DNA of 64,000 nucleotides from Lathyrus oleraceus (lineage: Eukaryota; Streptophyta; Magnoliopsida; Fabales; Fabaceae), in NCBI RefSeq assembly GCF_024323335.1, contig NC_066580.1:140792188-140856187 (forward strand). Direction: 5' to 3'. Of this stretch, positions 1 through 64,000 are shown one piece after another. Both the position numbers and the translations under genes were made by a program. Under the pieces are notes generated by a model. It was not told where the DNA came from. It worked only from the letters and a program-made list of their open reading frames with translations, and ran no database searches. Within the stretch, counting starts at the first letter, position 1, and each line of letters begins with the position of its first letter.

Positions 1-2
1 CA

Positions 3-1058
3 ACCGGTGAGGACGAGTACTTAAACGGTGTCGCAAAATTCCGTATGTTCAACACTGAGTACGCACTATCTCAAGAACAGTTGAGTGTCATGCTACGTTT
101 TCCTGAAGGAGACCACGTCCACCCAAGAATCCCTCCAAACTCAGAGTGGAACACAGTCGCATTCGAACTTTTTGGAAAAATATCTGGTGTGGTAACCACC
201 AATTGGGATGCATTACTTGCTTCACACATACACAACCCCACTATCCGGTATTTTGTCCGTATTTTGCAAAACACCATCTTTGGAAGAGCCAACAACAGCA
301 AAGTTAACGCGAAAGAATTATTCTTCCTACACTGCATCTTTTCAGCAGATACAAAGGTAAACGCCGCCTCTTTCTTACTTCACCATATTCGTACCCTTTG
401 TGCTCGAGGCAATCAACCTTTTGTGATTGGAGGATTAATAACCACCATCGCACTCGGTTTAAATTTAGGGGACCGACTTCAGAATTTGCAATCTTTGCCA
501 CCCCTGTTTATGGATATCAGCTATTGTCGCTCCTACCGCTTAATCAAAAATAGGGTAGGCGGGAATTATTATCTTATGGTGAATAACCAAGAAATCCCGA
601 GCGCCGTTATGCCCAACATTGCACTCACCGATGTTACTAACCCCAACAGATTCATCTACGATCTGAATGCTCCCGAACCTACCATGCCTACACAAGCAAA
701 CCCGCCCCCAGACGAGTTTGATGAAATGGAGCAAGGTGATCAAGGTCCTGAACAACATTCTGCCCCACATAATCCTTCCGATAATATAGCTGGTCCATCC
801 TCCCGACGTCGTCGAAGAAGAAGGCCTGCAACAAATGATGACATCATGGATGTTATTGAACATCAAGCCCAACGGCTTGATGCCATGCATGCGCAGAATA
901 ACGAAGTAATGCAACTGATGCGCCAGATGCAACAACAACAAAAAGAGAGGAATGTAATAACCGACCAGAGGTTCACTGACTTGCTTAACAGGTTTGATGA
1001 CTTGGCAGTACGTGAACGATCACCGGGTCCGAGAACAAGAGGACGCAGGCAGAATTGA
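3..1058 (+). CDS. Athila-type retrotransposon ORF, 3' part (5' end outside window)
   Basis: The frame is open from base 3 with no stop before the first ATG at 45, so the true start lies left of the window. The visible part is about 350 residues. The N-terminal two thirds is a globular, mostly helical segment with a segment around FGRANNSKVNAKELFFLHC and a hydrophobic stretch near PFVIGGLITTIALGLNL. I recognise this as the plant-specific Athila ORF (often annotated 'Arabidopsis retrotransposon ORF-1' or 'putative plant transposon protein'). The C-terminal third is acidic/Pro-rich, then a basic run (SRRRRRRRP), then a Gln-rich probable coiled coil and a basic tail. Its molecular function is unknown; in Athila elements such frames sit between pol and the 3' LTR and have been discussed as env-like. 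The downstream PPT and LTR support that placement. It has no internal stop. Family assignment is from memory of the motif pattern, not a search. Confidence 0.65.
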   Translation, partial: TGEDEYLNGVAKFRMFNTEYALSQEQLSVMLRFPEGDHVHPRIPPNSEWNTVAFELFGKISGVVTTNWDALLASHIHNPTIRYFVRILQNTIFGRANNSKVNAKELFFLHCIFSADTKVNAASFLLHHIRTLCARGNQPFVIGGLITTIALGLNLGDRLQNLQSLPPLFMDISYCRSYRLIKNRVGGNYYLMVNNQEIPSAVMPNIALTDVTNPNRFIYDLNAPEPTMPTQANPPPDEFDEMEQGDQGPEQHSAPHNPSDNIAGPSSRRRRRRRPATNDDIMDVIEHQAQRLDAMHAQNNEVMQLMRQMQQQQKERNVITDQRFTDLLNRFDDLAVRERSPGPRTRGRRQN

Positions 1059-1106
1059 GTTTGGGTTCCATTTTTTCTTCCTTTTTTTTTTCGTTTTTTT
1101 TAAACA

Positions 1107-1140
1107 TTGGGGACAATGTTTCATTTAAGTGTAGGGGGAA
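1107..1140 (+). promoter_or_regulatory. PPT-like motif upstream of the true PPT (Athila)
   Basis: A segment with GGGGACAATG and then AAGTGTAGGGGGAA resembles the sequence just before the LTR (GAGGACAAGC, then AAGTGTGGGGGAGTT). It lies about 1 kb upstream of the LTR and is not followed by an LTR. It could be a secondary polypurine tract or a relic of a duplicated tail. Confidence 0.4.
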
Positions 1141-1154
1141 AACTTTGTTTCAGT

Positions 1155-1258
1155 TATGTTTATTTCCCTTTCAAGTATGTTTATTTCCCTTTCAATTATG
1201 TTTATTTCCCTTTCAAGTATGTTTATTTCCCTTTCAAGTATGTTATTTCCCTTTCAAT
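1155..1258 (+). repeat. 21-bp minisatellite, about 5 units
   Basis: Units of roughly TATGTTTATTTCCCTTTCAA plus one base repeat about five times, with the last unit shortened by one base. It lies in the Athila noncoding tail. Confidence 0.85.
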
Positions 1259-1673
1259 AACAACAATTTTTTTCTTAAGTCAAGTCCCTAGTGTGAAATT
1301 TTTTATTATCTATTCTCCTCAATTTTCTTGAGCCATAACAAAATTCAACACACTCAATAAGTATAAAAGTTGCTTATTGTATAAAACTTGAGTGAAATTA
1401 AGACAAAATTATTACCGCCCCAACACTCTAAAAACCTCAACATGTTAGATCAGTCTAAGTACCTATTATATCAATTCCTTGAACTTTTAGTTCTATAGTA
1501 ACCCTGAGTAGTTTATATGAGAAGCCGGCACCATCTTAATAGCAAACTACATAGAGAGCCGATGAATACAAGTGAATGATTCCCAAAACAACATATTAAA
1601 AATCAGGAAATGCACTAATTAAGTTAGATGATCCTTACCCGATCATTTAATCCAAAGGTTGCGGACCCTACAA

Positions 1674-1760
1674 AAACATAGTATGAACGATCCATTGTGA
1701 GTTGGTTCAGCGGTTTCTGGTGCTGAACTTGGTAGGGCGGACTACGGTCCGATCCCCCGC
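1674..1760 (+). other. tRNA-like / SINE-head-like segment with Pol III box-like motifs
   Basis: TGGTTCAGCGG (1703-1713) resembles a Pol III A box and GGTCCGATCCC (1746-1756) resembles a B box (GGTTCGANTCC) with two differences. They are about 40 bp apart, a tRNA-like spacing. A perfect 7-bp inverted repeat, GTTCAGC (1705-1711) and GCTGAAC (1722-1728), encloses a 10-base loop. This looks like the tRNA-derived head of a plant SINE or a tRNA relic fixed in the Athila tail; a full cloverleaf is not evident, so I do not call a tRNA gene. Confidence 0.4.
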
Positions 1761-2107
1761 AATTTGCAATAGACTAAATAAAGAAGTTATCCAACTTATG
1801 TACCAGAACTTCTAACTAAAAGAGGATCAGAATCGCTAACCGGTTACTCCACTATGTGCACAAAAAGATAAAGGGCTTAATGTGATTTCGCTCGAATGAA
1901 AACGGGTGAAATAAGAGTAAAAGAACTAGGCTGAGCTATAATAGCATGACTCGAACTGGTTTGCATAAGGTGGGGTTATCTAGTGTTGTTACGGTAGTTT
2001 TTGATGTTAAGATTAAACTCAGGTTATTTCTAAACGAGATTTACTTGCAACCTATTACGAATTGATGTGTGTTTGGAAATTTCATCTTGCTTGAGGACAA
2101 GCAAAAG

Positions 2108-2125
2108 TCTAAGTGTGGGGGAGTT
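2108..2125 (+). promoter_or_regulatory. Polypurine tract of the Athila-like element
   Basis: The purine-rich AAGTGTGGGGGAGTT directly precedes the LTR start TGATAACATG, the usual place and composition of the plus-strand primer in Athila elements. Confidence 0.75.
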
Positions 2126-3737
2126 TGATAACATGAAACTATATCACATTTTTAGACTTGATTTAATTAAATTATATCGTTATTTGATTCAATTTATTTT
2201 ATATTATTCGATATTACTCGGTATTTTCTTATTATTTATTTCAGGTATCATTATTTAACGTACATGTGAAAAAGAAAGAAAAGGGGTGCAAAAAGAAGAT
2301 TTTCTAGGAAAAGCAGCAAGCTGAAGCACCAAAGCCCAGCCCACGTTTGGAACAAAGAAAATTTCTGTCACGACCGCCACAAGCACGTGCGGAGCGCCAC
2401 GTCCTAAGACCTAGCATTACGACCGTAACACATAGTGTGACGGACGTCACACATTCCACTCCTATATTTTAGGCTTTACGTGCGTAACGGAGTGGACGGT
2501 TTCCCCTAAATTTTCTCCTGCACTCGTAGACATTTTGAACCACACTGAAGACCCATTCTAGGAAACGGTTATTTTGGGAGGTGAATATAAATACACATCA
2601 CGAAAGCCAATGGAAGCGGGCTTTCCCGGTACAATTCTTCCAGCAATATTTTTCCAGCACTCTAAATTTTCAAGCAATTTAATTTCTTTTCTTTTCTAGT
2701 TTAATTTCCGAAGCATACAATTTATTTTCTCACGATAGTTTCTACACCGGAAATTATTGTGTAATTTTTACTGGATCTAACCTTACGTTAGATCATAGTA
2801 TTTTATTTCCTTGTTTTTACTTTCCTATCTGATTGAGAATTGTGAAGAACAAATCCAACCGGCTTGTGGTGGAGTGTTCGAGCATCGAAGCTAGGAGATA
2901 AAATCCAGATTTCTAGTATTTTTCCAGGTTCATTAATTAATTAATTTATCGTCTTAATTTACATATGCTTTGTTCCGCTGTTTATATATATTGTTTGTTT
3001 GAAATGGCCGTATTTACGCATAATTATTGTTTATGCATGTTTATCATGTCTGGCTAATTAATTTAGATATCGGTATGTAAAGTAAGCGGAATAAAGGAAT
3101 CAAAATTGAGTTGGTTTAAATTTATTTCAGAATATAGTCACTCTTTTTCTGGTCTCAATTTACAAAGTTAATACCAAGGTTTTTGTACGAGAGTAAAAGA
3201 CATAAAGAAGTTAAAATCAATAGAACGACGGTTTGAGCTTTTAACTGGACAGTGTAAATTGAACATTAACTTTAAATCAAGGCGAAAGCAATTTTTAAGG
3301 TTAATTAAATTCTAATCATTTTCAAAATTTATTTTTAAAAGTTAAATGTGAGGACGAGAGTTAAGCATTTAAGTTTAATCATATAATCTAAGTCAATAGA
3401 GCGAGAGTTTGAGACGAGGGTGTTTAAACGGTTAGTATTTTCTCAAAAGGAGTTTCTATAGATTCTATTATTTTCAAAAGTGATTTTAGATTTAACGAAA
3501 TAGTGAGAGCGTACGTTAAAATATAAAGTCATAGTCTAATTCAACAGAGCGAGAGTTTGAGGAAAAGACTTTTAATTAATAGTGTCTACTGAAAAGACTT
3601 ATTTTAAAATTAAGAAAAAGACCAACGAAGATTTGATTCCCCAATTACGACGAACTACATACTGATATCCATATTATTTGATATTTTATCTAGATCCAAA
3701 TTTAGTTTTACTTTTCCCCCTAATCATTAAAGTATCA
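2126..3737 (+). repeat. 3' LTR of the Athila-like element (1612 bp)
   Basis: Starts TGATAACATG right after the PPT and ends AAAGTATCA, giving the 5-bp terminal inverted repeat TGATA/TATCA. The length fits Athila LTRs. A TATA box lies at 2586-2593. The 5' LTR is outside the window, so the end at 3737 rests on the terminal repeat only and the target duplication cannot be tested. Confidence 0.65.
2586..2593 (+). promoter_or_regulatory. TATA box in the Athila LTR
   Basis: TATAAATA about 460 bp into the LTR, the normal type of U3 core promoter in plant LTRs. Confidence 0.55.
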
Positions 3738-3820
3738 TCTGCAAAAACTTGATCGCAACTTTATTAGTCTATCGGGGTACTAACTGCAAGTGCACAGTCT
3801 AATCGCGGATGATACTTTAA
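3727..3820. repeat. 13-bp perfect inverted repeat spanning the Athila LTR end
   Basis: TTAAAGTATCATC (3727-3739) is repeated as its exact reverse complement at 3808-3820, 68 bp apart, and pairing can extend three bases inward with one wobble. The left arm contains the proposed LTR end. The bases between (3740-3807) match nothing else I recognise in the window. It may be a small foldback or two LTR ends facing each other. Confidence 0.55.
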
Positions 3821-4028
3821 GGGGCCGAGGAAATAACTGGGGAGGAAACTAAAGCAATGATCATCCACGAGGAAATAACTCAGTGGGGAAAGGAGAAAGG
3901 TTAAAATCTTTTTTCTTAAGGGGCCGACACTTCTATCATTGATAGGACAGACACCAAACTTGTATGGGGATGAAGTACCATCATAATAAAGAATAAGAAT
4001 CTCAGACAATGAATCAACAAATATTATT

Positions 4029-4063
4029 ATGCAAAAATATGTAATTATGAAATTATATGAGTT

Positions 4064-4108
<45 letters not shown>

Positions 4109-4110
4109 GA
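4029..4110. repeat. ATATGT hexanucleotide microsatellite
   Basis: About eight ATATGT units with an AT-rich lead-in, in the 3'UTR of the minus Ogre fragment. Element C has a related CATATA-rich stretch at 27290-27320. ORFs crossing it (runs of I-C or H-I) are artefacts of the repeat. Confidence 0.85.
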
Positions 4111-4119
4111 TGATTATGC

Positions 4120-5100
4120 TGACAAAACGATCGCAAAGGATACAAAGGTATCGCAAAAATTTGAATCATCAGTACAATCCTCGGTCAATCCATAACAAAG
4201 GGAAACAACTACCGGAGAACAGGGAGATCAACATCCCAAAGGCTCAACACTATTTGGGGAAGGAGGAGATCTGTTGAGGAAAGGAAGTATTATCGAATCT
4301 GTAGGGAATTTTAGGTCAACACCATATTAAATGGGAGACAACCATACAGGGGATAAACACAAATAACTGCTCTGAAACCAGGAGGAAACTCTGACTGGGA
4401 GTGAGTCGGATGGCTATTGGCGGAGAAACCAACGCGATCTACTAGGTAAATCGATCTCACTCTGCTGAAGATTATAACAAAAAATCAACCCTGCTGAAGA
4501 ACACGCAAGCTCTGACGGGGACTGAATCAACCAACTCAGCTGGGAAAAGTATAGAAGCTCCGATGGGGATCAAACACTCCGCAGGTGAACTAGATCAACA
4601 AACTTGGCTAAGGATACTCGAAGGGTTATCTGCTTGGGGAACCCATAGAGCTCCACACTTAAGACTTGTTGTTTTTCGAAATGCTATTGATATTGCTTTA
4701 AAACTGCCTCTGAAAAATTCTTGTTTTTATATGTCTAAGAAAATGATTTTGATTAAAAAATTTAATTTCAAAAATGATCATAATAAAATTTAAAACTATT
4801 TGGCTGATATAAATAAGAGTAGAAACAATTAGATAAAAGCTCAACTTTATTTAATAGAATGATAGTCTATAAATGACAAGACTCCATAGATCTTTACAAA
4901 GTTGAAAATGGTAATTTACATGGAAAAGAGTTTCATTGAATACAAATGACCACTAATCCTTCTAACATCTCTTGACGTCCGCTATGCTTTTGAATGCCAT
5001 TGGGGATAATGAATCACTGTCAACCCTTGTGCTCAACAAAGTTTCTCCAATACTGGATGATCAGTAGCATGCAGTTACTTCCCATAATCCCTAATTTTTG
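4120..5100 (-). other. 3'UTR of the minus Ogre fragment
   Basis: No gene. On the minus strand it carries the scattered 'CCCAGC/GGGGA' type motifs typical of the long 3'UTRs of Ogre elements, also present at 26530-27240 and 54270-54990. Confidence 0.6.
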
Positions 5101-5101
5101 C

Positions 5102-5250
5102 ATAAATTGCCCCAAGGTGGGGTACTCAATTTATCGGGATAAATTTTTCTGTTTTATGTCTCTAATTTTTGCCTGGATCGCCCTTTCAGGTTTTCAATCC
5201 ACCGAGACGCTCATTTTTGCCTAAGGCGCCCTTTCGGGTTTTCAACTTAG
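5102..5250 (-). other. Three two-tier hairpin modules in the minus Ogre fragment's 3'UTR
   Basis: Read on the minus strand after the integrase, three hairpins follow. 5221-5250: stem CTAAGTT with GCCTTAG (one mismatch), inner CCC/GGG, loop GAAA. 5174-5201: stem TGGATT with GATCCA, inner CCT/GGG, loop GAAA. 5102-5134: stem ATAAATT with AATTTAT, inner CCCC/GGGG. Each has a 5-base bulge (GAAAA or GAGTA) on the 5' side and a single C on the 3' side. The same three modules occur in element C (26249-26397). Confidence 0.7.
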
Positions 5251-5401
5251 CGAGTTATTCTTTTCTTTTTTAGGAGAAGTATTTCTTGACTGCATCTACG
5301 TTCGCAGGACGAGTGAACTCTTCCCCATCCATAGTTGTAAGAATCAAAGCACCACCTGAAAAGGCTCTCTTAACAACATATGAGCCTTCATAATTAGGAG
5401 T

Positions 5402-7310
5402 CTATTTGCCCCTAGAATCTGGTTCAAACGATAAAATCTTCTTGAGCACAAGGTCACCTTCTCTGAACACCCGAGATCTGACCTTCTTATCAAAAGCTTT
5501 CTTCATCCTCTGCTGATATAACTCACCATGACACATGGCCGTTAATCTCTTCTCTTCTATCAAATTCAACTGATCAAACCTGGTCTGACACCATTCTGCC
5601 TCAGTCAACTTGGCTTCCATGAGCACACATAATGAAGGAATCTCAACCTCTACGGGGAGCACTTCTTCCATACCATAAACAAGAGAGAAAGGGGCTGCCC
5701 CTGTTGAAGTGCGGATGAATGTATGATACTCGTGCAAATAAAATGGGAGCATCCCATGCCAATCCTTATATGTTACAACCATCTTCTGAATAATCTTCTT
5801 GATGTTCTTATTTGCAGCTTCAATAACCCCATTCATCTTAGGTCTGTAGGGAGAAGAATTATGATGTGCGATCTTGAAGTCTTTGCAAAGAGCTTCCACC
5901 ATATTATTGTTCAAGTTCAATCCATTATCAGTAATGATCTTACTTGGCACACCATACCGACATATAATCTGATTCTTGATAAACCTCACAATAACTTGCT
6001 TGGTTACATTTGCATATGATGCCGCTTCAACCCATTTTGTGAAGTAGCATTTGCCACTAAAATGAAACGATGTCCATTCGAAGCTTTGGGCTCAATCATC
6101 CTAGTCATGTCAATTCCCCACATGGAGAAAGGCCATGGGGAAGAGATAACATTCAACAGTGTCGGAGGAACATGAATCTTATTTGCATATATTTGACACT
6201 TGTGGCATTTCTTCACAAACTTGCAACAGTCAGATTCCATCGTCATCCAATAGTAACTTGCTCGCAACATCTTCTTGCGATTGCATGTCCATTGAAATGA
6301 GTACCAAAGGAACCTTCATGCACTTCATTCATCAACAAGTCTGCTTCGTGTCTATCCACTCATCTGAGAAGAACCATGTCGAAGTTTCTCTTGTACAATA
6401 CATCATTATTCAAGTAGAAATTGCTGGCTAATCTTCTCAAAGTCTTCTTATCTTTCAGCGGTTCCCCAGACGGGTAAGCTTGACATTGAAGGAAACACTT
6501 GATATCATAATACCACGGCTTCTCGTCTTTGACGTCCTCAACAGCAAACACATGAGCTGGCCTATCAAGATGCATCACGATCAAGTTGGGAACCTCATTC
6601 CAATACTTCACTACGATCATTGATGCCAACGTTGCAAGAGCGTCTGCCATCCGGTTCTCACCTCGAGGGATATGATGAAACTCAACCTTTGTAAAGAAAG
6701 TTGAAACCCTCCTTGCATAATCTCTATATGGTATTAAACCGGGTTGATTCGTCTCCCATTCACCTTTGATCTGAGATCAATGGCCTCTTCGAGCCCCATA
6801 ATGCAAGCTTCATACTCTGCCATATTTTTTGTACACTTGAAATTCAATCTAGCTGTGAATGGTAGATGCGTGCCTTAATGAGTAATGATCACTACCCCAA
6901 TTCCATTTCCATATTGATTAACAGCTCCATCAAATACCATGCCCCAATAGGAACCAGGTTCTGGCCATTCTTCAAGCAATGGTTCATCACAATCTTTCAT
7001 TTTCAAGTACAAGATCTCTTCGTCAGGAAAGTCATACTGCACTGACTGGTAATCTTCAATTGGTTGGTGAGCCAAATGGTCAGCCAAGATACTACCTTTG
7101 ATTGCTTTCCGAGATCGGTATTCAATATCATACTCTGATAACAACATCTACCAACGGGCAATTCTCCTAGTTAAAGCAGGCTTCTCAAATATATAATTGA
7201 TTGGATCCATTTTGGATATCAACCAAGTGGTATGATTCAACATATACTGACGCAGACGCTTAGAAGCCCAAGCCAATATGCAACAAGTCTTCTCTAGCAT
7301 AGAAGATGTC
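5402..7310 (-). pseudogene. Ogre/Tat pol fragment: RNaseH, aRNaseH, integrase
   Basis: Minus-strand pieces show RNaseH (SMLEKTCCILAWASKRLRQY), then archaeal-type RNaseH (VFDGAVNQYGNGIG), the integrase zinc-binding region (CCKFVKKCHKCQIYA) and the integrase core (CRYGVPSKIITDNGLNLNNN, then MNGVIEAANKNIKK). The frame is broken by nonsense codons, for example TAG at 7148-7150 between the RNaseH pieces, a TAA just below 6878 in aRNaseH, and a deletion/frameshift near 6004-6020 that removes part of the integrase core. At the 3' end, the conserved GDLVLKKIL chromatin-side segment is present. No reverse transcriptase is left in this copy. It is clearly non-functional. Confidence 0.85.
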
Positions 7311-7391
7311 TCAGGAGCCCTGGGTGTTAAAACATTCATGACTTTCACATGAATATCCTTGAAATTGCTAATGCCTCAGGAGCCCTGGGTG
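7310..7391 (+). repeat. 17-bp direct repeat at the Ogre/copia junction
   Basis: CTCAGGAGCCCTGGGTG occurs at 7310-7326 and again at 7375-7391. The second copy is native to the copia gag frame (residues ASGALG). The first sits exactly where the minus-strand Ogre RNaseH homology stops. This marks a rearrangement junction. Confidence 0.75.
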
Positions 7392-10300
7392 AGAAGATGT
7401 CAGATGAAAAACTAGTGAGGAAAATACTCAGGACACTTCCTAAGAGATTTGCCATGAAAGTGACAACCATAGAAGAGTCTCAAGACATTTGCAATATGAG
7501 AGTGGATGAGCTAATTGGATCCCTCCAAACATTTGAGTTGGGAATGTGTGATGGATCTGAAAAGAAATTCAAAAGCATAGCCTTCATGTCAAACACTGAA
7601 GAGAAAGAGGAAGAAAGTGGTGAAGATACTGATGAAGATCTGGCAAATGATGTAGTATTGTTGGGTAGACAGTTTAACAAACTTCTGAAAAAGATGGATG
7701 TAAGGTCTAAGTCTAATGTCAAGAATATCTCATCTGACATCAGTAGGTCCAATAATGCTGGTAGAAGAACAAGATTTGATTAAAAGTCCAAAGAAGGAAA
7801 AGGAGTTCAGTGCCATGAATGTGATGGGTATGGAAACATTAGAGCTGAATGTGGGACCTACCTCAAGAAACAGAAGAAGAGTCTTGCTGCTACTTGGTCT
7901 GATGAAAGTGAAACAGAAGGAGAGTCTGCAAATCTTGTGACTGCCTTGACTGGAAGATGGGGTTCTGATGAAGACTCAAGTGATGATGAAGTAACCTTTG
8001 ATGAGTTAGCCACTACCTACAGAAAGTTGTGTCACAGAAGTGAAGAAGTGTGTCAACAAGTGGAAAGTCAGAAGAAAGTGATAACACAATTGGAGAATGA
8101 GAAGGCAGAACACTTGGAAACCATCTCTAAGTTGAAGACTGAAGCAATGTTCTTGAACTCCAAACTGGGTGAGATGACAAAGTATGTCAGAATGCTGAAC
8201 AGTGGATCTGACACCTTAGACAAAATTCTCCAGACTGGAAAAATGACAGGAGACAAGTCTGGCCTTGGGTTCAATGAATCCAAAGCTGAGTGTAGTCACA
8301 CTGGTAGCAAACCAAAGATGTCACATCATGTGTCACAACATCATAAGGAAATACATCATAAAGGAAAACACCAAAGACGGAGATGTCATTACTGTGGAAA
8401 ATTTGGCCATATAAAACCATTCTGCTATAAGTTGTATGGCTATCCTAGTCCTTCTCATCATCAACCTAGACCCAAACATCATATCCCTGTCAACAGAAAA
8501 AAATGGGTTCTTAGGGCTGGTGTTACTAACCTGATAGCTCACACTTCCTTCAGATTTTTAGCCAAAGAAGACTGGTATTTTGACAGTGGATGCTCCAGAC
8601 ACATGACTGGAAACAAAAACCTGCTAACTGACCTTCATCCTCATGCCACCAGCTATGTAACCTTTGGTGATGGAGCAAAGGGTGAAATCAAGGGGATTGG
8701 AAAGCTAAACTACCCTGGAGTCCCTAACCTTGACAATGTCCTACTTGTTAAAGGACTGACTGCAAACCTAATAAGCATCAGTCAACTATGTGACCAAGGT
8801 CTAACTATAAACTTCACAAAAACTAAATGTCTGATTACTAATAAAGAAAATGAAGTGATCATGAAAGGAGTCAGGTCTAAGGACAATTGCTATATGTGGA
8901 GTTCTCAAAAAACTGGTTATTCATCAATATGTACTCTAGCCAAAGAAGAAGAAGTGAAGATACGGCATCAAAAATTGGGCCATCTGCATCTTAATGGAAT
9001 GAAGAGGATTATATCTGTTGAAGTTGTAAGAGGAATTCCAAACTTGAAGATTGATGAAGGAAGAGTGTGTGGGGAATGTCAGATTGGAAAACAGACAAAG
9101 ATGTCATATCAGAAGCTCAGACATGACACCACTTCCAGGGTGCTGGAACTTCTCCACATGGACTTGATGGGACCCAAGCAGGTGGAAAGTCTTGGTGGGA
9201 AAAAGTATGCTTATGTGGTGGTGGATGACTTCTCCAGATACACCTGGGTCAATTTTATAAGAGAAAAATCTGATGTATTTGAAGTCTTCAAAGATCTTTG
9301 TCTAAGACTTCAAAGAGAAAAAGAAAGTCAGGTTATCAGAATCAGAAGTGATCATGGGAAAGAATTTGAGAACAACAAATTTGTTGGATTCTGTGCATCA
9401 GAAGGAATTAGTCATGAGTTCTCATCTCCCATTACTCCTCAGCAAAATGGTGTGGTAGAAAGGAAAAATAGAACTCTCCAAGAATCAGCCAGAGCTATGA
9501 TTCATGCTAAGAAATTGCCCTACCACTTCTGAGTTGAAGCTATGAACACAACCTGCTATGTTCACAACAGAGTAACCTTGAAGAAAGGGACTCCGACTAC
9601 TTTATATGAAGTCTGGAAAGGGAGAATACCTACATTCAAATACTTCCATGTGTTTGGTAGTAAATGTTATATCTTGACTGATCGTGAACAAAGAAGGAAG
9701 ATGGATCCCAAGAGTGATGAAGGAATATTTCTGGGCTACTCAACAAACAGTAGAGCATTTAGAGTCTTTAATTCCAAAACAAAAGTAATGATGGAATCTA
9801 TCAATGTTGTGATTGATGATCAACAGACTGATGTCACAGACTATGTTGAGACATCCTTAAATGATCCCCTAGCTGATTTTCCAGACAAAAGTAATGAGAG
9901 TGAACTCACTCAAGCTGAACATGAAACTGACAAAATTAATAAGGGACTATCTATCAGAATTCAGAAGGATCATCCTAAAGATCTCATTATAAGAGACCCA
10001 AATAAAGGGGTCACAACTAGATCAAGAGAAGTGATCTCACATGGTTGTTTTGTGTCCAAGATTGAGCCTAGGAATGTCAAGGAAGCCTTGACTGATGAAT
10101 TCTGGATCAATGCCATGCAGGAAGAGTTAGGCCAATTCGAGAGAAATGAAGTATGGGAACTGGTTCCAAGACCTGAAGGAATAAATGTCATTGGAACAAA
10201 GTGGGTTTACAAGAATAAATCTGATGAAAAAGGGGTGGTTACTAAAAATAAAGCAAGATTATTAGCACAAAGATACACTCAAGTTGAAGGAGTTGACTTT

Positions 10301-11596
10301 GATGAAACATTTTCCCTTGTAGCTCGCCTTGAGTCCATTAGACTATTGCTTGGAGTGGCATGTATTCTGAAGTTTAAACTGTTCCAAATGGATGTAAAAA
10401 GTGCCTTCTTGAATGGTTACTTAAATGAGGAAGTGTATGTTGAACAACCTAAAGGATTTACAGATCCAAATCTTCCAAAACATGTGTATAAGCTGAGGAA
10501 AGCCCTCTATGGTTTGAAACAAGCTCCTAGGGCTTGGTATGATAGACTCACAGTGTTTCTCATTAACACTGGATACAGGAAGGGAGGCATTGACAAGACC
10601 CTATTTGTTAAGAATGAAGGAGGAAAACTCATGTTGGCTCAAATATATGTGGATGATATTGTGTTTGGTGGGATGTCAGATCAGATGGTCGAACATTTTG
10701 TTAAACAAATGTAGTCTGAATTTGAAATGAGCCTTGTTGGAGAGCTGACCTATTTTCTTGGGCTACAAGTCAAGCAGATGGAAGATTCTATCTTTCTATC
10801 TCAAAGCAAATATGCCAAAAACATTGTTAAGAAGTTTGGCATGGAGAATGCAAGTCATAAAAGGACATCTGCTCCTACACATCTGAAAGTCTCCAAAGAT
10901 GAAAATGGTGTTAGTGTAGATCAAAGTCTCTACAAAAGCATGATAGGAAGTCTGCTATATCTCACAGCAAGCAGACCTGACATTGCTTTTGCTGTAGGTG
11001 TTTGTGCTAGATATCAAGCTGAACCAAAAGTCAATCACATAAACCAAGTGAAAAGGATACTGAAATATGTCAATGGCACCAGTGACTATGGGATGTTGTA
11101 TACTCATGGATCTGGATCTATGCTGACTGGATACTGTGATGCTGACTGGGCTGGAAGTGCTGATGATAGGAAAAACACGTTAGGAGGATGTTTATTCTTG
11201 GGGAACAACTTAATATCATGGTTTAGTAAGAAACAAAATTGTGTGTCTCTATCCACTGCTGAAGTTGAATACATAGCAGCTGGAAGTAGTTGTTCTCAAC
11301 TGGTTTGGATGAAACAGATGCTGACTGAATACAATGTCACGCAAGATGTCATGACATTGTACTGTGACAACCTGAGTGCTATAAATATTTCTAAGAATCC
11401 TATTCAGCACAGCAGGACAAAACATATTGATATTCGTCATCATTTTATTAGAGAACTAGTGGAAGAGAAAATCATAGCCCTGGAGCATGTTACTACTGAA
11501 ATGCAATTAGCTGATATATTTACAAAGGCTTTGGATGCTAATCAATTTGAATTTCTAAGAGGGAAATTAGGGATTTGTATCTATGAGAATTTATAG
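7349..11596 (+). pseudogene. Copia gag-pol (SIRE lineage), one frame with three premature stops
   Basis: A single reading frame from 7349 to the TAG at 11594-11596, interrupted at 7781-7783 (TAA), 9530-9532 (TGA) and 10712-10714 (TAG) with no frameshift needed. Order: gag (KILRTLPKRFAMKVTTIEES); a first zinc knuckle near 7811-7852 in which the His codon is Asn; acidic/coiled-coil region; a second intact knuckle CHYCGKFGHIKPFC (~8386-8427); protease DSG at 8582; integrase HHCC region (HQKLGHLHLNGM then CGEC); integrase core with DLMGP, SDHGKEF and NGVVERKNRT; RT with QMDVKSAFLNGYL and YVDD near 10647; RNaseH with CDADWAGS and the KHIDIRHHFI tail. Two of the stops are one transition from the expected Trp or Gln codon. 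Truncated N-terminally, so inactive. Confidence 0.9.
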
Positions 11597-11602
11597 CAAT
11601 TA
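11594..11602 (+). promoter_or_regulatory. Readthrough-type stop context between pol and env-like frame
   Basis: The pol stop reads TAG-CAA-TTA, an exact match to the leaky UAG-CARYYA context known from tobamoviruses. The env-like frame continues in the same frame, open from 11597 to 12427. Stop suppression has been reported for the env-like protein of soybean SIRE1 (established knowledge). Use of the signal here is inferred. Confidence 0.75.
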
Positions 11603-13606
11603 ATTTGGAGTGGAAAAGGTAATAAAAATATTGTCTGGCCACTTAAAAGAAAGTGCCCCATTTATGGTAAATCATCACCTAGTATTGGAGCTTCCATCTA
11701 TAGCATTTTCACACGCAACCTTTGCTCAAACATTTCCACCTTCCTTCAACTTCATCAACCTTCTCTACTAGGGAAATTGAAACCTTTCCACAAGAACAAC
11801 AAGACATCCCACCATCCTTCACCATCTGGTTCGAAAAACACCAAACCTGCACACAAAGCTAGAACGTCCTCTATGGACTTTCTTAATGAAGACATTTTGG
11901 AAGTGATTCCCCTGTCTGTCATTCCAGGAAACGCTCCTGGTTCATCCTCCACTGCATGCCATACTCAAGGTAACAGTTCTAATACCCCTAGCTCTAAGGA
12001 CGACATGCATCATACTGATCGTGTCATTAGAAATCTTGTCACGAGGATCCTTAATGAAGGACACTCTGTAAAGGGAGTTTCTACTCCTCTATCAAGAAGG
12101 GACCCCTCTCCTGAGGTTGGACCTCACAATGAGAAAGATGATGATTCATCTAGGTCTGAAAAAGATATAGTTGCTGAAGGATTGTGCTGTTTAGGGAAAA
12201 CTTTGCCTAGTAAGGAATCTGTAGCATCACCTACTAAGAAGTATGACTCTGCTAAGAAGGTGATTGACCTGGAAGATGAGAGCTCGAATGATGAAGATGA
12301 TAGCTTGCTTCATCACTTGAAGCCTAGTGTAGCTAATAGGATGAAGACCAGAAAGGGTAGGTCTGTGGCTGAGATGATGATAACCAAAACTGCTAAGAAG
12401 GCTACTGTTGTAGGGCCCTCAAAGTCTTAGAGTAAAGTGGAGGTGAAGAAGAGAAAAGTAAGATAAAGTTATGACTCAGATGAAGATGTTGAAGAAGATG
12501 TCCCTGACATCTCTCCTTTCAAGAGGACAACTGTTAAAAAATCCCCTGTAAAAGTTGTTGCTGTACACTTGGATAATATTTCCTTCCATCTTGAAGATGG
12601 AGCAACAAAATGGAAGTTTGTAATCCAAAGGAGAGTGGTTGTGGAAAGAGAACTGGGAAAGGACACTGTGGAGGTTAAAGAGGTCATGGACCTGATTAAA
12701 TTTGCTGGATTAATGAAAACTGTTACTGGGTTATCTCAGTGTTTTGAAGGTATGGTTAAAGAATTTGTGGTGAACATCCCTGAGGACATTGCTGATAAAA
12801 ACAGCAAAGAGTTTTGTAATGTGTTTGTTAGAGGGAAGTGTATCAATTTTTCTCCAAATGTGATTAATAAGTTCCTAGGAAGAGGAACAGAAGGTGCTTG
12901 TGAACTAGAAGCCACAAACAATGAGGTTTGTAGGGAAATAACTGCTAAACATGTCAAGGAGTGGCCTAGCAAGAAGCATCTCCCTGTTGGAAAGCTAACT
13001 ATGAAATATGCTATCTTGCACAAGATAGGGTCAGCAAATTGGGTACCAACCAATCACATCTCTACAATCTCAAATGCTCTTGGAAGGTTCATATTTGCTG
13101 TTAGAACCAAGATGAATTTTGATTATGGGAGATTCATGTTTGAAAAAATTGTCAAACATGCTTCTGCAAATGCAGTGAAGCTGCCTATAGCTTTTCCCTC
13201 AATGATTTGTGGGATAATCCTGAGCCAGTAACCTGGAATTCTGAGCATAAATGATCTTCCTAGTAGAAGAAAACCTCCCTTGTCAGTTCATTACAAATTA
13301 TTTGAAGGCAGTCATGTCAATGACATTGTCATGACATCTGCTGTGAAGAAGCCATCCTCTCAAGGTGGTTTGATTGCTGAATTGAAAGAAACTTGTAAGG
13401 AATTGGAGACTGGGATAAGGGTAGCTAAAGCCAGGAAAGAAGCTTTGGAGGTTCTGATTGATAGCTTGGAGCAAGATGATAGAGATAATGTTGGACAGGC
13501 CAAAGAAACAGAAGCCCAAACCTCTAGTGAGAGGTCTGAATCTCAAGATGAATCAAGTGGCAGTTCTGGCTCTGAAGCTGATGAAGATGCAAGCTCCTCT
13601 GACTGA
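11597..13606 (+). pseudogene. Env-like / ORF3 frame of the SIRE-type element
   Basis: In frame with pol after the TAG at 11594. The frame has stops at 12428-12430, 12464-12466 and 13229-13231 and ends at TGA 13604-13606. The first part (to ~12560) is Ser/Lys/Asp-rich and looks disordered. The middle (12569-13231) is a globular segment with HLEDGATKWKFVIQRR and VIQRRVVVERELG, resembling the domain found in many legume SIRE ORF3 proteins. The C-terminal part (13280-13606) has a predicted coiled coil (LKETCKELETGIRVAKARKE) and an acidic Ser-rich tail. Its role is unknown; 'env-like' is a positional label, and I see no clear signal peptide or transmembrane segment in what remains. Confidence 0.7.
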
Positions 13607-14147
13607 GTTTTATTGAAGTTTGTTCCCCACTTTTCTGATGATGTGTTGTTCTGGATGTTCTGATGGTTTTTTTTGGAAGTCATGCTTTGATGCCTTGATG
13701 TATTTTTTCTGGGTTCCTTTTGATTTCTTTGGATTTTTATCTCAGCTTGTTAAGCTGTGTATGTTTGTGGTTCTGTAACACCTAACAATATGTTTTAACA
13801 TTCTATGTGACATTCTGTTTGACTAATAGATATTTATTTTGTCTCATTGGTCTCTTTTGGCTAAAAAGGGGGAGAAGTTGTTGTTTGTTGGAGATAATCT
13901 GTGTAGTACAGGAGATGTTGAAGGTGATGTCAGATGGGGAGGTGTTTGTTACAGGTGATGTTGAAGGAGATGTCTGTGTTGAGCAGATTGAGGGAGAGAA
14001 GGAGCACAAGCGCATGTGTGTTTAATATGTGTTTACTAGTTGCTATTTTAGCTAGTAATGTGTGTGTTAATACTTCTGCTGCTAAACTGCTAATGTGGTT
14101 ATTATCTTGTGAACAAATCGCCTGATATATGTTTTAGCCAAAATTTG
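13607..14147 (+). other. 3' untranslated tail of the copia element
   Basis: T-rich noncoding stretch between the env-like frame and the PPT. It has a purine tract at 13864-13881 (listed) and loose repeats of 'GATGTT/GATGTC'. Small ORFs here have no recognisable product. Confidence 0.55.
13864..13881 (+). promoter_or_regulatory. Upstream PPT-like purine tract (copia)
   Basis: AAAAAGGGGGAGAAGTTGTT, followed shortly by TTTGTTGGAGA, mimics the true PPT and LTR start (AAGGGGGAGTT then TGTTGG) about 280 bp further on. It is a candidate second plus-strand primer or a degenerate tail duplication. Confidence 0.4.
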
Positions 14148-14161
14148 CCAAAGGGGGAGTT
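14148..14161 (+). promoter_or_regulatory. Polypurine tract of the copia element
   Basis: CCAAAGGGGGAGTT immediately precedes the LTR start TGTTGG, the characteristic arrangement in SIRE-type elements. Confidence 0.75.
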
Positions 14162-15120
14162 TGTTGGTTCTATGTGTTGGCAGCAATTTTGGTAAAACCT
14201 AGAGTGTTCATAAGTTGTCACAAGGGTTGTCTTGACATAAAATAACATGTACCTGCAGGGTGTTTAAAATATGAATATGCAGGATTTTACTGAGATGTCA
14301 GACCCGATGTCATGACATCTGTGTATAGAACATTCAGTCTGAATGTTATGTATTGTGTGGTTGCGTTTTTTATGCTAATCTATCTGTGATTGAAGTATTG
14401 ATTGAATACGCCTTCAATCAGTAATTAAAACCAGATTGACTTATTTTCCAACAAGATATAATCAGTTGTCATGAGAAGATATGAATGAAAAATAGTTTTA
14501 GGGTTTTGTGATGTCCAAGCCCAGCCAAACGATTCTATAAATAGGGCATGGAAAACCTGGTTTTATACACAAAAAATAATGAACGAAATATTGAGAGGGA
14601 ATAAGGGTTTTAGTCTTGTGTGGTAGTGTGAATTGTGAGCCATTCATTCATCCATAGATGATTGAATTGGATTGACTTTTGAGTTGTAATTTGTCCACTC
14701 TAAGCTTTGAAGCATGAGTATGTGTTTACTTGATTGAAGCTTTTAAGCAAGATCAAGTATGTGTTCTTGAAGAGTGTCTTCTTTTCATTGTAATTCTTGT
14801 TTTATATCACTGCTGTGATTGAGGGGGAGTGAGTAAGATCTCATATCTAAGAGTTCTTAGGTGGAAGTCACATGGGTAGAGATTAGGTGAAAAGACTGTA
14901 ACTTGAAATTGTTTATTGAGAGTCTTTGAACTAATTCTGTTTAGTGTATTTACTTCCTGGCTTGGTAGCCCCCAGACGTAGGTGAGTTTGCACCGAACTG
15001 GGTTAACAATTGCTTATGTCACTTGCATAACTGTTCTTTATCTTTTATCCTGTTTATATTGTTTAGATATTAGTGTCGTGACATTACCTTCGACATCTCA
15101 TATCCGATACCAGAATTTCA
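14162..15120 (+). repeat. 3' LTR of the SIRE-type element (~959 bp)
   Basis: Starts TGTTGG after the PPT and carries TATAAATA at 14535-14542 followed by leader-like sequence. The end is set at the TCA at 15118-15120, where minus-strand family-C LTR homology begins. With no 5' LTR to compare, the right end is uncertain by about 15 bp. Confidence 0.65.
14535..14542 (+). promoter_or_regulatory. TATA box in the copia LTR
   Basis: TATAAATA followed by AGGGC, about 370 bp into the LTR. Confidence 0.55.
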
Positions 15121-16876
15121 CTATGTAGAAATGGATCTTGCTTGCTTTAAACTTAATCTGATCACACTTGAGAAGCTTGCAGGAGAGGTTTGGCAATGGT
15201 ACAAAGTTTTGGATCCTGGAGTTTCTGAATCTTCAAACAGTGAGATTCAAACTCAATTTTCAAGTTGAAAATTCTCAGGTTTTCCTTTGAATGGTGAGGG
15301 TTTCAATTGGGGGAAAAGATGGCGTGCGAGGTGTGTTTGAATTGAGCTCCAAGGGCCTGTATTTATAGCAATTGGGACTGATATTTGCACACTAGAAAAG
15401 TTGCTAAATTTGGACATTTCATGCACAAGCTTGCATGGGTGTGTACAGGCCCATGAAGCAATCCAATTTTATCAATGTACAATCATTCTAAAGTTCAAAT
15501 GAGGCTTGGATGTCAAGGCAATGTGAAATTTGATTTATGGAATTTGATTTCTTCCAATCATGCAGACCTGTTAAAGCCATGTGCAGCCCTAGCAAACTTT
15601 ATCCAAAATGCATGAACTTGGGTTCTTTGGAAAGCTTAGATAAAGGGGAATAACTTTGATGTTGGACAATTTTTCATTTGGAACTTGGATCATGGTGAAT
15701 TTTGAGTTGGAAGTTTGGAAATTTCAACATGTTGAAATTTTTTCTAAGTGTCAAGTCATATATCTCAATATTCCACCTTGCCTAACTTTTTGTGTGAGAT
15801 TCAAATGAGAACAATGTCTTTATCAAAGTTGTATATATTTCAAGTACCTTAAAAATTGTCACTAATTTCATGTCATTTGGATTTAGAATGATAGAGTTAT
15901 GCATTTTTGAAGTTGAGGAAAATCACTTGTTCAATGGTATAGGTCAAAAATGACCTATAGTGTATCCTCATATCACATGCTCATAAAAGTTGAATTAGCT
16001 CTCACTCCTTATATCAAAGTTGAAGTAGACATATTGAATTTGATTGTGCGACTTGGAAATATTTAATCTCATAAAAATTGAGAAAGTTATGTCCTTGGGA
16101 AGTTGACTTTCAAATTAGGGTTTAGACAAAATGACCTATAATGTTTCAACATAGAAAATGATTTTTCAAGAAACACTAGCTCTAGGTATCAACATGAAAG
16201 TTGTTTGGAATGTCATTTAGAGTAACTTTTCTCTTGGAATCATTTTCATATGGTGAAAATTGTATGAGATATGGTCTAGGGAGATATAGTTTTAATCAGA
16301 TGAATTCATCTGGCCAACCATCATCACCCAACTTGCTAACCTTCAATTCTCTTGACTTTTTAGGATCATGGTAGATCAAATATGCATAAGATGATGAAAT
16401 TTGAAGTATCCCTTGAGAAATTTTATCAATAGCTTGTTGGAGAAGTTACTCAAGATACCCAGTCAAACTAGGGTTTCCAAGGCAAATCACCTCCAAACTC
16501 TTGAAGAAAACTTGATCAATATAACATGTAGAGATCATTGGGACTCATATATGATGCTTTGAAACATTTTTGGGTAAATACATGGTTGTGTTTTTAGTCA
16601 TGAGGGTCTCAAACCCTTGATATGGACTTGATAGATCAATGAGGATCATGCCCTACCTACAAAAAGTTAGGCAAATGAAAAGACATTTTTTTTTGGTATT
16701 TTGGTTACTAAAATGATAATATACAAGTATGATACAATCACATGGTGCTTGGTGATCTCTCCCAAAACAAACCCAATGAATGAGGGGGGTAAGGAGGATG
16801 CCAAGGTATGATCCCAATGCTAATTCATATGATGAAATTGCATGAGGGATCTTAGGGTCAAAATTGGGGTCTTACA
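15121..16876 (-). repeat. Minus-strand family-C LTR fragment (5' 1.75 kb of the LTR)
   Basis: The reverse complement starts at 16876 with TGTAAGACCCCAATTTTG and follows the C LTR (21148 onward and 28957 onward) for about 1.75 kb, past its TATA box (minus-strand TATAAATA at 15360-15367), then stops against the copia LTR. The right edge abuts the gag of element B, consistent with the LTR start being the insertion border. ORFs here are not genes. Confidence 0.85.
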
Positions 16877-18212
16877 GGGTGTTCAGTTGTCAAGAGAGAT
16901 ACCCAGAAGTTGATGGATGAGAATGTAATCTAGATTCAATAGTCAAGGGATATAGATGATGTGCACGTGATAGTGTTAGTATTTAAGACCCCTGAGCGAG
17001 TGGTGATTCTATTTGATAGTAGTAACAGCAACAACATCAACAGACCGATATCGCCATTAGTAATATGGTTGGAGGGCCCAGTCCCATATGCATCCGATAA
17101 AGCTGTTTCGTATCAATATAACGTTACTATGTTGGAGAATGGTCAAGAGGTTCCATTGCCTACGACTAATTCCATTGTGAACATTGCTGATGTTACAAAG
17201 GTGACCCGTAGTGGTCGTGTTTTTGGTCCTGTTTTCCCAAAAGATGTAGAGGATATTGGTAAGAAGGTTGAGGTACCTGCAGCAAACCTGGTTAGTGCTC
17301 CAAAGTGTCAGTCTGGTGAATCCAGCAATTTGAAGCCTAACGATGATGATGAGGTACTTCGTTTGATTAAGAAGAGTGAATTCAATATGATGGAGAAGCT
17401 GCTCCAAACTCCTTCCAAAATATCAGTGTTGTCTCTGCTCATGAATTCTGAAGCGCGCAGAGAAGAATTGCAAAAAGTATTGGAGTAAGCTTATTTAGAG
17501 CATGATGTAACTGTGGATCAATTCGATCATATTGCGGCTAACATCACTTCCTGCAACAACTTGAGCTTTTGTGATGAAGAACTTCCCGAGGAAGGCAGAA
17601 ATCACAACCTGGCGCTGAATATATCAATGAATTTCAAGGAGGATGCATTGTCCAATGTGTTGGTTGATACCGGTTATTCGTTGATTGTACTCCCCAAGTC
17701 AACTCTGTCCAGATTATCATATCAAGGAGCTTCGATGAGATACAGTGGCGTGATCGTCAAAGCTTTTGATGGGTCTCGCAAGACTTTTATTGGTGAGGTG
17801 GACCTTCAAGTGAAGATAGGTCCGAGTGATTTCCAAATTACTTTCCAAGTAATGGATATCACACCCGGCCTATAGATGCTTGTTAGGAAGTCCATGGATA
17901 CATGAGGCGGGAGCTGTGACATCCACTCTGCATCAGAAATTGAAATTTGTGAAGAATGGTAAGCTCGTCATTGTGGATGGAGAGAAAGCTCTATTGGTGA
18001 GTCATCTGTCATCTTTCTCGTATGTGGAAGTTAAGGATGAGATTCGAACTCTGTTCCCAGCTCTATCTATTACTGAAGAGAAGAAAGTTGGGGCACCTAT
18101 GTCCTCGTTTAAAGACGCTCAGAGGATTGTGGAAGATGGTAGTTTTGATCAGTGGGGTCGGATGGTAAAGGTCGCCGAGAACAAGAACCAAGCCGATTCG
18201 GGTTTCCAGTAA
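16877..18212 (+). pseudogene. Element B: Ogre gag C-terminus and protease, decayed
   Basis: The frame pieces give the C-terminal gag linker (VFKTPERVVILFDSSNS, TKVTRSGRVFGPV), the conserved LLQTPSKISVLSLL helix shared with F gag, and an aspartic protease with LVDTG followed by LPKS at about 17665-17700, then SPWIHEAGAVTSTLHQKLKF. Stops and a 1-2 base shift near 17490-17515 and 17875-17880 break it. The gag N-terminus and ORF1 are absent, cut off by the minus-strand LTR at 16876. Expressed domains match F in the same order, so B is an older member of the same lineage. Confidence 0.85.
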
Positions 18213-18645
18213 GGGTCATCTGTGATCAAAGTTGAAGATGTGAAACATAGTTTCCGTAGCAGAGGGTTCATTCATGGTGATGAATAATACTCAGCTGCCG
18301 TGATCGAGGATGATGAAGATAAAGACTGTACCAATTTTGTGGCACATGGAAAAGCTTGCAACAATTGGGTCGCTGTCGATGTTCCTGTTATTGTTCATCA
18401 CTCTAAGTAATTGCTTTTATTATTTTTTCAAAGTCCTTCTCCTATGCCTAAGGGAGAAGTGAACATTGTTGGGCATATTTCAAATTGATCATCAATAAAA
18501 TGCAATTCTATTCATCCACATCTATGATATTTTATTTGTACTTTTTGCTTTTCTAAAAATGGTAATCACAAAAAACATAAATAAATAAATAATATTTTCC
18601 CATCTGCATAATATTTGGTCGTAATTCACTCCTCTAAAGATTGGG
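18213..18645 (+). other. Element B protease-RT junction with intron relic
   Basis: The protease frame continues with further stops to the Ogre-typical segment NNWVAVDVPVIVHHSK, ending at a stop overlapping GTAATT at 18407. The AT-rich 18410-18640 then corresponds to the region that in F looks like a spliced intron. RT homology resumes about 18646. Confidence 0.5.
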
Positions 18646-21147
18646 TTGGTCAACTTGGGTTCCGAAGATGATGTGAAGGAAGTCAAGATTGGGTCTCAAC
18701 TGTGTCCAAAGGCTAATAAGGGGTTGATTGATCTTCTTAGAGAATATTCATATGTGTTTGTTTGGTCCTATCAAGACATGCCTGGTTTAGATTATGAGAT
18801 TATGGAGCACAAATTTCAATTGAAGCCAGAATGCCCGCCCATGAAGCAAAAGTTAAGGAGGACTCATCCTAATATGGCAGTGAAGGTCAAAGAAGAAGTG
18901 CAAAAGCAGATCGATGTTGGTTTCCTTGTTACCGCTGAGTATCCGCAGTGGGTGGCCAACATTGTGCCTGTTCCGAAGAAGGATGGAAAAAGTCTGTATG
19001 TATGTTGATTATAAAGATTTGAACAAAGCTAGTCTGAAAGATGATTTTCCTCTGCCACACATTGATATGTTGGTAGACAATACAACTAAATTCAAAGTCT
19101 TTTCGTTTATGGACGAATTTTCCAGTAATAATCAGATCAAGATGGCACTCGAAGATATGGATAAGACCATATTCATTACACCCTGGGGAACATTCTGTTA
19201 TAGAGTGATGCCTTTTGGTTTAAAGAATGTTGGTGGAACATACCAGAGATAAATGACCACTCTTGCTCATGATATGATGCATTAAGAAATTGAAGTCCAT
19301 GTTGATGATATGATTGCTAAATCCAGTAATGAAGAAGAACATGTTGAGCATTTGTTGAAGCTATTCCAGCATTTGAGGAAGTATAAACTCCTCTTGAATC
19401 CCAATAAGTGTACATTTGGTGTTCGTTCTGGTAAGTTGTTGCGTTTTATTGTCAGTGAGAAGGGTATTGAAGTTGATCCTGCAAAGGTCAAAGCAATACA
19501 AGAGATGCCTGCGCCCAAAACTGAGAAGAAAGTCAGAGGTTTTCTCGGCCGCTTGAATTATAACTCAAGATTTATTTCACACATGAATGCCACGTGTGCA
19601 CCTATATTCAAGCTTCTTCGAAAAGATCAGTCTTGTGATTGGACCGAAATTTCCATAAAGCTTTTGACAGTATCAAAGAATCTCTGCTTGAGCCTCCGAT
19701 TCTGTCTCCGTGTGTTGAAGGAAGACCGTTGATCATTTATTTGAATGTACTTGATGAAAGTATGGGTTGTGTTCTTGGTCAGCAAGATGAAACCGGAAAG
19801 GAAGAATATGTTATTTACTACCTCAGTAAGAAATTCACTGACTGTGAGACGCGGTATTCTATGCTTGAAAAGACTTGTTGCGCATTGGCTTGGGTTGCTA
19901 AGCGTCTGCTTCAGTATATGTTTAATCATACTACTTGGTTGATATCTAAAATGGATCTGATCAAGTACATTTTTGAGAAGACTGCTTTAACTGGGAGAAT
20001 TGCTCGTTGGCAGATGTTGTTATCAGAGTATGATATTGAGTACCAATCTAAAATAGCTATTAAAGGTAGTGTCTTGGCTGACCATTTAGCTCACCAACCC
20101 ATTGAAGATTATCAGTCAGTATAGTACGACTTTCCTGATGAAGAGATTTTGTACTTGAAAATGAAAGATTGTGACGAACCATTGCTTGAAGAAGGGCCAG
20201 AACCTAGTTCTCGTTGGGGCATGGTATTTGATGGAGTTGTTAATCAATATGGTAATGGCATTAGGGCACTGATTCTTACTCCTCAAGGAACTCATTTTCC
20301 ATTTACATCTAGATTGACTTTCAAGTGTACAAATAATATGGCTGAGTATGAAGCTTGCATTATGGGGCTTGAAGAGGCCATTGATATCAGGATCAAGATT
20401 TTGGACGTCTATGGAGATTTAGCTTTGGTTGTGAATCAAATCAAAGGTGAATGGGAGACGAATCAACCCGGTTTGATACCATATATAGATTATGCGAGGA
20501 TGATTTCAACTTTCTTTACAAAGGTTGAATTTCATCATGTCCCTCGAGATGAAAACTGAATGGCAGATGCTCTTGCAACGTTGGCTTAAATGATTATGGT
20601 GAAGTTCTGGAATGAAGTTCCGAATTTGACTGTGATGCACCTTGATAGGCCAACGCATGTGTTTACTGTTGAAGAGATCAAGGATGAAAAGTCGTGGTAT
20701 TTTGATATCAAGTGTTTTCTCCAAAGTCAGATTTACCTGCATGGGGCATCTTTGAAAGATAAGAAGACTTTGAGAAGGTTAGCTGGAAACTTCTAGCTGA
20801 ATGGTGATGTGCTTTACAAGAGAAACTTTCATATGGTTCTGCTCAGATGCCTGGATAGACACGAAGTAGACCTGTTGATGACTCAAGTCCATGAAGGTTC
20901 CTTTGGTACTAATTCCAATGGGCATGCTATGGCAAAGAAGATGTTGAGAGCAGGTTACAATTGACTGACAATGGAATCTGACTGTTGCAAGTTTGTGAAG
21001 AAAAGCCACAAGTGTCAAATTTATGCAGATAAAATTCATGTTCCTCCAACACTATTGAACGCCATGTCCTCCCCATGGCCCTTCTCCATGTGGGAAATCG
21101 ATATGATTGGCATGATTGAGCCCAAAGCTTCGAACGGACATCGTTTC
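18646..21147 (+). pseudogene. Element B: RT, RNaseH, aRNaseH and integrase N-half, decayed
   Basis: Order: RT (QDMPGLDYEIMEHKF, WVANIVPVPKKDGK, FITPWGTFCYRVMPFGLKN), the catalytic box as HVDD instead of YVDD near 19300, RNaseH (ETRYSMLEKTCCALAW), archaeal-type RNaseH (VFDGVVNQYGNGI), and the integrase zinc region (CCKFVKKSHKCQIYA, where one Cys is Ser). Frameshifts near 18990 and 19650 and stops at about 19250, 19285, 20122, 20558, 20587, 20794 and 20962 break it. The frame is cut at 21147 inside the integrase core by element C and resumes at 37268. Confidence 0.88.
21143..21147 (+). repeat. Target site duplication of element C, left copy (GTTTC)
   Basis: GTTTC lies directly before the LTR start TGTAAG and again after the LTR end ACA (37268-37272). 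Removing 21148-37272 rejoins element B's integrase frame. Confidence 0.93.
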
Positions 21148-24100
21148 TGTAAGACCCCAATTTTGACCCTAAGATCCCTTATGCAATTTCATCATATGCA
21201 TTAGCATTGGGATCATACCTTGGCATCCTCCTTACCCCTCTTTCATTGGGTTTATTTTGGGAGAGATCACCAAGCACTATGTGATTGTATCATACTTGTA
21301 TATTATCATTTTAATAATCAAAATACCAAAAATATGTCTTTCTATTTGCCTAACTCTTTTGTAGGTAGGGCATGATCCCCATTGATCTATCAAGTTCACA
21401 TCTAGGGTTTAAGACCCTCATGGCTAAAAGTACAATCAAAGATTGATTCACAATATCTCAAAGCATCATATATGAGTCCCAATGATCTCTACATGTTATA
21501 TTGATCAAGCATTCTTCAAGAGTTTGGAAGTGATTTGCCTTAAAAACCCTAGTTTGACTGGGTATCTTGAGTAACTTCTTCAACAAGCTTCCTCACCAAT
21601 TGATCAAATTTCTAAAGGGAAATTTCAAAATTCATAATCTTATGCATATATGATCTACCATGAGCCTAGAAAGTCAATAGAATTGAGGTTAGCAAGTTGG
21701 TGGATGGTGGTTGGCCAGATGGATTCATCTTATCAAAATTGGGTCTCCCTAGACCCTATCTCCTAAAAATTTTACCATATGAAAATTATTTCAAGATAAA
21801 AGTTACTCTAAATGACATTAAAAACAACTTTAGTGTTAAGACCTAGAGCTAGTTTGGCTTGGAAAATCATTTTATATGTTGAAACATTATAGGTCATTTT
21901 GTCTAAACCCTAATTTGAAAGTCAACTTCCCAAGACCATAACTTGCTTAATTTTTATGAGATGAAAGATTTCCAAGTTGCACAATCAAATTGAAGATGTT
22001 TACTTCAACTTTGATGTTTTTAGTGAGAGCTAAATCAACTTTTATTAGCATGTGATATGAGGATACATTATATGTCATTTTTTCCCAATACCATTGAACA
22101 AGTGATTTTCCTCAACTTCAAGAATGCATAACTCTATCATTCTAAATCCAAATGACATGAAATTGGTGACCATTTTGAATGTATTTTAAATATATACAAC
22201 TTTTATGAAGTCACATTTCTCATTTGGAGCTCACATAAAAAGTTAAGTAAGGTGGAATATTGAGATATATAACTTAACACTTAGAAAAAATTTCAACATG
22301 AAATTTTCAAACTTCCACCTCAAAATTCACCATGATCCAAGTTCAAATTGTAAAAGTGTCCAACATCAAAGTTGTTCCCCTTGACCTAAGCTTTCCAAAG
22401 AACCTTATTTCTTGCATTTTGGATGAGGTTTTCTAGGGCTGCGGATGGTCTTAACAGGTATGCATCATTGGAGAAAATCAAATGTCCAAAACTCCATTTC
22501 ACCTTGCCTTACCATTCAAGCATGATTTGAACTTCAGTACAGTTGCAATTGGATCATAACAGATTGCTTCATGCGCCTGTACACGCCCATGTAAACTTGT
22601 GCATCACCCTTGCCATTTTTAGCAATGTTTCAAGTGTGCAATTATCAATCCCAAATGTTATAAATACAAGGCCTCTGAGATCATTTCAAACATACCTTGT
22701 GCGCCATCTTTTCCCCCCAATTGAAACCCTCATAATTCAAAGGAAAACCTGAGAATTTTCAACTTGAAAATTGAGTTTGAATCTCACTGTTTGGAGATTC
22801 AAAAACTCCAGGATCCAAAGCTTTGTACCATTGCCAAACCACTTCTGAAAGCTCCTCTAGTGTGATCGAGCCAAGTTTAAAGCAAGCAAGACCCATTTCT
22901 GCACAACATTGAAAGTAATTTTCAGAAATCTTCTTCTCTTTGATTCTCACTCAACTCTCATCAATTCTCTTGGATCTTTGGTTGTTTGAAGTCCTACCAA
23001 TGTAGGCAAGAAGATGAGTTGCGTTGAGGACAAATAGAAGCAACTCATGTGACACACCTCAAAATTCAACTCCTCATATCTTTCTATATATTTGGAGTTA
23101 GTTGAAATTGAGGTCAGATTCATGCTCTACGCCATTTTCTCTTTCAGATCATGTCCTCTTTTTTTATTTTGGTGATGGTGATGAGTGAACCAGTCTGGTG
23201 GACCTCGCCTGAAAAGGTGACCGGAGGTCCAACGCCGGTGGTGTGCTGGACAGGTTATGAGCCATTGATCTCATTTGAAATGTTTTAATCCTGAGTGCCC
23301 AAAGTAATTACCACGCGTGTGGAACAATTGACCAGGTGTATGGTGGAACGCGCGCTCATGTCCACTTGATCTTCCACCTCAATTAATGAGGGAAATCAAG
23401 TGGTCCACGTTTTTTTTTATTTTTTCATTTTCATTTTAGTTTCATTAATTCATATTAATTTTAATATTGATCCAAAAAATACGAGAGTTTCACAATTTTT
23501 TTTAAAATAAATTCCTCTTTCATATTTTGAATTAAAATTATTTTTTGGATCATTATTAATATTTTTTAAGATTTAATTGATTTTGTGAATACTTTTAATT
23601 ATTTAAAAATACTTTTAAGTTTCCAAAAATTCTGAAATTTTTTCTCCAAGGTCCTTTGACCTTGTTTGACCTATGATAAATCTCATGGCCATTTCTTTGG
23701 TGTTTTGATGAGATTTAAGGAATTTGACAAACCATATTTAATTTAATGTATTGTTTTTAGTATTTTTAAATTGAATAAATTCCAAATAATTGTGTTGAGT
23801 TATCTTGATGATTTGTATAGGTTTGACTTGTGTTGTTAGGCCTTGGTCAAAGTTGATTTGACTTTGTTAGGTTAAGATCATTGGAATTAGGGGATTGATA
23901 GAATGTACATTCCATCTCCCAAAATGAATGAATGATCTTAATTTGGTAAAAGTACTTCTTTGACCAATTTGAGTTTTGATTTATTTCCTTCCCTCTTCAT
24001 CTAATTTCTTTATGCATCCATTTCATTTGGCCTATGATATCTCAAGGTCCTAAGACTAGTTGATTGAAAAATCAACATAAGTATGGATGAGATTAGGCCA

Positions 24101-25260
24101 CCTCTTTTGCATATTCTTTTTGTGTGTGGTAGGTTTCATGAGCATAGTCCATTATACTATGTCTCTAACATGCATTAACACCAAAATTCTATTGCCCGAC
24201 CTCAAATAGTTGTGACTTCTATATAAGTCCAATTACGATTGCTTAACATAGCGCTAAATTTTTGACACAAAAAGGAATAGCATTCTAGATAGTGAGATTG
24301 TAAGTCTCCCCTCTTTCATGGTATTATTTGGAAACTTGGCCTTTTTTTCCTTCCTTTGGAAGATGTCTTGGTTCAAGGATCCATGCTTGTGATAAGTGGG
24401 TTGAGTGTTCTTCGAAGAATGACTTAAAATGAAAAGCAAAAGCAAAAACAATACTAACTTCTAATTCATTAACAACTAACATTTAATTTCAAGCCATTTA
24501 CTTTTAATGCACTTTAATTTTTAAGCTCTATTCATTTGTCATTATTCATACCATTCTAATTGTTTATATTAATGTCATTTTCATTTTGTCCACTTGGACC
24601 ATATTGTGTGATATATCTTGTTTGTGTATATTTTGTTTGTTTGTGTGGTCTTTGACCATTAATGTACATAATAAGAAACAAAAACCCTAAAAAACTATTG
24701 TGTGGACTGTTGGTTTGATCTTGGACAATTGGACTTAGAATCTAGGAAACAGCCCTATGCAAAGGAACTTGGCCAATGCCAACTTTCATATAACCAAGTG
24801 CTTGCAATTTGAAACTTCATCTGATACATCATTGAAGATTCCTTTGAGTTCATCTGCAACATGATCATTGTGAAGCTGTTATTTTGAACCTGTGACTTGT
24901 GGAATTCATCTGTTACATGGGCAAATTTGAAGGAGATCATGGAGTGGCTAAAGCTTGGATGAGGCTATCTTTATTTGATGCCTTGCTCTTCAAGATTAAT
25001 ATATTGTGCATTATTTGTGGCTTGATTCTAATGTCCAAGGGAATTTGGGTTTCTATATGACATTCTTGTCTATTGGATTGCTACCCATTAATCAGATCTC
25101 TTCAACTCTTAACTTTTAAATTCATGCTTAGGATTAGTCTCTCCATCTCCTCCCACTTCTTTAATTTCAAAATCTCTCCCTCATTGTAAAATTTTCTTTG
25201 CTTGTGTTTGTTGATTTCAAAACCTTGACCATTTCTTTGCTTGTGTTTGTTGACCATTTC
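21148..25260 (+). repeat. 5' LTR of element C, 3' end deleted
   Basis: Begins TGTAAGACCCCAATTTTG and runs parallel to the 3' LTR (28957-31377 plus 34995-36660). It stops within CCATTTC at 25254-25260 and joins integrase coding sequence. Just before the join a ~21-bp segment (TTCTTTGCTTGTGTTTGTTG plus A) is present twice, at 25194-25214 and 25233-25253. TATA box at 22659-22666. Confidence 0.88.
22659..22666 (+). promoter_or_regulatory. TATA box of the element C 5' LTR
   Basis: TATAAATA about 1.5 kb into the LTR; the 3' LTR copy is at 30470-30477 and the sequence around it is conserved. Confidence 0.5.
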
Positions 25261-26228
25261 AAGAAGATGTTGAGGGCAGGTTACTATTGGCTGACAATGG
25301 AATCTGACTGTTGCAAGTTTGTGAAGAAATGCCACAAGTGTCAAATATATGCGGACAAGATTCATGTTCCTCCAACATTGTTGAATGTTATTTCCTCCCC
25401 ATGACCTTTCTCCATGTGGGGAATTGATATGATTGGTATGATTGAGCGCAAAGCTTTGAATGGACATCGTTTCATTTTGGTGGCAATTGACTACTTCATA
25501 AAATGGGTTGAAGTGGCATCGTACACAAATGTAACCAAGCAAGTTGTTGCGAGGTTTATCAAGAATCAGATCATATGTCGTTATGGTGTGCCAAGTAAGA
25601 TCATTACTGATAATGGATCGAACTTGAATAATAATATGGTGGAAGCTCTTTGCAAAGACTTCAATATCGCACATCATAATTCTTCTCCCTACAGACCCAA
25701 GATGAATGGGGTTGTTGAAGCTGCGAATAAAAACATCAAGAAGATTATTCAGAAGATGGTTGTGACATATAAAGATTGGCATGAGATGCTCCTATTTTCT
25801 TTGCACGGGTATCGTACATCCATTTGTACTTCAACAGGGGCAACCCCTTTCTCTCTTGTATATGGTATGGAAGTAGTGCTCCCCGTAGAGGTTGAGATTC
25901 CTTCATTGCGTGTGCTAAAGAAGACCAGGTTTGATCAGTTGAAGAGAAGAGATTGATTGCCATGTGTCATGGTCAGTTATATCAGCAAAGGATGAAGAAA
26001 ACTATTGATAAGAAGGTCAGACCTCGGGTATTCAGGGAAGGTGACCTTGTGCTCAAGAAGATTTTGTCATTTAAACCAGATTCTAGAGGCAAATGGACTC
26101 CTAATTATGAAGGCTCATATGTTGTTAAGAGAGCCTTTTTAGGCAGCGCTTTGATTCTTATAACTATGGATAGTGAAGAGTTCACTCATCCCGTGAACAC
26201 AAATGCAGTCAAGCAATACTTCGCCTAA
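25261..26228 (+). pseudogene. Element C integrase, truncated and broken
   Basis: Begins at the KKMLRAGYYWLTMESD segment of the integrase zinc domain (CCKFVKKCHKCQIYA intact), continues through the core (MWGIDMIGMIE, CRYGVPSKIITDNGSNLNNN, the Glu in MNGVVEAANKN) and the C-terminal GDLVLKKIL region, ending at TAA 26226-26228. A TGA at 25402-25404 replaces a Trp codon. A deletion near 25915-25950 removes about 12 codons and shifts the frame. Everything upstream of the zinc domain is lost by the internal deletion. Confidence 0.9.
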
Positions 26229-26248
26229 AGAAAGAAAAGAACAACTCG

Positions 26249-26397
26249 CTAAGTTGAAAACCCGAAAGGGAGGCTTAGGCAAAAATGAGCGTCTCGGTGG
26301 ATTAAAAACCCGAAAGGGCGATCCAAGCAAAAATTAGAGACATAAAATAGAAAGAATTCTCCCGATAAGTTGAGTACCCCACCCTGGGGCAACTTAT
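26249..26397 (+). other. Three two-tier hairpin modules after the element C integrase
   Basis: 26249-26278: CTAAGTT/GGCTTAG, bulge GAAAA, inner CCC/GGG, loop GAAA. 26298-26325: TGGATT/GATCCA, bulge AAAAA, inner CCC/GGG, loop GAAA. 26365-26397: ATAAGTT/AACTTAT, bulge GAGTA, inner CCCC/GGGG, loop ACCCT. Each is followed by GCAAAAA. They start 20 bp after the stop codon. Confidence 0.75.
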
Positions 26398-26440
26398 GCA
26401 AAAATTAGGGATTATGGCAAGTAACTGCATTCTGCTGATC

Positions 26441-26520
26441 TTCAAATTTTGGAGAAACTTTGTTGAGCACAAGGGTTGACTTCAAATTTTGGAGAAACTT
26501 TGTTGAGTACAAGGGTTGAC
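26441..26520 (+). repeat. 40-bp tandem duplication
   Basis: 26441-26480 and 26481-26520 are the same 40-bp unit with one base different. The homologous minus fragment near 5040 has a single copy, so the duplication is private to this copy. Confidence 0.85.
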
Positions 26521-27666
26521 GTCAAGAGTTGGTAGAAGGATTAATGTTCAATTGTATTCAATGTAACCCTTTTCCATGTAAATTACCATTTTCAACTTTG
26601 TAAAGATCTATGGAGTCTTGTCATTTACAGACTACCATTCTATTAAATAAAGTTGATCTTGTTCCACTCTTATTTACTTCAGCCAAATAGATTTAAATTT
26701 TTTAATTAAAATCATTTTTCTTAAACATATAAAAGCAAGAATTTTAAAGAAATTAAAAAGAAATATCAACAGCATTTCGAAAACAGCAAGTCCTAAGTGT
26801 GGAGCATTAATGGTTCCCCCGAGCAGTTAACCCTTCAATTATCCCCAGCCGAGTTGGTTGATTTGTTTCCCAGCGGAGTTTGTGGATATTCCCCAGCGGA
26901 GTTTGTGTATTCCTCGGCAGGGTTGATGTTGGTTTTAATCTCCAGCAGAATAAGATTGGTTTCCTCAATAGATTGGGTTGGTTTCTCCACCAGTCGCCAT
27001 CCAGCTCAATCCCCAGTCAGAGTTTCCTCCTAGTTACTGAGGAACTATTTGTGTTTATCCTCTTTACAATTTTCTCCCATTCAATATGGTGTTCCCCACA
27101 GATTCCATAACGTTTCCTCTCCTCAGCAGATCTTCTCTTTCCCCAGCTAGGGTTGAGCCTTTGGGATATTGATCTCTTTGCTCCGGCAGTTGTTCCCCTC
27201 TTTTGTGGATTGACCGAGGATTGTATCGATGATTCAAATTTTTGCGACACCTTTGTATCCTTTGCGATTATTTTATCAGCATAATCATAATATATACATA
27301 TATACATATACATATACACTCATATAATTTCCTAATTGCATGATTGTATCATCATATTGGTTGATTCATTGTTTGAGACTCTTATTCTCTGTTATGGCAG
27401 TACTTTATCCCCATACAAATCTGGCGTCTGTCCTCCTTCAATTGTAGAGTGTCGGGCCCTTAAGCAGAAAGACTTTAACCTTTCTCCTTTCCCCACTGAG
27501 TTATTTCCTCGTGGATGATTTTTTGTTTTAGTTTCCTCCCTAGTGGATTATCTGGATGGAATCACTCCCCTTGAGTTATATCCTCATTGGGTTGAGTCTT
27601 GGTTGACCGTTTCTTTCTAGTTCTTACCTAGATGGACGCTTTGGGTCCCCTAAGAGTTTATTACCC

Positions 27667-28520
27667 AGTAACTAGTAATATTCTTCTTAGTTTGCAGTTT
27701 GTTACTTGCCTAATACCCGACAAAAGTACCCCTATTTTTCCCATCAGTGGAGTCCATAGTGGATTCATTTCTATGATTCCCCGGAAATATATCCTTGATA
27801 TATTCATCCTAACCGGTGATGGATATCTTTCTTCCCTTGTTTGAGTTTATCCTTGATATGTTCATCCTAACCGATGACGGATACTCTCATATGTGGTATT
27901 AGACCCAGTAAAAAGGTACTTGTAATCCCTATTTTATTCCCTAGAGAGCTAATTCTTGATATGTTCATCCTAACCGATGACAGGTTCCCTTCTCTTTGCG
28001 GTCTTTTACCCTGTAACTGGTAGATGTAAATCCTGCTTTTCTTTCCCCTCAATAGAGTCTATCCTTGATATGTTCATCCTGACCGAAGACGGATTTTCTC
28101 TTTGATAGTCTTCTATCCAACATTCGATAGATGTAATTCCTACTTTTTGCTCAATTGGTTTATCCTTGATATGTTCATCTTAACCTATGACGGATGTCCT
28201 CCTTAACATCCAAGGAAAGTCTATCCTTGATATGTTCATCTTAACCGATGACGAATTTTCTTCCCTTCTGAGTCTATCCTTGATATGTTCACCCTAACCG
28301 ATGACATATATTCTCATCTTCGGTCTTCTACCCAGTAACTGATAGTTGTAAATCCTATTTTCTGCAGTTTTCTCTGGCAAGGCTATTCTTACCCAGTAAC
28401 CGGTAATGAATACTCCCTCCTGGTGGTTCTCAGCGAGTCATCCTTGATATGTTCATCCTAATCGATGGCGGATGTCCTCTCTGTCAGATCTCTATTATCT
28501 CCTTACCCAGTAACAGGTAG
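27667..28520 (+). repeat. Interspersed repeat array in element C 3'UTR, two alternating motifs
   Basis: Motif 1, about eight copies from 27791 to 28475, has TCCTTGATATGTTCATCC then TAACCGATGACGG. Within it TCATC and GATGA can pair around CTAACC (for example 27862-27877, 27965-27980). Motif 2, about six copies, is TACCCAGTAAC with a following GGTA (for example near 27667, 28008, 28390, 28504), where TACC and GGTA can pair. The copies are irregularly spaced. Confidence 0.8.
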
Positions 28521-28943
28521 TGGATTATAGATTTCTGCTCCTCCTGTATTGAAGTTTATTTCTTCCCGAGTTGAGTTGAGTGCGCATTTCCTTAGTGAAA
28601 TCGTTTTTCATGCAATGATTTTTTATGGAACCTCTCTAGTCCCCCTAGCAATTTTATGTCGTAGCCTGGCCTATGCATAATCCTTTTTTCCCCTAAGAGT
28701 CTTTGTCTCCCCAGTGAGTTTTTCCCTATGGAATGCATTGTGCTCCTGCAGACTTTCGGTCGCTCTGATTTCTTTTCCTTTGTGGCAACATTTCCCCACA
28801 GAGAATTTGCTTTTATATTCATATCATACACATCACGAGGTCTCTTAGGGACCAAAATTTGTTTCTATATGTTGTTATTTAAGCCCGTTCTACTGAGTCG
28901 ATACGAATATTTTAACCTTCACCTCCTCAGTAAGAATGTCCTT

Positions 28944-28956
28944 AAATAGGGGCAAC
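28944..28956 (+). promoter_or_regulatory. Polypurine tract of element C
   Basis: AAATAGGGGCAAC ends exactly at the 3' LTR start. Element F has the near-identical GAATAGGGGCAGC at 56111-56123. Confidence 0.8.
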
Positions 28957-31372
28957 TATAAGACCCCAATTTTGACCCTAAGATCCCTCATGCAATTTCA
29001 TCATATGCATTAGCATTGGGATCATACCTTGGCATCCTCCTTACCCCTCTTTCATTGGGTTTGTTTTGGGAGAGATCACCAAGCACTATGTGATTGTATC
29101 ATACTTGTATATTATCATTTTACTAATCAAAATACCAAAAATATGTCTTTGCATTTGCCTAACTCTTTTGAATGTAGGGCATGATCCCCATTGATCTATC
29201 AAGTTCACATCTAGGGTTTAAGACCCTCATGGCTAAAAGTACAATCAAGGATGGATTCACAATGTCTCAAATCATCATATATGAGTCCCAATGACCTCTA
29301 CATGTCATATTGATCAAGCATTCTTCAAGAGTTTGAGGGTGATTTGCCTTGGAAACCCTAGTTTGATTGGGTATCTTGAGTAACTTCTCCAACAAGCTAT
29401 CTCACCAATTGATCAAATTTCTCAAGGGACATTTCAAAATTAATCATATTATGCATATATGATCTACCATGAGCCTAGAAAGTCAATAGAATTGGAGGTT
29501 AATAAGTTGGTTGATGGTGGTTGGCCAGATGGTTTCATCTAATCAAAATTGGGTCTCCCTAGACCCCATCCCTACAATTTTCACCATATGAAAATTATTT
29601 CAAGAGGCAATTTACTATAAATGACATTCCAAACAACTTTCACGTTGATACCTAGAGCTATTTTTGCTTGTAAAATCTCTTTTTATGTTGAAACATTATA
29701 GGTCATTTTGTCTAAACCCTAATTTGAAAGTCAACTTCCCAAGACGATAACTTGCTCAATTTTATGATATGAAAGATTTCAAAGTTTCACAATCAATGTC
29801 AAGATGTTTACTTCAACTTTGATGTTTAGAGTGAGAGTTAAATCAACTTTTATGAGCATGTGACATGAGGATACATTATAGGTCATTTTTGCCCTATACC
29901 ATTGAACACGTGATTTTCCTCAACTTCAAAAATGCATACCTCTATCATTTTATATCCAAATGACATGAAATTGGTGACCATTTTGAAGGTAATTGAAATA
30001 GATATAACTTTTATGAAGACACTTTTCTCATTTGGAGCTCACATAAAAAGTTAAGTAAGGTGGAATATTGAGATATATGACTTAACACTTAGAAAAATTT
30101 TCAACATGTTGAAATTTCCAAAATTCCACCTCAAAATTCACCATGATACAAATTCCAATTGGAAAAGTGTCCAACATAAAAGTTGTTCCCCTTGATCTAA
30201 GATTTCCAAAGAACCCCATTTCATGCATTTTGGATGAGGTTTGCTAGGGCTGCGCATGGTCTTAACAGGTCAGCATCATTGGAGAAAAGGAAATGTCCAA
30301 AACTCCATTTCACTTTGCCTTGTCATTCAAGCATGATTTGAACTTCAGTACAGTTGCAATTGGATCATAATGGATTGCTTCATGAGCCTGTACACACCCA
30401 TGCAAGCTTGTGCATCACCCTTGCCATTTTTAGCAATTTTTCAAGTGCGCAATTATGAATCCCAAATGCTATAAATACAAGGCCTCTGAGCTCATTTCAA
30501 ACACACCTTGCGCGTCAGCTTTGCCCCCCAATTGAAACCCTCACAATTCAAAGGAAAAATGAGAATTTTCAACTTGAAAATTGAGTTTGAATCTCACTGT
30601 TTGGAGATTCAAAAAATCCAGGATCCAAAGCTTTGTACCATTGCTAAACCACTTCTACAAGCTCCTCGAGTGTGATCAAGTCAAGTTTGAAGCAAGCAAG
30701 ATCCATTTCTGCACAACATTGAAGGTGATTTTCAGAAATCTACTTCTCTTCGATTCTCACTCAATTCTCATCAATTCTCTTGGATCTTTGGTTGTCCGAA
30801 GTCCTACCAATATAGGAAAGAAGATTGAGTTGCTTTGAGGAAAAATTGAAGCAACTCAGTTGACACACCTCAAAATTCAACTCCTCATATATTTCTTAAT
30901 ATTTGGAGTTAGTTGAAATTGAGGTCAGATTCGTGCTCTACGCCAGTTTTTCTTTCAGATCATGTCCTCTTTTTTCATTTTGGTGATGGTGATGAGTGAA
31001 CCATTCCGGTGGACCTCGCTTGAGAAGGTGACCGGAGGTCCAACACCGGTGGTGCGCTGGACAGGTTCTAAGCCATTGATCTCATTTGAAATGTTTTAAT
31101 CCTGAGCGCCTAAAGTAATTACCACACGTGTGGAACAGTTGATCGGGTGTATGGTGGAACTCGCACTCATGACCACCTGATCTGCCACCTCAATTAATGA
31201 GGGAGATCAGGTGGTCCACGTTTTTTTGATTTTTTTGATTTTCATTTTATTTCATTTGATTTTCATTAATTCATATTAATTTTAATATTGTTCCAAAAAA
31301 TATGAGAGTTTCACAATTTTTTTAAAAATAAATTCCTCTTTCATATTTTGAATTAAAATTATTTTTTGGATC

Positions 31373-31377
31373 ATTAT
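31373..31377 (+). repeat. Target site duplication of solo LTR D, left (ATTAT)
   Basis: ATTAT precedes D and recurs at 34990-34994. Removing D restores the C LTR as seen at 23540-23590. Confidence 0.9.
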
Positions 31378-32043
31378 TGTCGCTACGCGAAAAATACACA
31401 GTCGCCATCGGTTTTTATTTATTCCAAAGGAATGGGAAAATATCGAGAAAACCCCAAAGTATGGTCATCGCAACCACGAACAGGTTCGGAAGTCGGTTAT
31501 GCAAGGGGCATGTATTAACATCCCTCACATCCACAGTACTCCATGGAAACCATCTAGGATGTTTGCGCTTAAGTGTGTATTGCTTATCGAATGCTTGCTT
31601 GCCAAAAGCTTACGGAGATGGAGGTAGATTTTAAATTAGTGTGCTCGTTAAGGAATGGATCCTCGTGCCTACGTATGCCCACTTGTTGAAGTGAGAAATC
31701 AGAGCCTTCGTAGTTCGTGGGTTTGAAAATGTTTGTGTTTTGGTATATTTTATTACCTTGAAGAAGGATTTTCGAGTGTGTCGCCCTAAGGCTTAAACAA
31801 AAGGTTTGAATGCGTTGAGTTGTTTTTATGTTTTTGAGAAAGTGTTATTGATTTCGGATTGCACTAAAGACTATGGATAAAGGTGAATGCCTCAAACTAC
31901 CAAGCCAAACGTCTTGTGTTTGAAGCATTCAGAATGAGTGTAGGAAAGCTCTAGTCTCATCCCTTCTTTATCCCTTAAGGCTCGTGACGTACGATCCTAA
32001 TCGCCATTTATTGTGTTTTTTAGTTTGATTTGGAAAAAGACCG

Positions 32044-32110
32044 CTTGACGTTGGATCAAGGGTTTGTTTATTGAGTTTGATTTGAAAATACCACTTGACG
32101 TTAAATCAAG
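32044..32110 (-). repeat. Two ~50-bp repeats each carrying a CTTGA/TCAAG hairpin (solo LTR D)
   Basis: 32044-32060 and 32094-32110 each have CTTGA, a 7-base loop (CGTTGGA or CGTTAAA) and TCAAG. The units are 50 bp apart. Confidence 0.65.
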
Positions 32111-32574
32111 GGTTTGATTATCGGTTGCGAAAAGGTGAACGTTCCTAATGCCTAAGGAGTAGCTATAAAGCGATAAAAGAAAGCAAGTAAATACGTACAT
32201 CGGAAAGGGGAGGAGGGTACATGTAAAGTACAAGGGAGTGCTGGAAGTAAAAGGTCTCATTGTCAAGTAGCCCAAGAGAAAGCCATGTGTGTACAATTGT
32301 GTCCTAAATTAGAAAGCGAGTAAAAGATTACAAGTCTTCTTGAGTCTTGAATGCTCCTTTCCATGTTAGGGTCGAATAATTGTCCAAGGTCTTTCGCAAG
32401 GGTCTTAACAACAATCTCTAAGTCCATTCCCATGTCCATTACATGTTTGAGAATTATCTTTTTTTATTTTTTAAGTCTTATCCATTTTTATTCATTTTTA
32501 GATGAGATGAATGAAGAATGTACAATGATATAGCAAAAATAAAATAAAAGTAAATGACAAAATAATAAAATGTT

Positions 32575-32690
32575 AGGAGCGGAAATTAAAGAAATTAGAA
32601 GCGGAATTGTAAAGAGTTAGAAGTTAATTGCAGAATTTAAAGAATTAGATGCGGAATTATAAAGAGTTAGAAGTTAGTTATTAATTGAAT
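32575..32690. repeat. ~50-bp tandem repeat in solo LTR D
   Basis: A unit containing AGCGGAATTGTAAAGAGTTAG is followed by a second containing ATGCGGAATTATAAAGAG, preceded by a third, more degenerate copy. Confidence 0.65.
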
Positions 32691-33760
32691 AAAAAACAAC
32701 ATAAAAGAATATCCACCATCAATATCAAAATTTAAATCTAAAATTATCTAAAATAGTAATCCAAACAAATTCTAAAAGTATTAAAAACTATATCTAAAGT
32801 ATATAAAATAAAATTCTAAAATAAAATTCTAAACTAATCCTACAATTAAAATTCAAACATCAACGAACAATTATCATAAATAAATTCCAAAATCATGAGC
32901 ATCAAAAGTAACTCTAATGAAACCTTAATATTCTATCAATTATCAAGATAAATTCTAAGAGATTAGCTCAAACTATCCTAATTACCTAAATATTAATTAA
33001 ATCAAATGTAGCAAACATAATGATGGACCAAAAACAGCTGAATGGGCCTTGGAAGGAAAAAAGGCCCAAACCACAAGGGAATCTATGGCATGTGGAAGGG
33101 GTGTGAAGGGAAAGAAACGTGACTGGGCTTAGGTAAGGCCCAAGATAGAGATAAGACAAAAAAAGAGCCAAAACCAATGGTCAACAACTTCTGATTACCT
33201 TCATCGACGGCCACGGGAAAAGGAAAAGGAGACGAGTCGCAACGGACCTAGTCGCGCCGGCCTCAACGTCGGCAATGGCGCTTCCACCTAGTACAGGACC
33301 TTACGTCCTATCTTACAACCTAAACACAACGCCTCTAACTCACAGAAACAAATTACGCGCGACTTCGACGAAATCAACTGCGCGGCGGAAAACGCAAACA
33401 AACTCGACCACTATTCACATCACCATAGACAAACGGTCAAATCATAGAAATAAGGAAATCCTACCGGCGACAACGGCGAATCGAAGCTCTTGGATTTTGA
33501 AGCTTTACCCGATTCTGCAGTTCCTTTCCTTAGTCACTAATCACTTTCCTTGATGTCTGGATCGACTGAGGATTCATAGGCGTCGCGCGGTGGTTAATGG
33601 TAATGCGTCCAAGAACAGGTTGGTGGATTAATGGTGATGACAGAGAGTTATACAGGTGAGAGAAGTATGGAAGAAACAGTTGAGTTACGGAGGTGAGAGG
33701 GGGAAGAAGAATTCTGGAAAAATCGAGAGCGGGAAGAAGCCCCTTGAGAGCTTCATCGAG

Positions 33761-33768
33761 TATTTATA
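33761..33768 (-). promoter_or_regulatory. TATA box of solo LTR D
   Basis: TATAAATA on the minus strand, about 1.2 kb into the LTR, agreeing with the minus orientation inferred from the ends. Confidence 0.5.
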
Positions 33769-34329
33769 GAGGGAGTTCAAACTACGTTTTGGAATTCTTT
33801 TGTCGTTTACCTTTTGCGTTTAAAGTTACCGTGTTTGGATTTCCGTTTTCAGTTTTTGGAGTCGTTTTGCGGCTTTGGCTTGGAAGCTTAGCTTGTTCTA
33901 CCTTGCAGCTGGTATTTGGCTTTTAATATACATTGCATTTCAATCATTTTGGTATTTTTGCTTACGCGTTTCCTTTTGATGTTGTGAGCTGCAGTTTAGC
34001 ATTGGATTTCAATTTGGTTGTACTTGGCTCGCGCGTGATTATGTTGCAACTGACTCTATTGTTTCGGCTGCGCGTTCTTGACGGTTTGGTTTTGGCTTGT
34101 TTGCAGCTGTGTTTGGGAACGGTAGCGTTCCACAGCTTACGCAGCTTTTCTGATGCGTTTTTGAATGGGCTTGCACGATTCGAGGCTTTGGCTTGCTGTG
34201 TTAGGAGTTTTGCAGCTTGCAGCTTGCAGCTCAAGTGTTGGTGTGTAGTTGCATCGACTTGCATGTGTCATTGGCTATTTGCACCTACTTTTCAATCTTC
34301 CATCTGTTATGGATTCATCACCTGCTTTT

Positions 34330-34650
34330 GTTTTACTTAGTTATGGATAAAGAATATGGTAAATAAAAATGGACATTAGATGACTTATGGATTAATGGTA
34401 TTATAATGTGAAATTGGATAATGGATTAATAAAAAAATGGATTTGGATTTAACATGTGGATTATGGGCTTTTTTTTTTGTTAGTAATGGATTTTAAATGG
34501 GTAATGGATAAAATGAGTTTGGATAATGAAAATGGATTAACGTGGATTATGGATATGGATGTTAGAAATGGATATTAGAATATGGTTTTAATGGATTTAG
34601 ATTCAATGAATAATTGGTTTGAAAAAACAATGGTTAAATGGGCTTAAAGA
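34330..34650. repeat. Degenerate ATGGATT-rich low-complexity stretch
   Basis: Many irregular copies of ATGGATT/ATGGATAA over about 300 bp within solo LTR D; no coding content. Confidence 0.7.
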
Positions 34651-34989
34651 AAAATAATGGATGGACTCAATGCAAAAAGCGATTAAATTTCCCAAAACCG
34701 AATTTATTCTCAAAGATCAACTATAACTAAGAAATCAACTTAAACTTCAAAAGTTAATTTGAAATTGAAATTAATACGACGTTAGAATTAATCAGAACAA
34801 TTATTGGCACGACGACGAAATGATGACTGTCATGATAACAAGCCATGAACTGATGGATTCACGTGTCGCGACTCGTAAATTGGATTGAACCATGCTTATT
34901 CAAAGGAAGTGTATGAAGATGATATGCAAATGTCAGGCCAGCGACCTATAGGATTACGTGAAGGGTGGGGTGAATTTCAGGGTATGACA

Positions 34990-34994
34990 ATTAT
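34990..34994 (+). repeat. Target site duplication of solo LTR D, right (ATTAT)
   Basis: Matches 31373-31377. Confidence 0.9.
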
Positions 34995-37267
34995 TAATAT
35001 TTTTCATGATTTAATTGATTTTGTGAATATTTTTAATTGTTTAAAAATACTTTTAAGTTTCCAAAAATTCTGAAAAATTTTCTCCAATGTCCTTTGACCT
35101 ATGATAAATCTCATGGCCAATTCTTTGGTGTTTTGATGAGATTTTAGGAATTTGACAAACCATATTTAATTTAATGCATTATTTTTAGTATTTTTAAATT
35201 GAATAAATGGCAAATAATTGTGTTGAGTCATCTTGATGATTTGTATAAGTTTTACTTGTGTTGTTGGGCCTTGGTAAAAGTTGATTTGACTTTGCTAGGT
35301 TAAGATCATTGGATTTAGGGGATTGATAGAATGTACATTCCATCTCCTAAAATGAATGAATGATCTTAATTTGGTAAAAGTCCTCCTTTGACCAATTTGA
35401 GTTTTGACCTATTTCCCTCTCTCTTCATCTAATTCCCCTTCTTTATGCATCCATTTCATTTGGCCTATGATATCTCAATATCCTAAGGCTAGTTGATTGC
35501 AAAATCAACATAAGTATGGATAAGATTATGTCACCTCTTTTGCATATTCTTTTTGTGTGTGGTATGTTTCATGAGCATAGTCCATTATATTATGTCTCTA
35601 ACATGCATTAACACCAAAATTCTATTGCCCGACCTCAAATAGTTGTGACTTCTACATAAGTCCAATTACGATTGCTTAACATAGCGCAAAATTTTTGACA
35701 CAAAAAGACATAGAATTCTAGTTAGTGAGATTGTAAGTCTCCCCTCTTTCATGGTATTGTGTGGAAACTTGGCCTTTTTTCCTTCCTTTGAAAGATGTCT
35801 TGGTTGAAGGATCCATGCTTATGATAAGTTGGTTGAGTGTTCTCCAAAGAATGACTTAAAATGAAAATCAAAAGAAAAAACAATACTAACTTCTAATTCA
35901 TTAACAACTAACATTTAATTTCCAACCATTTACTGTAATGCACTTCAATTTTTAAGCTCTATTCATTTTCCATTATTCATACCATTATAATTGTTTATAT
36001 TAATGTCATTTTCATTTTGTCCACTCGGACCATATTGTGTGATATATCTTGTTTGTGTATATTTGATTTGTTTGTGTGGTCTTTGACCATTAATGTACAT
36101 AATAAGAAACAAAAACCCTAAAAAACTATTGTGTTGACTGTTGGTTTGATCTTGGACAATTGGACTTAGAATCTAGGCAACATCCCTATGCAAAAGAACT
36201 TGGCCAATGCCAACTTTCATATAACCAAGTGCTTGCAATTTGAAACTTCATCTGATACATCATTGAAGATTCCTTTGGGTTCATCTGTAACATGATCATT
36301 GTGAAGTTGTTATTTTGAACCTGTGACTTGTGGAATTCATCTGTTACATGGGAAAATTTGAAGGAGATCATGGAGTGGCTAAAACTTGGATGGGGCTATC
36401 TTTATTTGATGCATTGCTCTTAAAGATTAATATATTGTGCATTGTTTGTGGCTTGATTCTAATGTCCAAGGAAATTTGGGTTTCTATATGACATTCTTTT
36501 CTATTGGATTTCTATCCATTGGTCAGATCTTTTCAACTCTTAACTTTTAAATTTATGCTTAGGATTAGTCTCTCCATCTCCTCCCCACTTCTTTAATTTC
36601 AAAGTCTTTCCCTCATTGTAAAATTTTCTTTGCTTGTGTTTGTTGATTTTAAAACTTTGACCATTTTTTGCAAACTAGAAACTTTGGCCTTATGCCATTG
36701 CATTTTCAAACTCATTTTTTAATCACACTTGTAAATAAACTTAACTATACTTGACTTAAAATTTTCAAAATCCAAAAAGAACTAACTCATTCAAACCATT
36801 TTCTAGGCCTTTGTGCCTTTCAAACTTAATTTTTGATTAAAAGCAATGCATCCACTTTGAAATTTGTATCACGAACTACGAGGTTTTGATCCCTCATTTT
36901 TATGTTGGTACGTAGGCACAAGTCCGAAGGTCTTGTCAAACACAAAAATATAAATTAATGAATTCTTCTCTCATCCCCCCATTCTATTTGCTTGCTAACA
37001 TCATTTTGTACAAAAATACATATGCACACAAGAAAGGGATCCCTAGGAGTACCTAGGACACTTTGGGTACTAACACCTTCCCTCTGTGTAACCAACCCCC
37101 TTACCTGTAATCTTTGGCATATTTAGTTTTGATTTGAAAACTTCTTACTTTTGGGTTTTGTTCGTACTTTTCCCTTTTCCCTTGGAAACAATAAAAGCGC
37201 GGTGGTGACTCTTGTTATTTGATGTCTAGCTTATCCATAGCTTGATGATCATGAATTTACCGCTACA

Positions 37268-37272
37268 GTTTC
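37268..37272 (+). repeat. Target site duplication of element C, right copy (GTTTC)
   Basis: Matches 21143-21147; see the left copy. Confidence 0.93.
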
Positions 37273-37829
37273 ATTTTGGTGGCTATTGACTACTTCACAA
37301 AGTGGGTTGAAGCGACATCATATGCGAATATAACCAAGCAAGTTATTGTGAGGTTTATCAAGAATCAGATCATATGCCGTTATGGTGTGCCAAGTAAGAT
37401 CATTACTGATAATGGATCTAACTTGAACAATAATATGGTGGAAGCTCTTTGCAAAGACTTTAAGATTGCACATCATAATTCTTCTCCCTACATACCTAAT
37501 ATGAATGGGGCTGTTGAAGCTACAAACAAGAATATCAAGAAGATCATTTAGAAGATGGTTCTAACGTACAAGGATTGGTATGAGATGCTCCCATTTTCTT
37601 TGCACGGGTATCGTACATCCATCCGTACTTGAACAGGGGCAACCCCTTTTTCACTTGTTTATGGTATGGAAGTTGTGCTCCAAGTAGAAGTTGAGATCCC
37701 ATCGTTGTGTGTCTTGATGGAGGCCAAGTTGACTGAGGCTGAATGGTGTCAGACCATATATGACCATTTGAATTTGATCGAAGAGAAGAGGTTAACTGCC
37801 ATGTGTCATGGTAAGTTATACCAGCAAAA
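37268..37829 (+). pseudogene. Element B integrase, second half (continues from 21147)
   Basis: Starts with the residues that follow the break at 21147 (FILVAIDYFTKWVEA), then CRYGVPSKIITDNGSNLNNN, the core Glu in the MNGAVEATNKN segment, and MCHGKLYQQ. There are stops at 37549-37551 and about 37630. It ends abruptly at 37829 where minus-strand LTR E begins. Confidence 0.88.
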
Positions 37830-38717
37830 TGTATCGGTAAATTCATGATCATCAAGCTATGGATAAGCTAGACATCAAATAACAAGAGTCGCCACCGCGC
37901 TTTTATTATTTCCAAGGGAAAAGGGAAAACTACGAACAAAACCCAAAAATAAGAAGTTTTCAAATCAAAACTAATAAAATTCCAGAGATTACAAGTAAGG
38001 GGGTTGGTTACACAGAGGGAAGGTGTTATCACCCAAAGTGTCATAGGTACTCGTATGGAGCCCTTTCTTGTATGCATATGTGTTTTTATACAAATGATGT
38101 TTGCAAACAAATAGGATGGGGGGATGAGAAAAGAATTCATTAATTATATTTTTGTGTTTGACAAGACCTTCGGACTTGTGCCTACGTACCAACATAAAAA
38201 TGAGGGATCAAAACCTCATAGTTCGTGGTATAAACTTCAAAGTGGATGCATTGCTTTTAACAAAAGTTTAAGTTTGAAAGGTACAAAGGCCTAAAAATGG
38301 TTTGAATGAGTTATTTCTTTTTGGCTTTTGAAAATTTTAAGTCAAGTATAATTAAATATATTTACAAGTTTGATTAAGAAAAGAAATTTGAAAATACAAT
38401 GGCATAAGACCAAAGTTTCTAGTTTGCATCATGGTCTAAGTTTAAGAAAAAAGCAAGCACAAGCAAAGAAGTTTTTTTAAAAGGAGGGAGAGATTTTGAA
38501 ATTAAAGAAATGGGGAGGAGATGGAGAGACTACCCTAAGCATAAATTTAAAAGTTGAGAGTTGAAAAGATCTGACCAATGGGCTGCAATCTAATAGACAA
38601 GAATGTCACATAGAAACCCAAGTTCCCTTGGACATTAGAATCAAGCAACAAACAATGCCCAAAATAATCAACTTGAAGAGCAAGGCATCAAATAAAGATA
38701 TCCACATCGAAGCTTAG
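37830..38717 (-). repeat. Minus-strand family-C LTR E, left part
   Basis: The reverse complement of the C LTR 3' end (37267 and inward): starts TGTATCGGTAAATTC at 37830, contains GCCACCGCGCTTTT matching the C LTR, and continues to the CTTAG target where F is inserted. It resumes after F at 61095. The left target duplication is probably CAAAA (37825-37829); the other copy is outside the window. Confidence 0.88.
38713..38717 (+). repeat. Target site duplication of element F, left (CTTAG)
   Basis: CTTAG precedes TGTAACACC and recurs at 61095-61099 after the 3' LTR. Confidence 0.96.
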
Positions 38718-39743
38718 TGTAACACCTCAAATTTGCACCTACCTTTTGTACATACATTTTCATATTAGGTCATAACATAACATGGTCCACTGCATAACAT
38801 TGCATTGTCCTATTTGCCTCAAGTGCAAGCCAATCAAGAAATTAGGTCAAACTGGTCAGGAGATCAGTCAGTCAAGCAAGCAAGCACAATTCTCAAGGAG
38901 CCAAGGCCCTAGGGTTGGTCCAACATGTTCACATGACTTGGGGATCCATTTGAAGTGTTTTGGTCAAGGATTGGATGTTCAGAAGTCATCAGTCAATGCA
39001 CAGTCAGTCAGAAACCCTAAAAGTCAACTGTTGGTCAACTGTCCATTTAATCAGTGATTTGATGGTTGGATTTGGTTTGAGAGGTCTCATTCATGTCCAT
39101 ATAGTCCTCATATATCATGTCAAACACCATCATGGAGGAATTTGAAGCCAGATCAGAAATTTCCAAAAAGGGAAACTTGACCTGTAACTGAAATTTACCA
39201 AAAATGGAAAGTCTTGATCCTCAAACTTACATCATGATACAAGCTTCAAATGAATTTTTGCCCAACATGAAAGTTGAAGATCTTGTTCTCCCATTCCCAA
39301 AAAGTCCAAGAACTCTCAATTCCCATGTATGGTTGGCAAGTTATGATCAATTCATTTTCAAAAATTCTTGAACTTCAAAAGGCCATATCTCTCAAACCAT
39401 TTGGCCAATTTGGGTGGGGTTTTTTCCTACAAGTCACATTTGATCCCCTCTTTCCAAAAATGTAACCATCATTCACCAAAACTTCACCAATCAAAATGGC
39501 ATTTTTGGACTTGCATGAATTGATTTCAAGTGTGGTACAAAAGTGAGTTTCAAAATTAACCATTTCTAATCAATTCTACCAATCAAATATGTTCAGAAAT
39601 CATATTTTGGTCATGTTACAAAGTCATTTTCGTGCAGTACATATAGCCATTCCTAACTTGCTTGAAAATTGGCCAAAAGTACATTTTTTAACAACTACAT
39701 CCCACCTTTTCATGGACTTTGATTTGTACTTTTAAACAGAGAA

Positions 39744-39750
39744 TATAAAG
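39744..39750 (+). promoter_or_regulatory. Possible TATA box in the F 5' LTR
   Basis: TATAAAG about 1.03 kb into the LTR; the 3' LTR has the same sequence near 57150. It would make U3 about 1 kb and R-U5 about 3.9 kb. No independent support. Confidence 0.35.
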
Positions 39751-42681
39751 ATGATTTTCTGTCATTTACAAACCCTAGCAGCCATCTAACCACAGAAATC
39801 CACTCTCTCTCAAATTCCATCTTGCTTGCATTTTCCAAAATCAGTCAAAAAGCTCCAAAGAACTCGAACAAGCCATTGTTTATTCACCATCCAAGCATCA
39901 TTGTGGACACTTTGCAACCATATTTCCCCAACTGAAAGCTCCTTTCCTAGCACTGTTTTCAAAGAGCTCAGCCATGGCAGATTGATATTCTAGCAAGAAC
40001 AAGCTACATTGAGCCAAGATTACTTCACCATTCAACTTGTGAAGGCTAAGTTTTCCTCTGTTCGAGCTTATACAAGCCAGAAAACACCCGAATCTTCATC
40101 TGCCTTGCAGATTTGGTTAGTATTCGATTCTCTCTATTTCCAAAACTTTGCCATGCTTAGTGTAGGTCTTAGTACCCTGATCATTATGAGCTTTGAATGG
40201 TAGAATTTGGTTAAATAATTAGCAAGAAATCTGGAACTGAAGATTGATGTTCATATGCTTTTTTGCTCGATTCTCTCTCAATAGCTTGTTACCATGAAAA
40301 TAATGCTTGGAGTTGTCATGTGTATGGTCTGATGGTTCTATTGGTGTACTCATTGATCATTTCTGGGAATGTTTGTTCTTGAGCAAGTGTTAATGTTGAA
40401 TGTTCTTTGGTTCGATTCATGATATATGTGATGTTTTGATGAAAATTGATGTTGGATTCTTACTTGCCATGCCATGCTGAACATTTCTGTGTAACCAATT
40501 TGGAATTCTGGGAAATTTCATGAAAACACGATTTGGGGATGAAGGTTGTTGCTTACTGTTCATGAACCCTAGGGTTTCTTCATAAGCCTTGCCCAGAATT
40601 GTTGTTGTGAACGTGCGCATGGCACTGTACGCCATGCTGACCAATGAGAATATTTCATTCTCGCGACCAAAACGCGGCCGTTTTGATTAGTGACCCCATA
40701 ATTTCAAAAATGCCATCCGTGGCACATGGTTTATTGAAAATAAGTTATTTCTTTTCCATTTTAATTTCATTTGATCATCAAACTTTCAAAAATCATAACT
40801 CATTCATGTTAAATCCATTTCTCATGGGAATTTTTGCATTATCTTCATCATGATCTCTACTTTTTTATCATAATTTTTCCAGAATTTTGTGATCAATGGA
40901 TTTTAATTGGTATTAGGGTTTGTGACATGTGCTCATATTTTGTACACTTTGCCAAAACATTTGTGAAATGGTGATACTTTATCCAATGGCTCCCAAATTT
41001 TTTGTGCTTAAACTAGACACACTCATGGTGATTTTGGTGTAGAGTTTGTGAATTTATCATTGCTGGTTTGTGAGTTATGATTTTTTGAATTAGGGTGTGA
41101 CAATTTGTGTCACACCATTGATGTCCAACTTCATGATTTTCATTACCATGCTTCTTGAACTAAAATTGGTTTGAATTTTTGCATGAATGTACTCTTGGAT
41201 GTCTAGTTTACATGTGAATTTTCTTGGAATTATTTGTGGCATTTCCTAATTGTTTGAGATTTTCTCCCTTGTTTAGTCATATGTTGACTTTTTGTGACAC
41301 TTGTTCCCATTTCATTTGTGAAATTCTCATACTTTATTAGATGGACATGAAATTTTACATGAGATAACTAGACATCCTCATCTTTGCCATGGTTTTAGTC
41401 CCATTCATTTATCATATATCATCTCTGACTTATGATTTTTCTAAGTTGATGCATGTTTGGTTGACTTCTTTGAGCATGTTCAAAATTGCTTTGACTTTCT
41501 GATTTTCATTGACTGCCTTCCACTTGTCCAAATGAGATGAAATTTGACATGCTTACCATGCTGTGGGTTATGATTGATCATGATTTATTTGATGATTTTT
41601 GGAAATGTTTAAGATTGCTTTTTGAGTTAAGTCTTGCTGTTGACTTCTATGAGTTTCTGTTTGCAACACTTTGACCTAAATTGTTCATGAAATGATGATG
41701 ATGATTGATATGAATGTGAACCCAATTGGTTGTGTTTCTTAATTGTTTGAACATGATTTTGGATGCTTGCCCTTTGCTGTTTTGACTTTTTCATTCCTTT
41801 TTGACCCTAGGCTTGCCCTAGTGGTCCTGTTACTCACCTTTGAGCTCATGTTTTCAGGTTGACCAACAAATGACCAATGAGACCAACTCTTTTTGATTGA
41901 GCTTGCTTGATTATCATTGACTAACTTGCTTGTTTTGTAGGTGGCTTAGCTCACATACCTTAAGCCTTAAGTCTTGCACATCCATTTGCTTCTGATTAAC
42001 TGTTGATGTCTGTTTCTTTTTGCTTTGTTTGAAGTTGTATACTAATGTCTGCTTGACTATTTCAGGTGCTTTTAGTTGCTCAGTTCCTTGTGAACTTTTG
42101 CTTTGCTTTGCTTGTATAAGCAATTTGCATTGAGGTATATTTCTAATCTTCATGTAGTCTGGAAGACCTGGCCTGTTACTTGGCCAGGCAACTGTCTGAA
42201 GTCCTCCTTAAGAGGCAATGTTTGTGGATGTTTAATTTTGTCCTTGCATAGAGTCAAAGTCCTCCTAAGTGAAGAGGCAATTGGCAGAACCCAAGGGATA
42301 TGCAACCTATCCCCTGCTATTCTGTGTGTCATCTGTTTTGCTCACACCACTGTGTTGATGCATTGCAAATACAAACCCAAGATCTTGTACAATTGTACAA
42401 TTGAGTCAGTTTTAAATGTGTAGAAGGGTTCCCACTTTCTGAACCCACACATTCTCGTCTTAAGCTCTCTCAGGCCAGGGATAAGAGCTGTGAAGTCTTA
42501 TCTTCACTCACCTTTCATCTGCTTCACCTTAGTCTCTCAATGGCAAGGTTAAGAGCAACATTTACCCAGTTCCAGAGGTTTGTTTGTTGAGGTTGATATG
42601 ACCCCTCGACTAAAACCTAACCCTTGCTTGAGCCACTTGTTTGTGTATAGTGTGTGCTACTTGTGCTTGTATGTTTGTTTG

Positions 42682-42799
42682 ACTTGCTTCCTGTGCAAGT
42701 TAGGGTTAGTTTAGACTTACTTCCTGTGCAAGTTAAGTGTGTGTGTGGCTTGCTCCCTGTGCAAGTCACGACTAGGATAGGCTGGCTCCCTGTGCCAGT
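42682..42799 (+). repeat. Four hairpins with loop T(T/C)CCTGT in the F LTR
   Basis: 42682-42700 ACTTGC/GCAAGT; 42715-42733 ACTTAC/GCAAGT (one mismatch); 42747-42767 GGCTTGC/GCAAGTC; 42781-42799 GCTGGC/GCCAGT. The 7-base loop is TTCCTGT or TCCCTGT in all four while the last stem changes on both sides. Also present in the 3' LTR from about 60087. Confidence 0.7.
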
Positions 42800-42940
42800 T
42801 AGCTAGAAACCTTAACTTAGGGTTGATTTTGCATGACAACATCTAGGCTCGAGTCGTAGTCTCCCTAGTGTTGTGTCTCCCTTTGTTATCTGGTTAGGCT
42901 AGTCCTTTATCCCTGCGTAGGGGAACTACGTCGCCCTGAT

Positions 42941-43502
42941 CCTCATACCAGATGAGGTACGTAGGCAGGAGATGAGCTGATCTCTCCGGGCGCCTGTGTC
43001 TTTGTTTTGTCTTGTTGTGTGCTTGGAAGCTGATGTAAGTCCATCGAGTGGCATTCGGGTTCCAGTGTGGGTTTGTTGGTTCGGATGCTGATGTAAGTCC
43101 AGTGATTGGCGTTCAGGCTCCACGTTTGCCTCCTTGTGTGTGTTTTGGTTCGGATGCTGATGTAAGCCCAGTGATTGGCATTCAGGCTCCACGTTTGCCT
43201 TTGCCTGTGTTTGTCTGTGTGCGTGTCAGCCGAGCTACGAATGCTCTGATTCTCCTTCGTCCAAAGGAGATACGTATGCATAGGATGCGATATCCTAGCG
43301 AGCATGTGTCGTTTCCCCAGTCCGAACTACTTCGACTCTGATGTCTATGCCTGATAGACTAAGTAGGCCCAGGATGCGACATCCTGCCGAGTCAGTTTTG
43401 TCTGTTTTCTTGCGTCTCTTTCAGCCAGTGTGTGTGTGTGTGAGCAGTGTTTTAGCAACCAATTTTCCTTCCTTTTGTGCGTGGATCCCGTAGAGTACTA
43501 CG
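42941..43502 (+). other. Hairpin-dense 3' part of the F LTR
   Basis: CCTCAT-ACCAG-ATGAGG (42941-42957); TAGGAT-GCGAT-ATCCTA (43281-43297); CAGGAT-GCGAC-ATCCTG (43370-43386); and a CGTAG/CTACG pair around AGTA near 43488-43502. The GCGAY loop pair has different but complementary outer base pairs. These would lie in the R-U5 leader of the genomic RNA if the upstream TATA is used. Confidence 0.6.
43025..43200 (+). repeat. Three direct repeats (58-69 bp period) in the F LTR
   Basis: GCTGATGTAAG at 43029, 43087 and 43156 starts three related units containing GTGATTGGCGTTCAGGCTCC-type sequence. Confidence 0.8.
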
Positions 43503-43689
43503 GATGCGCAGGGGTGCTAATACCTTCCCTTCGCATAACCGACTCCCGATCCCATTCTCTTTGGTCGCGAGACCACGTCTTTTCCAGGTTTACTCTGAGC
43601 GTTTCCTTTCCCTCTTTTGGGATAAATAACGCACGGTGGCGGCTCTGTTGTTCTTGTTTTCCCGCCGGTTTTTCGCGTGATGCGACAGC

Positions 43690-43707
43690 TGGCGACTCTG
43701 CTGGGGA
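43690..43707 (+). promoter_or_regulatory. Primer binding site of element F
   Basis: TGGCGACTCTGCTGGGGA begins two bases after the 5' LTR. A site starting TGG pairs with a tRNA 3' CCA end; from memory Ogre elements use tRNA-Arg, and this sequence is the known Ogre type. Confidence 0.85.
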
Positions 43708-44511
43708 ATATAGAGAAGTTGACCTGTGCTGGTCCATCTTCCCTAAGCGAGTCTCTCCTAGCGCTCTCTAGGTTAGGGTTTTGGTTGCTGTTTGCTGTTA
43801 TTTATTGCATTCATTTATTTATTATTTGCATTTATGTTTGCATTAATGTTTGCATTCATATTCATCTGTTCACCTGGCTGGCTGGTTGTCTGTTTCTCTC
43901 TGTTGGGGTGGGAGTTACTCGAGGTAAAAGGCCCAATACCCAGGCCATGAGTGAAATCTAGGATACTTAGGAATAGAGTGATTCATGGGAAGCGGGTGGT
44001 ATTGCGCCACTTAGCGGAACATTGATATCACGAGCAGTTCAGACCCTGGTGGGATATTATCGTTACATACTTCGGGTGTGTATATGATGATGTTCTGCGA
44101 AAGGTTATTTATGCTGCGTTTCTCTCGACCTTACCCTGGCCTAGATGACACCCGTGAGTGGGGAGGGAATGATCATTATTACAGGTACAGTTGGTGACTT
44201 GTTGGTGACTTGTTGGTGACTTGTGATCCTGTTGGTGACTATTGGTTCAGAATTTTGGGGTCTCAGATGACTTTGGGTTTCAGATGAATATGTGGTTCCG
44301 AGTTCAAGCCGAAGCTTTGATCCTGTGTTCTGAGAGACACAGCCAACCAGTCGTGTCTGCATCATTTGCATCATAGCATATTTATTTTTCAAAAGAAACG
44401 CAATAAAAAAGATACAAAAAAAAAGAAGAAAAAAAAGAAAAGAAAAAAAAAACTAATCCCTGCATGCATATCATTTCTCAGGTACATTCCAGAGCTTGTT
44501 CACTGATAGAG
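43708..44511 (+). other. 5' leader of element F between PBS and ORF1
   Basis: Noncoding. It contains three copies of GTTGGTGACTTG near 44189-44224 (a fourth partial copy follows) and an A/AAG-rich stretch at 44386-44456. TTCTCAG at 44474-44480 could be a splice acceptor, but nothing proves it. Confidence 0.6.
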
Positions 44512-46152
44512 ATGGCAACAGTCCCAGAGTTGAAGCGGAAGACTTGTTCCTACAGCTTTCACCGTGAACCTTTGACGTCTCTGATTGAGTTGAGCAACCT
44601 TATGACCAGTGGTAACCAGAAGGGGTTTGTTGACCAGTATGGAGATATTCTGACACTGTTGAAGATGGTAGTCGATCCGGTGCCGTTGCAGACTCTTCTA
44701 CAGTTCTACGACCCAGAGCTTCATTGTTTCACCTTTCAAGATTATCAGTTGGCGCCTACTCTTGAGGAGTACTCCATTCTGCTGAGTGTCCCGGTCCGGT
44801 ATCAGGTTCCTTTCTTGGATGTGCCCAAGGAGGTTGATGTCAGAGTTGTTGCCAGAGCTCTCCATTTGGGTATCAAGGAAGTCAGTGATAGTTGGAAGTC
44901 CAGTGGGGATGTTGTAGGATTGCCTTTGAAGTTTCTGTTGAGGGTAGCTAGAGAAGAAGCAGAGAAGGGAAGTTGGGAAGCCTTTCATGCTCAGTTGGCC
45001 GTCATGATCTATGGGATCGTCTTGTTTCCAAGTATGCCAAATTTTGTTGACTATGCTGCAGTCAATATTTTCATCGGAGGAAATCCAGTTCCTACTCTGT
45101 TAGCTGACACTTACTATGCTATTCACAGTAGGCATGGTAAGGGTGGGGCTATCAGGTGTTGTTTCCCGCTTTTGCTCAGATGGTTCTTGTCTCTCCTGCC
45201 AGTCAGTGGACCTTTTGTGGATGCTCAGAGCACGCATAAGTGGACTCAGAGGGTTATGTCTCTTACTTCCTATGATATCAGATGGCAATCTTACCGGATG
45301 GATGTGCGTAACGTCATTATGAGCTGTGGAGGATTCCGTAATGTGCCACTCATAGGGACTAGGGGTTGCATCAATTACAACCCGGTTCTTTCTCTCCGCC
45401 AGTTGGGGTTTGTGATGAAGGGAAGACCACTTGAGGCTGAGGTAGCAGAAAGTGTGTATTTTGAGAAGCAGAGTGACCCGGATAGATTGGAGCAGATAGG
45501 AAGAGCTTGGAAGTCTATTGGCATGAAGGATGGATCTGTCTTAGGGAAGAAGTTTGTCGTTGCTATGCCCGATTACACTGATTGGGTCAAGGAGAGAGTA
45601 GGAATTTTGTTGTTACCCTACGATAGGATGGAGCCGTTGCAGGAGCAACCACCTTTGATCCTTGCTGAGAGTGTGCCTGCGGAGCACTACAAGCAAGCCC
45701 TGATGGAGAATCGCCGTTTGAGAGGGAAGGAGCAAGATACCCAGATGGAGCTGTACAAGGCCAAAGCTGATAGGTTGAACTTGGCTCATCAACTCAGAGG
45801 AGTGCGAGAAGAAGATGCTAGCAGACTGAGAAGCAAGAAGAGATCCTACGAGGAGATGGAGAGCATGTTAGATGCAGAACACCGGGAGTGCTTGAGGCTG
45901 CAGAGGGTTGAGGCCAGCTATCAGAAGAAGATCAGAGACTTGGAGAAGCAACTCAGAGATAAAGACATCCAGTTGAAGAAGGAAGTAGACTTGAGACAGG
46001 CATCAGAGAACCACCTTGGAGGAGAAGTGGTAGAGCTTAGACGACAACTGAAGGAGAAGATCACTCTTTTGCCAGAATGTTCAGAATGTGACCTGTTGAT
46101 AGACCAGTGTCAGTACTTGAAGACTCTCATTCCGGGAGGCCGTTTGTCTTAG
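44512..46152 (+). CDS. Ogre ORF1 (function unknown), intact, 546 aa
   Basis: The frame is open from 44464; I prefer the ATG at 44512 (MATVPELKRK), since the residues before it look like leader translation. The N-terminal ~370 residues are globular with LLQFYDPELHCFTFQDYQLA and PTLEEYSILLSVPV, the signature of the plant-specific ORF1 found upstream of gag in Ogre elements; such proteins are often annotated as DUF or 'plant mobile domain-like' (from memory). The C-terminal ~150 residues are a long charged coiled coil (KAKADRLNLAHQLRGVREED onward), ending with a conserved-looking CSECDLLIDQCQYLK tail that holds three Cys. No signal peptide or membrane segment is evident. No internal stop or frameshift. 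It is followed by a 410-bp spacer and gag. The role is unknown; the coiled coil suggests self-association or RNA/protein binding. Confidence 0.85.
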   Translation: MATVPELKRKTCSYSFHREPLTSLIELSNLMTSGNQKGFVDQYGDILTLLKMVVDPVPLQTLLQFYDPELHCFTFQDYQLAPTLEEYSILLSVPVRYQVPFLDVPKEVDVRVVARALHLGIKEVSDSWKSSGDVVGLPLKFLLRVAREEAEKGSWEAFHAQLAVMIYGIVLFPSMPNFVDYAAVNIFIGGNPVPTLLADTYYAIHSRHGKGGAIRCCFPLLLRWFLSLLPVSGPFVDAQSTHKWTQRVMSLTSYDIRWQSYRMDVRNVIMSCGGFRNVPLIGTRGCINYNPVLSLRQLGFVMKGRPLEAEVAESVYFEKQSDPDRLEQIGRAWKSIGMKDGSVLGKKFVVAMPDYTDWVKERVGILLLPYDRMEPLQEQPPLILAESVPAEHYKQALMENRRLRGKEQDTQMELYKAKADRLNLAHQLRGVREEDASRLRSKKRSYEEMESMLDAEHRECLRLQRVEASYQKKIRDLEKQLRDKDIQLKKEVDLRQASENHLGGEVVELRRQLKEKITLLPECSECDLLIDQCQYLKTLIPGGRLS

Positions 46153-46562
46153 CTTGTATCTTTGATATGTATGTTGAGAATCACCTCCAGGCTTGTTGGA
46201 TGGGATCCATTGTTGTACTCCGATTGTTTGGATTTTCTTTGTCGACTTTGTTGTATGATCCTGTTACTCATATAGATGAGGTTGTCGGTTTCACCTTGTA
46301 CTCATCACTCTTGTGTATGTTGTTTCTGTGCTTCTATGTTGTTCTTGCTGCAGGTTGCCATCTTTTGAGGATGACTCAGGCTCTTTGAATGCCTGAGGAA
46401 TGAACATATCATGTGCATCATACGCATCATTAGCACCATACTCATATCATTTTGCATAACAAGTGTTCTTGGTCGTGACTTCTCACTCTTGGTTCCTGTT
46501 CAGGCAGGATAGCTGATCAACATCCGCACCGCTACTCAACAAGACTGAATCAACAGAGAGGT
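46153..46562 (+). other. Spacer between ORF1 and gag (element F)
   Basis: 410 bp, no gene recognised; the ORF at 46107-46388 overlaps the end of ORF1 and looks fortuitous. How gag is translated from the shared RNA (reinitiation, splicing or separate promoter) is not visible. Confidence 0.55.
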
Positions 46563-49500
46563 ATGGATCAAGTACAAGCAGAGTTGGCTGAGATGAAGGC
46601 TAACATGGCCCAGTTTATGAATATGATGCAAGGGGTTGCACAAGGTCAAGAAGAACTTCGAGCCATGGTTCAGAGACAAGAGGCTGCAATTCCACCGGTC
46701 AACCATGCTCCGCCAGAGGGAGGCCCGGTCAATGATAATAATGTTGCTGCTGCTGTACCCATCAACAACTATGCTACAGGTGATGAGTTAGGGGGAATTC
46801 GAATCAACGGTCGACCTATTGTTCCAGATGCCGCTAATGCCAGAGCAGTCCGTGCCCCGGCCCGTAATCCTGTTCCGATTGTTGACAGACAAGAGGATAT
46901 GTTCACTCTGCTCAGTGAAGACGAAGACGTTCTGGGAAGGGTTGATGAGAGGGATCGTAAAGTTGATGCCCTTGCTGAGAAAATTAGAGCTATGGAATGT
47001 CAGAATTCTCTCGGTTTTGATGTTACCAATATGGGGTTGGTGGAAGGTTTGAGAATCCCTTACAAGTTCAAAGCACCGTCCTTCGATAAATACAACGGTA
47101 CTTCTTGCCCTCGCACCCATGTGCAGGCTTATTATCGAAAAATCTCTGCGTATACCGATGATGAAAAGATGTGGATGTATTTTTTCCAAGATAGTCTATC
47201 TGGGGCTTCTTTGGACTGGTGCATGGAATTGAAGAGAGATTCGATCCGCTGTTGGAGGGATCTGGGTGAGGCCTTCTTGAGGCAATATAAACATAACATG
47301 GACATGGCACCGAGCCGGACTCAGCTGCAGAGTCTTTGTCAGAAATCCAATGAGAGCTTCAAGGAGTACGCCCAGAGGTGGCGTGAACTGGCTGCTAGAG
47401 TTCAACCCCCTATGCTGGAGAGGGAGTTGACAGATATGTTTATCGGTACTCTTCAGGGTGTGTTTATGGACCGGATGGGGAGCTGCCCATTCGGTAGTTT
47501 TTCTGATGTTGTCATTTGTGGAGAGAGGACTGAGAGCTTGATTAAAACTGGGAAGATCCAAGATGCTGGTTCCTCTTCTTCTAAGAAGCCATTTGCTGGG
47601 GCACCTCGTCGAAGAGAGGGTGAAACTAATGCTGTTCAATACCGCAGAGATCAGAACAGAAGTCAACGCTGCCAAGCTGCTGCAGTAACCATTCCGGCAC
47701 CTCAGCCTCGTCAACAACAACAACAAAGAGTTCAACAACTGCAACAACAACAACAACAGCAACGTCCGTATCAGCCCAGACAAAGGGTGCCTGATCGACG
47801 TTTTGATTCGCTACCCATGTCGTACGCCGAACTGCTGCCCGAACTACTCAGGTTGGGGATGGTTGAGTTGCGTACAATGGCTCCGCCTACCGTATTGCCT
47901 CCTGGGTACGACGCCAACGTCCGTTGTGACTTTCACTCTGGGGCACCAGGGCATCATACTGAGAAGTGTCGGGCTCTCCAGCACAAGGTCCAAGATTTGA
48001 TCGATGCCAAAGCAATCAACTTCGCTCCAGTGCCTAACGTCGTAAACAACCCTATGCCTCAGCATGGTGGGCATAGAGTGAACAATATTGAGGGGAAAGA
48101 AGCTGAAGATCTGGTTGTTAATATTGATGATGTTCAGACTTCTCTGCTAGTTGTGAAGGGCCGTCTGCTGAATGGGGGTGTCTACTCGGGCTGTGATGAG
48201 GATTGTTTGGGCTGTGCAGAATCTGAGAATGGTTGTGACCAGTTAAGGGCCGGTATCCAGGGTATGATGGATGAGGGTTGTTTGCAATTCAGTAGGGCTG
48301 TAAAAGATCGTGGAACAGTGTCAACTATCACCATTTACTTTAAACCGTCTGAAGAACATGGACAAAGGGTCGTTAGTGCACCTGCAACAAATGGTACCCC
48401 AGTTACCATTTCCGTGCCTGTAACCATCAGTGCTCCAACTACTATCGTTGCGTCTGGAAGAAGGGCTGTTGAGAATAGTAGAGTCGTGCCGTGGAAGTAT
48501 GATAATGTTCACCGCAGTTACAGAAGGGCTGAAAGTCAGACGAGACCAGTGAATCAAACTCCAGTGACAATTGGTTTACCGAATAGAGTTCCTGCAACTG
48601 TTGGTCCGGCTGTGGATAATGTAGGGGGTCCAGGAGGTTTTACCAGAAGCGGTCGTCTGTTCGCACCGCAGCCTTTGAGGGACAATAATGCTGAGGCTCT
48701 CGCCAAAGCAAAGGGTAAGCAAGCTGTGGTTGAGGAAGAACCTGTCCAGAAGGAAGCGCCCGAGGGGACATTTGAGAAGGACGTGGAGGAGTTTATGAAG
48801 ATAATCAAGAAGAGTGACTACAAGATTGTAGATCAGTTGAATCAAACTCCGTCCAAGATTTCTATACTTTCACTGTTGTTGTGCTCTGAGGCACACCGTA
48901 ATGCCTTGCTGAAGATGTTGAATCTGGCTTACGTGCCTCAGGAGATTTCTGTCAATCAACTGGAGGGTGTGATGGCCAATGTGAGCACCAGGCATGGTGT
49001 GGGATTCACCAACCTGGACTTAACGCCTGCAGGGCGAAACCATAACAAAGCCTTGCACATCACCATGGAGTGCAAGGGGGCAGTGTTGTCTCACGTATTG
49101 GTAGACACCGGGTCGTCGCTGAATGTGCTGCCTAAGCAGATTCTGAAGAAGATTGATGTGGAAGGGTTTGTGCTTACTCCCAGTGACCTGATCGTTCGTG
49201 CTTTCGACGGATCCAAACGTTCTGTATGTGGGGAAGTTACCTTGCCTGTGAAGATAGGTCCTGAGGTATTCGATATCATCTTCTATGTTATGGACATCCA
49301 GCCCGCCTATAGTTGTTTATTGGGGCGTCCATGGATTCATGCAGCAGGGGCAGTCTCGTCGACTCTCCATCAAAAGCTCAAGTATGTCTGGAACGGTCAG
49401 ATTGTGACTGTGTGCGGTGAAGAAGAGATTCTGGTGAGTCATCTATCCTCGTTCAAATATGTTGAGGTGGATGGCGAGATCCACGAAACCTTATGCCAGG

Positions 49501-49883
49501 CATTTGAGACTGTGGCTCTTGAGAAAGTGGCGTACGCTGAACAGAGGAAGTCAGGTGCTTCAATTACTTCTTACAAGCAGGCTAAGGAGGTTGTTGATTC
49601 TGGCAAAGCTGAAGGCTGGGGCAAGATGGTGGACTTGCCTGTTAAAGAAGACAAATTTGGCGTTGGTTACGAGCCTCTCCAAGCAGAGCAGAATGGTCAA
49701 GCGGGTCCGAGTACTTTTACCAGCGCTGGGCTGATGAATCATGGCGACGTCTCTGCAACCGGTAGTGAAGACTGTGACAGTGATTGTGATTTGGACAACT
49801 GGGTTCGCTCGTGTGCACCAGGGGAGTCTATCAACAACTGGACGGCTGAAGAAGTGGTTCAAGTTACTCTTCTGACAGAGTAA
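46563..49883 (+). CDS. Element F gag-protease, intact first exon, 1106 aa
   Basis: ATG at 46563 in a purine context. N-terminal coiled coil (residues ~1-40); retrotransposon gag domain (~170-330, with WMYFFQDSLSGASLDWCMEL and FKEYAQRWRELAARVQPPM); a Gln-rich stretch (~380-405) encoded by CAA repeats at 47707-47765; a zinc-knuckle-like CDFHSGAPGHHTEKC at residues 455-469 with a non-standard CHHC pattern; a Thr/Pro-rich linker; the conserved QTPSKISILSLLLCSEAH helix (~760-780); and the protease with DTGSS at 848-852, then CLLGRPWIHAAGAVSSTLHQ. It ends acidic, at a TAA whose first bases overlap a splice donor (GTAATT at 49880). Acts in particle assembly and polyprotein cleavage; continues into RT by predicted splicing. 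Confidence 0.95.
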   Translation: MDQVQAELAEMKANMAQFMNMMQGVAQGQEELRAMVQRQEAAIPPVNHAPPEGGPVNDNNVAAAVPINNYATGDELGGIRINGRPIVPDAANARAVRAPARNPVPIVDRQEDMFTLLSEDEDVLGRVDERDRKVDALAEKIRAMECQNSLGFDVTNMGLVEGLRIPYKFKAPSFDKYNGTSCPRTHVQAYYRKISAYTDDEKMWMYFFQDSLSGASLDWCMELKRDSIRCWRDLGEAFLRQYKHNMDMAPSRTQLQSLCQKSNESFKEYAQRWRELAARVQPPMLERELTDMFIGTLQGVFMDRMGSCPFGSFSDVVICGERTESLIKTGKIQDAGSSSSKKPFAGAPRRREGETNAVQYRRDQNRSQRCQAAAVTIPAPQPRQQQQQRVQQLQQQQQQQRPYQPRQRVPDRRFDSLPMSYAELLPELLRLGMVELRTMAPPTVLPPGYDANVRCDFHSGAPGHHTEKCRALQHKVQDLIDAKAINFAPVPNVVNNPMPQHGGHRVNNIEGKEAEDLVVNIDDVQTSLLVVKGRLLNGGVYSGCDEDCLGCAESENGCDQLRAGIQGMMDEGCLQFSRAVKDRGTVSTITIYFKPSEEHGQRVVSAPATNGTPVTISVPVTISAPTTIVASGRRAVENSRVVPWKYDNVHRSYRRAESQTRPVNQTPVTIGLPNRVPATVGPAVDNVGGPGGFTRSGRLFAPQPLRDNNAEALAKAKGKQAVVEEEPVQKEAPEGTFEKDVEEFMKIIKKSDYKIVDQLNQTPSKISILSLLLCSEAHRNALLKMLNLAYVPQEISVNQLEGVMANVSTRHGVGFTNLDLTPAGRNHNKALHITMECKGAVLSHVLVDTGSSLNVLPKQILKKIDVEGFVLTPSDLIVRAFDGSKRSVCGEVTLPVKIGPEVFDIIFYVMDIQPAYSCLLGRPWIHAAGAVSSTLHQKLKYVWNGQIVTVCGEEEILVSHLSSFKYVEVDGEIHETLCQAFETVALEKVAYAEQRKSGASITSYKQAKEVVDSGKAEGWGKMVDLPVKEDKFGVGYEPLQAEQNGQAGPSTFTSAGLMNHGDVSATGSEDCDSDCDLDNWVRSCAPGESINNWTAEEVVQVTLLTE

Positions 49884-50132
49884 TTTTCTGTTGTTTTGTC
49901 ATTTTGCATGAAAATCCTACGATCTGCCCAAGGCGTAGTGATTCATTGTAGGGCCTCATCATGTTTTAATGATTATCATTAATGAAGGACATTTTTTGAA
50001 ATCAAACTTTGTGATCCCTGTCTTTCTATTTTTTGTTTTCATCTTTTTTTCAAAACAATAAAAATGGCAATGTTTTTGTTTTTCGTGACTTTATTGAACT
50101 CTTTTTTCTAAAACAAAGCATTAAACATGCAG
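49880..50132 (+). other. Predicted spliced intron between protease and RT (253 bp)
   Basis: Donor GTAATT at 49880, acceptor CATGCAG ending at 50132, T-rich AT-rich body, and a branch-like CTAAAAC near 50108. Gag-protease is in one frame and RT in another. Joining base 49879 to 50133 completes a Glu codon (GA plus A) and leads straight into the RT frame with no stop. Ogre elements are known to splice at this position. The exact sites are my prediction. Confidence 0.75.
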
Positions 50133-53100
50133 AAGCGATCTTATGGCATTCACTATGAACAGTTCTGTTATGGCCCAGTATGATTTCGACAATCCCATCT
50201 ACCAAGCTGAAGAGGAGAGTGAGGAAGACTGTGAACTTCCTGCAGAATTGGTCAGATTGCTGAAGCAGGAGGAAAGGGTCATCCAACCTCATCAGGAGGA
50301 GTTGGAGGTTGTTAATTTGGGTACTGAGGACGCCAAAAGAGAAATCAAGATTGGGGCTGCTTTAGAGGACTCTGTCAAGAGGAGGCTGATTGAGATGCTG
50401 AGAGAATATGTGGAGATATTCGCCTGGTCATATCAAGATATGCCTGGGTTAGATACAGACATTGTGGTGCATCGATTACCTCTTAGAGAAGGATGTCCTT
50501 CGGTCAAGCAGAAGCTTCGTAGAACGAGTCCTGACATGGCAACTAAGATCAAGGAAGAGGTTCAGAAGCAGTGGGATGCGGGTTTTTTGGCTGTTACAAG
50601 TTATCCCCCATGGGTGGCCAACATCGTTCCTGTGCCGAAGAAGGATGGTAAAGTCAGAATGTGTGTCGATTACCGGGATTTGAATAGAGCGAGTCCGAAA
50701 GATGATTTCCCATTACCTCACATTGATGTATTGGTTGATAATACGGCTCAATCCTCGGTATTCTCTTTCATGGATGGTTTCTCCGGATATAATCAGATCA
50801 AGATGGCGCCAGAGGACATGGAAAAGACGACATTCATTACACCTTGGGGCACGTTCTGCTATAAGGTGATGCCATTTGGGCTAAAGAATGCTGGTGCTAC
50901 CTATCAGAGGGCAATGACGACTCTTTTTCATGACATGATGCACAAAGAAATTGAAGTGTATGTAGATGATATGATTGCGAAGTCGCAGACAGAAGAGGAG
51001 CACCTGGTTAATTTGCAGAAGCTGTTTGACCGGTTGAGAAAGTTCAAACTGAGGCTGAATCCGAACAAGTGTACGTTTGGAGTGAGATCAGGGAAGCTGT
51101 TAGGCTTCATTGTCAGTGAGAAAGGGATTGAGGTTGATCCAGCTAAAGTCAAAGCTATTCAAGAGATGCCTGAACCGAAAACGGAGAAGCAAGTCCGTGG
51201 GTTTTTAGGGAGGTTGAACTACATTGCAAGGTTCATATCTCACCTAACTGCCACATGTGAACCAATTTTCAAACTGCTTAGAAAGAATCAGGCGATCAAG
51301 TGGAATGATGACTGTCAGAAAGCTTTTGACAAGATAAAGGAGTATTTACAGAAACCTCCAATCCTTATACCTCCAGTTCCAGGGAGACCTCTGATAATGT
51401 ACCTGTCAGTGACTGAGAACTCGATGGGGTGTGTATTGGGACAGCATGACGAGTCTGGTCGAAAAGAGCATGCCATATACTACCTTAGCAAAAAGTTTAC
51501 CGACTGTGAAACAAGATATTCACTGCTCGAGAAAACTTGCTGTGCTTTGGCCTGGGCTGCTCGCCGACTGAGGCAGTATATGTTGAACCATACTACCTTG
51601 TTGATTTCTAAGATGGATCCAGTAAAGTACATCTTTGAGAAACCAACTCTCACCGGACGCGTTGCTCGTTGGCAGATGATTCTAACAGAATATGATATTC
51701 AGTACACGTCACAAAAGGCCATCAAAGGTAGTATTCTGTCAGACTACCTCGCCGAGCAACCGATTGAAGATTATCAGCCTATGATGTTTGAATTCCCTGA
51801 TGAAGACATCATGTATCTTAAAATGAAAGATTGCGAAGAGCCTCTTGTTGAGGAAGGACCGGATCCGGATGACAAGTGGACACTGATGTTTGATGGGGCT
51901 GTGAATATGAATGGTAACGGTGTTGGGGCAGTACTGATCAATCCTAAAGGTGCTCATATACCTTTTTCTGCCAGATTGACGTTTGACGTCACCAACAACG
52001 AAGCTGAGTATGAGGCTTGTATCATGGGGATAGAAGAAGCCATTGATCTGAGGATCAAAACTCTTGATATATTTGGAGATTCAGCTCTAGTGGTCAATCA
52101 AGTCAATGGAGATTGGAATACGAATCAGCCGCATTTGATTCCGTATAGAGATTACACTAGAAGAATACTGACGTTCTTCAAGAAGGTGAAGTTGTATCAT
52201 GTCCCCCGGGATGAGAATCAAATGGCCGATGCCTTGGCAACTTTGTCGTCTATGATCAAAGTTCATTGGTGGAATCATGTGCCACATGTTGCGGTGAATC
52301 GACTCGAGAGGCCTGCGTACGTGTTTGCAGCCGAGTCTGTTGTGATTGATGAGAAGCCGTGGTATTATGACATCAAGAACTTCCTCAAGACTCAGGAGTA
52401 TCCTGAAGGTGCGTCGAAGAATGACAAGAAAACCCTGAGAAGGCTAGCTGGAAGCTTCTATTTGAATCAGGATGATGTGTTGTATAAGAGAAACTTTGAC
52501 ATGGTCTTACTCAGATGCGTGGACAGACCCGAGGCGGACATGTTAATGCAGGAAGTTCATGAAGGTTCCTTCGGTACTCATGCCGGCGGACATGCAATGG
52601 CTAAGAAATTGTTGAGAGCGGGTTATTACTGGATGACTATGGAATCCGATTGTTTCAAGTATGCTCGGAAGTGCCATAAGTGTCAAATCTATGCTGATAA
52701 GGTGCATGTACCACCAAGCCCTCTGAATGTCATGAATTCGCCTTGGCCGTTTGCCATGTGGGGCATTGATATGATTGGGAAGATTGAGCCTACTGCTTCG
52801 AATGGACATCGCTTCATCTTGGTTGCGATTGACTACTTCACCAAATGGGTGGAAGCAGCTTCCTATGCTAACGTTACCAAACAAGTGGTTACCCGGTTCA
52901 TCAAGAAAGAAATCATATGTCGTTATGGAGTTCCTGAGAGAATCATCACTGACAATGGTTCGAATCTCAATAACAAGATGATAAAGGAGCTGTGTAAAGA
53001 TTTCAAGATTGAACATCACAATTCTTCTCCTTACAGACCGAAGATGAATGGTGCTGTAGAAGCTGCGAACAAGAATATCAAGAAGATTGTGCAGAAGATG

Positions 53101-53255
53101 GTCGTTACGTACAAGGATTGGCATGAGATGCTGCCTTTCGCTTTGCATGGGTACCGTACCTCAGTACGTACGTCGACCGGGGCAGCCCCTTACTCCCTTG
53201 TGTATGGTATGGAAGCTGTCCTACCTGTTGAAATGGAGATTCCTTCTCTGAGAGT
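50133..53255 (+). CDS. Element F RT-RNaseH-aRNaseH-integrase, second exon
   Basis: Numbering from the ATG at 50143: RT with WVANIVPVPKKDGKVRMCVD, FITPWGTFCYKVMPFGLKNA and YVDD at 273-276. RNaseH at ~410-540 has lost the expected first Asp (YLSVTENSMGCVLGQ) and the later DH-type Asp (LISKMDPVKYI). Archaeal-type RNaseH starts MFDGAVNMNGNGVG (Asp584), then NNEAEYEACI and FGDSALVV. Integrase has the zinc region from His806 to CHKC, and a core Asp876, Asp937, Glu973 with exactly 35 residues between the last two (DX35E). The frame is correct to about 53255, where a missing base shifts it; it then stops at 53313. Enzymes act in the reverse-transcription particle and nucleus. Confidence 0.95.
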
Positions 53256-53609
53256 TTATTGGATGTCAAGCTGGACGAAGCCGAGTGGATTCGAACAAGG
53301 TTTAACGAGTTGAGCCTTATCGAAGAGAGACGGCTAGCAGCTGTATGCCATGGACAGTTGTATCAGCGAAGGATGAAGCGAGCCTTTGATCAGAAAGTGC
53401 GTCCTCGAAGCTATCAGATCGGTGATCTAGTTTTGAAGAGGATCCTCCCTCCCGGTACAGATAACAGGGGCAAGTGGACTCCTAATTATGAAGGTCCGTA
53501 TGTTGTGAAGAAGGTCTTCTCCGGTGGAGCCTTGATGCTTACAACTATGGATGGTGAAGACTTTCCGTCTCCTGTTAACTCAGATGTAGTCAAAAAATAC
53601 TTCGCATAA
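53256..53609 (+). pseudogene. Element F integrase C-terminus, out of frame by 1 bp
   Basis: Frame 3 continues the integrase homology (MDVKLDEAEWIRTRFNELSL, GDLVLKRILPPGTDNRGKW, NYEGPYVVKKVFSGGA) to TAA at 53607-53609, while the upstream frame runs out at 53313. Comparison with elements B and C shows one base missing in the T-rich GTTTATTGG at 53255-53263. This is the only lesion seen in F's coding sequence; it may be real or a sequencing error. Confidence 0.88.
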
Positions 53610-53618
53610 ATTGACCCG

Positions 53619-53822
53619 CTGGACAAAAAAAAAAAAAAAAAAAAAGAGAGTCCAGGCAAAAAAAGGGCATCCCGGCGAACCAAAAAACAGAAAGAAAAGG
53701 TTCGGGCAAAAATTAGGGATAAAATGAAAAGAATTTGTACACCCGGTAAGTCGAAAACCCGCAAGGGCGGCTTAGGCAAAAATGGGTATCCCGGTGGATT
53801 GAAAACCCGAAAGGGCGATCCA
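53619..53822 (+). other. Four hairpin modules after the F integrase stop
   Basis: 53619-53655: CTGGAC/GTCCAG around an A-run. 53676-53704: CGAACC/GGTTCG around an A-rich loop. 53747-53774: TAAGTC/GGCTTA, bulge GAAAA, inner CCC/GGG, GNRA loop GCAA. 53795-53822: TGGATT/GATCCA, bulge GAAAA, inner CCC/GGG, GNRA loop GAAA. Each is followed by GGCAAAA. The four outer stems differ completely but all are complementary (allowing G-T). Confidence 0.78.
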
Positions 53823-55060
53823 GGCAAAAGAGGGATTAAAGCAAAGACTACAGTCTGAGTTGTCTGTACTTCATCAAGCTTTGTCGTCTGCCATCTCGAA
53901 AGATGTGATCCGTCCAGTCATTCTTCTCAGAAAGCAAGGAGTCAGGAGGAAAACTGATCATCTGTGAGTTATAACAGAATTGGGAAATGGTGGATGCCGT
54001 GTTCACATTGCCATTAGGATAGATCTTTCCTTTTGTGCGCAATTACCTCTTTCTAGGAATTGCCTCCCAATGTATTTGCCTTTTCAGGCGCATTTTCAAT
54101 CAATAAAAGTCGTTATTCAGATAAATAGCTCTTTTATTTTTATTTTTACTGTTTTGTTTGCAAAAATGTCCGAATTTTTGATAAGCATTGCATATAAAAA
54201 CAAGAAGGCTAAACAATAGCTTGCAGGATGACAAAACATTTGAAAATCATTTTGAATGTTGAGGACACTTGAGCGTATCTTGTCCATGTATCCCCTGGGG
54301 GCATTTTGTCGTGCTGTTTTTCAGATTGGCATCTGTGAGGACGTTTCCTCAGCAGATATTTTCCCCAAGCAAGTTTGGAAGCTATCAGGGCTATGTTCCC
54401 CTGCGGAGACGTCTGTGGATAGTGCCTTCTATTCCCCAACAGATCTAAGGTTTGCCTATCCCCAGCAGGCCTGTATTTGCCGATTTCCTCCCCGAGTGAG
54501 GCAGACTCATTGAAATTTATCTCCAACATTTATCCTATCTGTGGACTGAAGGATATCCCCAGCGGAGTTTACCTTTCCCCAGCAGCAGTGCTATTCTCCA
54601 ACATGAGTGAAAAGTCGTTGCTCTCCCTACAGAGTCTCCCCGCAGAGTTGGAGTACCCAATCAGTTTTGGCTCCCCAGCCGGAGTTTTTTTTCATCATTT
54701 TTGCATTTTAGTGATCATTGCATCCTCAAACTGCGTAGCATTCCCATTCAATATGGAGCATTACGCCATAGAAAAATTCAAACATATGCATTCATGTGTT
54801 AACCTCACCAGACCATATCCCCGGCAGAGGCGGATCATTTCATTCAACATCAGCACAGCAAGTCTGCTACTGTTGCTTTTGACAGCATTCAGGATTGATA
54901 TCCCCACAAAGGTTTATTACCTCACCCGTTGGTGACAGAAAGTTTATTTCTCCCCAGTGAGACCCCCAGCAAGTGGTCAACCTTGCCTTGACATATCTAA
55001 AAAATCGTTCTTGTGATACCGGTAAGTGTCATACTAGCACTCGCGTGTGTTTCTTTGTTT
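53823..55060 (+). other. Element F 3'UTR, middle part
   Basis: No gene. From about 54285 the strand is studded with CCCCAGC, CCCCTG and GGAGTTT motifs, the same theme as 26800-27200 in C. ORFs here are low-complexity readings. Confidence 0.6.
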
Positions 55061-55400
55061 GGTGTCGGTAAACACCATTGTTTCGGTGTCTGTAAACATC
55101 GGGTATTCTCCCCAGTCATCAGTAAATGTCTGGTCATCATTTTTGGTGTCGGTAAACACCATTGTTTCGGTGTCTGTAAACATCGAGTATTCTCCCCAGT
55201 CATCAGTAAATGTCTGGTCATCATTTTTTTGGTGTCGGTAAACACCATTGTTTCGGTGTCTGTAAACATCGGGTATTCTCCCCAGTCATCAGTAAATGTC
55301 TGGTCATCATTTTTGGTGTCGGTAAACACCATTGTTTCGGTGTCTGTAAACATCGGGTTTTCTCCCCAGTCATCGGTAAATGTCTGGTCATTTTTTTTTT
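55061..55400 (+). repeat. 84-86-bp tandem repeat, 4 units (F 3'UTR)
   Basis: Units start with GGTGTCGGTAAACACC at 55061, 55145, 55231 and 55315. Each unit contains three hairpins: GGTGT-CGGTAA-ACACC, CGGTGT-CTGTAA-ACATCG and CCAGTCAT-CAGTAA-ATGTCTGG (one T-T mismatch). Ogre 3'UTR repeats are known sources of satellite DNA. Confidence 0.92.
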
Positions 55401-55990
55401 GATGTCGGTAAACATCATCTTTCGATGTCGGTAAACATCGAGTCTTTTCTGCAGTCATCGGTAAATGTCTGATAATCCCCAGCTAGAAATCCCCAGTAGA
55501 GTCATCGGTAAATGTCCTATCTGGTTTCCAGTTGCAAATATTTGTTTTTTCCCTTAGTAAAGTGTTCCCCGGTCATCGGTAAATGTCTGGTCATGCTTTG
55601 TTTCCTTGTTGATAAAATCAAGATCCCCAGAAGTCGTCGGTAAACGTCTTGTCTGATTACACCACAAAGATTTTGTTCCTCCTCAAGTGAAGACGCCATC
55701 GGTAAATGGCCCAGTTTTCTTCGATATCGGTAAATATCGAATTCCCAGTTGCAGCAGCCATCGGTAAATGGTCTCGCTGAAGTTGATATCGGTAAATATC
55801 AAGTTTCTTTGAAACCACCATCGGTAAATGGTCTTGCTTCCTTTTACATCAGAGTTGTTTCCCAGCAGCCATCGGTAGATGGTCTTGCTGAAGTTGATAT
55901 CGGTAAATATCAAGTTTCCAGTTTCTAACCATCGGTAAATGGTTTCGCCTTTCTGAAGTTGTCAATGGCAGGCGTCATCAGTAAATGACG
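55401..55990 (+). repeat. Array of divergent hairpins with CGGTAA-type loops (F 3'UTR)
   Basis: Irregularly spaced palindromes with different stems: GATGT/ACATC (55401), TCGATGT/ACATCGA (55422), CAGTCAT/ATGTCTG (55452), CCGGTCAT/ATGTCTGG (55569), AAGTCGT/ACGTCTT (55631), GCCAT/ATGGC (55695), TTCGATAT/ATATCGAA (55720), TTGATAT/ATATCAA (55783, 55894), ACCAT/ATGGT (55817), AACCAT/ATGGTT (55927), CGTCAT/ATGACG (55973), and others at 55501, 55757, 55868. The loop is CGGTAA, rarely CAGTAA or CGGTAG. Confidence 0.88.
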
Positions 55991-56110
55991 TGGTTCTTCT
56001 TGTATCATATCCTGCAGAGTGCAAATTTCTACGGTTCTTGGTATTCAATCCCTGTTTACCCTGAAAGTCTGACAGCCGTTGCTCTCATCCATTCGGGTTC
56101 CCAGTTGATT

Positions 56111-56123
56111 GAATAGGGGCAGC
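56111..56123 (+). promoter_or_regulatory. Polypurine tract of element F
   Basis: GAATAGGGGCAGC ends exactly at the 3' LTR start TGTAACACC. Confidence 0.88.
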
Positions 56124-59100
56124 TGTAACACCTCAAATTTGCACCTACCTTTTGTACATACATTTTCATATTAGGTCATAACATAACATGGTCCACTGCA
56201 TAACATTGCATTGTCCTATTTGCCTCAAGTGCAAGCCAATCAAGAAATTAGGTCAAACTGGTCAGGAGATCAGTCAGTCAAGCAAGCAAGCACAATTCTC
56301 AAGGAGCCAAGGCCCTAGGGTTGGTCCAACATGTTCACATGACTTGGGGATCCATTTGAAGTGTTTTGGTCAAGGATTGGATGTTCAGAAGTCATCAGTC
56401 AATGCACAGTCAGTCAGAAACCCTAAAAGTCAACTGTTGGTCAACTGTCCATTTAATCAGTGATTTGATGCTTGGATTTGGTTTGAGAGGTCTCATTCAT
56501 GTCCATATAGTCCTCATATATCATGTCAAACACCATCATGGAGGAATTTGAAGCCAGATCAGAAATTTCCAAAAAGGGAAACTTGACCTGTAACTGAAAT
56601 TTACCAAAAATGGAAAGTCTTGATCCTCAAACTTACATCATGATACAAGCTTCAAATGAATTTTTGCCCAACATGAAAGTTGAAGATCTTGTTCTCCCAT
56701 TTCCAAAAAGTCCAAGAACTCTCAATTCCCATGTATGGTTGGCAAGTTATGATCAATTCATTTTCAAAAATTCTTGAACTTCAAAAGGCCATATCTCTCA
56801 AACCATTTGGCCAATTTGGGTGGGGTTTTTTCCTACAAGTCACATTTGATCCCCTCTTTCCAAAAATGTAACCATCATTCACCAAAACTTCACCAATCAA
56901 AATGGCATTTTTGGACTTGCATGAATTGATTTCAAGTGTGGTACAAAAGTGAGTTTCAAAATTAACCATTTCTAATCAATTCTACCAATCAAATATGTTC
57001 AGAAATCATATTTTGGTCATGTTACAAAGTCATTTTCGTGCAGTACATATAGCCATTCCTAACTTGCTTGAAAATTGGCCAAAAGTACATTTTTTAACAA
57101 CTACATCCCACCTTTTCATGGACTTTGATTTGTACTTTTAAACAGAGAATATAAAGATGATTTTCTGTCATTTACAAACCCTAGCAGCCATCTAACCACA
57201 TAAATCCACTCTCTCTCAAATTCCATCTTGCTTGCATTTTCCAAAATCAGTCAAAAAGCTCCAAAGAACTCGAGCAAGCCATTGTTTATTCACCATCCAA
57301 GCATCATTGTGGACACTTTGCAACCATATTTCCCCAACTGAAAGCTCCTTTCCTAGCACTGTTTTCAAAGAGCTCAGCCATGGCAGATTGATATTCTAGC
57401 AAGAACAAGCTACATTGAGCCAAGATTACTTCACCATTCAACTTGTGAAGGCTAAGTTTTCCTCTGTTCGAGCTTATACAAGCCAGAAAACACCCGAATC
57501 TTCATCTGCCTTGCAGATTTGGTTAGTATTCGATTCTCTCTATTTCCAAAACTTTGCCATGCTTAGTGTAGGTCTTAGTACCCTGATCATTATGAGCTTT
57601 GAATGGTAGAATTTGGTTAAATAATTAGCAAGAAATCTGGAAATGAAGATTGATGTTCATATGCTTTTTTGCTCGATTCTCTCTCAATAGCTTGTTACCA
57701 TGAAAATAATGCTTGAAGTTGTCATGTGTATGGTCTGATGGTTCTATTGGTGTACTCATTGATCATTTCTGGGAATGTTTGTTCTTGAGCAAGTGTTAAT
57801 GTTGAATGTTCTTTGGTTCGATTCATGATATATGTGATGTTTTGATGAAAATTGATGTTGGATTCTTACTTGCCATGCCATGCTGAACATTTCTGTGTAA
57901 CCAATTTGGAATTCTGGGAAATTTCATGAAAACACGATTTGGGGATGAAGGTTGTTGCTTACTGTTCATGAACCCTAGGGTTTCTTCATAAGCCTTGCCC
58001 AGAATTGTTGTTGTGAACGTGCGCATGGCACTGTACGCCATGCTGACCAATGAGAATATTTCATTCTCGCGACCAAAACGCGGCCGTTTTGATTAGTGAC
58101 CCCATAATTTCAAAAATGCCATCCGTGGCACATGGTTTATTGAAAATAAGTTATTTCTTTTCCATTTTAATTTCATTTGATCATCAAACTTTCAAAAATC
58201 ATAACTCATTCATGTTAAATCCATTTCTCATGGGAATTTTTGCATTATCTTCATCATGATCTCTACTTTTTTATCATAATTTTTCCAGAATTTTGTGATC
58301 AATGGATTTTAATTGGTATTAGGGTTTGTGACATGTGCTCATATTTTGTACACTTTGCCAAAACATTTGTGAAATGGTGATACTTTATCCAATGGCTCCC
58401 AAATTTTTTGTGCTTAAACTAGACACACTCATGGTGATTTTGGTGTAGAGTTTGTGAATTTATCATTGCTGGTTTGTGAGTTATGATTTTTTGAATTAGG
58501 GTGTGACAATTTGTGTCACACCATTGATGTCCAACTTCATGATTTTCATTACCATGCTTCTTGAACTCAAATTGGTTTGAATTTTTGCATGAATGTACTC
58601 TAGGATGTCTAGTTTACATGTGAATTTTCTTGGAATTATTTGTGGCATTTCCTAATTGTTTGAGATTTTCTCCCTTGTTTAGTCATATGTTGACTTTTTG
58701 TGACACTTGTTCCCATTTCATTTGTGAAATTCTCATACTTTATTAGATGGACATGAAATTTTACATGAGATAACTAGACATCCTCATCTTTGCCATGGTT
58801 TTAGTCCCATTCATTTATCATACATCATCTCTGACTTATGATTTTTCTAAGTTGATGCATGTTTGGTTGACTTCTTTGAGCATGTTCAAAATTGCTTTGA
58901 CTTTCTGATTTTCATTGACTGCCTTCCACTTGTCCAAATGAGATGAAATTTGACATGCTTACCATGCTGTGGGTTATGATTGATCATGATTTATTTGATG
59001 ATTTTTGGAAATGTTTAAGATTGCTTTTTGAGTTAAGTCTTGCTGTTGACTTCTATGAGTTTCTGTTTGCAACACTTTGACCTAAATTGTTCATGAAATG

Positions 59101-61094
59101 ATGATGATGATTGATATGAATGTGAACCCAATTGGTTGTGTTTCTTAATTGTTTGAACATGATTTTGGATGCTTTCCCTTTGCTGTTTTGACTTTTTCAT
59201 TCCTTTTTGACCCTAGGCTTGCCCTAGTGGTCTGTTACTCACCTTTGAGCTCATGTTTTCAGGTTGACCAACAAATGACCAATGAGACCAACTCTTTTTG
59301 ATTGAGCTTGCTTGATTATCATTGACTAACTTGCTTGTTTTGTAGGTGGCTTAGCTCACATACCTTAAGCCTTAAGTCTTGCACATCCATTTGCTTCTGA
59401 TTAACTGTTGATGTCTGTTTCTTTTTGCTTTGTTTGAAGTTGTATACTAATGTCTGCTTGACTATTTCAGGTGCTTTTAGTTGCTCAGTTCCTTGTGAAC
59501 TTTTGCTTTGCTTTGCTTGTATAAGCAATTTGCATTTAGGTATATTTCTAATCTTCATGTAGTCTGGAAGACCTGGCCTGTTACTTGGCCAGGCAACTGT
59601 CTGAAGTCCTCCTTAAGAGGCAATGTTTGTGGATGTTTAATTTTGTCCTTGCATAGAGTCAAAGTCCTCCTAAGTGAAGAGGCAATTGGCAGAACCCAAG
59701 GGATATGCAACCTATCCCCTGCTATTCTGTGTGTCATCTGTTTTGCTCACACCACTGTGTTGATGCATTGCAAATACAAACCCAAGATCTTGTACAATTG
59801 TACAGTTGAGTCAGTTTTAAATGTGTAGAAGGGTTCCCACTTTCTGAACCCACACATTCTCGTCTTGAGCTCTCCCAGGCCAGGGATAAGAGCTGTGAAG
59901 TCTTATCTTCACTCACCTTTCATGTGCTTCACCTTAGTCTCTCAATGGCAAGGTTAAGAGCAACATTTACCCAGTTCCAGAGGTTTGTTTGTTGAGGTTG
60001 ATATGACCCCTCGACTAAAACCTAACCCTTGCTTGAGCCACTTGTTTGTGTATAGTGTGTGCTACTTGTGCTTGTATGTTTGTTTGACTTGCTTCCTGTG
60101 CAAGTTAGGGTTAGTTTAGACTTACTTCCTGTGCAAGTTAAGTGTGTGTGTGGCTTGCTCCCTGTGCAAGTCACGACTAGGATAGGCTGGCTCCCTGTGC
60201 CAGTTAGCTAGAAACCTTAACTTAGGGTTGATTTTGCATGACAACATCTAGGCTCGAGTCGTAGTCTCCCTAGTGTTGTGTCTCCCTTTGTTATCTGGTT
60301 AGGCTAGTCCTTTATCCCTGCGTAGGGGAACTACGTCGCCCTGATCCTCATACCAGATGAGGTACGTAGGCAGGAGATGAGCTGATCTCTCCGGGCGCCT
60401 GTGTCTTTGTTTTGTCTTGTTGTGTGCTTGGAAGCTGATGTAAGTCCATCGAGTGGCATTCAGGTTCCAGTGTGGGTTTGTTGGTTCGGATGCTGATGTA
60501 AGTCCAGTGATTGGCGTTCAGGCTCCACGTTTGCCTCCTTGTGTGTGTTTTGGTTCGGATGCTGATGTAAGCCCAGTGATTGGCATTCAGGCTCCACGTT
60601 TGCCTTTGCCTGTGTTTGTCTGTGTGCGTGTCAGCCGAGCTACGAATGCTCTGATTCTCCTTCGTCCAAAGGAGATACGTATGCATAGGATGCGACATCC
60701 TAGCGAGCATGTGTCGTTTCCCCAGTCCGAACTACTTCGACTCTGATGTCTATGCCTGATAGACTAAGTAGGCCCAGGATGCGACATCCTGCCGAGTCAG
60801 TTTTGTCTGTTTTCTTGCGTCTCTTTCAGCCAGTGTGTGTGTGTGTGTGAGCAGTGTTTTAGCAACCAATTTTCCTTCCTTTTGTGCGTGGATCCCGTAG
60901 AGTACTACGGATGCGCAGGGGTGCTAATACCTTCCCTTCGCATAACCGACTCCCGATCCCATTCTCTTTGGTCGCGAGACCACGTCTTTTCCAGGTTTAC
61001 TCTGAGCGTTTCCTTTCCCTCTTTTGGGATAAATAACACACGGTGGCGGCTCTGTTGTTCTTGTTTTCCCGCCGGTTTTTCGCGTGATGCGACA
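56124..61094 (+). repeat. 3' LTR of element F (4971 bp)
   Basis: Near-identical to 38718-43687 (about 19 substitutions and 2 indels by eye, including one C deleted relative to 41826 and one extra GT in a GT run near 60840). It ends GATGCGACA before CTTAG. It contains the same hairpins and repeats as the 5' LTR. No genes. Confidence 0.96.
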
Positions 61095-61099
61095 CTTAG
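61095..61099 (+). repeat. Target site duplication of element F, right (CTTAG)
   Basis: Matches 38713-38717; removing F plus one copy restores LTR E. Confidence 0.96.
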
Positions 61100-64000
61100 C
61101 AACTACATGATCTTTCTTCAAATTTGCCCATGTAGCAGATGAATTTCACAATGCATAAGTCACAGGTTCAAAATAACAGCTTCACAATGATCATGTTGCA
61201 GATGAACAAAAATAGATCTTCAATGATGTATCAGATGAAGTTTCAATTCACAAGCACTTTGTTACATGAAAGTTGGCATTTTCCAAGTCCTTTTCATAGG
61301 GAGTGTGGCCTAAATTCTAAGTCCAAAAGTCTCAGATCCAACCAACAGTCCACACAATATGTTTTTTATGGTTTTTGTTCTTATCATGTACATTAATGGT
61401 AAAAGACCACACAAACAAACACATTATACACAAGCAAAATATATCAAAAAATATGGTCCAAATGGACAAAGTGAAAATAACATTAACATAAATAATTAAA
61501 ATGGTATGAATAATGGCAAATAAATAGAGCTTAAAAATTAAACTGCATTGAAAGTAAAGGAATTGAAATTAAATGTTAGTTGTTAATAAGTTAGAAGTTA
61601 GTATTGCTTTTTCTTTTTTTGTTTAAGTCATTCTTTGGAGAACACTCAACCCACTTATCACAAGCATGGATCCTTGAACCAAGACATCTTCCAAAGGAAG
61701 GAAAAAAGGCCAAGTTTCTACAGATACCATGAAAGAGGGGAGACTTACAATCTCACTAACTAGAACGCTATGTCTTTTGTGTCAAAATTTAGCGCTATGT
61801 TAAGAAATTGTAATTGGAGTTATGTAGAAGTCACAACTATTTGAGGCTAGGCAATAGAATTTTGGTGTTAATGCATGTTAGAGACATAGTATAATAAACT
61901 ATGCTCATGAAACATACCACACACAAAAAGAATATTAAAAAATGGATGCCTAATCTCATCCATACTTGTGTTGATTTTGCAATCAACTAGCCTTAGGATA
62001 TTGAGATATCATAGGTCTATGACATGAATGCATAAAGAAGGGGAATGAGATGAAAAGGGAGGGGAAATTGATATAACTCAAATTGGACAAAGGAGGACTT
62101 TTATCAAATTAAGATCATTCATTCATTTTGGGAGATGAAATGTATATTCCATCAATCCCCTAAATCTAATGATCTTAACTTAACAAAGTCAAATCAACCT
62201 TGACCAAGGCCCAACAACATAAGTCAAACTCACAAAGTTAATCAAAATGGCTCTACACAATTTATTTGACATTTATTAAATTAAAAATACTAAAAATAAT
62301 ACATTAAATTAAATATGGTTGGTCAATTTCCTAAATCCGCATCAAAACACCAAAGAAATGGCCATGAGATTTATCATAGGTCAAACAAGGTCAAAGGACC
62401 TTGGAGAAAAAATTTCAGAATTTTTGGAAACTTAAAAGTATTTTTAAACAATTAAAAATATTCACAAAATCAATTAAATCATGAAAAATATTAATAATGA
62501 TCCAAAAAATAATTTTAATTCAAAATATGAAAGAGGATTATATTTTAAATTTTTTTGGTGAAACTCTCATATTTTTTGGATCAATATTAAAATTAATATG
62601 AATTAATGAAAATCAAAGGAATTAAAATTAAAATCAAAAAATTAAAAATACGTGGACCACTTGATCTCCCTCATTAATTGAGGTGACAAATCAAGTGGTT
62701 TGAAACGCGCGTTCCACCAAACACACGAGTCAGCGCGCTATACCAATGGTAATAACAATGAGCGCTTAAGATTAAAACATTTCAAACTCATCTAATGACT
62801 CTGGACCTTGCAACATCATTGCCAAAGCAAAGCGTCAGTCGTCTTCTCAGGCGACCTTGGCCGGACTGGTCTATTCATTAACATATCATAAATGAAAATG
62901 GAGGACATGATATGAAAGATAAAATGGCGTAGATCACGAATATCACCTCAATTTTAACTAACTCCAAATATACAGAGATATATGGAGTTGAACTTTGAGG
63001 TGTGTCAACTGAGTTGCTTCGATTTGACCTCAAAGCAACTAAATCTTCTTGCCTACATTGGTAGGACTTCAGATAACCAAAGATCTAAGAGAATTGAGTG
63101 AAAATCAAAGAGAAGAATTTTTTTGGAAAATACCTTCAATGTTGTGTAAAACTTGATCTCTTTTGCTTCAATTCGTGTTTGATCTTGCTCAAGTAGCTTG
63201 CAAAAGTGGCTTAGGATTGGTACAAAGCTTTGGATCCTGGAGTTTTTGAATCTCCAAATAGTGAGATTCAAACTCAATTTTCAAATTAAAATTATCAAGT
63301 TTTCCTTTCAATTGTGAGGGTTTGAAGAGTGGAGGCAAAGCTGGCGCGCAAGGATCCTTTGAAATGAGCCCAGAGGGTGTCTATTTATAGCAAAATGGAA
63401 TGTTATTTGCACACTTGAAATTTTTTCCAATTTTAGCAATGCTATGTTCATGCTTGCATGGGCGTGTACAGGCCCATGAAGCAACTCAAATAAGTCCAAA
63501 ACCAACTATGTTGAGGTCTGAATGAAGCTTGAATGGCAAGGCAAAGTTATGTGATCACTTGAAGTTTGAATCTTGCCAACTGATACAGTTGTGTTTACAC
63601 CACATGAAGACCCCTCAAACTTCATCCAAAATGAATTAATTAGGACTCTTTGGAAAGCTTAGACCAATAGGAACAACTCTTATGTTAAACAGTTTTCCAT
63701 TTGGAACTTATATCATGGTGAATTTTGAGGTGGAAGTTTGGTAATTTCAACATGTTGAAATTTTTTCTAAGTGTCAAGTCATATACTTCATTTTTCGACC
63801 TTGCTTAACTTTTCATGTGTGCTCAAAATGAGAAACATGTCTTCATAAAAGTTGTAGATATTTCAAAGACCTTAAATATGGTCACCAATTTTACATCATT
63901 TGGATTTAGAATGAGTGAGTTATGCATTTTTGAAGTTGAGGAAAATCACTTGTTCAATGGTATTGGTCCAAAATGACCTATAATGTATCCTCATATCACA
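61095..64000 (-). repeat. Minus-strand family-C LTR E, right part (runs off the window)
   Basis: Continues E directly after F's target duplication and matches the C LTR in reverse (compare 63200-63300 with 22760-22860). Minus-strand TATAAATA lies at 63382-63389. At 64000 the alignment is about 0.9 kb from the LTR's own start. ORFs here are non-genic. Confidence 0.9.

What the first reader, a model, noticed from the sequence alone, without database searches (positions are those of the whole stretch)
55061..55990. Array of more than 20 hairpins with an invariant CGGTAA loop but changing, complementary stems
Seen directly: at least 15 differing palindromes beyond the four tandem units, from GCCAT/ATGGC to TTCGATAT/ATATCGAA and CGTCAT/ATGACG, all around CGGTAA (rarely CAGTAA or CGGTAG) with a T-A closing pair. 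Mutation alone would not keep both arms complementary while varying them. Either each stem is rebuilt by template-switching at palindromes during reverse transcription, or the loop is a protein/RNA recognition site presented by any stem. It also shows how an ordered satellite-like repeat (84-86 bp) may arise from a hairpin array.
Basis: partly seen in the sequence, partly recalled or inferred. Interest (0 to 1): 0.87.

Follow-up and report, generated by a model that had tools for sequence, protein, structure and literature searches.

The report
RNA hairpin array in pea retrotransposon
Just before the end of a huge pea jumping element sits a row of 28 small hairpins, most of which show the same loop on different but matching stems, and comparison of related copies suggests that this row is kept because it works as folded RNA, probably as a many-handled docking site, and is also raw material for satellite DNA.

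Summary
Loops: CGGTAA 19, CTGTAA 4, CAGTAA 4, CGGTAG 1. Arms covary. The genome search had 2,503 first-look candidates, 40 scored. In 40 similar copies 895 of 913 CGGTAA sites have paired flanks. Changes private to one copy break pairs as neutral change would; of 8 changes shared by copies 7 keep a standard pair, with one complete T-A, T·G, C-G series. Loops and stems have fewer shared variants than linkers. Mismatches lean to G·U on the transcribed strand. This fits selection on sense RNA and speaks against stems rebuilt by template switching. Shared changes are few, and bulk folding does not favour the sense strand. Sister arrays carry other loops. Likely function: a multivalent protein-binding or assembly element of the genomic RNA (inferred). 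The 84-86 bp tandem is a three-hairpin module whose number differs among copies.

The parts
38718..43687 (+). 5' LTR of the focal Ogre element
   Evidence: 99.58% identical to 56124-61094
44407..46149 (+). ORF1 (DUF7745)
   Evidence: Pfam PF24924, E 2.7e-116
46479..49880 (+). gag ORF
   Evidence: Pfam Retrotrans_gag, E 2.9e-13
50125..53310 (+). RT, RNase H, additional RNase H, integrase ORF; homology to other Ogres goes on in another frame to about 53608, so the end of pol is frame-disrupted in this copy
   Evidence: Pfam; three separate frames shown
53609..56123 (+). 3'UTR between the end of pol homology and the 3' LTR
55012..55033 (+).
55058..55387 (+). Four tandem modules of 84-86 bp, each three hairpins: A1 GGTGT/ACACC, A2 CGGTGT/ACATCG (loop CTGTAA), B CAGTCAT/ATGTCTG (T·T at pair 4)
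55398..55651 (+). Six further hairpins: two of class A, three of class B, and AAGTCGT/ACGTCTT
55692..55992 (+). Nine hairpins: CCAT/ATGG and GATAT/ATATC types mostly alternating, then CGTCAT/ATGACG (loop CAGTAA)
56111..56123 (+). Putative polypurine tract next to the 3' LTR
   Evidence: sequence; assignment by position and recalled rules
56124..61094 (+). 3' LTR

Best explanation
The array is a multivalent structured RNA element in the 3'UTR of Ogre genomic RNA. Each unit is a short stem, whose letters are free as long as they pair, presenting a hexaloop C-N-G-U-A-R. Shown: hairpins, covariation, fewer inherited changes in loop and stem than in linkers, presence at the same place in many copies. 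Supported but not proven: pairing acts in sense RNA (G·U kept, A·C rarely). Inferred: the loops are bound, many at a time, by an RNA-binding protein, most likely the element's own Gag or ORF1 protein, so that full-length RNA is chosen and condensed for particle assembly. Modules are gained and lost by recombination or slippage, which gives the tandem 84-86 bp unit. Confidence by part: RNA hairpin array under selection about 0.85; Gag/assembly as the function about 0.35.
For: Covariation in the window: 91.2% of cells paired against 69.9% shuffled, all six pairs with two-sided changes. 895 of 913 CGGTAA sites in 40 copies (chosen by similarity to the window array, plus L011) have at least 4 of 5 pairs; controls 2 of 13 in L001-L008 and 3 of 11 outside the array in the window (Fisher 2.6e-16 against the 13). 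Inherited versus private variants in stem pairs 1-5 (40 copies, 53 pairs): shared 7 of 8 keep a standard pair, private 8 of 22 (Fisher p 0.035). Variants in at least 3 copies per site: loop 0.030, stem 0.064, linker 0.216; private 0.152, 0.200, 0.265; loop+stem against linker p 0.012. Pair 3 at 55790: TG in 24, TA in 12, CG in 4 copies. G·U against A·C on the sense strand at pairs 2-5 among distinct variants found in at least 2 loci 20:1, in one locus 34:15 (at least one of the 20 is the LTR junction and not a hairpin). Private linker transitions are even, 16:16. Predicted proteins from JGI and ENA contigs read through the array in 11 other copies: at pairs 2-3 222 of 230 cells are compatible with Watson-Crick pairing, null mean 160, maximum 182.
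Against: No protein partner or transcript was tested. Shared variants are few (8) and copies are related, so p-values are optimistic. One shared change gives A·C (closing pair at 55577, 8 of 40 copies). Folding relative to shuffles does not favour sense: z is lower for antisense in 5 of 7 arrays, for the window array -5.18 sense and -7.07 antisense. Linker variants in at least 3 copies lean to G>A/T>C (15 against 7), polarised only by majority. Sister arrays have other loops (CGATAA, TGGTAA, tetraloops such as CGTT), so the loop is not universal in Ogre. Inner stems of three pairs followed by T·T are common.
Confidence: 0.5

Rival explanations
1. The array is a nuclear export or processing element of the intron-containing Ogre RNA (working like a retroviral constitutive transport element near the 3' LTR), bound by host proteins rather than by Gag.
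For: Position next to the 3' LTR; Ogre RNA is partly spliced, so unspliced RNA must also leave the nucleus (PMC6317226 passages; PMC12786077 passages). The structural evidence fits equally.
Against: Nothing specific; C at loop position 1 is invariant in the 20 aligned window hairpins, which is unlike a plain 5' splice site word (recalled consensus).
Confidence: 0.25
2. Stems are rebuilt by template switching at palindromes during reverse transcription, so pairing reflects a copying mechanism and not selection.
For: Two-sided change T-A to C-G at pair 4 of 55979 in 5 of 40 copies without a seen intermediate.
Against: T·T at pair 4 is found in 40 of 40 (55638) and 36 of 40 (55577) copies; G·T at pair 5 of 55762 in 38 of 40; the G·T hairpin with loop CTGTAA is in 25 of 34 loci; a wobble intermediate segregates at 55790; loops are also conserved, which copying would not explain.
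Confidence: 0.07
3. Founder hairpins were amplified as DNA repeats and conservation only reflects recent descent; no function.
For: Tandem modules and copy-number differences show active duplication; many copies are 96-98% alike over the 3' part.
Against: Stems differ more than loops within one array; loop and stem carry fewer shared variants than linkers relative to private ones.
Confidence: 0.1
4. Pairing acts in single-stranded DNA (cDNA) or in antisense transcripts.
For: Antisense folding is more stable relative to shuffles in 5 of 7 arrays.
Against: G·U pairs on the sense strand would be A·C on the other; 20:1 among variants in at least 2 loci. G·T in plus-strand DNA is not excluded by this.
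Confidence: 0.08

Closest known systems
Tandem repeats in the hypervariable 3'UTR of Tat/Ogre LTR retrotransposons (source of Lathyrus sativus satellites and pea PisTR-A; soybean Gmr9/GmOgre minisatellites)
   Same: Same element type, same place between pol and 3' LTR, variable tandem units, seed of satellite DNA (PMC7004042, Discussion read; PMC3305785 and PMC9659126, passages).
   Different: What I saw describes repeats, not covarying hairpins with a conserved loop; 'hairpin', 'palindrom' and 'secondary structure' do not occur in the main text of PMC3305785 and PMC7004042. Macas et al. 2009 was seen only as a citation.
Dispersed packaging signals of single-stranded RNA viruses (e.g. satellite tobacco necrosis virus)
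   Same: Many short hairpins with a common loop motif and varied stems acting together (recalled; search listing and starts of abstracts only).
   Different: There they are spread over the genome and protein contact was studied; here they are clustered in a 3'UTR and no contact was tested.
Retroviral constitutive transport elements and alfalfa mosaic virus/ilarvirus 3'UTR coat-protein hairpins (recalled, no call)
   Same: Repeated structured RNA near the 3' end with a protein partner.
   Different: Different sequence and number; no partner known here.

Membership tests
Ogre lineage (Ty3/gypsy, Tat) | Additional RNase H domain between RH and INT | tested here: met
   RVT_3 at 589-706 between RT/RH (170-523) and INT (800-972) in ORF 50125-53310; criterion from PMC6317226 passages
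Ogre lineage (Ty3/gypsy, Tat) | Extra ORF upstream of gag | tested here: met
   ORF 44407-46149, DUF7745
Ogre lineage (Ty3/gypsy, Tat) | Very long LTRs, element above 20 kb | tested here: met
   LTRs of 4.97 kb, element 38718-61094
Ogre lineage (Ty3/gypsy, Tat) | Gag-protease and RT ORFs separated by a spliced intron | tested here: inconclusive
   Open frames separated by about 240 bp; splicing not testable
Ogre lineage (Ty3/gypsy, Tat) | Lineage-typical primer binding site | not tested
   sequence after the 5' LTR was printed but not compared with tRNAs
Tat/Ogre hypervariable 3'UTR repeats | Tandem repeats between pol and 3' LTR that vary among copies | tested here: met
   84-86 bp units; number of modules differs among copies
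Viral-type dispersed packaging signals | Common loop motif on variable, paired stems | tested here: met
Viral-type dispersed packaging signals | Loop-dependent binding by the capsid protein | not testable with these tools
   needs binding assays
Kissing-loop dimerisation signals | Self-complementary loop | tested here: not met
   CGGTAA has no self-complementary stretch longer than CG (read from the sequence)

The most novel reading that the evidence does not exclude
Plant Ogre retrotransposons carry, in the region known until now as a hypervariable repeat tract, a selected multivalent RNA element of some 14-31 hairpins that serves as the packaging or assembly platform of their genomic RNA; its modular growth explains why this region keeps producing new satellite DNA, and sister subfamilies have switched loop type together with their binding protein.
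Probability: 0.35. Interest if true: 0.87.

Novelty: new variant of a known kind. Interest (0 to 1): 0.72.

Why it matters
[quoted passage not shown] If the repeats exist because the RNA needs many hairpins, selection for a multivalent RNA element would be an engine of satellite birth, and a cis-acting RNA signal of a plant LTR retrotransposon could be tested directly.

Tried and rejected
No relatives of the array or of pol in viral contigs or genome contigs (pol only), none of the array in plasmids or phages. No Rfam family for 53300-56200 (one match, greA leader, 18.3 bits against a gathering score of 60). Loop-loop dimerisation rejected because the loop is not self-complementary. A long-range partner TTAC[CT]G in the element: eight sites, 40553 and its copy 57959 in the LTRs, five in coding sequence, one in the UTR; enrichment was not tested. 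An array of 5' splice sites considered and put low: C at loop position 1 is invariant. Strand comparison of folding energies did not favour sense. Protein read-through of the array gave sense G·U 10, A·C 0 among 182 unambiguous cells, but some ambiguous cells at pairs 4-5 point the other way, so it was not used as proof. L001-L008 and L012 hold no hairpin below E 0.5 with the model.

Full report
Place. The window lies in a 3.8 Gb genome (G000:C2:140792188-140856187). Contig C1 of that genome (463,644,500 bases) has the length of the contig that holds a protein labelled Lathyrus oleraceus, i.e. pea (P0049), so pea is very likely. The array is in the 3'UTR of a young Ogre element: LTRs 38718-43687 and 56124-61094, 99.58% identical; ORF1 DUF7745, gag, RT-RH-aRH-INT. 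The pol frame is disrupted near its C-terminal end in this copy.

Observation. 28 hairpins between 55012 and 55992, 17 distinct 7-base arm pairs. Pair types over 19 distinct rows: pair 1 UA 18, CG 1; pair 2 AU 13, GC 6; pair 3 CG 11, UA 7, UG 1; pair 4 AU 5, CG 5, GU 2, GC 1, UA 1, other 5; pair 5 GC 15, AU 2, GU 2; pair 6 CG 5, AU 4, UA 4, GU 1, other 5. At pairs 2 and 3 all four combinations of A-T/G-C with C-G/T-A occur (inner triplets CAT, TGT, TAT, CGT). Shuffles and slid controls are far below, except the number of further pair types, which 218 of 500 shuffles reach. RNA folding of the array: z -4.95 against 20 shuffles.

Order and modules. By stem class, read on the minus strand, the window array is BCDCCDCDCEBBBAABAABAABAABAAF. 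Open frames through the array in 11 predicted proteins (1, E 2.2e-4; 10, E from 5.9e-47 to 0.59) show a like order in other copies: P0131 DCCDCDCEBAABAABAABAA, P0127 CDCDCEBAABAABAAF, P0124 EBAABAAF; P0129 and P0130 are less regular. The AAB run is present 4 times in the window, 3 in P0131, 2 in P0122 and P0127, 1 in P0124. In the window four A1-A2-B units are nearly identical, which makes the 84-86 bp tandem; a further, diverged unit follows. The tandem therefore looks like a homogenised piece of an older hairpin array. In L009 a 61-bp unit with one hairpin of type A1 and one B-like hairpin (loop GCGTAA) is repeated 12.3 times.

Other copies. The DNA search with 55395-55995 gave 2,503 first-look candidates, 40 scored, 30 delivered as loci, the window itself among them; the ten other scored places were fetched. 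By a script criterion of at least 5 of 6 pairs, L011 and L014-L043 hold 14 to 31 hairpins each. 40 of 43 examined loci have a match across the polypurine tract/3' LTR junction; L009, L013 and L052 do not within the stretch held. Genome-wide TCGGTAAA occurs 132,150 and 134,075 times on the two strands against 99,382 and 99,497 for the reversed word. In 40 loci (L011, L015-L053) 895 of 913 exact CGGTAA sites on the array strand have at least 4 of 5 standard pairs, and the other strand has no CGGTAA in these stretches. These loci were found by similarity to the window, so this shows conservation, not an unbiased sample.

Inherited against private changes. For 11 hairpins (55577-55979) in 40 aligned copies (window and L015-L053; L011 dropped because its match was short) 55 pairs were considered; two with a majority T·T were set aside, leaving 53. 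Private variants: 7 G·U, 6 A·C, 8 other mismatches, 1 two-sided pair. Variants in at least two copies: 3 to G·U, 3 from G·U to Watson-Crick, 1 two-sided Watson-Crick, 1 to A·C. A first pass with 30 copies counted only pairs with a Watson-Crick majority: private 6 G·U, 6 A·C, 7 other, 1 two-sided; shared 2 G·U, 1 two-sided, 1 A·C. Per-site counts: loop (66 sites) 10 private, 4 in two copies, 2 in three or more; stem (110) 22, 4, 7; edge (63) 24, 3, 16; linker (185) 49, 22, 40. The Fisher test (p 0.012) used private and three-or-more only and left out the edge class and two-copy variants. The direction of change rests on the majority letter. Most loop variants are C to T or G to A at the CG of the loop, as expected for methylated CpG in silent copies (my inference).

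Which strand. Among 125 distinct variants in 34 loci (L009-L011, L013, L014-L043; L014 is the window itself; some anchors, such as the LTR junction, are not hairpins), pairs 2-5 hold G·U 10, A·C 1 for variants in at least three loci, 10 and 0 for two loci, 34 and 15 for one locus. Many of these variants are related by descent, so the counts are not independent. In a sister array stems such as GTTGGTGT/ACGTCGAG pair only if G·U is allowed on the sense strand. Between L011 and its nearest window hairpins, one-sided changes at pairs 1-5 are 4 to G·U and none to A·C; at pair 6 one each to G·U, A·C and other, and one from G·U to Watson-Crick. Private linker transitions show no strand bias, 16 to 16; those in three or more copies are 7 to 15. 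Against this, folding relative to shuffles is lower for antisense in 5 of 7 arrays. I take sense RNA as likely, not proven.

Sister types. L009, L010 and L013 also carry hairpins with tetraloops, e.g. C-CGTT-G, C-CGCT-G or C-CTAT-G, on different matching stems; the anchors of the form CTC-CGTT-GG in that list do not pair beyond two bases. An older Ogre copy in the window (LTR pieces 91.8% and 93.8% identical, 3'UTR about 26.2-28.95 kb) has two interleaved repeat families, one with TACC/GGTA arms around C[AT]GTAAC (5 copies) and one of 8 copies; its fold is weak (z -1.89). Hairpin arrays may therefore be a wider habit of Ogre 3'UTRs, with loop type varying by lineage. This is a lead.

Mechanism. 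Constraint on pairing without constraint on stem letters, plus constraint on the loop, is what is expected of a protein-binding hairpin; more than 20 copies argue for multivalency. The place, shortly before the polypurine tract, suits recognition of full-length RNA. Gag or ORF1 is my first candidate, a host export or processing factor the second. No step of this binding is shown.

Print. Ten searches of the held library, of which I saw capped listings with titles and starts of abstracts, plus passages of PMC3305785, PMC11963269, PMC7004042, PMC6947457, PMC9659126, PMC6317226 and PMC12786077 and the Discussion of PMC7004042, showed no description of covarying hairpins in this region. Macas et al. 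2009 (Gene) was seen only as a citation, so an earlier mention of palindromes there cannot be excluded.

Noticed in passing
26200-28957: An older, different Ogre copy with its own 3'UTR array of two interleaved repeat families, one with TACC/GGTA arms around C[AT]GTAAC; possible independent hairpin array.
   Followed up: partly
L009:1-1480 (-), L010:880-1800 (+), L013:1900-2580 (-): Sister arrays with CGATAA/TGGTAA loops on G·U-rich stems and tetraloop hairpins (CGTT, CGCT, CTAT) on variable stems.
   Followed up: partly
L009:711-1463: 61-bp unit repeated 12.3 times, each with one CGGTAA hairpin: possible nascent satellite inside an element.
   Followed up: partly
18722-21147 and 37270-37731: One Ogre pol apparently split by an inserted Ogre whose LTR pieces start at 21147 and 28956: nested insertions.
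   Followed up: partly
53230-53608: Pol of the focal copy loses its open frame before the end of integrase homology, although the LTRs are 99.6% identical.
   Followed up: no
7784-11593: Ty1/copia-type pol pieces (integrase, RVT_2) in consecutive open frames.
   Followed up: no
54461-56104: Recurrent CCCAG words in the 3'UTR, also between hairpins and in other Ogre copies of the window; meaning unknown.
   Followed up: no
P0062: An Ogre-like pol protein labelled Salmonella enterica, probably plant DNA in a bacterial record.
   Followed up: no
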